A stretch of 64,000 nt of DNA from Puccinia triticina (lineage: Eukaryota; Basidiomycota; Pucciniomycetes; Pucciniales; Pucciniaceae). Every line of letters starts with the position of its first letter. The first letter of the stretch is position 1. The notes under the pieces are model-generated. The model was not told the DNA's origin. It did no database searches and worked only from the letters and a program-made list of their open reading frames with translations. The stretch covers positions 5,606,001 through 5,670,000 of the forward strand of contig NC_070567.1 of NCBI RefSeq assembly GCF_026914185.1, read 5' to 3'. Positions 1 through 64,000 of the stretch are shown piece by piece. Position numbers and translations under genes: made by a program.

Positions 1-9
1 TATACTCGA

Positions 10-2523
10 ATGTCTTTTATTTTCTTTCTCAAAACTAAAACCAAAGAAGAAGTATTCAATGCAATACAATCATTTATAACACGTGCCGAAAGACATTGCG
101 ATCGTAAAGTGAAAATGATTACTTCGGATGGCGGTGGCGAATTCCTCAATTCCCTATTGATACCTTTCTGCGAAAGTCTCGGCATAGTTAAAAATACTAC
201 CGCACCATACACGCCCCAACAGAATGGTCTAGTTGAGCGCTTCATGAGGACCATTTCCACAAAAGCGAGGTGCCTACTTCTTCAGAGCGGTGTATCTAGT
301 CGTTACTGGAGCCTTGCATGCGATGCAGCAGTCTTCATCCAAAATCGAATCTTCAATAAATCTCGAAATGGACTTCCGGAATCAGCCTATGAGCTATGGT
401 ACGGACATAAGCCTAATCTCAATTACATTAGGACGTTCGGTTGTCTAGCATACATTCATAATCGAAAAACGCAAATGGAGAACAAATTCAGTCCGACCTC
501 CAGAAAAGGCTTCCTGGTCGGTTTTGACGAATTCAATCGTAACTACATGATCTTTGATTACGAAAGCCAGAGAATTTTGGTTACCCACGACGTGACTTTT
601 GACAAGAACACCTTCCCTGAAAAGGGGGAAGATGGGGACGAAAGCTTCATTATTGAGGACGATAGGATTGTCCTAGAACCCAAGGAACCGGACGTCAATC
701 CACCTCTCATTCGGGACAATGAGGATGAATCGGAATCTGATGATGAACTACTTCCTAATATTGCACCAATGCCAACCACAATCAAAGTGATTCCTCCGAA
801 ACCGCCGATCAATCATCCTGACAACCCGAACTATGTCCGCCGATCTACTCGGATTGGTCAAATGCCCAAGCGATCCTACTTGACGTTGAATCAAAACCAA
901 TGCCACAATGCTGAGATAGTGGATCCGAAGTATGAGCCAAAACGCTTCAAGGATATCTTCAAGTCAACATTCAAAGGAAGATGGCTTGAAGCATGCAATA
1001 AGGAACTCGAAGGAATGCGCAACAAAAAAGTCTACAGTCTCACAGCCCGTCCGAAGAATCGGAAAGTCATCAAAGGCAGATGGGTATTTAAGGTCAAGAC
1101 TCTCCCAGACGGAAATATCTCAAAATATAAAGCGCGGTTCGTCGCAAAAGGATATACGCAGGAGGAAGGTATAGACTACGACCAAACGTTCTCTCCAACA
1201 GGAAAACCGTCGTCCCTGCGCATGATCATCGCACTAGCCACCAAGAACAACTGGATTATTGAACAGATGGACGCTGTCGCGGCGTTTCTGAACAGTGACC
1301 TCGATGAGGAGATCTATATGGAACAGCCAGAAGGTTTTAATGAAGGCAATGATGATCAAGTCTGGCGTTTGCACAAATCGATCTACGGACTCAAACAATC
1401 GGCAAGGCTCTGGCACATTGAAGTTGAGAAATACCTCAAAACTATCGGTTTCATCAAGACGGAGGCGGATTCCTGTGTATTCTACCGCTTTCGAAATGGT
1501 AAACAGAGCATACTCTACCTACATGTTGATGATATGATAATCACCGGTGATGAGATCTCAACAGTAAAGGGCGAAATCAAAGAAAAATGGGCGATGGAGG
1601 ATCTGGGGATAGCTAAATTTGCGGTGGGTATCGAAATTGAACGGGACGTACACGGAAACTATTCTCTTCATCAAAAAGGAATGATCTTGAATGTATTGGA
1701 GCGTTTTGACATGGCCAACTGTCGACCAGCAAGCACCCCTTTTGGTTATAACGTCAAGCTAATTAAATCTACCGACGAAGAATCAAAACTCTTCATTGAA
1801 CGGAATCAACGGTACCGCAAGGCGGTCGGCTCTTTGATGTACATCGCAATATGCACACGTCCGGACATCAGTTTTGCCGTCGGCGTATTGTCTAGATTCC
1901 TGGAGAAGCCGAACCAAAAACACTGGGATTCTTTTCTACACGTTCTCCGTTACTTAAAATCCTCAATCAATTACAGGATCACTTACCAAGCTCACCGAGG
2001 AGAAGATCTATCTGCCAACCCAGGTTGGAATTTTCCCAAAATGGCCAGTGACGCGGACTGGGCTGGCGATCGATCTACCCTGCGCTCAACGACAGGCTAC
2101 GTTTTCAAGTTCATGGAGGGCGCAATCAGCTGGCGCAGTCGTTTACAGCCGACTGTTGCACTATCATCAACTGAGGCGGAGTATAGAGCAATAACTGAAG
2201 CCGGCCAAGAAGCTTTATGGCTCATGAAGTTAATGAAAGAGTTACGAATTCAAATCAAGACCCCGCTGGAAATGGTATGCAACAACCTTAGTGCCATTCA
2301 TTTGGCCCAAAACCCGGTACACCACGGCCGTGTTAAACATGTTTCCATCGAACACCACTGGATCCGCGAACACGTGCAAGATGGGACTTTTAAAATGAAG
2401 CACGTATACACTTCCAACATGGTGGCCGACATCCTCACCAAAAATCTAGGCAAGGCTCCGTTCTCAAAATTCCGACACATGATTGGTTTGAAGGATGCAG
2501 TTCGAATTGAGGGGGACTGTTGA
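10..2523 (+). CDS. Ty1/Copia polyprotein, C-terminal part (integrase to RNase H), cut by window edge
   Basis: Open frame of at least 837 codons that continues upstream past base 1, so the given start is not a real start. Order seen: integrase core with the second acidic residue in TSDGGGEF and the Glu in NGLVERF; Copia reverse transcriptase (FVAKGYTQEEGIDY, then catalytic YLHVDDM); RNase H (ASDADWAGD, LSSTEAEY, C-terminal VADILTKNLG). The first integrase Asp lies outside the window. No stop or frameshift is visible and the motifs shown are intact, so this copy may be young. A polypurine tract (about 2507-2517) and a TG-starting LTR follow directly. Gag and protease are not in the window. It differs clearly from the two minus-strand Copia copies downstream. 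Confidence 0.93.
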   Translation: MSFIFFLKTKTKEEVFNAIQSFITRAERHCDRKVKMITSDGGGEFLNSLLIPFCESLGIVKNTTAPYTPQQNGLVERFMRTISTKARCLLLQSGVSSRYWSLACDAAVFIQNRIFNKSRNGLPESAYELWYGHKPNLNYIRTFGCLAYIHNRKTQMENKFSPTSRKGFLVGFDEFNRNYMIFDYESQRILVTHDVTFDKNTFPEKGEDGDESFIIEDDRIVLEPKEPDVNPPLIRDNEDESESDDELLPNIAPMPTTIKVIPPKPPINHPDNPNYVRRSTRIGQMPKRSYLTLNQNQCHNAEIVDPKYEPKRFKDIFKSTFKGRWLEACNKELEGMRNKKVYSLTARPKNRKVIKGRWVFKVKTLPDGNISKYKARFVAKGYTQEEGIDYDQTFSPTGKPSSLRMIIALATKNNWIIEQMDAVAAFLNSDLDEEIYMEQPEGFNEGNDDQVWRLHKSIYGLKQSARLWHIEVEKYLKTIGFIKTEADSCVFYRFRNGKQSILYLHVDDMIITGDEISTVKGEIKEKWAMEDLGIAKFAVGIEIERDVHGNYSLHQKGMILNVLERFDMANCRPASTPFGYNVKLIKSTDEESKLFIERNQRYRKAVGSLMYIAICTRPDISFAVGVLSRFLEKPNQKHWDSFLHVLRYLKSSINYRITYQAHRGEDLSANPGWNFPKMASDADWAGDRSTLRSTTGYVFKFMEGAISWRSRLQPTVALSSTEAEYRAITEAGQEALWLMKLMKELRIQIKTPLEMVCNNLSAIHLAQNPVHHGRVKHVSIEHHWIREHVQDGTFKMKHVYTSNMVADILTKNLGKAPFSKFRHMIGLKDAVRIEGDC

Positions 2524-2726
2524 AGTTTATGCATCTCGGCCAAATACAAACTTCCAATTATGCATACGCAGTAATGAAACTTCAATTCTCACTCGCATCC
2601 AAAGCATAACCATCCTTAACCTAACCTAATCAAGATTCCCCCGGCAACAAAACAAATCACTCCGCCCGAGCTTGCTGGTTTCTTCTTCACGCGTTTACAT
2701 CCTATTAACCCGTGAAGAAGAGACTA

Positions 2727-2833
2727 GTAAGTAATTCTCAATCATCACCCAAACAACACCGATCAACAAAACAAACTAACAACCATCTCATTCTTTTTCT
2801 TCTTTCTCTCACCATCAATCAAAATGTACATAG
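2727..2833 (+). other. Intron 1 of the LTR leader
   Basis: 107 bp, donor GTAAGT, acceptor ACATAG, CTAAC-type branch site near 2776 and a T/C-rich stretch before the acceptor. It is supported by a perfect flanking copy at 3092-3278 in which exactly these bases are absent (agacta joins aacatt at 3129/3130). Confidence 0.85.
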
Positions 2834-2912
2834 AACATTATCTCCTTACGCGTCCTTCACCCGAACCCCACAAAACCAAAAACCCAAATCATATCATCCT
2901 GCGCAATCGCAG

Positions 2913-2996
2913 GTAGGCCATTATCTTTTATCTTTTTATATTGCTCTTCAATCCTTCTAACTATCTATGTTTATCTTCTTTTCTTCTTTTTATCAG
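2913..2996 (+). other. Intron 2 of the LTR leader
   Basis: 84 bp, donor GTAGGC, acceptor TATCAG, branch-like CTAAC near 2957, T-rich before the acceptor. In the second copy cgcag joins gtgtgttatt directly at 3208/3209, precisely removing this interval. Confidence 0.85.
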
Positions 2997-3091
2997 GTGT
3001 GTTATTGAGAGTTGTCGTCGTCGTTGCTGCTAGAGTTGTCTAACATAAGAAACTTGTTCCACTAAGGTTAGTTAGAAGAAATAAAATCTTA

Positions 3092-3348
3092 ACGCGTTTA
3101 CATCCTATTAACCCGTGAAGAAGAGACTAAACATTATCTCCTTACGCGTCCTTCACCCGAACCCCACAAAACCAAAAACCCAAATCATATCATCCTGCGC
3201 AATCGCAGGTGTGTTATTGAGAGTTGTCGTCGTCGTTGCTGCTAGAGTTGTCTAACATAAGAAACTTGTTCCACTAAGGTGTGTTATTGAGAGTTGTCGT
3301 CGTCGTTGCTGCTAGAGTTGTCTAACATAAGAAACTTGTTCCACTAAG
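3092..3348 (+). repeat. Intron-less (spliced) copy of the LTR leader plus an extra exon unit
   Basis: Exon A (2689-2726), exon B (2834-2912) and exon C (2997-3066) recur here contiguously as 3092-3129, 3130-3208 and 3209-3278, with no mismatch that I could find over about 187 nt. Exon C is then repeated once more (3279-3348). A 24-bp spacer (3067-3091) separates the intron-bearing and intron-less copies. The arrangement is what reverse transcription of a spliced leader would give. Confidence 0.85.
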
Positions 3349-3360
3349 TTTTTATTGCCA

Positions 3361-4482
3361 TCGTGCTACGATCTCCTGAGCCAATTCTATCTAAAGTTTA
3401 CAAGAGACAGACTTCCAAGCGGAGCTGAATTGATCTATCATAGCAGGTATGGGAGCAGCTGAAGGCAATTGCGGGCTTGGGTCTGTTGAACGACGATAGC
3501 CAGAGTTGATGAGAGGAGCTACGAGGTCAGAAGAAGTACTAGCTATTTGATCATAGACGTTGCGGCACTCCCTTGCTTTGGAGGAATTTTCAAGGAGGCG
3601 GGTACCCGGATAAGTCATATCACCCGCCATACGCTTGTGTAGAGCATGGCGGGCGAGTGAGGAAGGGGAATGAGCGACACATAGAAATAGGAATGCAAAG
3701 GGCAAAAGGATCATCGTGGCAAAGAACAATGTCAACAGGGGATGATTGTTGGTATGACTGTTGATTTGGGTTAGCTGGAGGGGACGAGGGAATTCCCCGA
3801 CTGCAACGGCGGGACGCGGGAATTGGAGGACTTCCCGTCGCAATCTGGGAGCAATCTGAGAGCCTCCCAGAGTCTCAAAGCCTAAATTTCCCTGCAAAAT
3901 TTGGCTCAGATCTGGGTCTGGAAGGGGTTCCCAGATTGACGGGAAGTCCTCCATTCGGTGTTCCATCTGATGTGGCAGGAAGTGGCCAATACATGAATGG
4001 AGCTGATTCCCAAGGCAAGATCCGCCGACATCCGTTGTACCACCTAAAACAAAAACAAAACTAAAGTTTCCGGTCTGTTTCATACGGAAGCACTGGACCG
4101 ACACCAATCGCGCCAACAATTTCTGACATCCAATTCGGTTTCCGACTTCGAGTTTCACCTTTGGTATCCAAACATGCTGAAGTGACTGAAGTAATGAGAA
4201 TGGTAATGCAGATGGGAGAAACAGACTCTGCAGTCTGTTTCCCTACCTAAATACGGTCTCGGGGCCGGGCGAGTGTCACATGCCGTAACCTAACAGGTTA
4301 GGTTACAACAGATGCCAGTCGGACTTCCCATGCCGGCATCTGTACAGATTTTCTAAACACATAACCCAAAACTACAAAACTTCGGGGTGTTGCCTTGATG
4401 GCCCGCCCACCATGTCAACCCGCATCAAAGTCAGCCTCTTGGCAGGTCCTCTATGGCAAGAATTCAGACAGGGACCTCATAC
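3361..4482. other. Non-coding stretch with one MITE; no gene recognised
   Basis: A 255-codon minus-strand frame (3391-4158) runs through the MITE at 3825-3952 and shows no family motif, so I do not call it a gene. A short palindrome (gtaacctaacaggttaggttac-like) lies near 4276. Sequences resembling ccaatcgcgccaa occur at about 4110 and 4750 and may mark remnants of one old LTR element. Confidence 0.4.
3825..3952. mobile_element. MITE, GGAGGACTTCC family, copy 1
   Basis: 128 bp with inverted ends GGAGGACTTCCCGTC / GACGGGAAGTCCTCC extending into CAATCTGGGA. It is flanked on both sides by ATT (3822-3824 and 3953-3955). The same ends and the same ATT flanks recur at 38068-38223 and 54211-54370. 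Confidence 0.8.
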
Positions 4483-4485
4483 ATT

Positions 4486-4666
4486 TATGGTGTTCAAAGT
4501 TGGTTTGCATAATTTTATGCATGCATAAATCATAAAATCATAAAATCTTTTTTGCAGGGGATATGACTGTCTGATTATGTGATACAAAATTTCCTCACCA
4601 AAATATTTTTATGATTTTTTGATTTATGCATGCATAAAATTATGCAAACCAACTTTGAACACCATA
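4486..4666. mobile_element. MITE, TATGGTGTTC family, copy 1
   Basis: 181 bp; inverted ends TATGGTGTTCAAAGTTGG / CCAACTTTGAACACCATA continue through a palindromic ATGCATGCAT block, so the inverted repeat is over 40 bp each side. ATT flanks both ends (4483-4485, 4667-4669). It is nearly identical in sequence and identical in length to 48083-48263. Confidence 0.85.
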
Positions 4667-4669
4667 ATT

Positions 4670-5011
4670 CTCACCACAGATAGCCATGCCGGTAAGCTAC
4701 GGAAGCCCACAGGGGTCATATTTCGCGCCAACCTCAAATCGTGCCAATCGCGCCAATACCTGACACACTTCTGAAAAAACATTGTACACGCAGACTACAA
4801 ACAGTACATGTCATAACCTAGTTGCAACAGGTTTGGACATGCAACTCCACAGATGTACATATACCATCTTCGTGATTGGGCCAGGATGAATGGTGAAGAG
4901 GGATCCTGGCAGGGAATTCCCGATAACTCTTAACGCTTACAATTTCAAAGATTGCTCCGAACGGATGCTCTCAAAGCCAGGAGTAATTAAATACATCCTC
5001 AATTGGGTCGC
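4670..5011. other. Intergenic, nothing recognised
   Basis: Contains another occurrence of ccaatcgcgccaa (about 4750) and a region near 4805-4860 with short inverted matches. No open frame with a recognisable family. Confidence 0.4.
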
Positions 5012-5014
5012 TTA

Positions 5015-5891
5015 GGCCCCAATTATAAACAAAATTTCAAGTTATATTTTGAAAGTATTTGAAGAGAATTTCGAAATGGAAATGAAATCAAAATGAAAGA
5101 TTTTTGATTTCAAAATCCTCTCGTAAAAACTTCAAACAACAGGGTGCACATATAAACAATTGTGCATCCCTGAGCAAGTAGCCTGCCGGAGTGGGCAGGC
5201 AGGGGCGATATGTCTGTGACACGGGCAAGCTGGATAGAATACAGCTTGCCTGTTCAGCCTTGGCTGTCTGAACCAAAAAAGAACCCACACACCTCGCCAC
5301 ACCTTGCCAGGCCAACACGCACACGATGATCCCCCTCCCAATGATTGACTCAACAAATCAGCTCCTCGCCACTTGGCTTTGGAACAAGCAGAATAACGTG
5401 TTTGGATCATCTGCGGCAAGATCGTAGCCGTATTGACGTGCGTTTTGTCCCGTGGTCCCGCCGCCGAGGGCAGGATCATATTGCCCCTGGTGGTCCCGGG
5501 CTGCCTGGAGGTGTTCGTAAGGGTAGGCCATCTGTTTTTTTCTCAGTGGGTGCAATCGTGCAATCTGGTATATTGCACAATTGCAGCAGCAGTTTTTTTC
5601 ATGTGCCAGCCAACCCCCGCCCGGTGAACTCTGCCGACCCAATACAGCCATTAAATGGGGGGGGGGGGGGGGGCGGTCTGAGGCACCAGTGGCCTGGCAA
5701 CCATACAGGCATACTGCCTGTTCAAAATTTTGATTCCTTGGATTTTGAGATTCTGGAATCTTGAACACCCCTCCCAGGTGTGTTTGAAGAGATTTGGGAT
5801 TATTTTGAAATGAAAAGAACTCAAAACGAAGTTGGTTTTGATTTCAAAACAATTTCAAAATAATCTCAAAATTCCGTTTATAATTGGGGCC
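5015..5891. mobile_element. Non-autonomous DNA element with GGCCCC ends, TSD TTA
   Basis: 877 bp. Perfect 16-bp inverted ends GGCCCCAATTATAAAC / GTTTATAATTGGGGCC, followed by looser A/T-rich inverted similarity. TTA is duplicated (5012-5014, 5892-5894). A 3-bp TWA duplication with GG-starting ends fits PIF/Harbinger-type elements. The interior has only overlapping antisense frames and a run of 17 G (5657-5673); no transposase is present. Confidence 0.75.
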
Positions 5892-6154
5892 TTAGACTCT
5901 TGGACCAATCCAAGAGCCACTTTTGGTCCTTGGACCAATCTACTTTGCGTGCAATCCTTGCATTTCCCCCATATTGTACTATGTAGCACGTTACAGATAG
6001 CAACTTGAAGCAAAACATTTGCAGTTGGCTGGTATACTAATGAAACCCGTAGCAAGCAGTGTGTGTCAGGTGTGATTTATAACAACTTCTTCTGTTATAA
6101 ATTCCAGACATCTATTGGGCAGAGGAGGACACTTGCTCCTCCCCAGCATCAGTC

Positions 6155-6742
6155 ATGCCCACCTGTCCAAAGTGCCAAAGGTGTGCCAGCGGCGCCCTAA
6201 CCTTCTCCTGGTGTTCTAAGTGCCTAAAAGGCACAGGAAGCCAAGACAAATCTGAAGCTTCTTCACACAATACACCATCATTTGTGAACAGTTTTGATAG
6301 CCAACCTACCTCCCATAGTTGTCCAAAGAAAAAGCCTACCTCTAGCTCTATTTGTCCTCTTTCAGACTCCACAAGCTCCTCCAGTCAACCACCAGTTGGA
6401 TCTAAAGAATACTTCCCAAGTGCAATCACTGCTAAGAGAAAAAAACCCTCAGCTGCTCCTTACCCCAAAAAGAAAACAACCACGGCCGCCCTCAAGGAGA
6501 AAAAATTTGCACCACCCCCCAACATTTGACTCATTGACTGCTGATTGGTCCTGTACAAAGGAAAAAAGCCTGCAAACAATCTGTTACTATTCAATATCAA
6601 ACAAACGGTTGATGTCAACAACCCCAACCTGTTTGAAGAATTACGGGCTCAACTCTTGATTAGATTCACTCCAGAGATTCTCCAGAAACTCTTGCTAGAT
6701 AGACTACCGCGTCATGCTAAAAAAAATGTTTCAATGAAATAG
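6155..6742 (+). pseudogene. Unrecognised basic, Ser/Pro/Lys-rich reading, broken
   Basis: A 124-codon frame begins with a Cys-rich segment (CPKCQRCASG, then CSKC) followed by a Ser/Lys/Pro-rich tail. It stops at 6527-6529 and again at about 6542, then continues open in the same frame to 6742. The paired Cys motif could be a small zinc-binding unit but I recognise no family. The 3' end runs into the LTR at 6735. It may be a chance frame or a transposon remnant. Confidence 0.25.
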
Positions 6743-7002
6743 GTCAGGAAGGACAGAGCGCAGAAAAGTATTAGTTCATTGCAATATGAAGAAAAGAAAG
6801 AGAGAGAAAAGGAAAGACACCAACCTAGGTCAGGAAGGACAGAGCGCGGAAAGAGTGAAGAAGAGGATTTCCGTGCCTGCCTCCCTGGCCTAGACTACAT
6901 ACAAGCTGAGATGTCACACACTGTGACATGAGAGGTGAAAGGAAACAAGAAAAGGAAAACACAGACAGATGGAAGCATAAATAAGAAAACAACACCTCAA
7001 CA
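6735..7002 (-). repeat. 3' LTR of the outer (old) Copia element
   Basis: TG (6735) to CA (7002), followed by a C-rich run (7003-7009) that is the polypurine tract on the minus strand. The layout and the adjoining cccccccttgctg match the young Copia LTR end at 8464. An internal direct repeat (aggtcaggaaggacagagcgc at about 6741 and 6829) mirrors the repeated block in the young LTR. The partner LTR is missing. Confidence 0.6.
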
Positions 7003-7197
7003 CCCCCCCTTGCTGACAACCTGGCTGAAAGAAAGGAAAAAAAGGATAAGAAAAGAAAATTGAAGAAGGGAAAATTGGAAGGTGGAATGTGAAGGATGAT
7101 GGGGCTAGGAGAAATCAGACTAGACCAAAAGAGGACCGTTGAGATTCAAAGTTGATTTGGGGGAGGGGTTTTGGAGACATGGCTATTTGATCCATTG

Positions 7198-7586
7198 GCT
7201 TTAAACCAAAGATGAATTTGCCATTATCTTTGGTTTGGAACCGATGGGAGGGCGGAGCTGGATGGAGCTGGGAGGAGCTGTGTCAGAACCGCGGAAAACA
7301 AGGTTACCACACGCTTCTGACCAGTATTGCCCAAGTTTTTTTTTTCATATCCCCCCTAACCCCTAATCCCTAAAATGGGGGATGGGGACAGGGGGGATTG
7401 AACCAGCAACCTGCCTATTACCTGGTTTGCAGCAGAGCTGCAAACCACTAGGCTATGAAACATTTTCTGCGTGGGGCTGTTTGGGGGAATTTATTACCCA
7501 GGCCAGCTCCAATCAGCTCCATCCAGCTCTGCCCTCCCATCGGTTCCAAACCAAAAATAATGGTGAATTTATCTTTGGTTTAAAGC
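7198..7586. mobile_element. Foldback element with about 90-110 bp inverted ends and a tRNA-like core
   Basis: Left arm from 7198 and right arm ending at 7586 are inverted copies (GCTTTAAACCAAAGAT..., then GGTTTGGAACCGATGGGAGG and AGCTGGATGGAGCTG) with a few mismatches. I see no convincing target duplication. It sits at the C-terminal end of the outer Copia RNase H. The loop contains the tRNA-like unit at 7392-7463. Confidence 0.65.
7392..7463 (-). repeat. tRNA-derived SINE head (RNA polymerase III A and B boxes)
   Basis: On the minus strand: TAGCCTAGTGG (A box, 7445-7455), an anticodon-arm-like TTTGCAG/CTGCAAA stem, and GGTTCAATCCC (B box, 7394-7404), at tRNA-like spacing. The last 16 bases, GTTGCTGGTTCAATCC, recur in the tRNA-like unit at 46762. 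Stem pairing is imperfect, so I favour a SINE or tRNA pseudogene over a functional tRNA. Confidence 0.5.
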
Positions 7587-7589
7587 GGA

Positions 7590-7883
7590 AGAATTGGATT
7601 GACACAGGTGGGGTTTTGTTAGCATATCCGCCAACATATCCTTGGTGGAGACATGGAGAACCACCAGGCGTTGAGCTTCAACGCATTCCCGCGCAAAATG
7701 GTACCGGGCGTGGATTTGTTTTGTCCTGGAGTGGTGTTTGGGGTTTTTCGCGAGTGCCTCGGCGCCTGCATTGTTGAAGTGGAGCGGAAGAGCTGAATTA
7801 GGACAAAGGCGAAGCTCGGAAAGCATGTATCGGAGCCAGAGGCCTTCCTTGCACAAGTCAGACATGGCCTTGTACTCAGCCTC
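7590..7883 (-). pseudogene. Outer Copia RNase H, C-terminal piece
   Basis: Reads AEYKAMSDLCKEGLW ... KNPKHHSRTKQIHARYHF ... STKDMLADMLTKP. It continues directly from SSTE at 14316 once the 7884-14315 insertion and one copy of the CTC duplication are ignored. This defines the insertion point between Glu and Ala of the SSTE-AEY motif. Confidence 0.8.
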
Positions 7884-8142
7884 CACTGTGAAAAAAACTC
7901 GAGAAATCGGTGTCAGTTGACATGTGATGTCTTTGATATTACTTTGATTTGTACAAGGGTTCTTCCCTGTTCCTTCCCTGTTGAGTCCACGAGTCTTCCA
8001 GACTCGCTCAGCATGGCCTGGTGCTAAGCCCACCAGATCTGTGCAGCTCAGTCATTAGTGCTCATGACTGCGCCCCCTAAGAAGTCCTCAGCTGGGACAA
8101 GGGTCAAGTATTCCCCCTTGTTGACCACTGTACACAACAGTG

Positions 8143-8464
8143 TGATGAGCGGGACAGGGTCTAGAGACAGCGGGCACGAGACGCCGGTGAGTGATGATGA
8201 TGTGGAAGGATAATTGCACGTCAGACACAAAGAAAAGAGAAAAGACAAGAGAAGAGAGAATGAAGACTATACCTAGAGACAGCGGGCACGAGACGCCGGT
8301 GAGTGATGATGATGTGGAAGGATGAGGGAAAAGTCCTTCCACACCCGCTGTCTCAGGTGAACTAGCTACAAGCTGTGACATCTGAGTGAACTGAGAGTGA
8401 TATGTATGTAGCACACGCAACAAAGAAAAATAAAGATGAAAGATATAAACCTGTAATCTTAACA
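8143..8464 (-). repeat. 3' LTR of the young Copia element
   Basis: 322 bp, contains an internal direct repeat of a roughly 50-bp block (gagacagcgggcacgagacg...). It lacks a 20-bp purine-rich unit present in the other LTR. The polypurine tract lies immediately after 8464 (C-run on the plus strand). Confidence 0.92.
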
Positions 8465-8734
8465 CCCCCCCTTGCTGCATACATACATGAAAAAAAAGAA
8501 TAAAAGCCAAGATAAAGAAGATGAGAGAGTAAAATAGGTAAGATGAGAGAATAGAATAGGTGGTTCAAGGAAAGAGGAAAAGAAAGAAAAAAAAAGGAAA
8601 AGAAAGGGTGGATATGGGAGAAGATAGGAGGAGATAGAGAAAGAGTGAAGAGGGGGAAGTGGATGGGAGGAGATAGAGAGAATAGGGGTTTACGGGACAA
8701 TACCAAATAATAGGCGGTGTTTTTCAAGAGCAAC

Positions 8735-11700
8735 TCAAGGTAGAGGTTTGGTGAGCATATCCGCCAGCATTTCCTTGGTGGATACGTGTAGGAGTGTGAT
8801 GGAGCCGTCCTGAACGCATTCGCGGATGAAATGATAGCGCGCGTGGATGTGTTTGGTGCGCGCGTGGTGTTCCGGGTTTTTCGCCAAAGCCTCTGCCCCT
8901 TTGTTATCGACGTGGAGAGGTATGGCGGTATCAGGGCGCAGGCGAAGTTCGGTGAGGAGGTGTTGCAGCCAGAGACCCTCTTTGCAGGAGTCTGAGAGCG
9001 CCTTGTACTCCGCCTCCGTACTGGATAATGAGACCGTTGCCTGTTTCCGAGATTTCCAGGAGATAGCTCCGTTGCCCACGCGGTAGGTGTATGCGGACGT
9101 CGAGTGTCTATCATCTCGGTCTTCGGCCCAGTCCGAGTCCGAGTAGCCAGACAGAGTGAGATGACCGCCGAGTTGGAGTTTGAGATTCTTTGTTGATACC
9201 AGGTAGTGTAGGATGCGAAGCGCGGCGTGCCAGTGAGCCGCAGACGGGTCACGTAGGTGTTGCGATAGCCTGTTTACCGCAAAGGAAATGTCCGGACGGG
9301 TGCATTGTGACACCCAGAGAAGGGACCCAATTAGTTGGGGGTAGGGACCCGGCGACGGCTGATCTTCTGGCTTTCGATGACAGAGGTTTTTGAAGTTGCT
9401 ATTGGTTGGAGTGGCCACCAAGATGTGAGGTCCGTCCAGGAAACGGCCGGCGATTTCGGTGATATAGTGGCACTGGTTGAGAAAGACGGCCTTGTTCGGA
9501 ACGTCTTGAGTAATTTTTAGGGAAAGGAAATGATTCAATTCTTTGTCTGCACCGATTTTGAACCGTTTTCCTACATCTGAAATGATGGAGTTCACAAATG
9601 ACGGCTCGCCCACGATAGCTAAATCGTCAACGTGAGTTGTCAACGCGCCAACCAGCCGCCCGGATTGGATCTTGAAGTAGAGGGTCGGATCGTACTTTGA
9701 GTTCTTGAGGCCTAAGTCTAAGAGAGCTTTGTGGAGTTCAATGTTCCACTGACGGGGGGATTGTTTCAGCCCGTACAGAGAGCGACTGACCTCGCAGACC
9801 CAGTCAGGGTGTTGAGGGTCTTTGAAGCCGGGAGGTTGCTCCATGAATATGGGTTTGTCGAGGTGTCCGTTCAGAAATGCTGTCTTGAAGTCTACCTGGC
9901 GCCCTTGCCAGTTACGACATGCAAGGAGAGAGAAGATCAGTCGCAGAGTCTCCAGGCGTAGAGTCGGTGAGAAAACCTGGTCGTAATCTAGCCCTTGGAC
10001 TTGAGTGTAACCCATTGCCACAAGGCGAACTTTGAGTTTTTGGATGGACTGATCGGGGCGGCGCTTCACCTTGAAGACCCATTTGGACTTGATGATCTTT
10101 CTTTTGTCCGGTCTTGGGACCAGACGCCACGTCTGCATGCCTAGGAGCGACGCGAACTCTTCATCAGCGGCCTTGAGCCATTTGCTCTTGTTGGGAGACT
10201 TGAGAAGTTGTCGCCACGTCTTCGGGGTGTCGATTTCAGAGTTTACCGCGGCGTTTTTTGACCATTGACCGTATCGATCAGGAGCTTTGCGGTCCCTTGC
10301 GGAACGGCGACGGGGAGGAGGAGAATCTGGCTTGGGGGGCTTCGCTGGTGACGGGTGTGACCGAGAAGGCTCAGGGATGGATGGCGAGGGAGACGAGGTG
10401 GGAGAAGTATGCGGGGGAGATTGGGGAGCTGGTGAAGGGGCTGGGGAAGAAAGGGGTGGCAGGGATATGACTGAGAGGTCTGGGGATTGTCGGGAGATTG
10501 ACGAGTCGGAATTGGAGGAGATTTCTTGCGGGAGACGCGCCGTGTTCCCTGGCGCGTGAATGGAAGCCGTCAAGCGCCGATCAAACCGTGGTTGGAGTGG
10601 TATGTCTAAGGGAGGGAGATCAGGTGTTAGCGTACGAGGAGGGACTTGTGTGTCTGGGTTTGAGGGAGGAACCGGATCGGGGATAGGAGGTGCGGGACGG
10701 AGTGGTGGATTGGGGGGGGAAATTGTGGGTGGCTTGTTTGTCTGCAGCTCGGACCAGTCAATCTCTACTGCAACAGGGGAAGGTGTTTGGTTAAGTTGCG
10801 AACCGTAGGGAAAGGATGCATTGTTGAATATGACATCCCGTGACTTGATGACTGACCGTCGCTCCAGATCCCACAGTCGGTATCCGTTGCCGTCTGAGAG
10901 ATAGGACAAGAGGATAGAAGAGCGGGCTTTGGCGTCCAGCTTCTTGCGGTTGGCTTCCGGGGTTTTGTACCAAACTAGGCACCCGAAGGGATGGATGGCC
11001 TTGGCGTCGATTGGTTGTTCGCCGAGAATAGAGACCGGAGGTTTGAAACCTACAGGAGTATTACATGGGAATGAGTTGTAGGCAAAGGAGAAATGCCGGA
11101 TCGCATCAACCCAGAAGGATTTGGGGAGGTTGGCCGTCAGCAGGGAAGATCGGACAAAGTTGCTAATGGTTCTGTTGGTCCGTTCGGCCACTCCATTCAA
11201 TTCCGGCGAGTGAGGCGGGCCCGGTTCGTGTTTGATACCTGCTTGAGACAAGTAGTCGGAGAATTCGTTCAAGATGTATTCGCCGCCGTTGTCCGTTCTC
11301 AACGATAAAATTGTGTGGATACCACTTCTCTCAAAAAGGGCACAAAAAAGTTTGAAACATGCAAAAGAATTGCTCTTTGATTTCATTGGATAAATGGAAA
11401 GAGACTTGGAACAATTGTCGACAAAAGTTATGAAATACTTGTACCCCTCCCGTGAAATCTGCTCGTAGGACCCGACATTGGAATGAATTAGTTGGCCAGG
11501 TAGAGATGATCGGTGTGAAGATCGTGAGTGGAATGCCTTGCGGGGCATTTTTGCTTGAATACAGATTGGGCACTTTTGGACATCAATTTCATTCATAACT
11601 GTTGGTGTGATGTTGTGAAGTTTGAGGAAGGATTTGAGGGGTTTCAAGCCGACGTGAGAGAAACGAAGATGGTATGCCATCAGAGAGTTGTTTGGAGTTG

Positions 11701-13144
11701 TTGAGGAAAGAGTTAGAGACGAATTCGAGCTCACAGGCTCAGAAGGCAAGTAATAGAGATTGCCCCTTCGGTATCCTCTCCCGGTGAGTTCGCCGGTTAT
11801 AATTTGGGCCGTTTGATTAGTAAGGAAGTCGCATGAGGTTTTAGTGAAGACGACTGTCAGTCCCTCGTCGCACAGGGCGGCTACTGAGAGGAGAGGTTCG
11901 TGTAGGGATGGAACCACAAGGGATTTGACAGATCGTTCGCCGGAGAGTGGGAGTTTAAAGAGACCTTTGTGAGATGACTCGACTGTGGAATGGTCGGCTA
12001 GTCGGACAGGGGTTCTGTCAGGTTTCGGGAAGTTGACTGCCGTGATGTCCGGTGTCATCGACATTGAGCATCCCGAGTCTATATTGGCGTCCCCTCCTCG
12101 TACTGGATTGGAGGGAATGGAAAGAGATACCACAGTGTTTCCAGCGGTGACTTCGACTTCCGAGCCCGAATAGTCTGAGTCATCGTCCTCGTCGTACTTG
12201 TGGGAAGATTGGCCTAGCGTGGCCGCCGAGGTTCTGCCCGCTCGGGCCACAGGTTTGAAGGAAGAAGAACCCTTGTCTTGCTGACTCGCTTCCCAGCGTG
12301 CTTTCTGAGCCGCTTTGTGGTCGGCGATGAGTTTCCTCGTGTTGTTGCACGAGTTGAGGTCATGCGAGTCATTGTTGCATAGGGGGCAACAACAGGGTTT
12401 CTTTGCGGCGTCATTTCGAGGACCTTTGGAAGGGTTGGTCGGTGGAGGCGCCTTGGATGAATTTGCCTTGGTGGAGGAGACAGAAATGATGTCGCCGTGA
12501 GACTCGCGGCGGATAGCTTCGTTTTTCAAGGCTGATATGATTATTTCTGCCTTGACCCTCTCCTGATTCATGAGCGCCAAGACGCAGTGGAGCCAGTCGG
12601 GAGGGATGGAGCTGATGAGAGCAGCGGTATGAACATCGTCTGGGGTGAGAGGTTTGGTGGGAGTGACTAAGGCGTTGAGGCGTTCGTACGAATTCGCGAG
12701 AGATTCGATGTGCGAGTGAATGTCGTTACCCTCCATGCGGGAATTGACTAACTTGCGGATCCAGTACACGCAACCACCAGTCGAGGAGTCTTGGTGAGCG
12801 CGGGACAGGTCGTCCCAGATCTTGGCGGCGTTATCTTCGTCGGCTAGGTGACGGAGATTGGTCTCGTCGACGATCTGCACCAGTACAGCACAGACCAAGT
12901 CGTTGTCTTCTTCCCACGTGGCCGGTCGACTGTTGGGGGCCACTGGAGTTAGGACATGATTGACCTTCGCGGATTTCAGCACGCGAAGGACTACTTTCTT
13001 CCAGTTTAAGTAGTTGGATTCGGACCCCGGCGCTTTGAGGATTGGGAGCCTCGCCGTTGAGATTTTTGCGGTGGAGGCGGAGGCTTGCGAGCCGAGATTG
13101 ACGCTGGTATGGGTTGATGGGACCTCTTTGGTGTCGTTCGACAT
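8735..13144 (-). CDS. Copia gag-pol polyprotein (1469 aa), young copy
   Basis: Uninterrupted frame from ATG 13144. Order: Gag-like helical region; zinc knuckle CPLCNNDSHDLNSC (about 250); protease DSGCS (about 355); pre-integrase zinc region (HLRFSH ... CPICIQAK); integrase with RTDNGGEY and NGVAER; RT with VDFKTAFLNG and THVDDLA; RNase H with SDSDWAED and LSSTEAEYKAL; end MLADMLTKPLP. The first integrase acidic position, normally HSD, reads HSN (codon AAT), which should abolish strand transfer although the frame is intact. The position follows from the family; I infer a G-to-A change in a CpG. Products would act in cytoplasmic particles and then the nucleus. Confidence 0.95.
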   Translation of the reverse strand: MSNDTKEVPSTHTSVNLGSQASASTAKISTARLPILKAPGSESNYLNWKKVVLRVLKSAKVNHVLTPVAPNSRPATWEEDNDLVCAVLVQIVDETNLRHLADEDNAAKIWDDLSRAHQDSSTGGCVYWIRKLVNSRMEGNDIHSHIESLANSYERLNALVTPTKPLTPDDVHTAALISSIPPDWLHCVLALMNQERVKAEIIISALKNEAIRRESHGDIISVSSTKANSSKAPPPTNPSKGPRNDAAKKPCCCPLCNNDSHDLNSCNNTRKLIADHKAAQKARWEASQQDKGSSSFKPVARAGRTSAATLGQSSHKYDEDDDSDYSGSEVEVTAGNTVVSLSIPSNPVRGGDANIDSGCSMSMTPDITAVNFPKPDRTPVRLADHSTVESSHKGLFKLPLSGERSVKSLVVPSLHEPLLSVAALCDEGLTVVFTKTSCDFLTNQTAQIITGELTGRGYRRGNLYYLPSEPVSSNSSLTLSSTTPNNSLMAYHLRFSHVGLKPLKSFLKLHNITPTVMNEIDVQKCPICIQAKMPRKAFHSRSSHRSSLPGQLIHSNVGSYEQISREGYKYFITFVDNCSKSLSIYPMKSKSNSFACFKLFCALFERSGIHTILSLRTDNGGEYILNEFSDYLSQAGIKHEPGPPHSPELNGVAERTNRTISNFVRSSLLTANLPKSFWVDAIRHFSFAYNSFPCNTPVGFKPPVSILGEQPIDAKAIHPFGCLVWYKTPEANRKKLDAKARSSILLSYLSDGNGYRLWDLERRSVIKSRDVIFNNASFPYGSQLNQTPSPVAVEIDWSELQTNKPPTISPPNPPLRPAPPIPDPVPPSNPDTQVPPRTLTPDLPPLDIPLQPRFDRRLTASIHAPGNTARLPQEISSNSDSSISRQSPDLSVISLPPLSSPAPSPAPQSPPHTSPTSSPSPSIPEPSRSHPSPAKPPKPDSPPPRRRSARDRKAPDRYGQWSKNAAVNSEIDTPKTWRQLLKSPNKSKWLKAADEEFASLLGMQTWRLVPRPDKRKIIKSKWVFKVKRRPDQSIQKLKVRLVAMGYTQVQGLDYDQVFSPTLRLETLRLIFSLLACRNWQGRQVDFKTAFLNGHLDKPIFMEQPPGFKDPQHPDWVCEVSRSLYGLKQSPRQWNIELHKALLDLGLKNSKYDPTLYFKIQSGRLVGALTTHVDDLAIVGEPSFVNSIISDVGKRFKIGADKELNHFLSLKITQDVPNKAVFLNQCHYITEIAGRFLDGPHILVATPTNSNFKNLCHRKPEDQPSPGPYPQLIGSLLWVSQCTRPDISFAVNRLSQHLRDPSAAHWHAALRILHYLVSTKNLKLQLGGHLTLSGYSDSDWAEDRDDRHSTSAYTYRVGNGAISWKSRKQATVSLSSTEAEYKALSDSCKEGLWLQHLLTELRLRPDTAIPLHVDNKGAEALAKNPEHHARTKHIHARYHFIRECVQDGSITLLHVSTKEMLADMLTKPLP

Positions 13145-13258
13145 CGTTGTTGGAGAGGTAATAGAGGGTGATCCTTATTGAGAAATCCACGGATTGAGAT
13201 CACTCGATATGCCAATATTTTACGTGCTTGGCAATGCTGATCGTAGCTGGAAGCTAGC

Positions 13259-13272
13259 CTGGGCTCATAACC
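13259..13272 (-). other. Primer-binding site (half-tRNA type) of the young Copia
   Basis: Directly inside the 5' LTR the minus strand reads GGTTATGAGCCCAG, complementary to the anticodon arm of initiator tRNA-Met (GGGCUCAUAACC) rather than to its 3' end. This matches half-tRNA priming known for Drosophila copia and yeast Ty5. The same sequence follows the TRIM LTR at 49091. Confidence 0.75.
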
Positions 13273-13614
13273 TGATGAGCGGGACAGGGTCTAGAGACAG
13301 CGGGCACGAGACGCCGGTGAGTGATGATGATGTGGAAGGATAATTGCACGTCAGACACAAAGAAAAGAGAAAGAACAAAGAGAAAAGAGAAAAGACAAGA
13401 GAAGAGAGAATGAAGACTATACCTAGAGACAGCGGGCACAAGACGCCGGTGAGTGATGATGATGTGGAAGGATGAGGGAAAAGTCCTTCCACACCCGCTG
13501 TCTCAGGTGAACTAGCTACAAGCTGTGACATCTGAGTGAACTGAGAGTGATATGTATGTAGCACACGCAACAAAGAAAAATAAAGATGAAAGATATAAAC
13601 CTGTAATCTTAACA
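13273..13614 (-). repeat. 5' LTR of the young Copia element
   Basis: 342 bp; identical layout to the 3' LTR plus a 20-bp A/G-rich insertion near 13370. It starts TGATGAGC and ends TTAACA on the plus strand, with CAGTG following. Confidence 0.92.
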
Positions 13615-13616
13615 CA

Positions 13617-14050
13617 GTGGACCGGGAGCGGTCCCTCCCGGTCGAGAATCGCATACCACAGTCAACTGGGAGCAGTCCCTCCCGGTCAACAGTCACCTCC
13701 AACAGGCAACCGGGAGCGGCCCCTCCCGGTCGAAATCAACATACACATGTTGACCGGGAGGAGTCCCTCCCGGTCGACATCACCACACACATGTCGACCG
13801 GGAGGAGTCCCTCCCGGTCGAGAATCGCATACCACAGTCAACCGGGAGCAGTCCCTCCCGGTCAACAGTCACCTCCAACAGGCGACCAGGAGCGGCCACT
13901 CCCGGTTGACATGTGTATGTTAGGGACTGCTCCCGGTCAACTGTGGTATGCAATTCTCGACCGGGAGGGACTCCTTTGGGTTGTCATGTGCATGCTGATG
14001 TTGACCGGGAGGGAGTCCTCCAAGTGCTTGTTTGTCTGGTCCTCTTGACC
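13617..14050. repeat. Dyad minisatellite (CCGGGAG..CTCCCGG), about 45-bp unit
   Basis: Tandem units each centred on a palindrome such as GACCGGGAGGAGTCCCTCCC, separated by alternating linkers (gtcgacatgtgt-, agaatcgcataccaca-like). The linkers occur in both orientations. Reading frames stay open across it in several frames and are not genes. It is the same kind of array as 40929-42640 in the sister element. Confidence 0.85.
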
Positions 14051-14315
14051 GGGGAGGAGGGGCTGATGCTACCTGACAAGCCCAATGGATCCCAGCTGAG
14101 CAGTTTCCTCAGACACCATGCAGATCCCAGCTGAGCAATTGCCTCAAAGCTCAGCTTGTCTAGTGCACTGTGCCCTACAAGAAGTTGAGCAACTTCCAAA
14201 TATTCCAGGGTGTTCCAGCCTGGGATTAATTTGTATGAACCTGGTTCTAATTGATTATTGAATTGAGTATGCTGCATGTCAACTGGCAGCGTTTTCTTGA
14301 GTTTTTTTCACAGTT

Positions 14316-15160
14316 CTCCGTGCTGGAGAGAGACACAGTGGCCTGTTTTCTGGATTTCCACGAGATCGCCCCGTCACCAATACAGAAGGTGTAGCCAGAG
14401 GTGGAACGGCGGTCGTGGCGGTCTTCCGCCCAGTCCGAATCCAAAAAGCCGCAGCAGTTGAGGTTGCCGCCCAGTTGAAGCCGTAGGTGTTTGGTGGTCA
14501 GAAGGTAGCTTAGTACACGCAGGCCTGCGGCCCAGTGTGCTTTGGAAGGATCCCTCAGGAACTGCAAAAGTTGATTCACTGCAAAAGCAATGTCAGGGCG
14601 TGTGCACTGAGACGCCCACAGTAGAGAGCCAATGAGCTGAGGGTATGAGTTTTGACACGCGGGCTCCTCAGGGCGTTGAGGGCCAAGATCTTTGAAGGCA
14701 AAGTCTGTGGGAGTTGGGACCGGAGTGTGGGGAACAGACAGGAATCTGGACACCATCTTGTTGATATAATGCGGTTGAGAAATGTACACGGAATGGCTGT
14801 CCAGATCTCTAGAGATCTTCATTGAGAGGAAATGGTGGAGTTCTTTGTCTGCGCCAATTTTGAACTGCGTCCCAAGGAAGGAGATGATGTGATTGACAAA
14901 TGCGGGTTCACCAACAACAACCAGATCATCAACATGGACTGTGATGGCGCCTTGAAGTTGCTATTTTTTGAAACAGAAGTAAAGAGTTGGGTCGTATTTG
15001 GACTGAGTGAGACCCCCGGATAGCAGTGCCTTGTGCAGCTCTTCCATTCCCGGGGAGACTGCTTGAGGCTGTAGATAAATTGGGTCACCTTGCAGACCCA
15101 GTCAGGATGGACCGGGTCTTCAAATCCCGGAGGTTGAGCCATGTACATGGTGTGGTCATT
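14316..15160 (-). pseudogene. Outer Copia RT (C-terminal) and RNase H N-terminal part
   Basis: Reads MAQPPGFEDPVHPDWVCKV ... LKQSP, then a frame break near 14960-15020 around the HVDD catalytic region, then ISQPHYINKMVSRFL ... CTRPDIAFAVNQLL ... AISWKSRKQATVSLSSTE, ending at the CACTA-like insertion. The frame change and internal stop make it a dead copy. Confidence 0.8.
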
Positions 15161-16200
15161 ATTCCTGTGTTTGCAGGAGAAAAATTTAAACTTTTATGTG
15201 TACTCACAAAAAGCCTCAAGATACGGCCAAATAGACATCATAAACGAAATCTAGGACCAAAATAACCCCTAGTCACCCACTGAAAACACTTTCATATCTC
15301 TACCGGATCAGAAGATATGCAAACCATCCCTTTCACGCACCAGTCTTGAAGCAGGTTCACACACAGGTTCAACTCTTGGCTACCATACTTGGCATAATGC
15401 ATACGGCACATGAATTACTTTTCTTCCTTCCTTTTATCAGTCCTCACCTCCTATTTTCCTTTTGCATATGTTTGTTCCCCATTTGCATATCTTTGATCTT
15501 GGAAAATCCTTGTATGAATATATATGATCCTGTTTGCATATCAAAGGGGCGCATTGTAGATAGTCTAGCTAAATTCCCTCAGTTTTACTTTCTCACCAGC
15601 CAAATTCCCTCAAAGCTGTTCCCCTGGAGCTAAATTCCCTCATCATTGTCTATATAAGGAGGCCTCTGCCTGCCAGTTGTTCCGGCCTCATGCCATCCGG
15701 CAGTCTATATTCCCTACTCACTTATCACCACTCATATTATCCTCTATCCATATCACAGTTGTCAGTTCATATCACCACTCAGTTTCACATATCTTTCACA
15801 CTTTATTTGGAATTTATATCACCACTCAGTCACACACCTTTCACCAGTAACCAGTCCCCGGTTCCACTCCTGGTTGAGCTTAGCTCCCTCTCACCCTCAG
15901 CACTCCTCACTTTCTGAACTTATATACCTCCAGGCCAAGGACCTAGGTTCAAGCCCCACTTGAGACATCAAGTCACCTTCACCTAACTCATACATCAGTA
16001 ACCCCATCAACCTTGGACATCAACAAACAATCCTCTTATATATCTCATCTTCAAACATATCCTATCACAAAATAAATTGCAAAGCTTACCTTGGTGGTCT
16101 TTTTTTCTGATATACAGAAAGGCAGAGCTTGCACCTCATCCATACCTTTCGCCATTCAGCAAAAGGGTCTCACAACACCTTTTGAGTCTTACAACGGGTT
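15160..16200. mobile_element. Insertion splitting the outer Copia RT; possible solo LTR
   Basis: About 1 kb of non-coding sequence between two parts of the RT that belong together (FLNGKLSEP and YMAQPPGF). It has a TATA-like tctatataagg (about 15650), three copies of gctaaattccctca-like sequence (15568-15645) and long T/C-rich stretches. Exact ends and a TSD could not be fixed. An LTR is my best guess. Confidence 0.4.
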
Positions 16201-16627
16201 CTGATAGTTTGCCGTTCAGAAAGGCAGTTTTGAAGTAGACCTGCCTGCCTTTCCATCTCTTGATGCCGAGTAGACTGAGTATTAATTGCAGAGTTTCAAG
16301 CCAAAGGGTGGGAGAAAAGACTTCCTGGTAGTCTAGCCCTTTGATTTGCGTATAGCCCATTGCTACTAGTCTGGCTTTCAGTTTCTGAATTGAATGGTCC
16401 GGGCAATGTTTGACCTTGAAGACCCATTTTGATTTGATAATTTTTTGTTGTTTGGGACACGGGACCAGCTTCCAGGTGGCCATGCCAAGAAGGGAGGAGT
16501 ATTCCTTGTCCGCCGCTTTGAGCCACTTCGCCTTGTTGGGAGACTTCAGGAGCTGGTGCCAAGTCTTTGGTGTTTCAATTGTGTCATCAGTGGTGGTAGT
16601 CTTGGCCCAGTTGCCGCACCTCTGTAC
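16200..16627 (-). pseudogene. Outer Copia, start of RT
   Basis: Reads TPKTWHQLLKSPNKAKWLKA ... KSKWVFKVK ... AMGYTQIKGLDYQEVFSPT ... VYFKTAFLNGKLSEP. It begins abruptly at about 16627, where Gypsy sequence starts, so everything upstream of the RT has been lost. Confidence 0.8.
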
Positions 16628-16634
16628 AGCTTGT

Positions 16635-17343
16635 TAATGCTGACACTTTCACAAAGCTTGACCTACGGAACGCATACGGCAACCTATGGGTAGCGGAAGG
16701 CGATGAAGAGAAGCTAACCTTTGTGTGTCAAGCCGGACAGTTTGCCCCATTGACAATGCCCTTTGGGCCAACAGGGGCACCTGGCTTCTTCCAGTTCTTT
16801 ATCCAGGATATCTTATTGGGGCGTATCGGGAAGGACACGGCAGCATATCTTGACAAAATCATGATCTATTTGCAACTGGGGTTGGATCACGAAGAAGTGG
16901 TCCTTAGTATCTTGGGAATTCTCGGTAAACATCAGTTATGGCTCAAGCCGGAAAAGTGCAAGTTCTCAAGGACAGAAGTTGAATACCTGGGACTTCTAAT
17001 ATCAAAAAATCAAGTCCAAATGGATCCTACCAAGGTTAAAGCTGTATCAGAGTGGCTGGCTCCTGCTAATGTAACCAAATTACAACGCTTCATTGGCTTT
17101 GCAAACTTTTGGCGGCAATTTATTGGACAATTCTCCAGGACCACCCGACCCCTCCACGACTTGACAAAGGCAAATACCCGTTTCATTTGGGATGTGGAAT
17201 GCAACAGGGCGTTTGAGGCCCTCAAGACAGCATTTACGACGGCCCCCATCCTAAAAAATCGCGGATCCCTACAAACCATTCCTGCTCAAATGCAATTGTT
17301 TGGATTGTGCGTTAGGCGCGGTTCTATCACAGGTGTGCAATAA
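16635..17343 (+). pseudogene. Ty3/Gypsy reverse transcriptase fragment (dead)
   Basis: Begins mid-domain: FTKLDLRNAYGNLWV ... FVCQAGQFAPLTMPFG ... FFQFFIQDILL ... AYLDKIMIY ... VEYLGLLISKNQVQMDP. The catalytic Y-x-D-D box reads YLDK, so the second Asp is lost. A frameshift at about 17255-17265 moves the reading into the next frame. 5' truncated at the border with the Copia remnant. Confidence 0.88.
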
Positions 17344-19105
17344 GAATAATGAACTCCATCCTGTTGCGTATCTATCCTGGTCCCTAATTCAAGCAGAACA
17401 GAACTATGAGATATTTGACAAAGAGCTTTTGGCAATAGTGGCGGCCTTGAAGGAGTGGCAACACTATCTGGAAGGCAACCCCAACCGACTGAAGGCCATT
17501 GTCTACACTGACCATTGCAATTTAGAAAGCTTCATGGTCAGCAAGAGTCTGAGCCGACGGCAGGCCAGGTGGGCAGAGACGTTAGGAAACTTCGACTTTG
17601 AACTCATCTTTAGACCCGGCAGACAATCAACCAAGCCAGATGTGTTGTCACAATGCCCCGACTTAGCACCAACAGACGCGGAAAAACTCAGTTTTGGACG
17701 ACTACTAAGACCCAATAATATAATGCCAGAAACATTTGCCGCCATAGCCGAGTTTGAAGAGTGGTTTGTTGATGAGTCTATTGACCTGGAGGATGCCCAT
17801 CATTGGTTTCAGGTGGACATACTGGGAGTCAAAATGAGCGGGGAACCGGGAGAGGGAGTCACTGAGAAGTTGATCCCATCAGATGAGTACTTGATGAGTA
17901 AGATACGTGCGGCAACCCAGCAAGATGAAAAGCTGATGTCTTTGGTTGATGATTGCCGGGCAGGACAAGTCAATCCAGACTCAAAGTACTTGTACAAGGA
18001 TGGTGTCCTGTACTGCAACAGATGTGTTGAAGTGCCTGGGGATGACAATCTGAAGAGGGTGATAGTTGAGAGTTGGCATGGCTCAAGGCCAGCGGGCCAC
18101 CCGGGACAGGCAAAGACACTGGAGCTTGTTAGGCAATGTTTCAACTGGCCCGCGCAGAAGAAATTTGTTAACCAATATGTTGAAGGCTGTGATTTGTGCC
18201 AACAAGTGAAGGCTTCCACACAGAAACCGTTTGGACTACTAGAACCACTCCCAATCCCCGCGGGACCGTGGACGGATATCTCATACGACTTGATCACCAA
18301 TTTGCCGGAGTCAAATGGCAAAGACAGCATCTTAACAGTAGTAGACAGGTTGACTAAAATGACCCACTTCATACCGTGCAAAAAGACAACTACAGCTACC
18401 AAACTAGCAGACTTGATGACCCGTCACATATGGAAACTTCACGGGACGCCCAAGACAATTGTCTCTGATTGTGGTAGCATCTTTATCTCTCAGATTACTC
18501 GGGAACTCAGCAAACAGCTAGGCATTAGGCTATGCCCGTCGACGGCCTGTCACCCAAGGACAGACGGGCAGTCAGAAATTGTTAATAAGGCAGTCGAGCA
18601 ATACTTAATACACTTTATCAGATACCATCAAGACAATTGGGAGCCTTTACTAGCAACCGCTGAATTCGCGCACAACAACCACAGTCATATTTCAACAGGG
18701 ATGTCGCCGTTCAAAGCTAATTACGGATTTGACTTGACATTTGGGGGTATCCCATCTTTGGAGCAATGCCTGCCGGCGGTGGAAGCACAACTGCAGCTAC
18801 TGGAGAGGGTGCGAGAAGAGCTAGCGGCAGGACTGGAGGCGGCACAGACATCAATGGCAGCGCAATTCAACAAGAAAGTCCGCAAAACTCCTATGTGGCA
18901 GGTTGGCGATGTGGTATGGCTGAACAGCAAGAACATATCATCAACAAGACCTAGCCCTAAATTTTCACATCAATGGCTAGGCCCATTTTCTATCTCTTCT
19001 AAACTCTCACCGTCAGTATATACGCTGACATTACCTAACTCCATGAAATGGGTTGGAGACAACGGGGGGAGCAGTGAATCAACGTGGGTTTCACGTATCC
19101 AGTGA
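17262..19105 (+). pseudogene. Ty3/Gypsy RNase H and integrase, continuation after frameshift
   Basis: RNase H (ALGAVLSQ ... QNYEIFDKELLAIV ... TDHCNLESF), with the usual first Asp apparently Asn (KCNCLDCALG). Then the integrase zinc region (HPGQAK ... GCDLCQQ) and catalytic core with Asp in ISYDLI, Asp in VSDCGSIF and Glu in DGQSEIVNK, all kept. C-terminal domain WQVGDVVWL ... LGPFSI. Stop at 19103-19105. The ORF itself is open but it depends on the broken RT upstream. Confidence 0.88.
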
Positions 19106-19277
19106 TCCCGTCGTCTCCACAAAGCGGCGGGGCAGGAAGGACCCCTTCCATGTACTGCCATACACACCATTTTTGCAGGGAAGCATTTGACAGTCCCTGC
19201 AAACAAGGTTTTATGTTTTATGAATGACATATGCCGCTATGTTGCAACTTTGACAACCCCATATAAGTATTTATGTA

Positions 19278-19458
19278 GGGTCTTGGAAAAACGACTCCCA
19301 TGTTTTGGGAAAACAACTCCCATATGTCTGCGCGACCATTTTTCGACCAGCGCTCAACGTCGACCCAGACCCTTTTTTTGGGTACGGCTTTTTTGGGAGT
19401 CGTCGACCCAAAAAAAAAAAATTTTGGGAGTCGTCCCCACTAATTTTTATGAATATTT
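19278..19458. repeat. MULE left terminal inverted repeat
   Basis: Shares with the right end, in inverted order, gggtcttggaaaaacgac, the tgggaaaac block, the gcgctcaacgt block, gtacggcttttttgggag and the outer part of the A/T-rich ...ttttatgaatattttt block. The GGGAGTCGT motif recurs. Confidence 0.9.
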
Positions 19459-20410
19459 TTGTTTATTCATGAAAACCATAACTTCTTTCTCCCATCTACC
19501 ACATGCTCAAAAATTTGAGAGCACAGAGAAAAATACATAAAAAGACAATACTGAAAGTTTGAGCAGTATTGTCCCATCAGAAAATGAGATATAAGGGATG
19601 TGCGCCAAAATTAGTAGGAAAATAACTGCTGACTGTGTAAATTTTGCGTTACACACCCAAAATGTCCACAAACTTCAGGGATATCTTAAGACTGCATAAA
19701 CTCTGTGATATAAAATTTCTGGCATTATTGTTCCATCAGAACATGACACATAAGGGGCGTGCCAAATGCTCAGTAGGAAATAACTGCTAACTGTGTAACT
19801 TTTGTGTTACACACTCAAACAGTCTAAAATTTTCAGGGATATATCAAGACTGTAAATCCTCTGCGCTATAAGTTTTGTGGCATTAGTGTGCCATCAGAAC
19901 ATGAGATATGAGGGGTGCAGCTCCACAATAGACATACTCCCTACCAGCGCACAATTTGTACCTCATGTTTGATGACACAATCTCTCACAGCTGCCAGAAA
20001 TAATGAGGACAAGAAAATATAAACAGTGTTTATTCAAAAAATACTAGAGAGGAATAATCACAATATTTATTCAAAAAAGACTAGAACAACCACCAATACA
20101 TGAAAACTACAAATGGAAATACTAGTAAAATTTACCACTCTTATCAGGAAAGAGGAGCTTTCTTCCACCTGTTTGAGCAAAACAATCATAGTATCTTGCC
20201 TCCCAACCTCGTGCCTCTGGGTTGGCATTTAGCTTCCAGCTCTTTTGTAGGGAAGGGGCAGGGAAGACGTCAGGGGAGGATAGTTCTAGGGCCACAAAGT
20301 GATCGAGTTGCCGGATGAAAGCCAAGAAGATTGGGGGGTTTTTGTTAGGAGGGCAGAAGGAGGGAAGGAAAGTTTGAGACCACTCTTCAGTGAAATAAAA
20401 AACTGGCCGT

Positions 20411-21392
20411 TGTGGAACTACTCAAAGAGGAGAATAGAGCTTGGAAGGGAAATGGATAGCAACAATAGTACTAATGTAAGCTATGCAAGGGTGCTGATGA
20501 GGCTGCCTTCCTGACTAATGCTGAGGGGATGAGAGTAACACTAAGAAAAAGAAAGAAAAGGTGTGGCTGATTTCTACTTGATCTTAGGAGCTAGTACTAT
20601 GAGCTGACTACTGACTACTGAGGGTGAGAGGGTTGGAGCAGTGATGGAAGAGGGGAATGCAATGGCAAGGTTCAATAGCAATGGGTTCAGGAGCAACTGC
20701 ACTGATATCAATGGGTGATGAGTAATTTCTAACTTATAATTTCTGTATATAGAATTCTGCATAAGGTACAAGTGATGAGGGAAGGACAGTTCTTATATGA
20801 AAGGAGGGATGAGCACAGACAGTGGGGGCTTTCTGGCTATGGGAATAAAGGAATGTACAAATGGGGAAGAGTGATGTGAACATAGTAACAGTATGTAATG
20901 ATGAGCAATGATGAAAGGGGAATGCTGGTTATGGGAATAAAAGAATGTACTAATGGGGAAGAGTGATGAGAACATAGTAACTACTTGTAATGATGAGCAC
21001 TACTGAAAGAGGTAAGCACAGATCCAATGATGTAATGTGTACAATAGGCATAGTACATAATGAGAAATGTATGTAAAGGGGTTAGTATGTGAGAATAAAT
21101 ATGTAAAAGGAATGTACTGTAATGATTCAAGTAGGTTACTAATGAAATGAGTATTGTAACTAATGAAGACTGTAGGTTGTCTGTAAGTCTTATATTCTCT
21201 ATAACTACTGAACCATTGAAGATAAGGGGGTACTATGTATGAGTGACTATAGGTAAAATCTGGTGTAGAATCTGAATATGCAATAATAATGAGATATTTG
21301 TGAAGGGTTATGGGGAGATGGGAAATGTAATGATGAATATATGTAAAGAAAAGCAATAAAATACTACTTATGGTTTGGAATGGAGCACCACA
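20411..21392. mobile_element. Insertion inside the OTU exon, TG...CA ends
   Basis: About 982 bp starting TGTGGAACTACTC and ending GAGCACCACA, flanked by CCGT (20407-20410, 21393-21396; CCGTTG if the boundary is shifted). Removing it restores the OTU reading (ANTFQR joins PVFYF). The interior is non-coding with loosely repeated gggaagagtgatg...aacatagtaac units. TG/CA ends suggest a solo LTR, but the duplication length is not the usual 5 bp. Confidence 0.7.
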
Positions 21393-22702
21393 CCGTTGGA
21401 AAGTGTTGGCCAGTGCTTCGCCGGAGGAGGGCATCGCCATCCAATGAGCCATACCGCAAGCTTTGGTACCGGAAATGTTTATTCTGGCCAGAGTTGACTT
21501 GATGTTGTGAAAATGTCCCAACTTCATGTACCACTTGCCTTGTTTGCTTATTTCATCGGCTAGAGCTTCTCGGACTGCACTCCAAGCGCCCTGACCATTC
21601 CCCAAGCACCATGCCACCGCGCGAAATCCACAATGGCCATCTGACTCGACATCAAGTATCCACTTGACCAAGGTTCTGATGATGACTGGGAGTTGATTGA
21701 GCCAATTCGGTCGGTCAACTGGTTCTTCAGATGGAGGTGGGGGGACTGGAGCTGTTGGTGGTGGAGGGACTGAAGCTGTTGGCGGTGGAGGGACTCGCGC
21801 GGCTCGCGGAGGAGGTACCCAGCTTGATTTTGGCGGAGGGGCGGGGGCAGACAAGGTTGATTGAGCAGGAGGGGAAGGTGGAGCTGTCTTCTTAGCAGTG
21901 GCGCGGGTCGGACATTGCTGCGGAGGCGCGGGGGCAGATGAGGTTGATTGCAAAGGAGGGGAAGGGGAAGGTGGAGCTCGCATCTTCCCAGCGGCGCGGG
22001 ACGTACGTTGCAGCGGCGGGGCGGCGGCAGACCTGACGAGGTGGAGTTCACAGGAGGGGAAGGGGAAGCTGGCTTCTTAGGCGCGACGCGGACCGGTTTG
22101 AAGCGCTTTGTTGGGACTTGGGCTTTTGGCGGCGGAGGAGGAGGAAGCGCAGGTGACAAGGGTGATGGTGATGGAGACGGCGACGGAGAAGGAGTTGGAG
22201 AAGGAGACAGAGCAACGTTCTTGGCGGTCTTTGACTTTTGGTCCGGCAGTTTCCTCTTCTTGTGCGCTGGTTCCTTCTTCTTCTTTTCTGGCTTCTTCTT
22301 CTTCTCCTCTTCTTTCTTCCTTTTTTGTTGCTCCTTCTCTTCTTTCTTCATTTGTTTCATTTCTTCCTTCTCCGCTTTTCTGGTTTCCGCTAGCTTCTGC
22401 TTCTTGGACTTCATCATCACTCCTTCTTCATTCTTCCTTTTATTTTCAACGTGTTCAAAGGCGGAGGGGTCCCTTTTTGTAGTTTTTGGTTTGTTTGGCG
22501 CGCCTTTCGGACGTCCACGGGTGGCCTGAGCTTGTGTTGGTTCCTGGATTGTCACAACGGTTCCAGAGCCTTCCAATAGGCTGTTGATAGCTTGTAACTG
22601 GGCCGCCATCTGCGCGGGATTTATCTGCAGGAGCCTTTCACGGATCCGGTCGACTTGCTTGATTTGGGTGAGATCAGCATTGGTGTCAAGAGCATGAAGA
22701 TC

Positions 22703-23072
22703 CTGGGGGGAATGAAAAGACTCCAGTTAGTAAGGGAATGGCGCAGGGGAGGTTAAAAATTGGAGGGAGGGGTGGTGGCAATGGCCGGACGAATGGGAGT
22801 TGGCGGGAGTCGTTCTTCCAATCAAGGCTCCGCGGCTGGGGGATTTGGGAGTTGTTGGGAGTCGTTATCCCAATTGGCATGCCGCACGGACGGAAAATGG
22901 GAGTCGTTCCTGTCACTGGGGCGCGCGGGGGTAAATGGGAGTCGTTGGAGAAAAATGGGAGTTGTCCGCGGAAAAACGGGAGTCGTCCGTGGAAAAACGG
23001 GAGTTGTCCACGAAAACCGGCCATCCAAGGCCCCCCCACATGACAAAAAGATAAAAAAAAACCAGATATTAC
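22703..23072 (-). other. Intron of the MULE gene carrying terminal-repeat motifs
   Basis: 370-bp GT-AG intron (AAG/GTAATA donor, CCCCCCAG/GAT acceptor) that cleanly joins the SWIM region to the Lys-rich linker. Its plus strand has at least seven GGGAGTCGT/GGGAGTTGT motifs, the core motif of the element's terminal repeats. Confidence 0.8.
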
Positions 23073-26018
23073 CTTCATGTGCCACTGGACATGGAAATCC
23101 TTGGGGAGTATCTTCTCGCCATCCATTGCGCGCTGCTGGAGTGTATGCTTACAAGGAATTCCCATCCGGTTTTCGTAACACCCGTTGCACCTGTGCCAAT
23201 TCTCCAGGTCAACACTTGCTCTCAGATTATCCTGCGCCTTCCGGAGAGCAAAGTGGGTGATCCGGCCGTGACAGAGCAAGAAAATCTTCCCTATTGATTG
23301 AAGGCTTCTAATCTTCTTCTTGTGATGCGCCGCGGAGATTTCGTGGGACTAAGCTTCAAGCGCATTCGTGATTAACTTGATGACGGCTGCAAAAGAATTG
23401 TTGGGGCCCAGGAGATAAGATTTGATGAAAGCATGCGATGATTCAATTCGAGACGTCGTCCGATGGTCGAAATGAGGTATATCCTTTGTCCAAGCGTTAG
23501 CATACTTTTCACACACCAGAAGCCATGTCTCAATCATATAATCTCCAAAACCTTCGCCATATTTTGCGCAAAACCGACTGAAGCTTGAACGGAAATCGCC
23601 TGGACTAGTCATCTTGATTAAGTTGCTCCAGTGTTGAAGCATTTCGAACTCCTTTGCCTTGTTCTTGATGTGTTTCGCGCCATTGGAGACCAAGTTCTTC
23701 TGTATGTGCCAAGTGCAAAGCATGTGGGTTGAATCGGGAAAATTGGACTGGAGAGAGGAGATGAGATCTTCTTCTCGGTTGGTCAGAACAACAGCAGGAA
23801 GGGGAATCTTGTTCAAGGTGAAAACTGTCAGGAGGGATTCGAGCGCCCAGTCGTAATAATCTTGTGTCTCTTTGGCAAGAAAGCAGAATGCCAAACTGAA
23901 AGACTTGTTGGATCCAGTGACACCAGTGATGTGGAGGAGAGGCATCCAATACTTATTCGTCTTGTATGTACAGTCAAGGAAAAGGATCAAATGGTACTGA
24001 TGGAGAAGCTTCACAGAGAGGGAATGACAGAAAAAAAGGCCCTTGAGCTCGCCGGATTCATTGACCTTTGTCATAGTTGTGAAATTGGTTCCAGCCAGAA
24101 TTTCATTCAGGTGAATGATGGGACTGATTCCTTGCAACATCTCTTGCGCAGCCCGCTTTTGTGCTGAGTAAATCATATCAATTGTGGCCAGGATTGTCTT
24201 GTCAGGGTGCAGCTTCTTGAGGCATTCAAGTATTTGTGCCGGTCGCAATCCGGCCTCGCCAAGTCTTTTCATTTCTTTGTAGAGATTGTTGCTGAGCTTA
24301 CAGTGGACAGTGTGGGCGACGGCGGCGGTGGGGCGGTGATTATGAGTCAAGTTGGAGACTGTGAATTTCCAGTGGCCCTTCTTCTTCTGGTTGTATACGG
24401 CAGCGTTGAACGGACAGCCAATCAATCGAGATGATATATTGTCATGAGTATCACCTTTACGTTTATTTTTCGCAGGATCACCTCCTCTGTATCATTTCAA
24501 TGTGGATATAATGTCAGTCAATACTAACAGAAGAATGAAAAAGAAGTGGGAAATAACAGACCTGACACATTTAAAATGGACACTTTTTCCAGGAACAGAG
24601 TGTTTGACCAATATCCCATAGCCATGCGCACAAGCAAATTCTTGGATGGCCTCCTTAACCGATTCAACATTGTCATAATTTCCAGCTGGCGGCGCAGGAA
24701 TGTTGCCGTAGATTGTCCTTTCTCCTTCTTCATTTACTGAGTCTTCATCATCCGGTTGATTCTTGTTCTCAAGTTCCATTTCTTCGAGCTCCTTCTCAGT
24801 TCTCTCTTCAGCAATTTTCTCAAGTATTTTCTCGATTTCTTCTGGTTTTTTTTCAGTTGGAACGGTTCCAGAGTTTGGATCATTGTTAGTATTATCTTCA
24901 TCTAATTCTAACATTACAATACAATCTTCTATGGTTTTCTCTTCTCTGGCTAGCTCTACATATTCCTCAAGTGTCTTCTTCTTGTCTGGATTATCTAAGC
25001 TATAATCTGCAACTTCTTCCTCATTTTCTTCGTGGATTTTGTTTTCTAGTTTTTTTTTTGGCGATTTCTTGAGTAATTTGAAGGAGGAGGGGGTCTAGGG
25101 TGACGTCTTGAAGGTCTTCAGTGGTCTGAATGCAGGCTTCAACGGCGGCAATGGCCTGGGATTTGGCGGCTGCGGTTTGGGAGTCGGCGGCTGAATGGGA
25201 GTCGGCGGCTGCCGTTTGGGAGTCGGCGACGAAATGGGAGTTGGCGGCTGCCGTTTGGGGGTCGGTGGCTGCGGGACGTTGGGATTCGACGGGGTCACGG
25301 GAGTCAGCGGGGGCTAGACCTTGATCACGGGAGTCGGCGGGGGCTAGACCTTGAGTACCGCTGGCTAGGACGGCTCCTTGGGGGTCTAGAATGGCCAGGG
25401 TGGCTCCGTGGTCCTGGGCTGCAATCGCAAGGGAGTCGACCGCGATCGCAAGGGAGTTGGTGTCAATGCCAGACCCGTTTGCGGGGCCTTTGGTGGCGTC
25501 TTCATTGGCAGCTGGATCAAGGGCAGGAACAAGGGTGTTGGGGGCTCAGTGCCTCCATTTTGGATGGGGGAGGGGGCTTACCTGGCCCTGAGGCTGGGGT
25601 TTCCTCGGCGTGCTTGCCAGCCACTGGGGGCTTGGTGTGCTCGCCAGGCACTGGGGCCTTGGCGTACTCGATGGCGGCGACAGGGGGCTTGGGGTGCTCG
25701 ACGGCGGCCACAGGGGGCCCGGAGTGCTCCATGGCGGCGACAGGGGCCTGGGAGTCCTGGTCCTGGACGGCGGCGGGGGCGGCTGGGTTAATCATATTTG
25801 TTTGATCGATTGGGCGGTTGGGGTGGACGGGTGGGCAGTGATCGGGCGGTTGGTGTGGCGGTTGTGGTGTGTGACTTGTGTGATGGGTGGGGGGCTCGAA
25901 GGGGAGCCGTCACGACTCCCTGGGGGCTTCCGTGGCCCCCCCGGCCGACTCCCGAAATAACGCAGGGGGCACTTGTTTTGGGTGAACGACTCCCAAACCC
26001 CCCGAGGAAAAAATATTA

Positions 26019-26200
26019 AAAATATTCATAAAAATTGGTTGGGACGACTCCCAAAAATAGATTTCTTTGGGTCGACGACTCCCAAAAAAGCCGTACCCAA
26101 AAAAAGGGTCTAGGTCAACGTTGAGCGCTGGGCAAAAAATGGTTGCGCGGACGTATGGGAGCCGTTTTCCCAAAACTTGGGAGTCGTTTTTCCAAGACCC
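26019..26200. repeat. MULE right terminal inverted repeat
   Basis: Inverted partner of 19278-19458, ending ...GTCGTTTTTCCAAGACCC at 26200 and followed by the TTTATGTA duplication. Confidence 0.9.
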
Positions 26201-26208
26201 TTTATGTA

Positions 26209-26705
26209 AATATCTACTGGGCTCCCAATGAACACCAATGATGCTGACAGGGTCTCAGAAGAATCTATTGTCTTTTCCGAGAAGGTTGGACCTTCTCAAT
26301 TTTTTTTTGTTTTGGTGTATGGGTTTGTTTTGATTTTTAGATTAAATTTTGGCTGGAGTATCGCACAGCGGTCTGGTGCTTGGTAGGCCCCTCCGTTTGG
26401 TCAGAGTGCAGCGTTCTGTCACCATGTGCCATGGTGGAAGGGGTCAATGAGCAGCTCTGGTTTGGAATATGGCCTCAGTTTTTCCTGAAGTCTACTCCAA
26501 GACCATCTTCTCAAGGATGATGGCTCTGGTTTTCAATTTGGCCTTGGGCTGTATCTGACACCTGTCAAATCAAAACTCCAAGTATCTCCGAGTATACATG
26601 AAAGATATGTGATTTGCAAGGGATTTTTGAAAACAATTTTTTTAAATTATGTCCAAGCTTCTTGGAAAAGACAATATATGAACTCTTTCTTACATACAAC
26701 CTGTA
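26209..26705. other. Non-coding stretch; no gene seen
   Basis: Likely the continuation of the sequence into which the MULE inserted (the Gypsy 3' flank). It contains A/T-rich runs and no frame with recognisable content. Confidence 0.4.
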
Positions 26706-27436
26706 CACAGCGGTTACACATTGCCGCCAATCCAGCTAAATTTTAGCTGTCAAGTTGACGGTTCCCCCCCAGCCAGTGTTGACCATTTGCATGCCAGCCT
26801 CCCGTCAACCATCAAGCGGACCGCCGAACTTGGCAGCACCCCCGCCAATGTGCAAGCGGACTACCCGCTGGCAAAAGTAAGGGCACATCAACCCGTCCAA
26901 CCCAAGCCCCCCTACAAAAGCGGTCAGGGCCGCTTGCCCACCGTTTGACCACCATTCAACCACACACCACCGGCAAATTGCCGGCTGAACTCACAGGACA
27001 GCTCACGGGCACTTTCAGTTTTGTTTTAACGGCCACCAGGGCACTTTTTTTGTATTTTATTGCATTTTAAAATGTTTTTTTTTCATATATATTGTTGTTT
27101 TTTTGTTTTTAATCTTTTATTGTTTTTTTTAATCTTTTCTTTTTTGGAATACATGCTAGGGAGGGAAGGAGAGATAGTGAAAAGAGAGAGAAATCGCGGA
27201 ATACTGAATTCTAAGGGATTGGGGATTGAGAGACTGGTAAAAAGAAAACGGCTGCACTACTGCTCAAGGGTAAGGTTGACTTCCATTTGGAGAAGCGCCC
27301 AAGCTGTCTCTGGGCCCTTTGCTGAAGACCAAACGGGGGGGGCGCGCGGTCGGGAGAGACCAGGAGGGGGTTATCAAGGTTGGCAAGGTTGTCTTGGGGG
27401 GGCTGAGAAGGGGGCGGAGGGGGGGCAAAGAAGTCA

Positions 27437-28206
27437 GGCCCCGTTTGGCGCCAATATAATTGGTGAAATAATCTGTGACATTTGATTATTTCACCCAAAA
27501 TAAAATGCAATTCAACATATTGCTGGTGTTTGTCAGTACATCAAAATAAACCCAGCCAGCCAACCACCCACCTCTTGATCAACCAAGAAAGCAAATGGAC
27601 AAACTCACCCTCCACTCAATGACCACCCACCCAGTCATCGAGTGGCTATAGCCTATGACCCACCTCACCCACTCAATGACCCATTTGGCCATTGAGTGGA
27701 TGTATTGTAGTCCACCCAATGAACAGGACGGTCATCGAGTGGACTTATATCCACTTGATGGCCCGGTCGGTCATTGAGTGGAGTATGTTCCACTCGACAA
27801 CCAACCGGGTCACTGAGTGGATACCTACTCCACTCAATGACCAACCGGGCTATCAAGTGGATAAGTCCAGTCAATGACCCGGTTGGTCATTGAGCAAGTG
27901 AAGTGTTGTATCCACTCGATGACCAACCGGGCCATTGAGTGGATATATAAGTCCACTCAATGACCAACTGTTGGTCATTGAGTGGATACCTTGAGCTAGT
28001 GGAGTGTTGTATCCACTCCATGAGGTTGGGAGTTGCAAGGGGTGGGTCTGATTTAGCTGCCGATATATCGGCATGTAGGAACTGTAATTTGTAATTATTT
28101 CATATTTTGGATATATTGGTTTGCCAAACGCCATCGGCATTTTACCAATATAATTGTGAAATATTTGTGAAATATGCCGCTGATTATATTGGTGCCAAAC
28201 AGGGCC
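27437..28206. mobile_element. Non-autonomous DNA element with GGCCCYGTTTGGC ends, TSD TCA
   Basis: 770 bp. Ends GGCCCCGTTTGGCGCCAATA and GGCCCTGTTTGGCACCAATA (inverted), followed by further inverted A/T-rich similarity (tataattggtgaaata). TCA is duplicated (27434-27436, 28207-28209). GGCCC(T/C)GTTTGG ends with a 3-bp duplication are typical of PIF/Harbinger Tourist-like MITEs. It holds a dyad minisatellite (about 27600-28025) and no transposase. Confidence 0.8.
27600..28025. repeat. Dyad minisatellite (TCCACTCAATGACC / GGTCATTGAGTGGA)
   Basis: Alternating direct and inverted copies of a roughly 14-bp motif, forming repeated potential hairpins of about 35-45 bp with linkers such as aaccgggc and tatata. 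Confidence 0.85.
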
Positions 28207-28263
28207 TCAGTCTTGGCGGCAACGGCAAGCAAGCGGACTCTGAAGCGATGGGAGCGGTTGAGG

Positions 28264-28665
28264 TCAAGCGAGTACAATTTGGTGGGTGGGGGACGGGCGC
28301 GGAGGAGGGTTGGTGGGAGGGGCTTTTGGCCAAATGAGTAAGCCGCAAAGGCTTCGCCGTGGCCTCCCTCCTCTGATTTGACCAACCCAAGTGAGCCGGC
28401 CAAGGGCATCCTCACTGTCAAGGATACCTCCAAGCTTGAAATTGTCCCGCGTCAAATCGAGGTGGCGGAGAACTTTTTCTCTGAATTGAATATAGCGGGA
28501 CAATTCTCTACCGACGTCCATGAATGTAGGCTCGCGGGGCCATTGAGCCGGAACCTTTTCCGGTGCGGCAAGCTTTAAGAATTCATTGCATAGGAATAGA
28601 TCATACTTTATTTCAAGTGTGATTTTGTTTGCCTGGGCCAAGTTGGTGAGGAAGAGGAAGGACAA
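28264..28665 (-). other. Unrecognised 133-codon frame inside a mobile element
   Basis: The central part (EFLKLAAPEKVPAQWPREP ... GRELSRYIQFREKVLRHL) has protein-like composition rather than low complexity. I recognise no family. No clear start or splice sites. It lies within the candidate element 26706-29098, so it could be a captured host-gene fragment. Confidence 0.3.
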
Positions 28666-29100
28666 GGGGCAATGGACGGAATAGGGGGGATGGATCGGAT
28701 TAGTAGATCAGTGCGAGCCGAGGCTTGAAGATTGTTCAGAAGATCATCCAACGGGAGGAGCGGTGGGAGCGGGAGCCGGGTTTGGGTTGAGTGGAGCATG
28801 GTGTGTCAAGGTGTTGGCTGCACTTCGTCGCCAATGTGCTGGCCCTTAGTGCTTGTTGACGGCATATTGCCACTGCTGCCGCCGGCGGTTGGCAGTTCAA
28901 CCATGTTTGCCGGCAAACCGACCCCAGGCAAGTTATGTTAAACTTGCCTGGAGTCAAGTGCCGGCGGTTCGGCTGTTAATTTGGCTGGCAGTTTGACGGC
29001 TGACGGGAGGCCGTAATTAGGTGAGCGGTTAATCTGACTGTCACTTGGCTCTGACGGCAGTTTTGACGGCCGAAACCCTAATCCGTGCAACTGCCGTGTA

Positions 29101-30481
29101 TGTTCCCATCATTGGCAGATATTCTAGGACCTATTGATGGTTGCATTGCAAGAGCCTCCCGAGCGGTCCATGAAGGGTGGACTGTGCAGACTGACCCAGA
29201 CTGTGGCTTGGATCCCACCAATATTCACTGACTGGAGCTGCCCCCATGCGCTTTTGAAAGACCAGCCAACCTCATCCTCCACACTACAACCTGCAGCATT
29301 CCTTGGTGGATGGCTTATGGGGTAGAAGCTACTTGATGCTAAAAACATGCAAAACCGATCATTTTTGCCTCCAGCCTGCTGTATTCACGTGTCTGTAGCC
29401 ACTTGTGCAAGCCAACGGCGGGCGTAAGAGACCTGGAAATCTCTGAGAGAACGGAAGAATCGGCCAAAAACAGTGTGATCCACCGCCAGACCGCTGGAGA
29501 TGCTTTAATCAAGTGCCAAGTGAGGCCAGGCGAAGTCTTGGTGAGCCCTGTGGTAAACATATCCACACAAGTCTCAAAAGATAGGTAGTACATCATTTTG
29601 ATGTCCCAACTGTCAACAGGGCCTGAACACTTTTTCCGGGAGTGCTGGACTACGAGCTCGCCACCATGACGACATTTCCCTGCAAGCAGGTGCCAAGGCG
29701 TGCCCACATGGCAATGACCTTAAGTGAATATACACAAGTATCTACATACAGAGCTGTCAAACGCGCCTTGAAGGCGACTCGGCCAGACCAGATCTGGGGC
29801 CCCTGGCCGCGGGCACACCAATCCTCCATGACAGTGTTTCGAAGAACCGGAAATCTATTCAAGATGATCGATGTGTGAATGTATGTATATATATAGCATG
29901 TTCTCATGTAATCCAAGATGTACAAGTTCAAAAAACGGAAAAGAAGAGAGAAATGAAATGATGTGTGTGTGTTCAAGTCCCTGCCTGTGGGGTATATATA
30001 TCTAGATAAGTAGATTATGGATGATTATATGTAGGATTTTTGAGGGGAGGGGATGTAGTGGGACGAGTGAATGACTGGTTGGTGGGGAAGGAAATCGGGG
30101 CTCATGTTGCAGGCCATGGCACAGGCGATGGGAGTCGATGAAAGATCAGAAAGAGCAACAAAAGGATGTGAATGAGCGACGAACAAATTAATGGGAAAAG
30201 TACTGCAAAGTGAACTGATTAAAGTGACGAGCGACGCTGTAAATTTTCTCTCTCTTTTTTTTGGTGGGGGGTGGTGGAAAGGATGATGAGGTAACGATGG
30301 AAGGATGGACGTCGAAAGACAAACGAAACAAAACGAAACAAAGCAGCACGAAACACACAAATAAGATAGACGAAAGAATGCTTTATCCCCAAAAGTAAAG
30401 AAGAAAAAAAGGAAAAAAAAATGCAACAGGTGAAAGGGAAAAGGAGAGGTAGAGTGAAGGAAAATGTAGTGCTGAGGGGGG
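29101..30481. other. Intergenic; unrecognised minus-strand frames, then 3' flank of the C2H2 gene
   Basis: Two overlapping minus-strand frames (29339-29707 and 29650-29976, different frames) have mixed amino-acid composition but no motif I can name; they might be a decayed element. 30000-30481 is the A/T-rich 3' flank of the zinc-finger gene. Confidence 0.35.
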
Positions 30482-32470
30482 TTACTCTTCCATGCGATCG
30501 TAGGTTCCGTGTTCGCTTCCATGGTCGTCGTCGCCGGATTCCTCTTCGATCAGTCTTCCCGTTCCGCGTTCGTAGACCATACCCATCGCGCCAGCGCCGA
30601 GATGGTTCGAAACAGGCCTGCCGCCAGGGCCGCCGATGGTGCGTTTCTCGTGGACCTCTGTCGAGCGGACAACACAGACAGATAAGTACAATCCTAATCA
30701 GCAACAACGAAGAAAGAGGGGAGAATCGACTGACTTTGGTGGCGCTTGAGATTACTCTGGACGGAGAATGCGCGGTCGCAGCGCATGCATTTGAACGGCT
30801 TCTGGCCGGTATGACTATAGCTATGGATCTTGAGACTGCTGGGGCGGGAGAAGGTTTTGCCGCAGCCGGGTTCCATGCATTGGTAGCGGTGTTGGGGGCC
30901 CAGGGAGGAGACCGAGCTGTTGCTCAAGGGGCCGGTGACGAGTTTGGATAGTGGGTGGATGTCCGGAGAGACTGATTGCTGATGGGGCGAGGGTTCGTAG
31001 GACAGGTTGGCAGACTGTCTGCGGCTGTTGGGCAGACTTTCGTACGATTCGCGACGCGGCTGGGTGGTGTATGCCCGATGGTCGTCTATCGGCTGTTGGT
31101 GCTGAAGAGGAGGGCTGGGAGGTCGGAGAGAGTGGTGAGTGAGTTGCGAGCGAGGCCCGGGGATCCGCTCGGAATGTCGCCGTTGGAGTACATCATCAGT
31201 CATGTGTCTGCCCGTGTGGTGGTGGTGGCTGGAAGTTCCGAGGGATGAGCCGGTTGAGCTGCTGAGCGGAAAAGAGCTAGAGGGGCGATCGGGAGTTGAG
31301 TGGTAGGCATCCTTGCCCACCGGTTGGTGTGAGGGGTGACAGAGATCCCGAACCGAGCGGGCGGGAGGGTTGGAGGAGCTTGGTGATGACAGTGAGGGGC
31401 TGGTTGAGGATGATGATTCAGGACAGCTCGATCGGGGGTTCCTAGGAGCTGGCGGACATGTGAGGGAGGAGACTGAATGGCGGAGATGGGGTGCCGGGGA
31501 GTGGCTGCTGGAAGGCGGAGGCGGGGGTGGGGGGTGGGCGAGGGTGATGGTTGAGCTTCGACGGCGATGGCCATGGTCGTGGGGATGGCTGGAAGATGGG
31601 CTTGCCTGATCGTAGTAGGGTGTGGGCGAGGGATAGCTCTGTTTGACGTCCTGCTGGAAGGGTGGGATGGGAGCGAAGGCCGGCAGTGCATGGGCAACGG
31701 GGTCGGAGGACTGGAGCCGGGCCGAACTGTGATGGGTGTGTGAAGTGCTCAGCGAGGGAGGCTGGGGCCGATCTGTGGGGTTGGGAAGCAAGGGAGCGGG
31801 GTGATTAGCAAGCGGGCGGCGAATTTGTGTGTGCATAAATAAACAGATAAAACAGCAGCAGATAAGCTAGAGCTCGTGCCGGCCAGTAATCGGGGGAGAA
31901 CTCTCCGGACCATCAGAGGAAAAAGGCGTAATACGAGAGACAAATCTACATAGCACGCAAACAAACAGCCCAAGGAGACTTCTTTGAGCCAGCTAGAGAT
32001 GATTGCTGGTGGCAGTGGTATGTTGTATGCGCAACCCCCAAAAGAGGCAATCCGGGGATACAAACTCTCGACTTCCCCTGACTCCGACAGGAATAAGCGA
32101 GCCATGTGATAGTGTGGGCCAGCAAGTGTGAAAGTGTCGATAGACATGGTGTGTGTGTGTGTGTATACCCAAAACACTTACGTTGGCCGGCAAAGTCGAG
32201 AATACTAGCAATCCCAGGAAGGGTCGGTCTGTCGGGCATTTCATGAGCCGGCGGTCTCGAGTGGCTGGCAGGCTGCTGCTGCTGCTGGTGGTGTTGGTTG
32301 TGGTGGTGGATGTGATGGGCGGGGAGGAGCGGGACTGAGGAGAGAGGGGGCTGGCGGAGACAGGACTGGGGATTGTAGTGTGTTTTGTTCTGGCGGGTTC
32401 GGTCGTACTCGTGAGAGTGGTGGGTTGAGACGATGGCGGCGCGAGCGTCTGAGAAGAGTGTGCCGGTCAT
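30482..32470 (-). CDS. C2H2 zinc-finger transcription factor, 3 exons, 500 aa
   Basis: Exons 32470-32182, 31772-30735 and 30657-30482; introns of 409 bp (GTAAGT...CCACAG) and 77 bp (GTCAGT...GACAG). The spliced frame is 1503 nt. A long low-complexity region (His/Gln-, Pro- and Ser-rich) fills about residues 1-390. Two zinc fingers follow at about 393-447: C-x4-C-x12-H-x3-H (finger 1) and C-x2-C-x12-H-x3-H (finger 2). Intron 2 falls between the two His of finger 2, which supports the model. A Gly-rich then acidic tail (EEESGDDDHGSE) ends the protein. Start MTGTLF was chosen; an in-frame ATG 26 codons upstream is possible. Expected nuclear DNA-binding regulator; the linker HTGQKPF is canonical. 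The target is unknown. Intron 1 holds a (GT)n tract near 32150. Confidence 0.88.
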
Positions 32471-35400
32471 GATGGGTGGGGGATATCCTTTTATAAGGGA
32501 ATAGAGAGGAGCCGAGAGCGAGCCAAGAAGGCAGGAGGGGGTGATCACGTGGTGGATACTGCTCTAGCTCTAGCAGGGAGCGGAGTATTTTATTTATTTA
32601 TTCTGGAATGGAATGGATGGGATGGGGTGATTGGTTGTATACGGGGGGATGGGTTGGGATGGGATATGGTGCTGTTTTCTGGGGGGGGGGGTGCTGCTGT
32701 GAGGGTGTAATATTACAGCTGGTGAGGGCAGGATGTATGATTATATGGGCTGCTGGCGATGGGGAGAGGAGAGTCGAGAAATCGATTGGATTTTCAGCTG
32801 ATCAGCCTGTGCGCCCGCGATTCAGAAAAGCAGGAAGCATGTGGGATAGTTTATGCTGATCAATGGCTGGAAGCGTGTGAGGAAGACGGACGAAGATGAG
32901 AGGCCCAAGGCTAAAGATCGTTGTATTGAGCTGGGATGGCTTGGGAGAGTAGCGGTGTACATACAAAAGCCTAAAGTCGACAATACTGTGCTGCAGGCTG
33001 TTTTCGGTAGTCAAAGAGCAGGGGCTGGCGATTAATAAGAGGGTCTCTGGGGAACTCCAGGAGTAGGATGGGCGGAGGGCAGTTACCATGCACGCTTGGG
33101 CAGAGATCGACGCTGAAGGCGGCCAGAGGAGCGAGTGTGCGCCAGGATGGATGGGCTGATCGGGAGCGAGCGGGCAGGTTCCCCGGCTTTTAGCTGGCGG
33201 GGCTGGGAGCAGAAGGCCTTCTAATCGACGAGGCCAATCGGAGGAGGGGGTGACTGGCGACCAGGTCCAGATGTGAGCCCAACCGTGGGAGTCGGATCGA
33301 TGGCGATCTGATGCGAAGGACGCTCCCAGTCGATCTCGAGAGATTGGCGGGTGGTGCCGGTCCGGCGGCCTACGTAACAAGGCGGCGGATGCTGAGCCAG
33401 CCGATCGACCGACCAACAAGTGTTCAACGCCCTCGTCGGTCTTCGCCGCGCGTGCTGATGCCTCTCTTCCTGCGCGGCTCTAGGGCTGAGGAAAGATGGA
33501 GTTGGGAGAAACAGGAGCGAAATTTATTGTAAGAGCCCCAGCGATCATCATCCAGTCGCACAACCGGGAGAGGAGAGCGTTCTTGTCGATGAGCATCACT
33601 GTATCAGGCCTGGCTATCACACGCCCACTGACACCACCCATGGTCTTGACATAAACTGTATCAATTCTAAATACAATCTGGCTCTCTCTCTCTCTTTTTT
33701 TTTTCGGGATCCAGTTATGTATCGTGTACAATATCGATCATGTAGTTATATGTATTTGAAGATCTCTGCAATACATAATACATAGATCCCCAAGGCAAAC
33801 AGTATTAGATACACAAGCACCGAGCTGCACCGAGATTTGGTTGTCCTAGCCTCGGTCCTCATTTGATCTCAATCGAAAAGATTGGCTTTGACTTTGGTTG
33901 GTTAGATGACCCTTTGGTTGGTCCTCTAATCTAAAGATTAAATATTTATTTAGATAATGGTACATAATAAAAGGGGAATCTATGCATACAGCCAGCATTC
34001 TCCTGGGACCTGCGCGCAGCCAGCTCATGGTCGACACTGCCTGAATTGAAAGGTCCATTAAAAGCTTACTTCCTACAAGATACGACAAATGGTTCAACAG
34101 TAACATTTGATCATGCGACCATGGCTTGCTTGACCTCGTATATCGGCCGGTCCTAAACGTTGTGTATTTCTCTCCCGATCAGTTTAATTTACACTGAACA
34201 AATTAAAGCTTGCCTCTTCTATCATCCATGACAATCTCAATCCGAAAAACCTATTTTGTAATGAAACTGCAACCTTGATCAAAAAAAAAAAAAAAGTAAC
34301 TTCGAAGAGTTACATAAAGTCGCCACTGTTGGAGTCTGTTGTAGTACATAAGGATGGCTGTCACCGTCAGCACTCTCACTGTGGCCAGGACGACTGCTGA
34401 AGGACACGGCTCTCGTCTCCCAGTGTGGTGGAGGAGGCATTGGAAAATGATTGACAGAAGTCCGCAGGGGTACTCAATACGTAAAGGATACGATGTCGTA
34501 CACCATTGTATCTGCTCCCAGCCCGAAATGAAACCAGCCTTGGAGACAGTTTTACAGCTGGATGAAGCCCTTGTCGCCGGTCGAGTGGAGCCCGAGCAGG
34601 CACACGGCACACGGAGGGTCATTCTCAAATAAATCGGGTGTGCATGCGCAAGACGGCGCAGCCAGACGATCTCCATCCGCGGCTCGTCTCAGACTCATCG
34701 CCAACGGTCGGGGACCGACAGCGCATTGATCGACACCGTTTGGCTCCTTCATGTCCGCCCATACATACTCCTGGATCAAACAACGGCAACAGCAGCTGTA
34801 GAGCGGACTGGGATCGCGTGAGGTGTCGAGAGATCAAGACCGAGAGGGCGCCCACAAAGCCGGAGACCACTTTCCGGCGCCCTCAGTCGATCGCCCGAGG
34901 ACCAAACAACAACTGATCACACAACACTTGTTTAAAACGTATGAGATCGTGCTTCCCGTGCATGCGCAAAGCCCGGACAAAATGGACCATCACAGGATAT
35001 CCCCATCGCCGGAAGTGACTGGCGAACATGCGCTTCTTCTCATCAAAAGCCCAGCGCTGCGAAGCCCGCTGTTGGCGGTGGTCCGACGTCGATCGCCTCG
35101 GGCGATGCTCCAGACCTGACTGATAAACACACACACACATTGAATGCGAATGTACAAGGGCCCAAACCGACATCACTGCCAGTATAACCCTCGGTCTCGT
35201 CTGGCTGTCGCGTCCAGACTGCACTTCAGACAGCTCTGCGCGGAACTCTCATCCTGGACCGAGAGAAACACCGCCGGGTGGCGAGGCCTCCGGCCTCCGT
35301 TTGAAGGAAAGCATCGTCCGCACCGAAGCAATGCGCAGTGTTTGTCGGTGGGTGTCGGTGCGCTGTTGTGTGGCATCCATCATTTGTATCAGCAAAAAAT

Positions 35401-38067
35401 GAAAAAAATGATTGAATTGCTGTAAATGCGTTTGACTGAACCGCAACCACCCTGCAACTGTTTGATTGGGTTTGTTTACTTTTCTGAACTCTTTTCCTCA
35501 ATGAAGAGATAGGTGGCAAAGAGAGAGACAAATTTGGGGAGGCATGGCAGCAGGTTTTGGGGACATGGTGCTGGACAGGGTCAAGGTTGGGGAAAAGCCC
35601 ACACGGGCTCTAATTGCAGGACAGCAAAGGAGATAAGACTGTAACAAAGGTATGGTCAAGAAAATGAATGAGAGCATTCCAAATTCAGAAAACCAAGAAG
35701 AAAGACGGGAAAGAGGAGGCTTCAGGTATGAGTATAAGAGAAGCCAAAAGTCCAACTCACAAACACGGTCCAAGTAGTAGGCAGAATCCAGCTGGGGACA
35801 TCTTCAAGGGGAGTATTGCCAGAGTGCTAGTCTGCTGGAGTTTCAACAGATCTTACCAACATCACCTGATACTTATTCACCTTAAAATTTACATGTTGCA
35901 TGAATCTCATACTAAACATACCTTCCCTGCAATAAATATACTTCTACACTTATGAGGTGTGTATGCTTTTGCTTCCAAAAAGGGCCATTCTCAGGTCTCT
36001 GGTGCGGAGCATTTGAAATTTTAGTGTGGCTAAAATCAATGTTAGTATTCATGTATTTCAGCTCTTGGGTTTTTTTTCATTTCTCCATCATTACCATACA
36101 TTCCTAGTCACTAAGAGAATAGCTTTATATATTGACAATTCTTTTTCATCAGATTTGTTCCTCTATTTACAGTTTGAGTTTGTTGATCCAGAAATACAAA
36201 CTCATTGAGTCTTTGACTCTTTTAATCATCTGTTCACAAACAACCCATGCATTTTGGTTACCCACACGTGCAGGGAGGCTCAAAGTTCATGTTGACATCA
36301 TGTATTTTCTGCTCATTCAAGATTTGATCTCATAATTCTCAAATGGTTGAAATCCCGGTGTTCATTAGCATGCTGCTCTGTCTCCTTACCACAACCCTGT
36401 TCTAACAAGTTTGCTTATTGTAGATGGAGAGATTGAGCATGGAATACGGGAATTAGGATACTGTTGAGCCATCTGATCAGTGCTCTTGATGGCAGAATTG
36501 GGTTTCTCAACCATTTGGCCCGTTGGCCCCTTGATCTTGCATTGAATGGAGGACTTGTCGTCAAGTCTGGGAGCCCCCCAGATCTCATTTTCCACACCCA
36601 AACCCTTGATCTTCAGTAAAAAGGAAAATGTTTCCCTAAGCCTGTAGTTCATTGCTTTCATGTGCACTGTTTGTTGTTTTGGTTGGTGTCTTAATTTAGG
36701 AGCTAGAGGGGCATCTAGAAATGTCTAAATGCCCAAGGGAAGTCACCCAATATCGGTGTACAGCCCGAGCGACGAAGATGTGCATACCCATGGCGCCAAG
36801 AGGCATGATCATTATCTGGGAATCGGAATTCGCTCCGAATCGGATTTTGCTCAACGCGATTTCGTATGTTATAATAGTGAACTTATTTACATAAAGCCAG
36901 CGTGGATCAGGCTTCGTGATGGTCATGCCATCGGGGCACAGTGTAGTAGTGGAACGTTATTCATTGTTTCCTGCCTATGTACATGTCACGGACGGGCCTA
37001 CGGTGGTCTGACAACGATGTGCTTGGTCTTCGTCCCACCTGATTCCTGGTTGATATCACAGCCCTGAAGATCCAATGGTCGATCAAACAGTGGAGCTGGG
37101 TTTTAGGTAAACCATGCAAATAGTCTCTTCAACCTTGGATAAGAGAATATCCACAACTTTGTGAATAGCTGGATACATCAAGCACATTGAGGGTTTTCTT
37201 TCTCTGTCTCGGACGGCCCGCGGCCGTTGGCATTCAGAATTTCAGATCAGGAGTTGGAGCGCACACACACACACACTCGGCCGGATAGCTTGTAGATTCA
37301 AAAATGCTATAGGAGGGTGTCACATGTGGGAGGAGTCAGAGTGGGATGATCGCTGAACGACTACGAGCGTCGAGATCTGCGGAGCTGGTTGCTGACTGGC
37401 TGGAGCCTGAGAGGGGGGAGTTAAGCAGGGGCGTCGAGTGTGTTCGCCCATGTCAATGACGACCACTGTCAATCCTGGGGTCATCGCAGGTCATCGCTGG
37501 GCTTTAGAGAGGCCCGGGCGGCGAAGGCCAAGCAAGAATCTCAGATAAAGATCGACGGTGGATCGATCCGCCAGCCCAGCCCGGATCGGTAAAATCCGCA
37601 GAACATGGATGATGATGACTGTCATCAGTTTTGGTGATCGTCATCGAGGCTTCGCCTGGAGAATGTTTCTCCCCCAATAAAGTTAGCGTGACTCCTGCGA
37701 AGTGATCCATGCATATGTATGTATCACCCGATATCCCGGTCATATGCTCCTCGCGAAGACCGTGATCTGAACTGTTCGTCTTTTCTTTTTTAAAGTTTTC
37801 CGACCGAGTCATACAGAACTGCGTCATGGTGTGCACCAGAGTTCCAAACTTCCAATCTCACCCAGAGCCTCCGAACTTCCGATAAATCCATACCAAGTTC
37901 AATATCCATTACATACAGCACTCGGCAAGAGCACTGCGTTCACACCACAAGCCAGCACCTTGGTTGATTGCCCACGATGTTACACCACCAAAAACACCCC
38001 TCCTCCCACAAACAAGTCACTCAAGCTTACAACATCTGCAGGGACATACATAAATTAACGAAATATT
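32471..38067. other. Long intergenic region, upstream of the C2H2 gene; no gene recognised
   Basis: Many short overlapping frames, none with a family motif or convincing splice structure. Seen: G-run near 32682, CT tract near 33683, A-run near 34280, CA tracts near 35131 and 37261. 32471-33500 is presumably the promoter of the zinc-finger gene. A lineage-specific or non-coding transcript cannot be excluded. Confidence 0.4.
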
Positions 38068-38223
38068 GGAGGACTTCCCTTTTCAGAATACCAGTTAGAT
38101 GTTATTTTCTATTTCTATCTTCTATTTTCCCAGAGGAGCAACATGCGGTTTCTATGCTAAGAAATAGAAAACAGAAATAGAAAGTACAAAATAGCCTGCT
38201 TTCTAAGTTGGCGGAAGTCCTCC
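38068..38223. mobile_element. MITE, GGAGGACTTCC family, copy 2
   Basis: 156 bp, ends GGAGGACTTCC / GGAAGTCCTCC, flanked by ATT on both sides (38065-38067, 38224-38226). The interior contains an inverted pair of tctatttct/agaaataga-like blocks. It differs internally from copies 1 and 3. Confidence 0.8.
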
Positions 38224-38742
38224 ATTTAGCTCCATTTGTGTACCCAACCAAAGTCAGCCAGTAGAAGGGGATGTATGTCTTAATCAAGTTTCCGAATTTA
38301 ATTACTGATCAAATCGACGTAAATAACTTGCCAGAACATGCCTAATTGGGGCAATTGATCAATCCTCCTGCGCCTCGAATTATCAGGTCCAAAAGAGGAA
38401 CCAAAGATTCTAGAATTTTGGTGGTAAACCATAGGATCTGTTTTTCTACATGTGAAGTTGACTTCCGCAAGTATCTTTTCATCGATGAGGAGCCGGTCTG
38501 GAAATCACTTGTATATTCAATTAGTCAGTACATATTACTCGAGCCTATCTTGATCAAAACGAGAGGCTCTAGGTACATCGTCTGCTTCCGTAACAAAAAG
38601 GAGGAGAAAAAAAACACCAGGAGGACATGATAAGGTTGGGCGAGGCTGTGGAAAAGGGGGAGGGCGAGAATATAAATACATAAATACAAGCAAAGGAATA
38701 GAAGTACATTGATGCAGCGGAGGATGAGACGGGTGAAGAGGA
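38224..38742. other. 3' flank of the PQ-loop gene
   Basis: No gene seen. A/T-rich, presumably the 3' UTR and terminator side of the minus-strand PQ-loop gene. Confidence 0.4.
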
Positions 38743-40147
38743 TTAAGCAAGAGAAGTAGAAGAACGAGAGGAGATCAAAGGACGGGTGTCGGGGTCGGGA
38801 TCCAAGCAAGGGTGATTCGTAGATGGAGATCGTAGGGGAGGACTAGGATTGATGACATTACTACAAGTGATTGAGGGTGAGGAGGGAGGGGGGGAGCGTG
38901 TTCTATGGATGGATGAACAAGTGTCGGGAGGAGGACGATAGAGTCTGCTCTGGATGAAGATGGTCAAGTCGAAGCAGAGCGTGCCGGCGGAGCCGATCAG
39001 ATAGGGCACGGACTCGTTGAGGTAGTCGAGCTTCTGGCCACCCGGCTTCTGGCCAGGGGGGTGGCTGAGCAGGATCTGGGGCGAGCTGAGGATGCTGAGG
39101 ACGTAGGTCAGGTTGCCCAGGAAGGCCAAGACAAAGAGCAGGATCGAGAGGCCTTCGACCGATTTCCGGCTGTAGTTCTTCATGATCTGCGGGATGCGGG
39201 AGGTCAGATATAGGAATGCACAGAGCCAGGCCGACAGTCTGCCGATCGTCTGCTTCATCGATTCTTTCGTTCCCTGATCATCTATCACCTTGATCTCCGC
39301 CAGCTCATCCTGCGCCTTAAGCTTTCCTAGAGGAGGCCTGGATGGGTGACTAAGATCCCGATCTTGAGTCGGATTATGTGCTTCAAAGCTTGGGGTTGGA
39401 TGGGCGTGATTTGTCCATGGCCGAGTGAGAGAGTTTTTAGATTTGTGAGCGAGGAATGAGGATGATGAGTGGTGGCTGGTGATCTGAAAGGCGACAAAGG
39501 CAAAGACCACCAGGAAGAGGAATGCTTTCAGATTACAACATCGTAGTACTCTCGTAAATCTCGAAGGAGAATAGCAGGGCGGGTTCGATGGATTGTTGGC
39601 GGGTAGATTGGATGGAAGTGGGGTCCCTGAGTGAAGTGGTTGAGGGAAGGCAGCTTTCGGGGTTTGATGCGGTTGTGGATGGGGATGAGAAGCGAGATCT
39701 AGGCCGAGTTTACTGTGAGTCGGGGTTCTTTCGATGTCGATTGGATTGCTCGGATGTGTTTCTGAGATAGGAGTGTAGTGATGGGTCTGGTTGTCGATAG
39801 CTTGAGAGGATGGGGGCTGTGCTCGCGAGTAGAGCGCGAACTGGGCGATGAGGACGAGATCGATGAAGTTGAAGTAGATGGCCAGGTTGCGCTGGAAGGC
39901 GAGCTGGTTGGTGAGCAGACAGCCGACCAGATTCGTCACATCGCCCGAGAGCCAGTTGAGCAGGAAGGGCAGCGAGAGGCCGGCGACCGATTTGTGCTGG
40001 TAGTTCGTCCAGATCTGCGGCAGCTGGGCGAAGAACCAGCACAGCTGGGACAGGTCGCCTGGAGTGGGACAGGGGGGGAAGTCAGTTCCCGCCGAGACAA
40101 GATGGCCAAGCGCGAGCTTACATACCCAGGAGATCAGAGACCAGCAT
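38743..40147 (-). CDS. PQ-loop repeat membrane transporter (Ypq/PQLC2-like), 445 aa
   Basis: Two exons: a 22-nt first exon (40147-40126, encoding MLVSDLL) and 40058-38743, with a 67-bp intron (GTATGT...TCCAG). Total 1338 nt. Two PQ-loop repeats are clear: FFAQLPQIWTNYQHKSVAGLS near residues 17-37 and TSRIPQIMKNYSRKSVEGLS near 310, each followed by hydrophobic helices (LPFLLNWLSGDVTNL; ILLFVLAFLGNLTYV). A long polar Pro/His/Ser-rich loop of about 190 residues separates them, with a hydrophobic segment AFLFLVVFAFVAF in it, and a Pro/Ser-rich tail ends the protein. Family members export cationic amino acids or cystine from vacuole/lysosome; the substrate here is inferred only. The intron was chosen because it brings an ATG directly in front of the first PQ-loop. 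Confidence 0.88.
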
Positions 40148-40638
40148 TCTGGGAGGGGATGTGTTCTTCTGGGCTGCAGTCGGGGTTCGAACTGTGCGAA
40201 TGTCGAGGTTCGGAGTCTGTGTCCCTGTGCACACAGCACTCGGGCTGGCCTGCACTGGCGCATCGTGTCACGCAGCTGGAGTCGGCTCACCTGACGCGCC
40301 CCGGCGATAATCATCATCCGCCCGGCGCGTCACTCATATTCTAACTCCCTCTGCTTATGAATTGGCTTATCGCTGCAAAGAAAATAAAAAAACCAGCGGG
40401 GCTTGCCGATTGCTGCCCGTATGAGTGTAACAATTCGACTGTTGTACATAAATATTAGATGTAGAAAGACTACTCGGAGAATTCAGGATAAACCCTTCTT
40501 TCATTCAATTTTAACCATTCAGGGAAATGTCATCAAGATACATAACATCCTGATGTGTGCCACTGCGCCTCCGGGCTTGCCGTGCCAGAAGCGCACAGCC
40601 ACACTTTCTGCTTCTGACCGGAACAATCTTTGAGCAGA
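40148..40638. other. Duplicated upstream segment (PQ-loop 5' flank / peptide cluster unit 1)
   Basis: 40140-40420 resembles 47200-47450 (shared ggattggcttatcgc-like end, ctggcctgc, tgtgtcacg). 40440-40638 resembles 48900-48990 plus 49600-49690 (aaacccttctttc, cgcctccgggcttgccgt, ggaacaatctttgag). This is the start of the first of three paralogous units and lies between the divergent PQ-loop gene and peptide gene 1. Confidence 0.65.
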
Positions 40639-42870
40639 CACTATGAAAAAAACTCAAGAAACTGGTGTCAGTTGACATGCAGCATACTTGAGTTCAGTCT
40701 CCCTTACAACAAGCTTCATACAAAATGAATCCCAGGGTGGTGCACCCTGGAATATTTGGAATTTACTCAACGGTTCAGGCTAAGCAGTATGTTGAGACTC
40801 TGCTTAGCCACACTAACTTTGGAGATGCTCAGCTGGTACAGCAGTGGCACCTAAGTACATACATTACCAGTGCCCTTGTCAACTGGGAGGCATCCCTCCA
40901 GCTAACACACAAGGCCTTAAGCTTGACATACACCCGGGAGAGATCCCTCCTGGACAACTGCTTCATACACCAGTTGTCCAGGAGGAATCCCTCCCAGACA
41001 ACAGATACATACAACATCCATACAGCAGTCGCCCAGGAAGGATCTCTCCCGGACAACTGCTTCATACACCAGTTGTCCGGGAGGAATCCCTCCCGGACGA
41101 CAGATACATGCAAGAGTCACCCGGGAGGGATCTCTCCTGGCCGACTGCTTTGTACACCAGTTGTCCAGGAGGGATCCCTCCCAAACAACGGCCCCATACA
41201 ACAGTTGCCTCGGAGGGATCCCTCCCGGACGACTGCTTCATACACCAGTTGTCCGGGAGGAATCCTTCCCGGACAACAGATACATACAAGAGTCGCCCGG
41301 GAGAGATCCCTCCTGGCCAAATGCTTCATACACCCGCTGTCCGGGAGGGATCCCTCCCGAGCAACGGCCCCATACAGCAGTCGCCCGGGAGGGATCCATC
41401 CCGGTTGACAGATACATGCAAGAGTCTCCCGGGAGGGATCCCTCTTGAACCACTGTTTGATGAAGCAGTTGGCCAGGAGGGATCCCTCCCGGGCGACTCT
41501 TGTATGTATCTGTCGTCCAGGAGGGATTCCTCCCAGACAGCTGGTGTATGAAGCAGCCGTCCGGGAGGGATCCCTCCCGGGCGACTGTTGTATGGGGCCG
41601 TTGTTCGGGAGGGATCCCTCCTGGACGACTGGTGTATGAAGCAGTCGGCCAGGAGGGATCCCTCCCGGGCGACTGTTGTATGGGGCCATTGTTTGGGAGG
41701 GATCCCTCCTGGACGACTGGTGTATGAAGCAGTCGGCCAGGAGGGATCCCTCCCGGGCGACTCTTGCATGTATCTGTTGTCCGGGAGGGATTCCTCCCGG
41801 ACAACTGGTGTATGAAGCAGTTGTCCGGGAGGGATTCCTCCCGGACAACTGGTGTATGAAGCAGTTGTCCGGGAGGGATCCCTCCCGGGCAACTGTTGTA
41901 TGGGGCTGTTGTTTGGGAGGGATCCCTCCTGGACAACTGGTGTATGAAGCAGTCAGCCAGGAGGGATCCCTCCCGGGCAACTCTTGCATGTATCTGTCGT
42001 CCGGGAGGGATTCCTCCCGGACAACTGGTGTATGAAGCAGTCGGCCAGGAGGGATCCCTCCCGGGCAACTGTTGTATGGGGCTGTTGTTTGGGAGGGATC
42101 CCTCCTGGACGACTGGTGTATAAGCAGTTGGCCAGGAGGGATCCCTCCGGGGTGACTCTTGCATGTATCTGTTGTCCGGGAAGGATTCCTCCCGGACAAC
42201 TGGTGTATGAAGCAGTTGGCCGGGAGGTATCCCTCCTGGGCAACTGTTGTATGGGGCCGTTGATTGGGAGGGATCCCTCCCGGACGACATTTGTATGAAG
42301 CAGTTGTCTGGCAGGTGACAACTGTTATGCAAGGCCATTGTCCTGGAGGGATCTCTCCCGGGCAACTGTTGGAGGGATTCCGCCCGGTCGACTGTTGTGT
42401 TACGTTGTCGACCGGGAGGGAGTCCTCCCAGGCAAGACAGTTGCATATAGCTGTCAACCGGGAGGTATTCCGCCCGGTCGACTGTGGTGTTGCGTTGTTG
42501 ACCAGGGGCAGGAGGGATTGCTCCCGGTTGTGTTATGTTGTTGACCGGGAGGAATCCCTATTCCTCCTGGTCCACGTGGGTGAGCGCATGTGGCCTTTTC
42601 TGTTGGAGGGAGGGATGCCTCCCGCTTGAAAGGGTGCTTGTATGTATTCTGCTGTGCCAGCTGAGCAGCTCAAAATGAACTGTGCACAAAGTTAGTGTGG
42701 TGGCTGGTGTGGTTAAGCAGAGTCTGAACATACTGCTTAGCCTGAGCTAATCCATAAAAATACATGGAATCAACCAGGAATAAAGCTGGACAAACTCAGG
42801 AATGTGGCATTGTATCAGCCCAGATCTGGCATGTCAACTGACACCAGTTTCTCAAGTTTTTTTCATAGTG
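40639..42870. mobile_element. CACTA-like non-autonomous element with dyad satellite, TSD AGA
   Basis: 2232 bp. Ends CACTATGAAAAAAACTCAAG and the exact inverted CTTGAGTTTTTTTCATAGTG family pattern, extending over about 40 bp (GAAACTGGTGTCAGTTGACATG). AGA is duplicated (40636-40638, 42871-42873). Subterminal inverted blocks (aggctaagcagtatgtt ... gcttagccacactaac) follow. The interior is almost all minisatellite and there is no transposase. It splits the conserved upstream block of peptide gene 1; the paralogous units at 47700 and 49680 lack it. CACTA ends with a 3-bp duplication fit the CMC/EnSpm superfamily. Confidence 0.9.
40929..42640. repeat. Large dyad minisatellite, about 44-bp unit, head-to-head halves
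   Basis: Dozens of units centred on CCGGGAGGGATCCCTCCCGG and variants, with linkers such as gcttcatacacca or tgtatgaagc. Linkers to the left of about 41450 run in the opposite orientation to those on the right, so the array is itself one large inverted repeat. Frames stay open across it on both strands (up to 446 codons, repeated GIPPG), which is an artefact of repetition. Confidence 0.9.
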
Positions 42871-43325
42871 AGAAATATCCAAATTGTACGTGCACCAAGA
42901 ACTATTTACCCATACATACAACCAAAGGATAAGCTGAGGACGTGACGGGCATCCGCGTGGAGGCGGCCTGTAGTGCTTTCCACATAAAAGTCCTTTGTCG
43001 CTGACTCGGGGGCTCCATCCCAAGCTCCCAAGCTCCAATCCATCACAATCTATAACCAAATCAATCCAAGATCATTGCGCTCATCAACTCAAACACTACT
43101 TCCCTTTATTTCGCTCGTATCGTCTGCTTAACTTATTTGGCTAGGTTTGTTCCCCTCTATGCCCTTCTGATCAGCTTATAAAAGCCTTGGCTCATACTTT
43201 GTAATCTTTCCTTAGGTTTGTCGCAACTTGATCTCATTGCCGTTTTGCAAAGACTTCTGTCCTGACGGAACGCTTGCAAATCGCTCATGCCGGCTTCCCC
43301 TCTTTTTTTAGTCTGATCCTCTAGA
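42871..43325 (+). promoter_or_regulatory. Conserved upstream block and leader of peptide gene 1
   Basis: Shares with 47700-48346 and 49680-50098 the strings gacgtgacgggcatccgcg, ctgactcgg, ctaggtttgttcc, atgcccttctgat and gattctc before the ATG. A TATA-like cttataaaagc lies at about 43175. The distal part of the block is cut off by the CACTA-like element ending at 42870. Confidence 0.6.
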
Positions 43326-43511
43326 ATGAAGAACTTTCTTCTGGCGATCCCTGTTGGATTGTTGATCCTCTTGCAAGCTACGACTGGGTCCCCAACACCT
43401 GTTCCCCAAGCTGGAGCGCCCCAAGTACCTGGCGTCCGTGGGTGGTACCGTAGTGCCCCTGGTCTCCCTTGTCGATGTGCCGATGGCTGTGGATGTGTCG
43501 ATGGACCTTGA
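43326..43511 (+). CDS. Small secreted cysteine-containing peptide 1 (61 aa)
   Basis: 61 residues. MKNFLLAIPVGLLILLQA is a classic signal peptide (about 1-20), with cleavage probably after TTGS or nearby. The mature part is Pro/Gly-rich (PTPVPQAG) and ends in a compact Cys cluster CRCADGCGC. It is paralogous to 48347-48553 and 50099-50293 (shared NFL..IP..LL.LLQ and SPTP). Short secreted Cys-bearing proteins in a rust are candidate effectors by general knowledge; no function is shown here. The stop lies just upstream of the conserved 3' segment beginning GGTAACTGATGACC at about 43530. Confidence 0.75.
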   Translation: MKNFLLAIPVGLLILLQATTGSPTPVPQAGAPQVPGVRGWYRSAPGLPCRCADGCGCVDGP

Positions 43512-44157
43512 TGTCATCGGAAGTGAGCTCAGGGTAACTGATGACCTTCTCTTTCCCATAAAGATCGCTGCTGTGTCTCTGACTATCTGGACTGGATCTT
43601 TCTCAGGCAGATCCGAAAACGATTCGATGGCTAGCCTGATTACTCTGATCATGCTTGCTCAACGATAACGTTATGATATTTGTGGTTTTTGAACTAGGGA
43701 TCCCCCATCACCAACGCGCGTATTTAATAAATTTATCGCTATAGTTCACCAAATCATTTCAGTCACATACGTAGCACCGAACCTATACATCGGAGATTTC
43801 CTAGTACCTAGAGTATTTGTGTGTGTTGAGAATGAATGAAAATAAGTTTTTTTTTAGATTATGGCCGGTGGAATTGTTTTCCAAGTGGAACAACAGACGT
43901 TGGATTATGTGATATTATGTGCTCACTCAGATGTAGGTCTGACTTGATTCCTCATGAGGTCTTCTACTACTTAATGTAGCTCAAAATACCGGTGATGGCT
44001 CTGCATGCCAAATTGAATCTTGCTCCTCTTGCAAGCCCTATATTCTGCTTCCAAGTGAATAGAACTTGAAACCATCGGGAAATTGGGAAGATGGAAAAAT
44101 GCAATCATTCCAAGTGTACATATTCATCGAAAGGGGAACTAACGGCAAGCCAGGTCC
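43512..44157 (+). other. 3' segment of peptide unit 1
   Basis: 43529-43600 (ggtaactgatgaccttctctttccc ... gctgctgtgt) is conserved at 48557 and 50308 and ends with an acceptor-like tttctcag, so a 3' UTR intron is plausible. 43690-43830 (atcaccaacgcgcg, agagtatttgtg) matches the ends of units 2 and 3. No further gene to 44157. Confidence 0.5.
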
Positions 44158-44689
44158 TACACCACGGGTGAGGTTTTAAAGTTTCCATCCAGTAAATTTA
44201 CTGGATGGTACAAAAAACCGAAAACCACTCGGAATCATTCCGGTATGGTCGAAGGACCAAAAACCAATCGGAATGCTTCCGGTATGGTCAAAGGACCGGA
44301 ATCATTCCGAATGCAATTCGGGTTAAAACCAAACCCAAAAAAAAAGGTTTGCATCGGAACGAAGTCGAAAAAGTTTTGACTTCATTCCAGGAAATACAGA
44401 CTGGGATCTGTTTCCGGTATTTTTCCGGTATTTTTGCCGGAAAAATTCTGTATATGAGTGATCAAGCCTTGCATATGCAGGGTCATAAACACAAATCACA
44501 CTTCGGCCTGCATGGCGTGTCTAACGTACACCACCTGCAAATGGGTGTGGTTTTCTCCGCAGCCACAGCCAGTGGTTTTCCCTCGGAACTCGCGCGGCCC
44601 CCGGAAAACTCGTGCGGCCCCCGGAAACCATCATTCGGGGTGATGATACACATAACTCACCCGGGCCGTTCATCTGGCTGGTCAAATGA

Positions 44690-44910
44690 CGACCAGCCAA
44701 GTTGTGCAACTTGATGACCGGCGAGCCGCGGGTCATCAGGACACACCGATGACCGGACAGCCGCGGGTCATCAGGACACACCGATGACCGGACAGCTGGC
44801 CGGTCATTGAGCTATACATGCCTCAATGACTGGTCAGACGGCTGGTCATCAAGGCAGACAGCTCGGTGACCGGAGCCGGCCGGTCATCAATAAGGCAGAC
44901 ACTGATCAAT
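44690..44910. repeat. Dyad satellite GATGACCGGC, left block
   Basis: Repeats of tgatgaccgg / ccggtcatca in both orientations, joined by cagctgg, agccgcggg and similar linkers. The same motif makes up 45790-46610. Confidence 0.75.
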
Positions 44911-45187
44911 GACCGGTCATCAAGGATACACCACGGGCCATCCAGGACATCCATTGGTTGGACCGATGGTCGCACCTTCGGCTGTCCGGCTCTTGCGCGG
45001 GGGAGTCCATCCTTGGGACGGACATTGTACTTCCCTCGCGTCGGATGGTTCGGACAAACCATCCCATGTACGGACCAGGGAGCGTTCAGCGGATGATTGA
45101 AGGACCATCCGCTGGATGGCTCCACACTCCAGCGGGCATCAAAAAATGAGTGGCCCGGCTGGCCAACGCACATCAGTGCTCGCAAGG

Positions 45188-45262
45188 GGTGTCAAACATG
45201 CGACCTGTGGAGCCCTCAATTGACGTCAAGAGCATGAATCTGCCAACTACGCCATGTCGACA
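45188..45262 (-). repeat. tRNA-like sequence (degenerate)
   Basis: Minus strand: TGGCGTAGTTGG (A box-like, 45243-45254), a self-complementary TTGACGTCAA anticodon-arm region, an AGGTC variable-loop-like string and GTTTGACACC (weak B box). It probably derives from a tRNA; pairing in the T arm is broken. Confidence 0.35.
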
Positions 45263-45349
45263 GCACCTTGCAGTAACCCCACCTTCATCACATATAGACT
45301 ACAACCAACGATACCCCTTCGCCGTCCAACAGTCTATTGGACATTCAGA

Positions 45350-45760
45350 TCAATTGCACAGTCTTGATCAAGGGTGTCCAAGGGTTTTTTTAATTGGTGT
45401 CCATTGGACACCCTCATGAATGGAGGGTGATGCACATTGTTTCTTGCGATCATTGGACACTCTCAACCGAGAGTGTCCGCTGGGCAACTTGTTTGGTGTC
45501 CATCGGACACTCCGGCTGGAGTGTCCGATTGTCGGAGCGCACGTTTGCGTGAAAAGCGTCCATTGGACACTCCTGGAGGAGAGTGTCCGATGGATGCTAT
45601 TTTTTGGGCGTCCAAATGACGCTTTGGCCAGCAAAGCGGCACTTGGACGCTTTTTGAAACCGTCCAAGTGATGCTTTTGCCCCGTAGCGTCCATCGGATG
45701 CTCTGGGAGCATCCTCTGGACGCTTCCAGGGCAAAAGCGTCCATCGGATGGGGCGGTTTC
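45350..45760. repeat. Dyad satellite GTGTCCATTGGACAC
   Basis: Repeated (g)tgtccat(t/c)ggacactc palindromes alternating with gcgtccatcggatgc variants. It is distinct from the gatgaccgg satellite that flanks it. Confidence 0.8.
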
Positions 45761-45789
45761 CCAGAAACCCGCCCCGTGGTGTACACCTC

Positions 45790-46610
45790 GATCACCTCAG
45801 ACCGGCCAGCTGGCTGGTCATTGAAGTGTCCTTGATGACCGGCTGGCTCCGGTCATCGAGGTACATGTATACCTCGATGGCCAGCCGTCTGACCAGTCAT
45901 CAAGGTATACACCTCAATGACCGGCCAACTGGCTGGCCATCAAAATTGTACCTCGATGACCGGTCAGCTGGCTGGTTGTCGAGGTATACAGGCACCTTGA
46001 TGACCGGAGCAGGCCGTTCGTCAAGGCATACACCTTGATCATCCCTGTCATCAAGGCTGGATCATTGATGACCGGAGCCGGCCGGTCATCAAGGCCTTGA
46101 TCATTGATGACCGGAGCCAACCGGCCATTAAGGCATACACCTTGATGACCGGCCAGCTTGGGTCGGTTCATCAAGGTACATTCATACCTCGAAGACCAGC
46201 CGGCTGGCTGGTCATCGAGGTACATATGTTGATGGCCAGCCAGTTGGCCGGTCATTGAGGTGTATACCTCGATGACTGCTCAGATGGCTGGTAATCAAGG
46301 TACATGTACCTTGACATCAAGGACACCTCGATGACCAGCCAGCTGGCCGGTGATCGAGTTGTATCTGTGCCTTAATGACCGATTAGATGGCCGGTCATCG
46401 AGTGTCTACCGTCTTGATGACCGGCCGGCTCCAGTCATCAAGCTGTCTGCCTTGACGACCAGCCGTCTGACCAGTCATCGAGGCATGTATACCTTGATGA
46501 CCGCCCAGCTGTCCGGTCATCGGTGCGTCCTGATGAACCGCGGCTCGCCGTTCATCAAGCTGTACAACTTGGCTGGTCGTCATGTGACCAGCCAGATGAC
46601 CGGCCCGGGC
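45790..46610. repeat. Dyad satellite GATGACCGGC, right block
   Basis: Direct and inverted copies of gatgaccggccagctgg / ccagctggccggtcatc, linked by aggtatacacctc-type palindromes. Long irregular array with unit length about 35-45 bp. Confidence 0.8.
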
Positions 46611-46707
46611 GAGTTATGTTTACCCCAAATGATGGTTCCCGGGGGCCGCGCGAGTTCAGTTGGAAAACCACTGGGTGTGGCTGCGGAGAAAACCACACCC
46701 ATTTGCA

Positions 46708-46775
46708 GGTGGTGGTAGTGGTCAAGGGGCTCCTGTGGAGGTAGATCAGCAACATGTTGCTGGTTCAATCCTCCC
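46708..46775 (+). repeat. tRNA-like SINE head, second copy
   Basis: TGGTAGTGGTC (A box, 46713-46723) and GGTTCAATCCTC (B box, 46762-46772) at tRNA spacing. It shares GTTGCTGGTTCAATCC with the minus-strand unit at 7392-7463. Located inside the right arm of the 44158-47039 element. Confidence 0.45.
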
Positions 46776-47047
46776 TTTTGGCTGGGTGATTTGTTTGGTC
46801 CCCATTTTGAGCCAAGAACACCCCGCCACAGCCCGGAACCATTCCAAAAAAACTTTTGAAAGAAATTCGGAATGGCGTTGGCAATCCGTGGTATTTTCGG
46901 ATTGCCCTCCAGTAGAATTCCAGGAAGATTCCAGTGGAAACGCCGACGGTCTGACGACGGTCCCCCCTTGCAGGCAGACACCTCGAAATGATTTCGGTTA
47001 CCAACCGAAATCATTTCAAAGAACTTCACCCGTGGTGTAACAGGTCT

Positions 47048-48346
47048 GTAAATGACATTCCGTGATGATGCCCGCCTCTATCTAGCACAGGGTACGCGGG
47101 TTTGTCGGGATCAGGTCCATCCTCACATCCTAGCATGGGGCAATGTGCATCTGGGGGTGCTTCAGCGTCAATCCGGCTCACGCGTCATCTGGACCCAATG
47201 AATCTTCATCGATCGCTCCCGCCGTGTAGTCTTCTGGGGGTCATCAGTTGGGGGTTGCCGGCGGAGGTTGAAAAGAAGCCTCGAGTCGGAGTCTGGCTGG
47301 CCTGCCACATGGCACAGCACGCGTGTTGGCTGCAGTGGCTCATTGTGTCACGTCACTCCCGAAAATCATCTTCTGCCCGAGGTGCCAATGACGCGTCGAG
47401 AAGTATCCGATGGATTGGCTTATCGCGGCAATAGAAACACCAGCGGATTTGTGTTGTGTGCTACTTCCTGACCAGTTGGACCCCGTGTGGATCAATTTGA
47501 TCGTTGTATTGTGGAAAGATTATTCTGACAAACCCTTTCTCCCAGTCAATTCAAACCAACATTGAGCAAAAATGCTGGAAAATGACATCCAGATACACAC
47601 ATAAACCTCAGGGAAACACCCCGATACATCAATATTTATGTACCCTACCGGGCTTGCCATAGTCTAGACGTGTACACACTTTCTGCTTTTGCACGGAACA
47701 ATCTTTGAGTGGAATTCGAGAATGCACGCACCAAAAACTATTCAACCATACAACTAAAGAATACAGTTGAGGATGTGACGGGCACGCGCGTGAGGCGGGC
47801 TGTACATAGTGCCAGCTGCGCTGTCTAAAGCCCCTTTTTGCTGACTCGGTGATTCTCCGTGCCAAGCTCCCCACCCACAATAATCACTACAAAATCCACG
47901 ATCATTTCTCCGATCAATCCCTCAATCGTCACAGCTATCGCTTTGCACTGTTTACACTCGTGCCAATTTTTAAATAACTTATAGGAGCTAGGTGCGTTTC
48001 CCTCTATGCCCTTCTAATCAAATCTCCCTGACTCACGTTGCGTGATTTTTCTTTAGGTTTGTCTTCACTTACAGATATCATTTATGGTGTTCAAAGTTGG
48101 TTTGCATAATTTTATGCATGCATAAATCATAAAATCATAAAATCTTTTTTGCAGGGTATATGACTGTCTGATTATGTAATAGAAAATTTCCTCACCAAAA
48201 TATTTTTATGATTTTATGATTTATGCATGCATAAAAATATGCAAACCAACTTTGAACACCATAATTGCCGTGTTACCAAGACCTGACAATACGCTCGCAC
48301 ATTGCATCAACTCATATCTTATTTCATTGTATTCTGATTCTCCAGA
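47048..48346 (+). promoter_or_regulatory. Paralogous unit 2: upstream region and leader of peptide gene 2
   Basis: 47200-47450 matches the PQ-loop 5' flank (40140-40420). 47640-47870 carries the conserved block (cgggcttgcc, ggaacaatctttgag, gatgtgacgggca, ctgactcggtga). The leader (aggtgcgtttccctctatgcccttct, ctttaggtttgtc) is interrupted by the MITE at 48083-48263. Confidence 0.6.
48083..48263. mobile_element. MITE, TATGGTGTTC family, copy 2, TSD ATT
   Basis: 181 bp, near-identical to 4486-4666. ATT flanks it (48080-48082, 48264-48266). Unit 1 shows the empty site (gatctcattgccg at about 43232), so the ATT duplication is directly confirmed by a paralogue. It lies in the leader of peptide gene 2. 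Confidence 0.9.
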
Positions 48347-48553
48347 ATGCAAAACTTCTTAACTATCCCTTTTGCATTATTGGTCCTCTTGCAATCTACC
48401 ATCTGCTACCCAACACTTTCTGTGTGAGGTGTTGCGACGCAAGGGCCCGGCAAACCTGGCGGTCAACACGACAGGCCTGGCGAATGTAAATGTGACTGTA
48501 TAAGCAACAAATGTGTATGTGATCCAGGTTGCAATAATCCGAAGAGCTCATAA
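48347..48553 (+). pseudogene. Small secreted cysteine-rich peptide 2, broken by a TGA
   Basis: A 68-codon paralogue of peptides 1 and 3. It opens with signal peptide MQNFLTIPFALLVLLQ, then meets an in-frame TGA at codon 27 (48425-48427). The frame then stays open through a Cys-dense end (CKCDCISNKCVCDPGC) to TAA at 48551. The Cys cluster is the richest of the three. With the stop it would be only a signal peptide plus a few residues. It is either a recent pseudogene or a sequencing error; the 181-bp MITE in its leader also argues for lost constraint. Confidence 0.75.
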
Positions 48554-48992
48554 CAAGGTAACCGATGACCTTTTCCTTCCCATCAAGACCGCTGCTGTGT
48601 TTCTGACTACTTATCTGGGAACGCCCGCTTGACCTTCGTCAGTCATATCCGGAAACAACTCAATGGCTAGCCTGATTGTTCTGATGATGCCCGTTGGACA
48701 ACAAGTCTCCCTCCACGACATCTGTTAATCAATCTTTCTTGTTCTTGGACTAGGGAACTCCCATCACCAATGCGCATATTTGGTAGATTTTGTAGTTCAC
48801 GTGGAATCCTTATGCTTATCCAGAAAAATTTACTATGGATTGACTCTGAAGCTACCAGTTCAACAAAAAGCGGGTTTGCATTATCACCTTCAGGCCGATT
48901 GCTCCCAATGTCGAGATGTAAAAAGATCACTCAAACAAACCCTTCTTTCCAATACATGAAACGATCAGGGAAAATTAAATCTTGGTTAAATT
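48554..48992 (+). other. 3' segment of unit 2 and start of unit 3
   Basis: Begins with the conserved AGGTAACCGATGACC (48557) and continues to an acceptor-like cgtcag (about 48640). 48750-48800 matches the unit ends. From about 48900 (gtcgagatgtaaaaagatc, aaacccttctttc) the next unit begins. Confidence 0.5.
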
Positions 48993-49090
48993 TGTTATGG
49001 CCTGGTGTATACCTCTCTGGGGGAGAGTTGATGCCCGCTACAATCGTGTAGTCGGGTGGTACCTTTTCTTCCTTCCCCGGGGTTTTTACA
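48993..49090 (+). repeat. TRIM 5' LTR
   Basis: 98 bp, TG...CA, followed immediately by GGTTATGAGCCCAGCG (49091-49106), complementary to the initiator tRNA-Met anticodon arm. Confidence 0.93.
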
Positions 49091-49490
49091 GGTTATGAGC
49101 CCAGCGTTACCTCTGTCGCGTGTTCAATTCCCATTGCCTGCATCTCGCACATGTCACATCTCCCCAGCTTGTAACCCTCACATAACATGACATAACTGTG
49201 TTAGCTACTCCTAGTCTTACATACAAGCATATTATTGATTATTGGTTTAGGAGTGTGGTTGCCTTAAAATAGTTCCACGGTTCATGGGTGCCAAAAGTCC
49301 CATTTTAAGATAAATCATAGTATAGTCTTTAAAAAAATAGCATTAGTATAGTAGCCAGTATGCGTGAAAGTTGACAGTTAACAAGTCTGTCGGGGAGTAA
49401 CACTTAGATTTGTATGTAGTTTCACACCAGTCCATTTGGTGTCCAATCCAATATCACCTCTGTTATCAGTGATATTGGCTTGCGGGGGAG

Positions 49491-49588
49491 TGTTATGGCC
49501 TGGTGTATACCTCTCTGGGGGAGAGTTGATGCCCGCTACGATTGTGTAGTCGGGTGGTATCTTTCCTTCCTTCCCCGGGGTTTTTACA
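49491..49588 (+). repeat. TRIM 3' LTR
   Basis: 98 bp, same as 48993-49090 except for four transitions. Preceded by the polypurine tract. Confidence 0.93.
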
Positions 49589-49593
49589 AAATT

Positions 49594-50098
49594 GAGGGAA
49601 ACTTCCTGAAATGTGCGCCTCCGGGCTTGCCGTAGAAGTGTACAGTCGCACTTTCTACTTCCACCGCACGGAACAATCTTTGAGTAGGATTGTACATGCA
49701 TGCAACCATTACAATATGAGTTGAGGCTGTGACGGGCATCCGCGAGGAGGCGGGCTGTACATGGTGCTTTCAACACGAGTCCTTTGTTGCTGACTCGGTA
49801 ACTCCAAGCCTTAGCTCCCAACCCCCAAGGCTTTTCATCTCAGCCTATTCATATCTAAAATCCACGAGCATTTGTCCCATCAATCCCTTGATTTTCTCAT
49901 CGTCTGCTTTGCATTCTTCCAAGTCATCTGGCTTCCGTATCCGACTAGGTTTGTTCCATTTCACTCCATGCCCTTCTGATTGAATTCCCTTGACTCCGCA
50001 ACTTGATATCCGTGCTGCTTTGACAAGACTTTTGCCCTGACTATACCACTCTGAATTGCATCAACTTAGATCAGCTTCTCGTAGTCAGATTCTCCATA
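49594..50098 (+). promoter_or_regulatory. Conserved upstream block and leader of peptide gene 3
   Basis: gcgcctccgggcttgccgt, ggaacaatctttgagt, ctgtgacgggcatccgcg, gctgactcggtaa, actaggtttgttcc, catgcccttctgat and cagattctcc precede ATG 50099 in the same order as in unit 1. Confidence 0.6.
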
Positions 50099-50293
50099 AT
50101 GCAAAACTTCTTAGTGATCCCTGTTGGATTATTAATCCTATTGCAAGTTACCATCGGCTCCCCAACACCGATTGCTCGACCTGACGGCAGAATCCCTCCC
50201 GGACCCCATCCCATCGATAGACCCAGATACAGTCCTCCCCGTTTCGATTGTGATTGTCCCTTAGATCCCGGAAGTTGCTGCGCTGAGCACTGA
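50099..50293 (+). CDS. Small secreted cysteine-containing peptide 3 (64 aa)
   Basis: 64 residues: signal peptide MQNFLVIPVGLLILLQVTIG (about 1-20), then a Pro/Arg-rich mature region (SPTPIARPDG, IDRPRYSPPR) and terminal Cys cluster CDCPLDPGSCC. Best preserved member of the three-copy family. The signal region is almost unchanged among copies while the mature part varies in sequence and length, as often seen in secreted peptides under diversifying pressure (inference). It is followed at 50308 by the conserved AGGTAACCGATGG segment, which could be a 3' UTR intron ending in ctttcgcag (about 50390). Confidence 0.78.
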   Translation: MQNFLVIPVGLLILLQVTIGSPTPIARPDGRIPPGPHPIDRPRYSPPRFDCDCPLDPGSCCAEH

Positions 50294-51003
50294 GAAGAGC
50301 TCATGACAAGGTAACCGATGGTCTTCTCCTTGACATACAGACCCCCGCCGCGTTTCTGACTATCTGATAACGCCGAATTGACCTTTCGCAGATATATTTG
50401 GAAACAATTCAATGGCTACATAGCCTAATTATTCGAGTGACGCTTTCTCAACAACCAGTCTCTCCAAGATATCTGCCAAATCACCTTTTTTGTTATTGAA
50501 TTAGCTTTACATCACCAAGGCACGCGATTTATATTTACCGGTGTAGTTCTCTAAATTATTTTGGCCGCACACATAGCCCCATACCTTGACATCAGAGACT
50601 TCCTAGTAGTAACTTAGAGTGTTTGTGGGTATACTACAAGAGCGAATTAAAACAATAACATTGATACATTAAATTATGAAAGACAGGTGTTTCCTTTCAT
50701 GCTCATCCAGGTTTGAATCTGATTTCCTGATGTCCTCTCAATGCTCATGCACCACTGCTAAGTATGATTTCAAATTCACGAAGGCTCACCTGCGGAGTCA
50801 GACACGAGTTGGTCACCACCCGTTTGCCGTGGATTCCTTAGGGCATTTGGGGATTGCTCAGAACCAGGCATGCAGTTTGACTAGGCTACCCTTGCTGACA
50901 CTGTGATCAAGATGTTGAATCAATAGGGAAGACACCTTCCCGTAGGGACCCTCCAAAGGAGGGACTTAAGCCCCCTTTGTTAGTGATACATTGCAAGAAT
51001 AAT
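50294..51003 (+). other. 3' segment of unit 3 and flank
   Basis: Conserved 3' segment to about 50640 (atcaccaaggcacgcg, cttcctagtag, gagtgtttgtg match unit 1). 50640-51003 has no recognisable gene. Confidence 0.45.
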
Positions 51004-51006
51004 ATT

Positions 51007-51199
51007 TAGGGTGTTCAAAGTTGACTTTCATAAAATCATAACAGCATAAAATCATAAGATTCTAAGCCAAAAAAAAATATGTACACGCAAACACTCAAAT
51101 TGGAGCAACATTTCTAAAATGGTACATATAAAATCATCATTTGAAAGTTTTATGATTTTATGTAATGAAAATATTATGATTTCAACTTTGAACACCTTA
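51007..51199. mobile_element. MITE, TATGGTGTTC family, diverged copy 3
   Basis: 193 bp, ends TAGGGTGTTCAAAGTTGA / TTCAACTTTGAACACCTTA. The interior is A/T-rich with cataaaatcat motifs like copies 1 and 2. Flanks ATT/AAT do not form a clean duplication, consistent with age. Confidence 0.7.
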
Positions 51200-52429
51200 A
51201 ATGAAACTTTTGCATGACATCCCGTGTGACGCGCAATCAGTTCCCAGGAGTAGAGAATTGGGAAGAATTAATCCTTAAATTCTTTCTACCCATGTCATTT
51301 GGCATTGTGTGATCAAGGTTTTGAAAGAATACAAAGGACTAGGATTTCATTTCTCTAGATTAGACTTTGTAACTATCTAACAAGGATTTTCTAACTTATG
51401 ATAAATCAAAGGAAATGTATCCTTTATTTACCTAGGAGCAAGCGAGTGTGCTGCTCTTGACTGTTTGAGAGATAAATGGAGTAGAGATGGAAGCAGCAAT
51501 GGTTCCGCGTATGTCGTCTTAGCGATCTGTGCGTTGTAAACCTCAGTTAGCTTAATCTTCATTTGTAAGTTTCATTTCTCTTTTAAATCTTTTTCTTACG
51601 CTCTTTGAGCCTGTGAGTATTATGGTCCGTTTGATTGGTTCTCAGCAAAACGGTCGAGGAATAGCGCGACGTTATCTACAAAACGTTTATGCGATCCTCT
51701 TTTAGTGCTTTGTTTCTTTTGCTGAGTTACAGAAACCTTTACTCACCGACTTCTTCCTCTTCACTTTGTGCAGGATCGGTATGAGTGGGTTTTATCTTTT
51801 TGACTTTGTCTAGAAGAGAGGATCGAGGCGTTAGCGCTCAACTTGTTAGTGTTAAAGCTAAATCAACTTCTTGCTCACCTTTGGTGGGCGATGTTATTCT
51901 CGCTTTAAGGGACTGTGGCTCGGGATTTACCGCAAGCTTGATTTTGCTGTGCGCTGAGGCCGGACCTGCATGCATCAAATTTTGATGAGTCAGTTTTACG
52001 ACCCCGCAGAGCTGATTTTTGGACTGCGGAATCTGGTTCGCTTTGCTTACCATTTTCCGCAGCTGATTGAGTTCCCGGCTGCTGGCTCAATTTATGAGTT
52101 TGTGGCCGTTCACCTAGGCGTGTAATCTCACAGGTTTGGGGGTACAGAAGATGCATAAGATCATGAAGTTTCTTTCTACATTTTTTTAATTCTTTGGGGC
52201 CTTGAGTGCCCCTTGAAGTTCTTCTTTGTGACTGACATGTGCCCTGCTCCATTGGAATGGAACTTTTTCACCTGTTGGTGGGTACAATTCATCCTTCAGT
52301 GGGTATCTGTGAGCCCTTTCCGGTGCCCAGGGCAGGCAAGCTAAAAGCTCAAAGGAGTATCTCTTCACCAGCCATGTTTACCTCCAAGGTCACATAGACA
52401 CCTGCTGAAAGGTGATTGGTACCCATAAA
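51200..52429. other. Non-coding region with first copy of a 0.7-kb dispersed repeat
   Basis: 51429-52133 matches 53445-54140 in the same orientation (gacctgcatgcatcaa, ggttcgctttgcttacca, tttccgcagctga, aatttatgag, ggccgttcacc). Both run to a ...ctcaca(c)ag end. No coding frame recognised. Confidence 0.5.
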
Positions 52430-52777
52430 CAAGGGTGTAACAGCTATGCTACAAAAAGCGTAGCGTAGCAGTTAGTGTAGTGTTTTTTCAGATTGCTGTG
52501 CTGCGCTGAACTGTAGCGGTCAAAAAGGACCGCTACGTTTTTTGAAATCCCTGACAAAAAAACATAGTGTCTAGCACACTTTTTGCAGCGGCCATGTAGC
52601 GCCAGACCACTTAGCGCAAAACCGCTAAAAAAGAGGCTATGTAGCGGTATGTTAACCGCTTTTCTACATAAACTGGGGGAAAAAAAAAACTACCATACCC
52701 GCAGACCAATAGAGAAAAAAAAGGAAGGAAAATTAATAAGAGAGTTTAATGAACTATATCAGAAAAAATTACCAAAA

Positions 52778-53317
52778 CTATAACTTGTTATTTTTGGGAG
52801 CAGATTTTTGTTTGTAGCAAGCAAACTTTTCACTTTTTTGGGCTACATCAATAATATCTTGACAATCAGAAAAGACCACACCCAACTTGACACTGTTGCA
52901 TAGCCACATGTGGCTGCTGATACAACGCTCAATTTTTTGTATCACAAGCCCAGACCTGTCTGATCCACAAATGTTGGCAGCAGCCAAGAATGTCCGCTCC
53001 ACACTGGCAGAACTGGCCGGACATGCTAGATAGTCTCTTGCAATCTATCCCAAGACGGGGAAATCCTTTGAATGGAGCTGGAAGTACATCAGAAGTTTCA
53101 AAATCAATGATCTTAGACTTGAGTGAAACAAAACAAGAAATAAAATAAAAAAAACCTTCCACCAAGCCAATACACAACCCTTCTTGTCCAGGGGGAAACC
53201 AACTTTGGTTGGTGTAACACTTGATCTCAGTATTGATTTCTGGTGCTTCAGAATCTTGAGGGTAGAAGTTGAATTCATCTTTGTTGGAGTCGGAATCAGA
53301 AGGTGTAGGATTGACAT
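52778..53317 (-). pseudogene. hAT transposase, C-terminal dimerisation domain
   Basis: Reads ARDYLACPASSASVERTFLAAANICGSDR ... IERCISSHMWL, the hallmark hAT dimerisation region. An in-frame TAG replaces a residue just before ARDYLA (family consensus suggests Trp). A GT-AG-like intron (T-rich, ...cactcaag) separates it from GFPLDKKGCVLAWWK upstream. On this strand the earlier exons lie at higher coordinates. Confidence 0.8.
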
Positions 53318-53444
53318 CAGATTGTGTTGCCTTCAGTTTGAAAGATTTCAGAAGACTAAGAGTATTTTCATTACTTTAGTATGTTTCTGTAGCTAGTATG
53401 ACTGTACAATAACAACAAATAGATAAGGAAACTATTTGATGATT

Positions 53445-54140
53445 TACCTAAGAGCAGGCTGCTGGCTGCGCTCTACTTAAGGTTGAGAGAAAAGAGAGTA
53501 GGAAGAAGCCTGGAGTTTTTCTTTGGGTTGAGTGCGTTTACCCTGAAAGCCAGCATGTCCCGTTAGTTCTCTGCTTTATCTGGTGTTGTTTGCGAGTGCT
53601 TACGCTCGTTGATTCTATGGTTCTTAGGATCCACGTGGTCTAGGTTCAGTGATGCGCCTGAGGAATTCTTTGACGTTGTCTATAGCGCAATCGTGCTACT
53701 CGTCAGTTTTTTGGCCATAAGCTCTTTGCTTGGTGTAACCTGCTTACTGAGTGTTTCCCCTTCTTGTTGAGAGGGATTGGTTTGGTTGTGGCTGTTCTTG
53801 ACAAGCTGCTGAGCTAAAACTAGATTGAAGAATTAGCTCTTGTCTGATTACATCAAAGTGCTTTAAGATTACCGGCTGCTCACCTTTGGTGGTTGCCGAT
53901 ATTCTAGCTTTGAGTGGCTGAGGGCTGAGGTTTTCCACACGCCTGAGTTTGTTTCTCATTTGAGTCGGACCTGCATGCATCAATGTGATGTGTCAGTTTT
54001 GCGACTCCGCGGAACTCAAACTTTGGACTGCGGAAGTGGTTCGCTTTGCTTACCAGTTTCCGCAGCTGAGATAGATCCCGGCCACAGTCTCAATTTATGA
54101 GATTGCGGCCGTTCACCTTGGCTTATATTCTCACACAGTT
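53445..54140 (+). repeat. Second copy of a 0.7-kb dispersed repeat
   Basis: Direct repeat of 51429-52133; best match over the last 200 bp. It lies within the hAT remnant, so at least this copy was inserted later. Nature unknown (possibly an LTR or SINE-like unit). Confidence 0.5.
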
Positions 54141-54210
54141 GAGGTGATTCTGCTCTGAGAGACTTGAGGAGTGATTCTTGAGCTTTGAAATTTTTTTAGA
54201 TCAAGTCATT

Positions 54211-54370
54211 GGAAGACTTCCCGTAGGATCTAGGCCCCCCGTACAGACTAAATTTTTACAGATCTAAACCTTACTGGCTGGTGAAAAGTGATTGAGATCA
54301 AGTTCTCACCAGCCAGTAGAGTTTAACCTGGCCTGACAGATCTGGCTTTTTAGCCCACGGGAAGTCATCC
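54211..54370. mobile_element. MITE, GGAGGACTTCC family, copy 3
   Basis: 160 bp, ends GGAAGACTTCCCGT / ACGGGAAGTCATCC, flanked by ATT on both sides (54208-54210, 54371-54373). The interior includes an inverted ggctggtgaaaa / ttctcaccagcc pair. Inserted at the end of a hAT exon (after ...FGSHVRQI). Confidence 0.8.
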
Positions 54371-56010
54371 ATTGATCTGTCTGACATGGGAGCCAAATAG
54401 ACTTTGAAACAACATCATCCACCAAGCCGGATGAAGGAAAGTGGCCACAACAACTGTATCACACTTGAGGGCTAGGTCCACGTACTTATTGGTGATTTTG
54501 ATCATTGGATCAAACATCCAAACCAACACAGAATCGGTTAATATAGCAGCTGATTTCTTCTTTTCAAGGCTATCAAGGACTTGTGAATATTCATATAAGA
54601 CCATTTAAAGCTTGGGTCCATCACCCTCCATGCGTCAAGTCATTTCCAAACATTGCTGCAACATAATGATGATTAAATCTAATTGGCATTTGGCTAAAAC
54701 CACAAAAAAAGGAAAGTCTTACCTTCAAGACACTATTCAATTCATTCACCTCTTGCCACTCTTCCAAATTCAAATTGTAATGCTTGCCTGCAGACTGTCC
54801 AGTGTGCTTGTCAGACTTGTTCTCAAGGAGCTGCTTGATTACCCGGCGTCCTTGGTAAGCACATTGTCAACTATTGTATGCAATGTTCCATCTTATCCCG
54901 TATCCTCCAATCAAGCCTGGAACTTTACAGCCAAGCTTGGTGGCCCAAAGCTTCCACTCCGCTTGTTTTCAGGGGGAAGAATAAATCTGTTGGCATATGT
55001 AATCAAGCCAATGTTATCAATCATAAATATATTTATTACATACAATGTTTCCGCAATTTCTGCTGAATATGAAAATACAAACCTTTTTCAAGGTGAAACC
55101 AATACCTGAACCACTGTCCTCACGGTTTTCTGTTGAGGGTAACAAAGGGGACATAACAGCTATGAGAGATGACAAGATGTCATGGACATGGTTCAGCACA
55201 TTGAGTCAATGTGTAATTATCATTCAGTGAGAAAGGATAACAGTGAGGGAAAACAACTAGACTATATACATGTATAATATAGGCTGAGTTGTGGTTTTAT
55301 AGATTAGAAGCATACTGCATAAAGAAATGCTAACACAATATCTCAACATTTTCAGTGTCACTACTGTCTGAGTCACCCTAGCCAGGCTCTAGTTGATTTG
55401 GTTCAGCATCATCAGGATCAACCTGGTCCTCCTTGTCTTCCAATAATTCAGGGTTGACCTCATCAATATCTTCATCAACTAGTCCCTCCACTTCCTCAAG
55501 GATGGTTTCCAGCCAAGGAAAGCTTTCATCATTCTTCTTTGGTCAAACAATGGCTTTTGAAAGTTTCAAGGCGCTTAAACCGGCGCCCAAGATAAGTGCG
55601 ATAACATGACAAACACATTAATGGGGATTTTTCTGAACATCCCAATCGGTCAAATCCACCAAAAGGAAGGTCAAAGCCACGCCTTTGGCCATTGTGAAGT
55701 TATTACTTCCGGAATCTGTGGTCTGGGCAAGAATGTATATATTTTGAACCATGAAATTAGCGATTGAACTGGAGCTTGGAGAACAGGATTAGAAAATATC
55801 ATTATGTGATTTACTTATCTTTTGGTGCAGACCGTGCTTTACTAGCACATTTTCCAAGGGAGAGGCAAGGTACTTGCCATTGTGATGCCATGACACGTAC
55901 TTCATTGCGAGGTGTTGACACTTGTAGTTCCAGTTCTGGTCGATGTAGAAGCACGTGATCCCGACAAATGCCTTGTGGCTTCCCTTGGTGGTCCAGACAT
56001 CAGATGCAAG
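54371..56010 (-). pseudogene. hAT transposase, central region
   Basis: From high to low coordinates: SDVWTTKGSHKAFVGITCFY ... MKYVSWHHNGKYLASPLENVLVKH, then TTDSGSNN, CHVIALILGAGLSALKLSK (with a stop), an acidic stretch, then KQLLENKSDKHTGQSAGKHYNLNLEEW (about 54845-54740), an intron, and TNKYVDLALKCDTVVVATFLHPAWW (54604-54371). All are hAT motifs. Several stops and frame changes make it dead. Confidence 0.75.
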
Positions 56011-57309
56011 CACCAGGAAAAAAAAATAGTCACTTGATGGCAAGTGACATGATGCAGCTTTGGTTTCTGCTCCAGAGCTACTCCAGCGCTGCTCCAAGTC
56101 TGCTCCACCAGCACTTGTAGAGCTTGCAGGACTGCACCAGAGCACTCAATGTGGCACAGTCAGCTGATCCTAATTTTTTCCCAGGAACAGCTGAGCAGTA
56201 GGCATTGACTGAGCCTGGGCCAAAGCTGAGCATTGGCTGAGCCTGGGCCACAGCTGAGCATTGGATATTCCAAGCCTGAAACAAATCCAAGTGTCAGCTG
56301 GACCAAGAATATTCCAAATCTGGGCATCAGCTTAGCCAACAATGGTCCAAAGCTGAGCATCATCTTGGAAAAGGCTTGTGCAGAGCTTAGGATCAGCTGG
56401 TACAATACTGTTCCAAAGATTAACACCAGCTGGGCCAAAACTTTTCAAAAGATGAGCATCAGCTGAGCCAATGCTGGCACAAAGCTGAGCATTGGCTGAG
56501 CCAAGGCTGTTCTAAAGCTGAGTATCAGATGTTTTGAGACTATTCAAAAGATTAATATCACCTGAGCCAAGGCTGTTCCACAGCTGAGCATCAGCTGAGC
56601 CAAGGCTGTTCCACAGCTGAGCATCAGCTGAGCCAAGGCTGTTCCACAGCTGAGCATCAGCTGAGCCAAGGCTGGTCCACAGCTGAGCATCAGCTGAGCC
56701 AAGGCTGGTCCACAGCTGAGCATCAGCTGAGCATCAGCTGAGCAAAGGCTGGTCCACAGCTGAGCATCAGCTGAGCCAAGGCTGGTCCACAGCTGAGCAT
56801 TTTCTTAGCCAAGGTTGGTCCACAGCTGAGCATCAGCTGAGCCAAGGCTGGTCCACAGATGAGCATAAGCTGTTACAGGAGTGGTCAGACTCAGAATCTG
56901 AGCATTGGCTGGGCCAAGATTTATCCAAAGCTGAAAATCAGCTGTGCCAATACTGGTCCAAAGCTGAGCATTGGCTGGGCCAATGATAGTCCTAATCTGA
57001 GTCTAAGCTGAGCCATGACTGGAATAAAGCTGTAAATAAGCTGGGCCAGGACTGGTTCTGATCTGGGCAACAAAGCTGAGCATGAGCTGGGCACCAAAGC
57101 TGAGCATAAGCTGTGAGCTAAAGCTGAGTATCAGCTGACCAGAAATGGGGATCAGTGGTGCCCAGCAAAAACTGAGGATCTCCTGTGGAAATTTTTAAAC
57201 TGGTTAGATGGTGGGTAGATGATGGGTAGATGGTGGGTAGATGGTGGGTATCCCGCTGAAGCTGGAATGATGTCACTTGTCATCAAGTGACTATTTTCTT
57301 TTCCTGGTG
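56011..57309. mobile_element. Inverted-end element with CAGCTGAGC minisatellite, TSD AAG
   Basis: 1299 bp. Ends CACCAGGAAAAAAAAATAGT and its inverse (AAAAGAAAATAGT variant), continuing through CACTTGATGGCAAGTGACAT for about 48 bp each side. AAG is duplicated (56008-56010, 57310-57312). The interior is a tandem array. It interrupts the hAT gene just before the SDVWTTK exon. CAC ends with a 3-bp duplication resemble the two CACTA-like elements, but the end sequence is different. Confidence 0.82.
56220..57150 (+). repeat. CAGCTGAGC minisatellite
   Basis: About 34-bp units (ctgagcatcagctgagccaag...ttccacag) in tandem, most regular at 56570-56870, degenerating outward. Each unit holds the palindromic core CAGCTG. 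Followed by a short gatggtgggta array (57208-57250). Confidence 0.85.
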
Positions 57310-57312
57310 AAG

Positions 57313-58368
57313 AGATATCTTTGAGTCAGAGTTCTAGAAGTAGTATCTTGGCATGAGTTTCCAAATGCCAGTTAGATATTGCAAACAGAAGAAAAAACAT
57401 ACCTTGAACGGTGTCCGCTGTTCAAGACATGTATAGCTGATGGGCATGTTTGGCCGCCCTAACCCGAGAATTAAGTTTGGTGGTGCATACTGCATAGTCA
57501 AACACCACTCAAAGGAGAAAATCTTCAATTTGTATCCATGGCAACGACTGCTGGACAATCCAGATTACCAAAAGCTTTTTGAGTGTTTTGTTGTTGGATT
57601 TTCCTTTGGTTGCCCAGGCAGTCAAAGTACCGTTTTCAGGGATTTGAGCTTGGGACGTAAGCTCAGCAGCAGTGGGAGGAAGGTTGCACCCAGATGCGAT
57701 TGCTTTGCAACAACCAGGGCAAGCCGCACGTAGTGTTCCCTTGAGGTTGGCCCCCTCGCGATGTGACTTGAGATTGTACAAAGAGCCTGTGGAAGTCTTA
57801 AATTTGTTGGGGCACCATTGACAGGCCCAGGCGACGTTTTTAGAGTCCTCTGAGGTTAGAGAAGGTTTTGTCAGGTTGAATTATAATCACATTTGTTAAA
57901 AACATCGAATCATCTTACCTGTTTTGGGCCAGTACCCGGGCTATAAAAGTAGAGCCAAACGTGATTGTGACCGTCTTTGTCTTTGCCTTTATCCCGATCC
58001 GCATTATTTTTCTTCTGGGATTTCACTGAATTCTTGCGGTTCTCCTCATCAGAATCCTGGGCCGTGTCGACAGTCACTTGTCCATTTCGGCTGGAGTATT
58101 GTGTGATTCTGTCAAATGGATTTACGACCGTTGGGACTTTTTGGCTCCGATCAGCTTCATTTTCAGTATCATCGTCCGAGGAGACTGCAACTTTCCTCTT
58201 CTTGGAATTTCTTTTGGATTGCTGTGCCTGGGGTCGAGCAGGTGCAGGACTAACAAGAGAACGGCGGGAATTGTTCTGAGTGGGTACATATCCGACATGG
58301 GCACTTGGGGTTCGAATACGCAAGGACTCCCGGCAATTGAGAGGTGTTGAGGGGGGTTTTTTTGACAC
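57313..58368 (-). pseudogene. hAT transposase, N-terminal region with BED-type zinc finger
   Basis: 58368-57921: polar, Lys/Ser-rich N terminus ending ...SPGTGPKQ. A 68-bp-scale intron (GTAAGA...CCTCAG) leads to ACQWCPNKFKTSTGSLYNLKSHREG (BED-like zinc finger), then GTLTAWATKGKSNNKTLKKLLVIW and QSLPWIQIEDFLLEWCL. No ATG is seen in frame near the start (the frame opens on GTG after a TAG), so the true first exon is missing or elsewhere. Confidence 0.75.
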
Positions 58369-58579
58369 TAGCTAAATCTGTGCTATTTTTAGCAGCCGGA
58401 ATTTCCCGCAACACTAATTAAAAAGAAAAAAGTGCAAAGGAAGCGCTAGCAGTTGTTTTTTAACAGCCACAAAATATATAATGCTACAATTTTTTATTGT
58501 TGGTGTTAGCATAGCGGAGTAAGCATATAATAGCTACACTAACTTTTAGTCCAGCTCTTGTCTATCCTAGCACCTCCTG

Positions 58580-59093
58580 GGCACATAACTGGGCAGAAAC
58601 AGCCTAGTTTTTGTTGTGATATGAGCAATGGATAGATTGATAGTATTGCTAGTCCCAGGCCGGAGGGGAAGTACCTTCTCCGGGCTGAGCCGCAGCCGAG
58701 TAGGCTATGTGACATATGTCACAACAGCTTTGTCCCCACGCAACTACAGGGATGAAAGTGTTGAACTTGCAGTCCAGGGGTGCCCTTTTCACCCCACTGT
58801 GGTATGTTCGTGGACAAAGATTAGTGATAGTCATGGACCCCAACCTAGAAATTGTTCAGGGACCAAATTGTGACCTCGAAATATGTATGCACGCTTTACA
58901 TGCGCAGCACGCCGCAGTCGCTGAGCTGTCGGAGGGGGTTCCCGCAGCGACACAGCTGTGTCTGGGCACCGGCAAGCTCGGTGCTGCGCCCCCCCGGCTA
59001 CCGCGACATCCGAGAGAACTCTCCGTCACACCTGCCTGGCTACGGCGAGGGTCCAGCTGCCCTGCCCTGTGCGCCAACCACATTTGTCAATCG
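58580..59093 (+). other. Upstream region of the mitochondrial carrier gene
   Basis: A frame upstream is in phase with the carrier (from 58716) but its composition is not carrier-like. The likely start is 59094. No other gene. Confidence 0.4.
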
Positions 59094-60452
59094 ATGTCCC
59101 ATCCAGAACCACAGAAGCGCTCGAAAGGAAAACATCCTCAGCTGCAACAGCATCCTGACCTAGCAGACGATACATCCTTCAAGCGGCTCGGATCCGGGGC
59201 CGGGCTCCAATCAGCCACCACCGTCCGGCCAAGGGATAAGATACTGGCGGCATGTGCGGGAGGATGCTTGACAAGCTTGACGAGTTGAGTCCACAAAACA
59301 CCGTCCCATCACGCTCACGATCATCATTCCTGACAATCCCTGTTCGTATGCTTGTATTTCAGTGACTCCGTTGGATGTCGTCAAAACTCGCCTGCAGACC
59401 CAGTCGCAACCTTTTCCGGGAATAGCCTATTATCACTCAACAACAACAACAACGGCACTCAACCATATCATCCATGACCATCCCCTCTCCCAAGCCTATC
59501 CTAGCCGACCTTCTCCTCCGTCCAATGGGACCCTAGCCACCCTTCTCCAAATTGTTCGCTTCGAGGGCATCGGCTCGCTGTGGCGAGGGATCGCGCCTAC
59601 CCTGATGATCACCATCCCAGCCCAGGCAATTTATATGCTCGGATACGACATGCTCCGTTCGGCCTTTCTCGAGCTAGTCCCGCCAACTGGCCGCGAAGGC
59701 CTCTCATCGGCGTCCTCCTTCGCCGCCGTCATCCCGCTCCTCTCCGGGGCCATGTCTCGTTCGTTGGTCGTCGCACTCTTCTCGCCGCTCGAGCTGATCC
59801 GGACGCGGCTCCAATCAACACCGGTAGCCCGCCCGCAGCTGCTCCGGCTTGCGCCGTTCGACCCGAACGGCCGGGGTGGCGTGGCGAGTCCGCGCCCGAT
59901 ACTCGGCACGCTACTAAGCTCAGTGCGCTCGACGGGTCTCCGAACTCTCTACACAGGACTTCCAGCGACGCTGTGGCGGGATGTGCCTTTTAGCGCCCTT
60001 TACTGGTCCTCATACGAGGCCTCCCGACGGATCCTCAGCGGTGGACTCGGCTTCGGCGAGGCTGATAGTCGGGCTAGCGTCCACCAGCTTGCCCTCCAGA
60101 GCTTCTTCGCCGGCTCCCTCAGCGGCGCTGTCGCCGCTACTCTCACTAACCCCTTCGACGTCGTCAAAACCCGCAGACAGGCTTCCCCTTACTCGCCTTC
60201 CTCATCCTCCCACACTCCAAGGCCCCCTGGGACTATCCGTATTATCCTTCAGATCGCTCGCTCTGAAGGCATTAGAAATGGACTCATGAGAGGCCTCTCG
60301 CCCCGGCTGGCTAAAGTTATCCCCGGCTGTGGAATCATGATCGTACGTCCTCACTTCTAACTATTACTCTACTTTTTCTGATCTTCATGGTCTTTTGCCT
60401 CACTCGACAGGCCTCGTATGAAGGACTCGCTCAAGTACTCTCAAAGTACTAG
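59094..60452 (+). CDS. MTM1: Mitochondrial carrier, Mtm1/SLC25A39-40 type, 403 aa
   Basis: Exons 59094-59283, 59363-60342, 60411-60452; introns 79 bp (GTTGAG...TTTCAG) and 68 bp (GTACGT...GACAG). Spliced length 1212 nt. Three carrier repeats show the P-x-[DE]-x-x-[KR] signatures TPLDVVKTRLQ, SPLELIRTRLQ and NPFDVVKTRRQ. Further family-specific strings are IPAQAIYMLGYD, GLPATLWRDVPFSALYW and the C-terminal PRLAKVIPGCGIMI followed by ASYE. A long insert after the first signature (residues about 80-115) is typical of this subfamily. The first intron splits the Met codon before TPLDVV, which validates it. It acts in the inner mitochondrial membrane; yeast Mtm1 is linked to manganese loading of Sod2 and human SLC25A39 to glutathione import. 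Start 59094 chosen as the in-frame ATG nearest the conserved region. Confidence 0.9.
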
Positions 60453-61771
60453 CTTCACACACGAGTTTTGGACATAACTCGCTTCTCTAATGACCTTTCG
60501 CGATTACCTTTCCATCCTGCTCATGCAGTATCACATGGACATTTTCTTTTGCTGTACTTGATGTAACCTTCATCTTTTTTTGGTTAGGGTTTGTTTCGTT
60601 CTCTTTCTCACGCAGGATTGACTTTTTCATGAATAGACTCATCATCATCATCGTAATTTTCCATCGTCGATACGTTCAATTGCTCAACCAACTAATCGAG
60701 CAGTCCATAAACAAAAAAGTACATATCTCTTGTAGACTTCTCTCAATTTGTTTGCCCCTCCTCTGTCTTTCCAAAGAAAAAAGAAAACAGTATTTACGCA
60801 AAAAGAATAAATGAACGCTGGTCAGGTTACTGACCAGCTTAATTTTTACTTCCTTGGTTTGTCTAGGATATATAGTGGTTTGATAAGAAACTGGCTTTCG
60901 CTTTCAATAGCATCACATGGCGTATGGTACAAATTACCACAACCATTAAATCTGGTGCCTGTCTACCGTAGTACCACGTCAGAAGGAAAAGGACTGAGTA
61001 AGTTTGATTATCCACTGGCTCTGAAGGCTCTGATCCGGACACCGCAGATCCGTCGAAATGCGGCAACCCTCCAGACCCGATCCGTATTCGGGACGGAGCT
61101 GATGAAATCTAGGATCCGGCCGTAAAAGTGAGGCTTTGGGTAAACCCCGGAAAGCCGCCTCAGATCGGGGATTCCTTCGGGGAATTCCTGGGAATCTCGC
61201 AGCACGAGCTTATTGTTGTACTTTTGTTTTTGCAATTTTTGCAATAAATATCAAAAATAGCCACATTGAAATCCAGTTGAATCCGACCGGATTCTGGATA
61301 CGACCAGGGAGAGGGTGCGGGATAGGTGATATATTCCAGCTCCGAGGCACCGGATTGGACCCTCAAAATTTATTCTGGCTCGAAGGAGACGGCGATGGAA
61401 GCTTCACTGTGTGATGGCTACCATTCAGTTCTCCACCAGGAAGTGAGGTTTGGCAACAGTTTCAGCCGATAGCATATCATGCCCTCATCTGTATATCCTC
61501 TTCAGCATCGGTGGTCTTTAACCCTGGTGGACCAAGCATGGATGGATGCACTCCATGGTTTGATTTGAAAGACATGTTTGTAATATACCTTGTCTCCGAG
61601 GAGGTTTCCCCGCTCCTGCTGTGCAATCAGGTGCCTTTATGTATTTTGAGGACCATCATTCCTGGTCTCAAGCCATTCAGTTAACATCTCATCAAGTGCC
61701 CACCCCCAAGGACATATTATCGCCCCACGAATCTGGTCCTTCAATCCTCGAGTTGCTAGTGATCTCTGGTC
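60453..61771 (+). other. Intergenic between carrier and D-amino-acid oxidase
   Basis: 60453-60800 is the A/T-rich 3' flank of the carrier. 60990-61420 has moderate GC and short inverted matches (e.g. gatccgg / ccggatc-type) but no gene. 61430-61771 is the upstream region of the oxidase. Confidence 0.4.
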
Positions 61772-63400
61772 ATGTCCGCCCCACCGAGCCAAGAGCCGCC
61801 GTGCATTGTCAACGTCATCGGATCCGGTGTACTCGGTCTCACCTGTGCACTCGAGCTCGCCAAACAGCCGGGCTCACCATATCGTGTCAATGTGGTCACC
61901 GCCGAAAGCGCGCTGACTGCATGGTCTCAAGACCCGTCGACGAAGCTCCCAGTGGAACCAGATTTTGCTTCCCCTTGGGCGGTACGTGTTTCAAATGAGA
62001 CACATTTCTTTCATTCATTTTCATTCATTTGGCAGAGAAAAAAAAATTATGAGCCGGAGGAAGAAGTGACTTGACCTCTTTTCTGATTGCGCATGTAGGG
62101 TGCTTTCTGGCACCCCTTCACTCCTCAACCAGAGACCGAGCTGCAGAAAAGGGTAGCCGGATGGGAGACGAAGTCGTTTAAGCATCTTTGGGAGATTGCT
62201 GAGCAAGATCCTTCGGTTGTCATGGTTAGCGGCTCAGACGGCTCAAGCCCTCCCCATCCACACCCTCCAAGATCTGCTGAAAACCTTCGTTTCTCGGGGG
62301 CTATTGTAGAAAGCTGACTTCAAGAAATATTATGACCATCGGTTGACTGAATTACCGTGGTATATGGACCTATGTCCGGAGGTGAATTATCCGTTGGTTT
62401 ATATCTGGACACTCCAATCTTTCCAATTGAGTAAACTGACTTGAGAGCGCACGTGATTGAAAGGCTCGAAAAATGAACGACGAAGAATTAGCGAAGGCGC
62501 CAGAAGGAAAAGTAGATGGAATAATCTGTAAATCCGTTTCCTTGAACCCAATCCGTTACCTGGATTACCTCAGAAAGCAACTGGTCAAATACGAAGTCCA
62601 AATCATTCACCATCGTCTTGAAACCGTCTCGGAGGCTTTTCTGGGGGATCCCAAGTTTGGCATCCCGGCGGCGAAAATAGTAGTAAATGCGTCAGGTCTC
62701 GGCGCGGGCAGCTTGTGTGGTGTGTCAGACGAATTGATGGAGCCGATTCGTGGTCAAACGATCCTCATCAGGCCCCCTCAACCGATCCAACTAATCACAC
62801 GGGATGACGATAAATGTATCTACATCTGCTCGCGCCCACCTACCATACCCGGCGAAGGCGAAGAGGTCATCTTGGGTGGCTCATATGAACCTGGCAACTC
62901 CTCTTTATCCATCGACAACGGAATCGCCGATAGGATCTTGACCGAAGCGCTCAAGCTCCGGCCCGATCTTAGCCGTGACGGCACGTCCAACGGCATCGAA
63001 ATATTGGATCATATTGCGGCTTTGAGGCCCAGTCGCAAGGATGGTCCTCGGGTTGAAAGGGAAAATTTCACGATTTCTAAGAAAGGAGAAACTCAGGATG
63101 AAACTGGGCTCTTGGTCCATTGTTATGGAATTGGGTAAATTTCTTCCCTCGTTGTCCTAACCTGGTAATTCCTTAGCAAACCGGTGGCTCAAATTTACTT
63201 CCGTATTACACTTTTTGCATTGATCAGAGGAGGAGGCTTTCAGGTGCGTGAATGAAGGCATTTGATTTCTGCCTGAGCGTAAAGTGAAGAGCATCTCATC
63301 GGTGATGATTTTTTCTTGCTTCCCGTGCACGTGAAAGGCGAGCTACGGGGCAGCGGCAGAAGTTAGAAGCTTGATAGAGACTCAGAAAAACATCTCTTGA
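61772..63400 (+). CDS. DAO1: D-amino-acid oxidase (FAD), six exons, 385 aa
   Basis: Exons 61772-61981, 62099-62224, 62310-62381, 62464-63134, 63228-63243 and 63338-63400; all introns GT-AG, phases consistent, total 1158 nt. Deaminates D-amino acids to keto acid, ammonia and H2O2. Seen: N-terminal Rossmann VIGSGVLGLTCALELA; GAFWHPF; VVNASGLGAGSL; GEEVILGGSYEPG; substrate-binding Arg region RPSRKDGPRVERE; and the C-terminal FAD/active-site run HCYGIGGGGFQASYG formed only after splicing a 16-nt exon. The C terminus ends QKNIS, so no SKL-type peroxisomal signal is visible, unusual for the family. The third intron (GTGAAT...GAAAG) is the least certain. Length matches fungal family members. Confidence 0.9.
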
Positions 63401-64000
63401 TCGGTGACTTGTCTGGAGGATTTCATTCAGGTAAAACTTGATGTGTTGATTGGTCTATCAGATTGACCTCATTAACCTCAATTTTAGTTGTTGCAGACAT
63501 GAAACTCCACCTCATTAAAACATCCGGGAATCAAGTACAGAATAAGTATTTTAACAGTTTTTGTTTTCGTATTAGCACGGAAATGGGTGTGTTTGCTTGA
63601 TGTTGAGAAGTATCTTTACTAAGCATGTCATGAGAGTTAAATCTAAATTTTCCAAGTACAAGAAAAAAATGATAGAGATTGCGTTCAATGTGGTGCAATG
63701 CACATTCATTGGATGATGAATTGAAAATTCAAACGTTGGAAGATGAAGTGCTCTTCAATCAAGTGAAAGTAGTTCACTTGCCTCCATTAAGTCGTAGCTC
63801 GTATTCAAAGGTTTACAAAGATAAAGCATAGGGATCATACGAGTAAGTTTTTTTCAATCATACCACAGTGAAATTTTTCGCCTGGGAATCATCATTAAAA
63901 ACTTTGCCAAGAAATTAGCAATAATTTGTGACTCGGCAAGGTATCATTTGCACCTTTCAGGTTGCATGATCTTTTTATGAGTTGTTTCTCATAGTATAGC
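63401..64000. other. 3' flank of the oxidase gene; nothing recognised
   Basis: A/T-rich, without a frame of note up to the window end. Confidence 0.4.

What the first reader, a model, noticed from the sequence alone, without database searches (positions are those of the whole stretch)
2689..3348. LTR leader present twice: once with two introns, once with both exactly removed
Exons A, B and C (2689-2726, 2834-2912, 2997-3066) recur contiguously at 3092-3278 with no mismatch that I can see, and the two missing pieces are canonical GT-AG introns (GTAAGT...ACATAG, 107 bp; GTAGGC...TATCAG, 84 bp) with branch-like CTAAC. Exon C then recurs a third time. The simplest reading is that the leader of this Copia RNA is spliced and a cDNA of the spliced leader was rejoined to the unspliced LTR, for example by template switching at strand transfer. 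Introns inside an LTR leader with a spliced copy retained next to it are, to my knowledge, unusual.
Basis: partly seen in the sequence, partly recalled or inferred. Interest (0 to 1): 0.9.

Follow-up and report, generated by a model that had tools for sequence, protein, structure and literature searches.

The report
Retrotransposon ends carrying spliced self-copies
The ends of this fungal jumping gene carry a stretch with introns next to an intron-free copy of the same stretch, and comparison with dozens of relatives indicates that the intron-free copy has been rebuilt many times from spliced RNA, perhaps with the help of an RNA hairpin that can hide a splice site at only one end of the transcript.

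Summary
It is not a one-off. Of 93 related sites read in this 122.8-Mb genome, 58 show the full chain A-i1-B-i2-C-x-A'-B'-C'. In 49 of 56 tested, the two copies match each other better than the nearest other family; a tree keeping spliced copies together is rejected. So the spliced copy has been renewed many times. Best reading: A acts as R and is present twice, at the RNA start and just after a poly(A)-signal-like stretch. Strong-stop cDNA of the spliced leader transfers to the second A in the unspliced 3' LTR and rebuilds U5. A conserved stem (22 bp in the window), mostly in U3 on one side, buries the first 5' splice site in 3' LTR RNA but should not form at the RNA's 5' end; this would keep i1. 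Foamy viruses use similar logic. A second Copia family in the window (39% identical pol) has the same kind of layout with almost no LTR similarity. Splicing, start and poly(A) sites are inferred; no RNA was available.

The parts
2518..3402 (+). 3' LTR of the Copia element (885 bp, TG..CA); the 5' LTR lies outside the window at C10:5603195-5604079
   Evidence: identical LTR pair, AGAGA on both sides; purine-rich GAGGGGGAC upstream
2670..2691 (+). 5' arm of the stem, mostly in U3 upstream of the inferred RNA start
   Evidence: 22-bp stem, -35.6 kcal/mol, z -7.75
2689..2726 (+). exon A, inferred R1 at the RNA 5' end
2711..2732 (+). 3' arm of the stem, covering the 5' splice site CTA|GTAAGT of i1
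   Evidence: 94.0% of 1452 cells paired over 66 sequences
2727..2833 (+). intron i1, 107 bp, GTAAGT..ACATAG
   Evidence: absent between A' and B'
2834..2912 (+). exon B
2913..2996 (+). intron i2, 84 bp, GTAGGC..TATCAG
   Evidence: absent between B' and C'
2997..3066 (+). exon C (begins GTGTGT, ends AAG)
3067..3091 (+). x: start of inferred intron i3 (GTTAGT) and poly(A)-signal-like AATAAA
   Evidence: the piece after the first C starts GT in 31 of 32 LTRs; AATAAA exact in 26 and with one mismatch in 12 of 38 distinct junction sequences
3092..3129 (+). A', inferred R2 (the RNA 3' end would lie in or near it)
   Evidence: lies just 3' of AATAAA
3130..3208 (+). B', spliced copy of B
3209..3278 (+). 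C', spliced copy of C
3279..3348 (+). C'', third C, joined AAG|GTGTGT at an exon-exon-like border
3349..3402 (+). D: end of U5; in the 5' LTR it is followed by TGGTAGCGAGAG and, shortly after, ATGGCCGAC (taken as the gag start, not tested)
3403..3407 (+). target site duplication AGAGA
10..2523 (+). 3' part of the Copia polyprotein (integrase, SH3, RT)
8143..8464 (-). 3' LTR of a second Copia family with the same kind of layout (E 8273-8323, GTATAG from 8272, E' 8161-8211, D 8143-8160)
13273..13614 (-). 5' LTR of the second Copia element (E 13423-13473, E' 13291-13341); CACTG on both sides of the element

Best explanation
A Copia LTR with a doubled R and introns in its leader. RNA starts at A (R1) in the 5' LTR. 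Its leader is spliced A-B-C-(C)-D; the third intron removes the 5' poly(A) signal together with A', B' and a variable number of C copies. At the other end the RNA runs through the 3' LTR unspliced as U3-A-i1-B-i2-C-x and is cleaved in or near A' (R2), just after AATAAA. Minus-strand strong-stop cDNA of the spliced leader pairs with A' and primes on, so the new LTR is U3-A-i1-B-i2-C-x-A-B-C-(C)-D: the introns stay and the spliced part is made afresh. The stem of U3 with A hides the i1 donor only in 3' LTR RNA. Shown: anatomy, recurrence, co-evolution, conserved stem, intron-less LTRs. Inferred: splicing itself, RNA start, cleavage near A', R-type pairing, and that the stem blocks splicing. Not explained: how i2 is kept.
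For: Exact repeat minus GT-AG introns; three independent insertions carry it. 58 of 93 sites composite. Exon copies within an LTR are closer than to the nearest other LTR (over 3% away in introns and U3) in 49 of 56. Tree of 48 LTRs: 40 U/S changes, 21 exclusive own-pair sisters, one clade of spliced copies rejected by dlnL 2148, p-AU 0.002. In 19 hand-picked pairs of related LTRs 148 exon differences are LTR-specific, 3 copy-type-specific, 202 private. Exons renewed while the junction stays: 17 LTR-specific differences with the same AATAAAATTCACGCG junction in C1:1130482 vs C3:7498441. AATAAA with at most 1 mismatch lies just 5' of A' in 38 of 38 distinct junction sequences and 5' of A in 0 of 38. 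The piece after the first C starts GT in 31 of 32. U3-context A is followed by i1 at 47 places and by a non-intron base at 2; intron-less LTRs occur in both LTRs of two elements and in one more LTR. Stem: 66 sequences, 94.0% of cells paired against 42.5-52.2% when slid, C-G/U-A exchange 40:26, at least 2 forced switches on a tree; donor unpaired probability, median of 71 sites, 0.009 with the U3 arm, 0.656 without, lower with it in 68. The window's spliced leader has no ATG; i1 and i2 have one each.
Against: No RNA data. Junctions hardly vary within young groups, so renewal in every single cycle is not shown. Shuffles of the A-rich stretch before A' also give AATAAA with at most 1 mismatch in 28 of 38 (exact 5 against 26 observed). 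Two of five stem measures did not beat shuffles: pairs changed on both sides 3 vs 2.2 mean (161/500), further pair types 17 vs 17.1 (396/500). The i2 donor is not hidden differently at the two ends (0.405 vs 0.376 and 0.412). The i1 contrast shrinks in longer context (0.010 vs 0.323), and with the arm the donor is under 0.1 in 47 of 71 sites only. C3:7805900 and C1:5620303 keep the end of i1 at a non-AG border. The 317-bp tandem of C9:527954 fits unequal crossing-over as well as a retained i3. An ATG arises at the border of LTR and primer site (ACA|TGG).
Confidence: 0.7

Rival explanations
1. The spliced cDNA is joined end to end onto the RNA's 3' end or poly(A) tail by template switching without R homology, anew each time.
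For: Some junctions carry long A runs (12-13 A in C8:669160, C8:674504 and C17:2356132; 9 A in C12:4589831) and the A' 5' border shifts by a few bases between families.
Against: The junction position is the same in all of 10, 7 and 5 LTRs of three young groups; letters are identical but for one substitution each in 2 of the 10. Junctions can stay while exons are renewed. A free jump would scatter them.
Confidence: 0.2
2. A single old duplication, afterwards kept alike by DNA-level gene conversion or unequal crossing-over between the repeats.
For: Products like deletions between C and C' or B and B' exist, some beside a composite LTR about 5 kb away (C10:3616795, C4:5121666).
Against: Conversion between an intron-bearing and an intron-free copy should often move intron borders, but these are kept while exon copies are mostly over 95% identical. 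Intron-less LTRs in both LTRs of two elements, with matching target duplications, point to a step before integration.
Confidence: 0.06
3. One unusual strand-transfer event, inherited unchanged since.
For: The five LTRs of the window's own subfamily differ at most by two bases.
Against: Tree and difference counts over 48 LTRs and 19 pairs.
Confidence: 0.02
4. On the stem only: it is a DNA dyad for a transcription factor or a packaging signal, not a splice-site mask (this may hold beside the main reading).
For: It sits at the inferred RNA start and is very conserved.
Against: G-U pairs are common (U-G 54 of 66 at one pair, G-U 39 and 31 of 66 at two others), which are mismatches in DNA. The stem runs through the donor, and another family with different LTRs also pairs U3 with its donor border.
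Confidence: 0.3

Closest known systems
Foamy virus LTR (major splice donor in R, upstream of the poly(A) signal)
   Same: Donor lies in the LTR before the poly(A) signal; U3 nucleotides present only in 3' LTR RNA extend a stem and leave fewer donor bases unpaired (PMC3694450, abstract and section 11 read).
   Different: The parts read describe no intron lying inside the LTR and no spliced copy stored beside it; the stem here is 22 bp in the window LTR.
Copia (Ty1/copia) LTR retrotransposons
   Same: Integrase before RT, TG..CA LTRs, 5-bp target duplication.
   Different: Textbook U3-R-U5 has one R (recalled); here the R-like exon is doubled with introns between the copies.
BARE retrotransposon
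   Same: An LTR retrotransposon with distinct RNA pools, one of them spliced (PMC3735527, abstract read).
   Different: There the spliced RNA is a subgenomic RNA for Gag; the abstract says nothing of introns inside the LTR.
Split-intron retroviral vectors
   Same: A splice donor placed in the 3' LTR is copied to the 5' LTR by reverse transcription and used in the next round (PMC3182074, passages read).
   Different: Engineered, donor only in the LTR, no self-renewing spliced copy.

Membership tests
Copia LTR retrotransposon | integrase before reverse transcriptase in one polyprotein | tested here: met
   rve, SH3, RVT_2 in that order (rve below its curated cut-off on this partial protein)
Copia LTR retrotransposon | paired TG..CA LTRs with a 5-bp target duplication | tested here: met
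Copia LTR retrotransposon | primer binding site next to the 5' LTR matching a host tRNA | tested here: inconclusive
   TGGTAGCGAGAG follows the LTR; the tRNA search did not complete in six tries
LTR of the plain U3-R-U5 kind | no doubled leader and no intron within the LTR | tested here: not met
   A present twice with GT-AG intron-like pieces between
Foamy-type end-specific donor masking | donor before the poly(A) signal in the LTR and a stem possible only in 3' LTR RNA | tested here: inconclusive
   met by sequence and folding, but RNA start and poly(A) site are inferred
Foamy-type end-specific donor masking | U1 binding at the 5' end suppresses poly(A); structure blocks U1 at the 3' end | not testable with these tools
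   needs RNA experiments

The most novel reading that the evidence does not exclude
A general LTR design in this genome, found in two deeply diverged Copia lineages: R is doubled around an intron donor and a poly(A) signal, U5 is rebuilt from spliced RNA at each or most cycles, and an RNA stem that exists only at the transcript's 3' end lets introns survive replication through RNA.
Probability: 0.52. Interest if true: 0.88.

Novelty: new variant of a known kind. Interest (0 to 1): 0.8.

Why it matters
Introns are expected to vanish from elements that replicate through RNA. This layout suggests a way to use and keep them: one intron-bearing copy upstream of R2, one spliced copy downstream, renewed by strand transfer. 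The DNA alone would then record which leader splicing the reverse-transcribed RNA had, in many independent cases. It also offers a testable answer to how an LTR element ignores its 5' poly(A) signal and uses the 3' one.

Tried and rejected
Rejected: chance; introns inserted later; a unique event; DNA-only gene conversion as main cause (see rivals). Tried without result: the tRNA primer by pattern; a different accessibility of the i2 donor at the two ends (none); ATG depletion as a test (exon C 2 ATG against 14-61 for each other order of the three bases, i2 72; but B has few of any of them and i1 is also poor with 6, so only C speaks; D has 17 in its first 50 bases). The PDB search gave one distinct sequence, named Integrase. 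Ten paper searches, whose listings I saw, showed no title on introns inside LTRs with a spliced copy beside them; only the three papers named under Closest known systems were opened.

Counts and drops: one search counts 113 donor sites with at most one mismatch; 93 distinct sites were read under a slightly different pattern; the seven regions and sites beyond the printed list were not. 35 of 93 are not full chains. My sorting, by hand and with loose borders: 7 partial or truncated composites, 6 of the kind U3-A-i1-B-i2-C-D plus C12:5408599 without a detected D, 2 with C-C-D, 6 of the kind U3-A-i1-B-C(-C), 13 degenerate or unclear. 2 of 58 composites were dropped for lack of a clean i2 border; tree rows are the 48 distinct of 56. 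One of 67 distinct donor sites (C10:5907607, no U3 arm) was left out of the alignment. In one search the start without arm was set at -37 for non-composite sites. The 19 pairs were chosen by hand and share members. In one search one of the 31 (C9:527954) has a second C, not x, after its first C. Second family: one search scored 40 of 268 candidates; 10 of its 38 non-window matches were fetched; one search left the two LTRs with a 46-base E out of the difference counts.

Full report
What is there. The window is C10:5606001-5670000 of a 122.8-Mb, 18-contig genome. Positions 2518-3402 are an 885-bp LTR at the 3' end of a Copia element (RVT_2, SH3, rve). Its 5' LTR lies outside the window; the two are identical, and AGAGA stands on both sides of the element. 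A solo LTR (TGTCT on both sides) and another element (AGAAA on both sides, two substitutions shared by both its LTRs) carry the same composite LTR. Exons A, B and C recur without mismatch minus two GT-AG introns, and C occurs a third time. The best protein hit to the polyprotein is from Puccinia striiformis f. sp. tritici (72% identity over 59% of the query; 120 best of 1623 hits listed), so the host is probably a rust fungus; the species was not established.

It is a family trait. The junction of exon A with its intron, as a 20-base pattern with at most one mismatch, occurs 113 times in the genome and 0 times in the reversed control. I read 93 distinct sites. 58 of 93 have the full chain A-i1-B-i2-C-x-A'-B'-C', most with C''. 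i1 begins with GT in all 58 and ends with AG in all but three (CCTCAT, ACATGG and GTTTAT ends); i2 has a clean GT-AG border in 56 of 58. Intron lengths vary: i1 96-137, i2 83-117. The introns sit at the same places, so they should predate the families.

The spliced copy is renewed. Within an LTR the exon copies differ by 0-8.5%; in 49 of 56 LTRs this is less than to the nearest LTR that is more than 3% away in introns and U3. On a quick tree of unspliced (U) and spliced (S) exons from 48 distinct LTRs the label changes 40 times, 21 of 48 LTRs have their own U and S as exclusive sisters (my count), and keeping S copies together costs 2148 log-likelihood units (p-AU 0.002; 8 sets of identical rows left free). 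In 19 hand-picked pairs of related LTRs, 148 differences are shared by both copies of one LTR, 3 follow copy type and 202 are private (sums over). Two separately inherited copies would give the reverse. Young groups show only few, mostly private substitutions, so the rate per cycle is open.

How it probably works. AATAAA with at most one mismatch lies in the 26 bases that end 4 bases into A' in 38 of 38 distinct junction sequences, exact in 26; before A it is found in 0 of 38. Shuffles of the same A-rich stretch give exact hits in 5 and at most one mismatch in 28, so only the exact hits exceed composition. If RNA is cleaved 10-30 bases past AATAAA (textbook spacing, recalled), its 3' end falls in or near A', and A at the 5' end and A' at the 3' end are ordinary R homology. 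Transfer of spliced strong-stop cDNA to A' rebuilds U3-A-i1-B-i2-C-x-A-B-C-(C)-D and keeps the junction. This fits junctions that stay while exons are renewed (C1:1130482 vs C3:7498441: 17 LTR-specific differences, same junction) and junction positions that agree in all of 10, 7 and 5 LTRs of three young groups. After the first C the next piece begins GT in 31 of 32 LTRs; the other looks like a register shift by one base. So the C'-C'' and C|x borders are splice-site-like. A third intron from C|GTTAGT to the AG before C', C'' or D would set the number of C copies, and one to three spliced copies are seen. It would also remove the 5' poly(A) signal. If transfer used A instead of A', intron-less LTRs would follow. 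Two elements have them in both LTRs (L035/L037 with AACTA and L040/L041 with CGGTG on both sides; L041 has one C instead of two), and a third was read in one LTR (L121). L035, L037 and L040 show A-B-C-C joined as spliced RNA would be. Such LTRs are rare: in a strict U3 context A is followed by G of i1 at 47 places and by another base at 2.

What may keep i1. RNA of 2660-2745 folds into a 22-bp stem at -35.6 kcal/mol (0 of 200 shuffles as good). It pairs U3 just upstream of A with the end of A and the whole donor CUA|GUAAGU. From 2684 the fold is -13.6 (z -3.6, donor not in that stem); from 2689 nothing special forms (-4.1, z 0.5); A' in its own context shows none (z -0.3). Over 66 sequences 94.0% of cells pair, against 42.5-52.2% when slid. 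One pair is C-G in 40 and U-A in 26 sequences, never broken; others switch between A-U and G-U. Two of the five measures do not exceed shuffles. A tree forces at least two such switches. Over 71 sites the donor's median unpaired probability is 0.009 with the U3 arm and 0.656 without; it is lower with the arm in 68 of 71, and under 0.1 in 47. With longer context it is 0.010 and 0.323 (48 LTRs). The A repeat starts between -43 and -32 before the donor in the 58 composites, so A' never carries the outer part of the U3 arm, and RNA 5' ends are inferred to lie inside or after it. So the full stem should exist only in 3' LTR RNA. Foamy viruses hide their donor in a similar end-specific way (PMC3694450, abstract and section 11). 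i2 has no such contrast, and one LTR has lost i2 from its first copy while keeping i1 (C5:3995889).

A second family. On the other strand of the window a Copia element with an open frame of 1469 aa (8735-13144; 39% identical to the first over 543 aa) has LTRs 8143-8464 and 13273-13614. Between the two families' LTRs BLASTN finds one 19-base match only (E 0.006). Each is U3-E|GTATAG..-E'|D, with E a 51-base repeat. Ten fetched relatives also have E followed by GT and a second E followed by other sequence leading to the LTR end. Copies differ by 0-5 bases within an LTR; E differs by a median of 7 (0-13) between LTRs. Among the 10 LTRs with a 51-base E, 205 differences are LTR-specific, 0 copy-type-specific and 141 private. 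U3 pairs with E and its donor border: -44.4 kcal/mol, z -5.6 in the 3' LTR and -42.4, z -7.0 in the 5' LTR, against -5.5 without U3. The contrast at the donor border is 0.11 against 0.49 (medians of 12); for the first four intron bases alone it was small and in several LTRs absent or reversed. Here splicing is only inferred, because a repeat with one exon does not by itself show a removed intron.

Verdict. Ten searches of the open-licence library listed no report of introns inside LTRs with a spliced copy beside them; subscription papers were not searched.

Noticed in passing
8143-8464 and 13273-13614, minus strand: Second Copia family with a doubled exon-like repeat, GTATAG after the first copy and a U3 stem over the donor border: same kind of layout, almost no LTR similarity.
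   Followed up: partly
just 3' of 13273, minus strand: GGTTATGAGCCC after the 5' LTR of the second element looks complementary to the anticodon region of initiator tRNA-Met (recalled from copia); not tested.
   Followed up: no
13613-13906 and 41024-42315: Two tandem arrays share a palindromic unit of the kind CCGGGAG..CTCCCGG; the second has about 29 copies of 44 bp.
   Followed up: no
L065 (C3:7805900), L055 (C1:5620303): Spliced copies that keep the last part of i1; the removed piece does not end in AG. Unexplained.
   Followed up: partly
L042 (C9:527954): LTR with a 317-bp tandem unit A-B-C-C-x: retained third intron or unequal crossing-over.
   Followed up: partly
end of exon B, e.g. 2898-2914: Small inverted repeat CCTGCG..CGCAGG just before the i2 donor; similar CTGCG..CGCAG in some other families, by eye.
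   Followed up: no
17300-19105, 23349-24425, 38743-40317, 59362-60360: RNase H/integrase of Gypsy type, MULE transposase, PQ-loop protein and mitochondrial carrier by Pfam.
   Followed up: no
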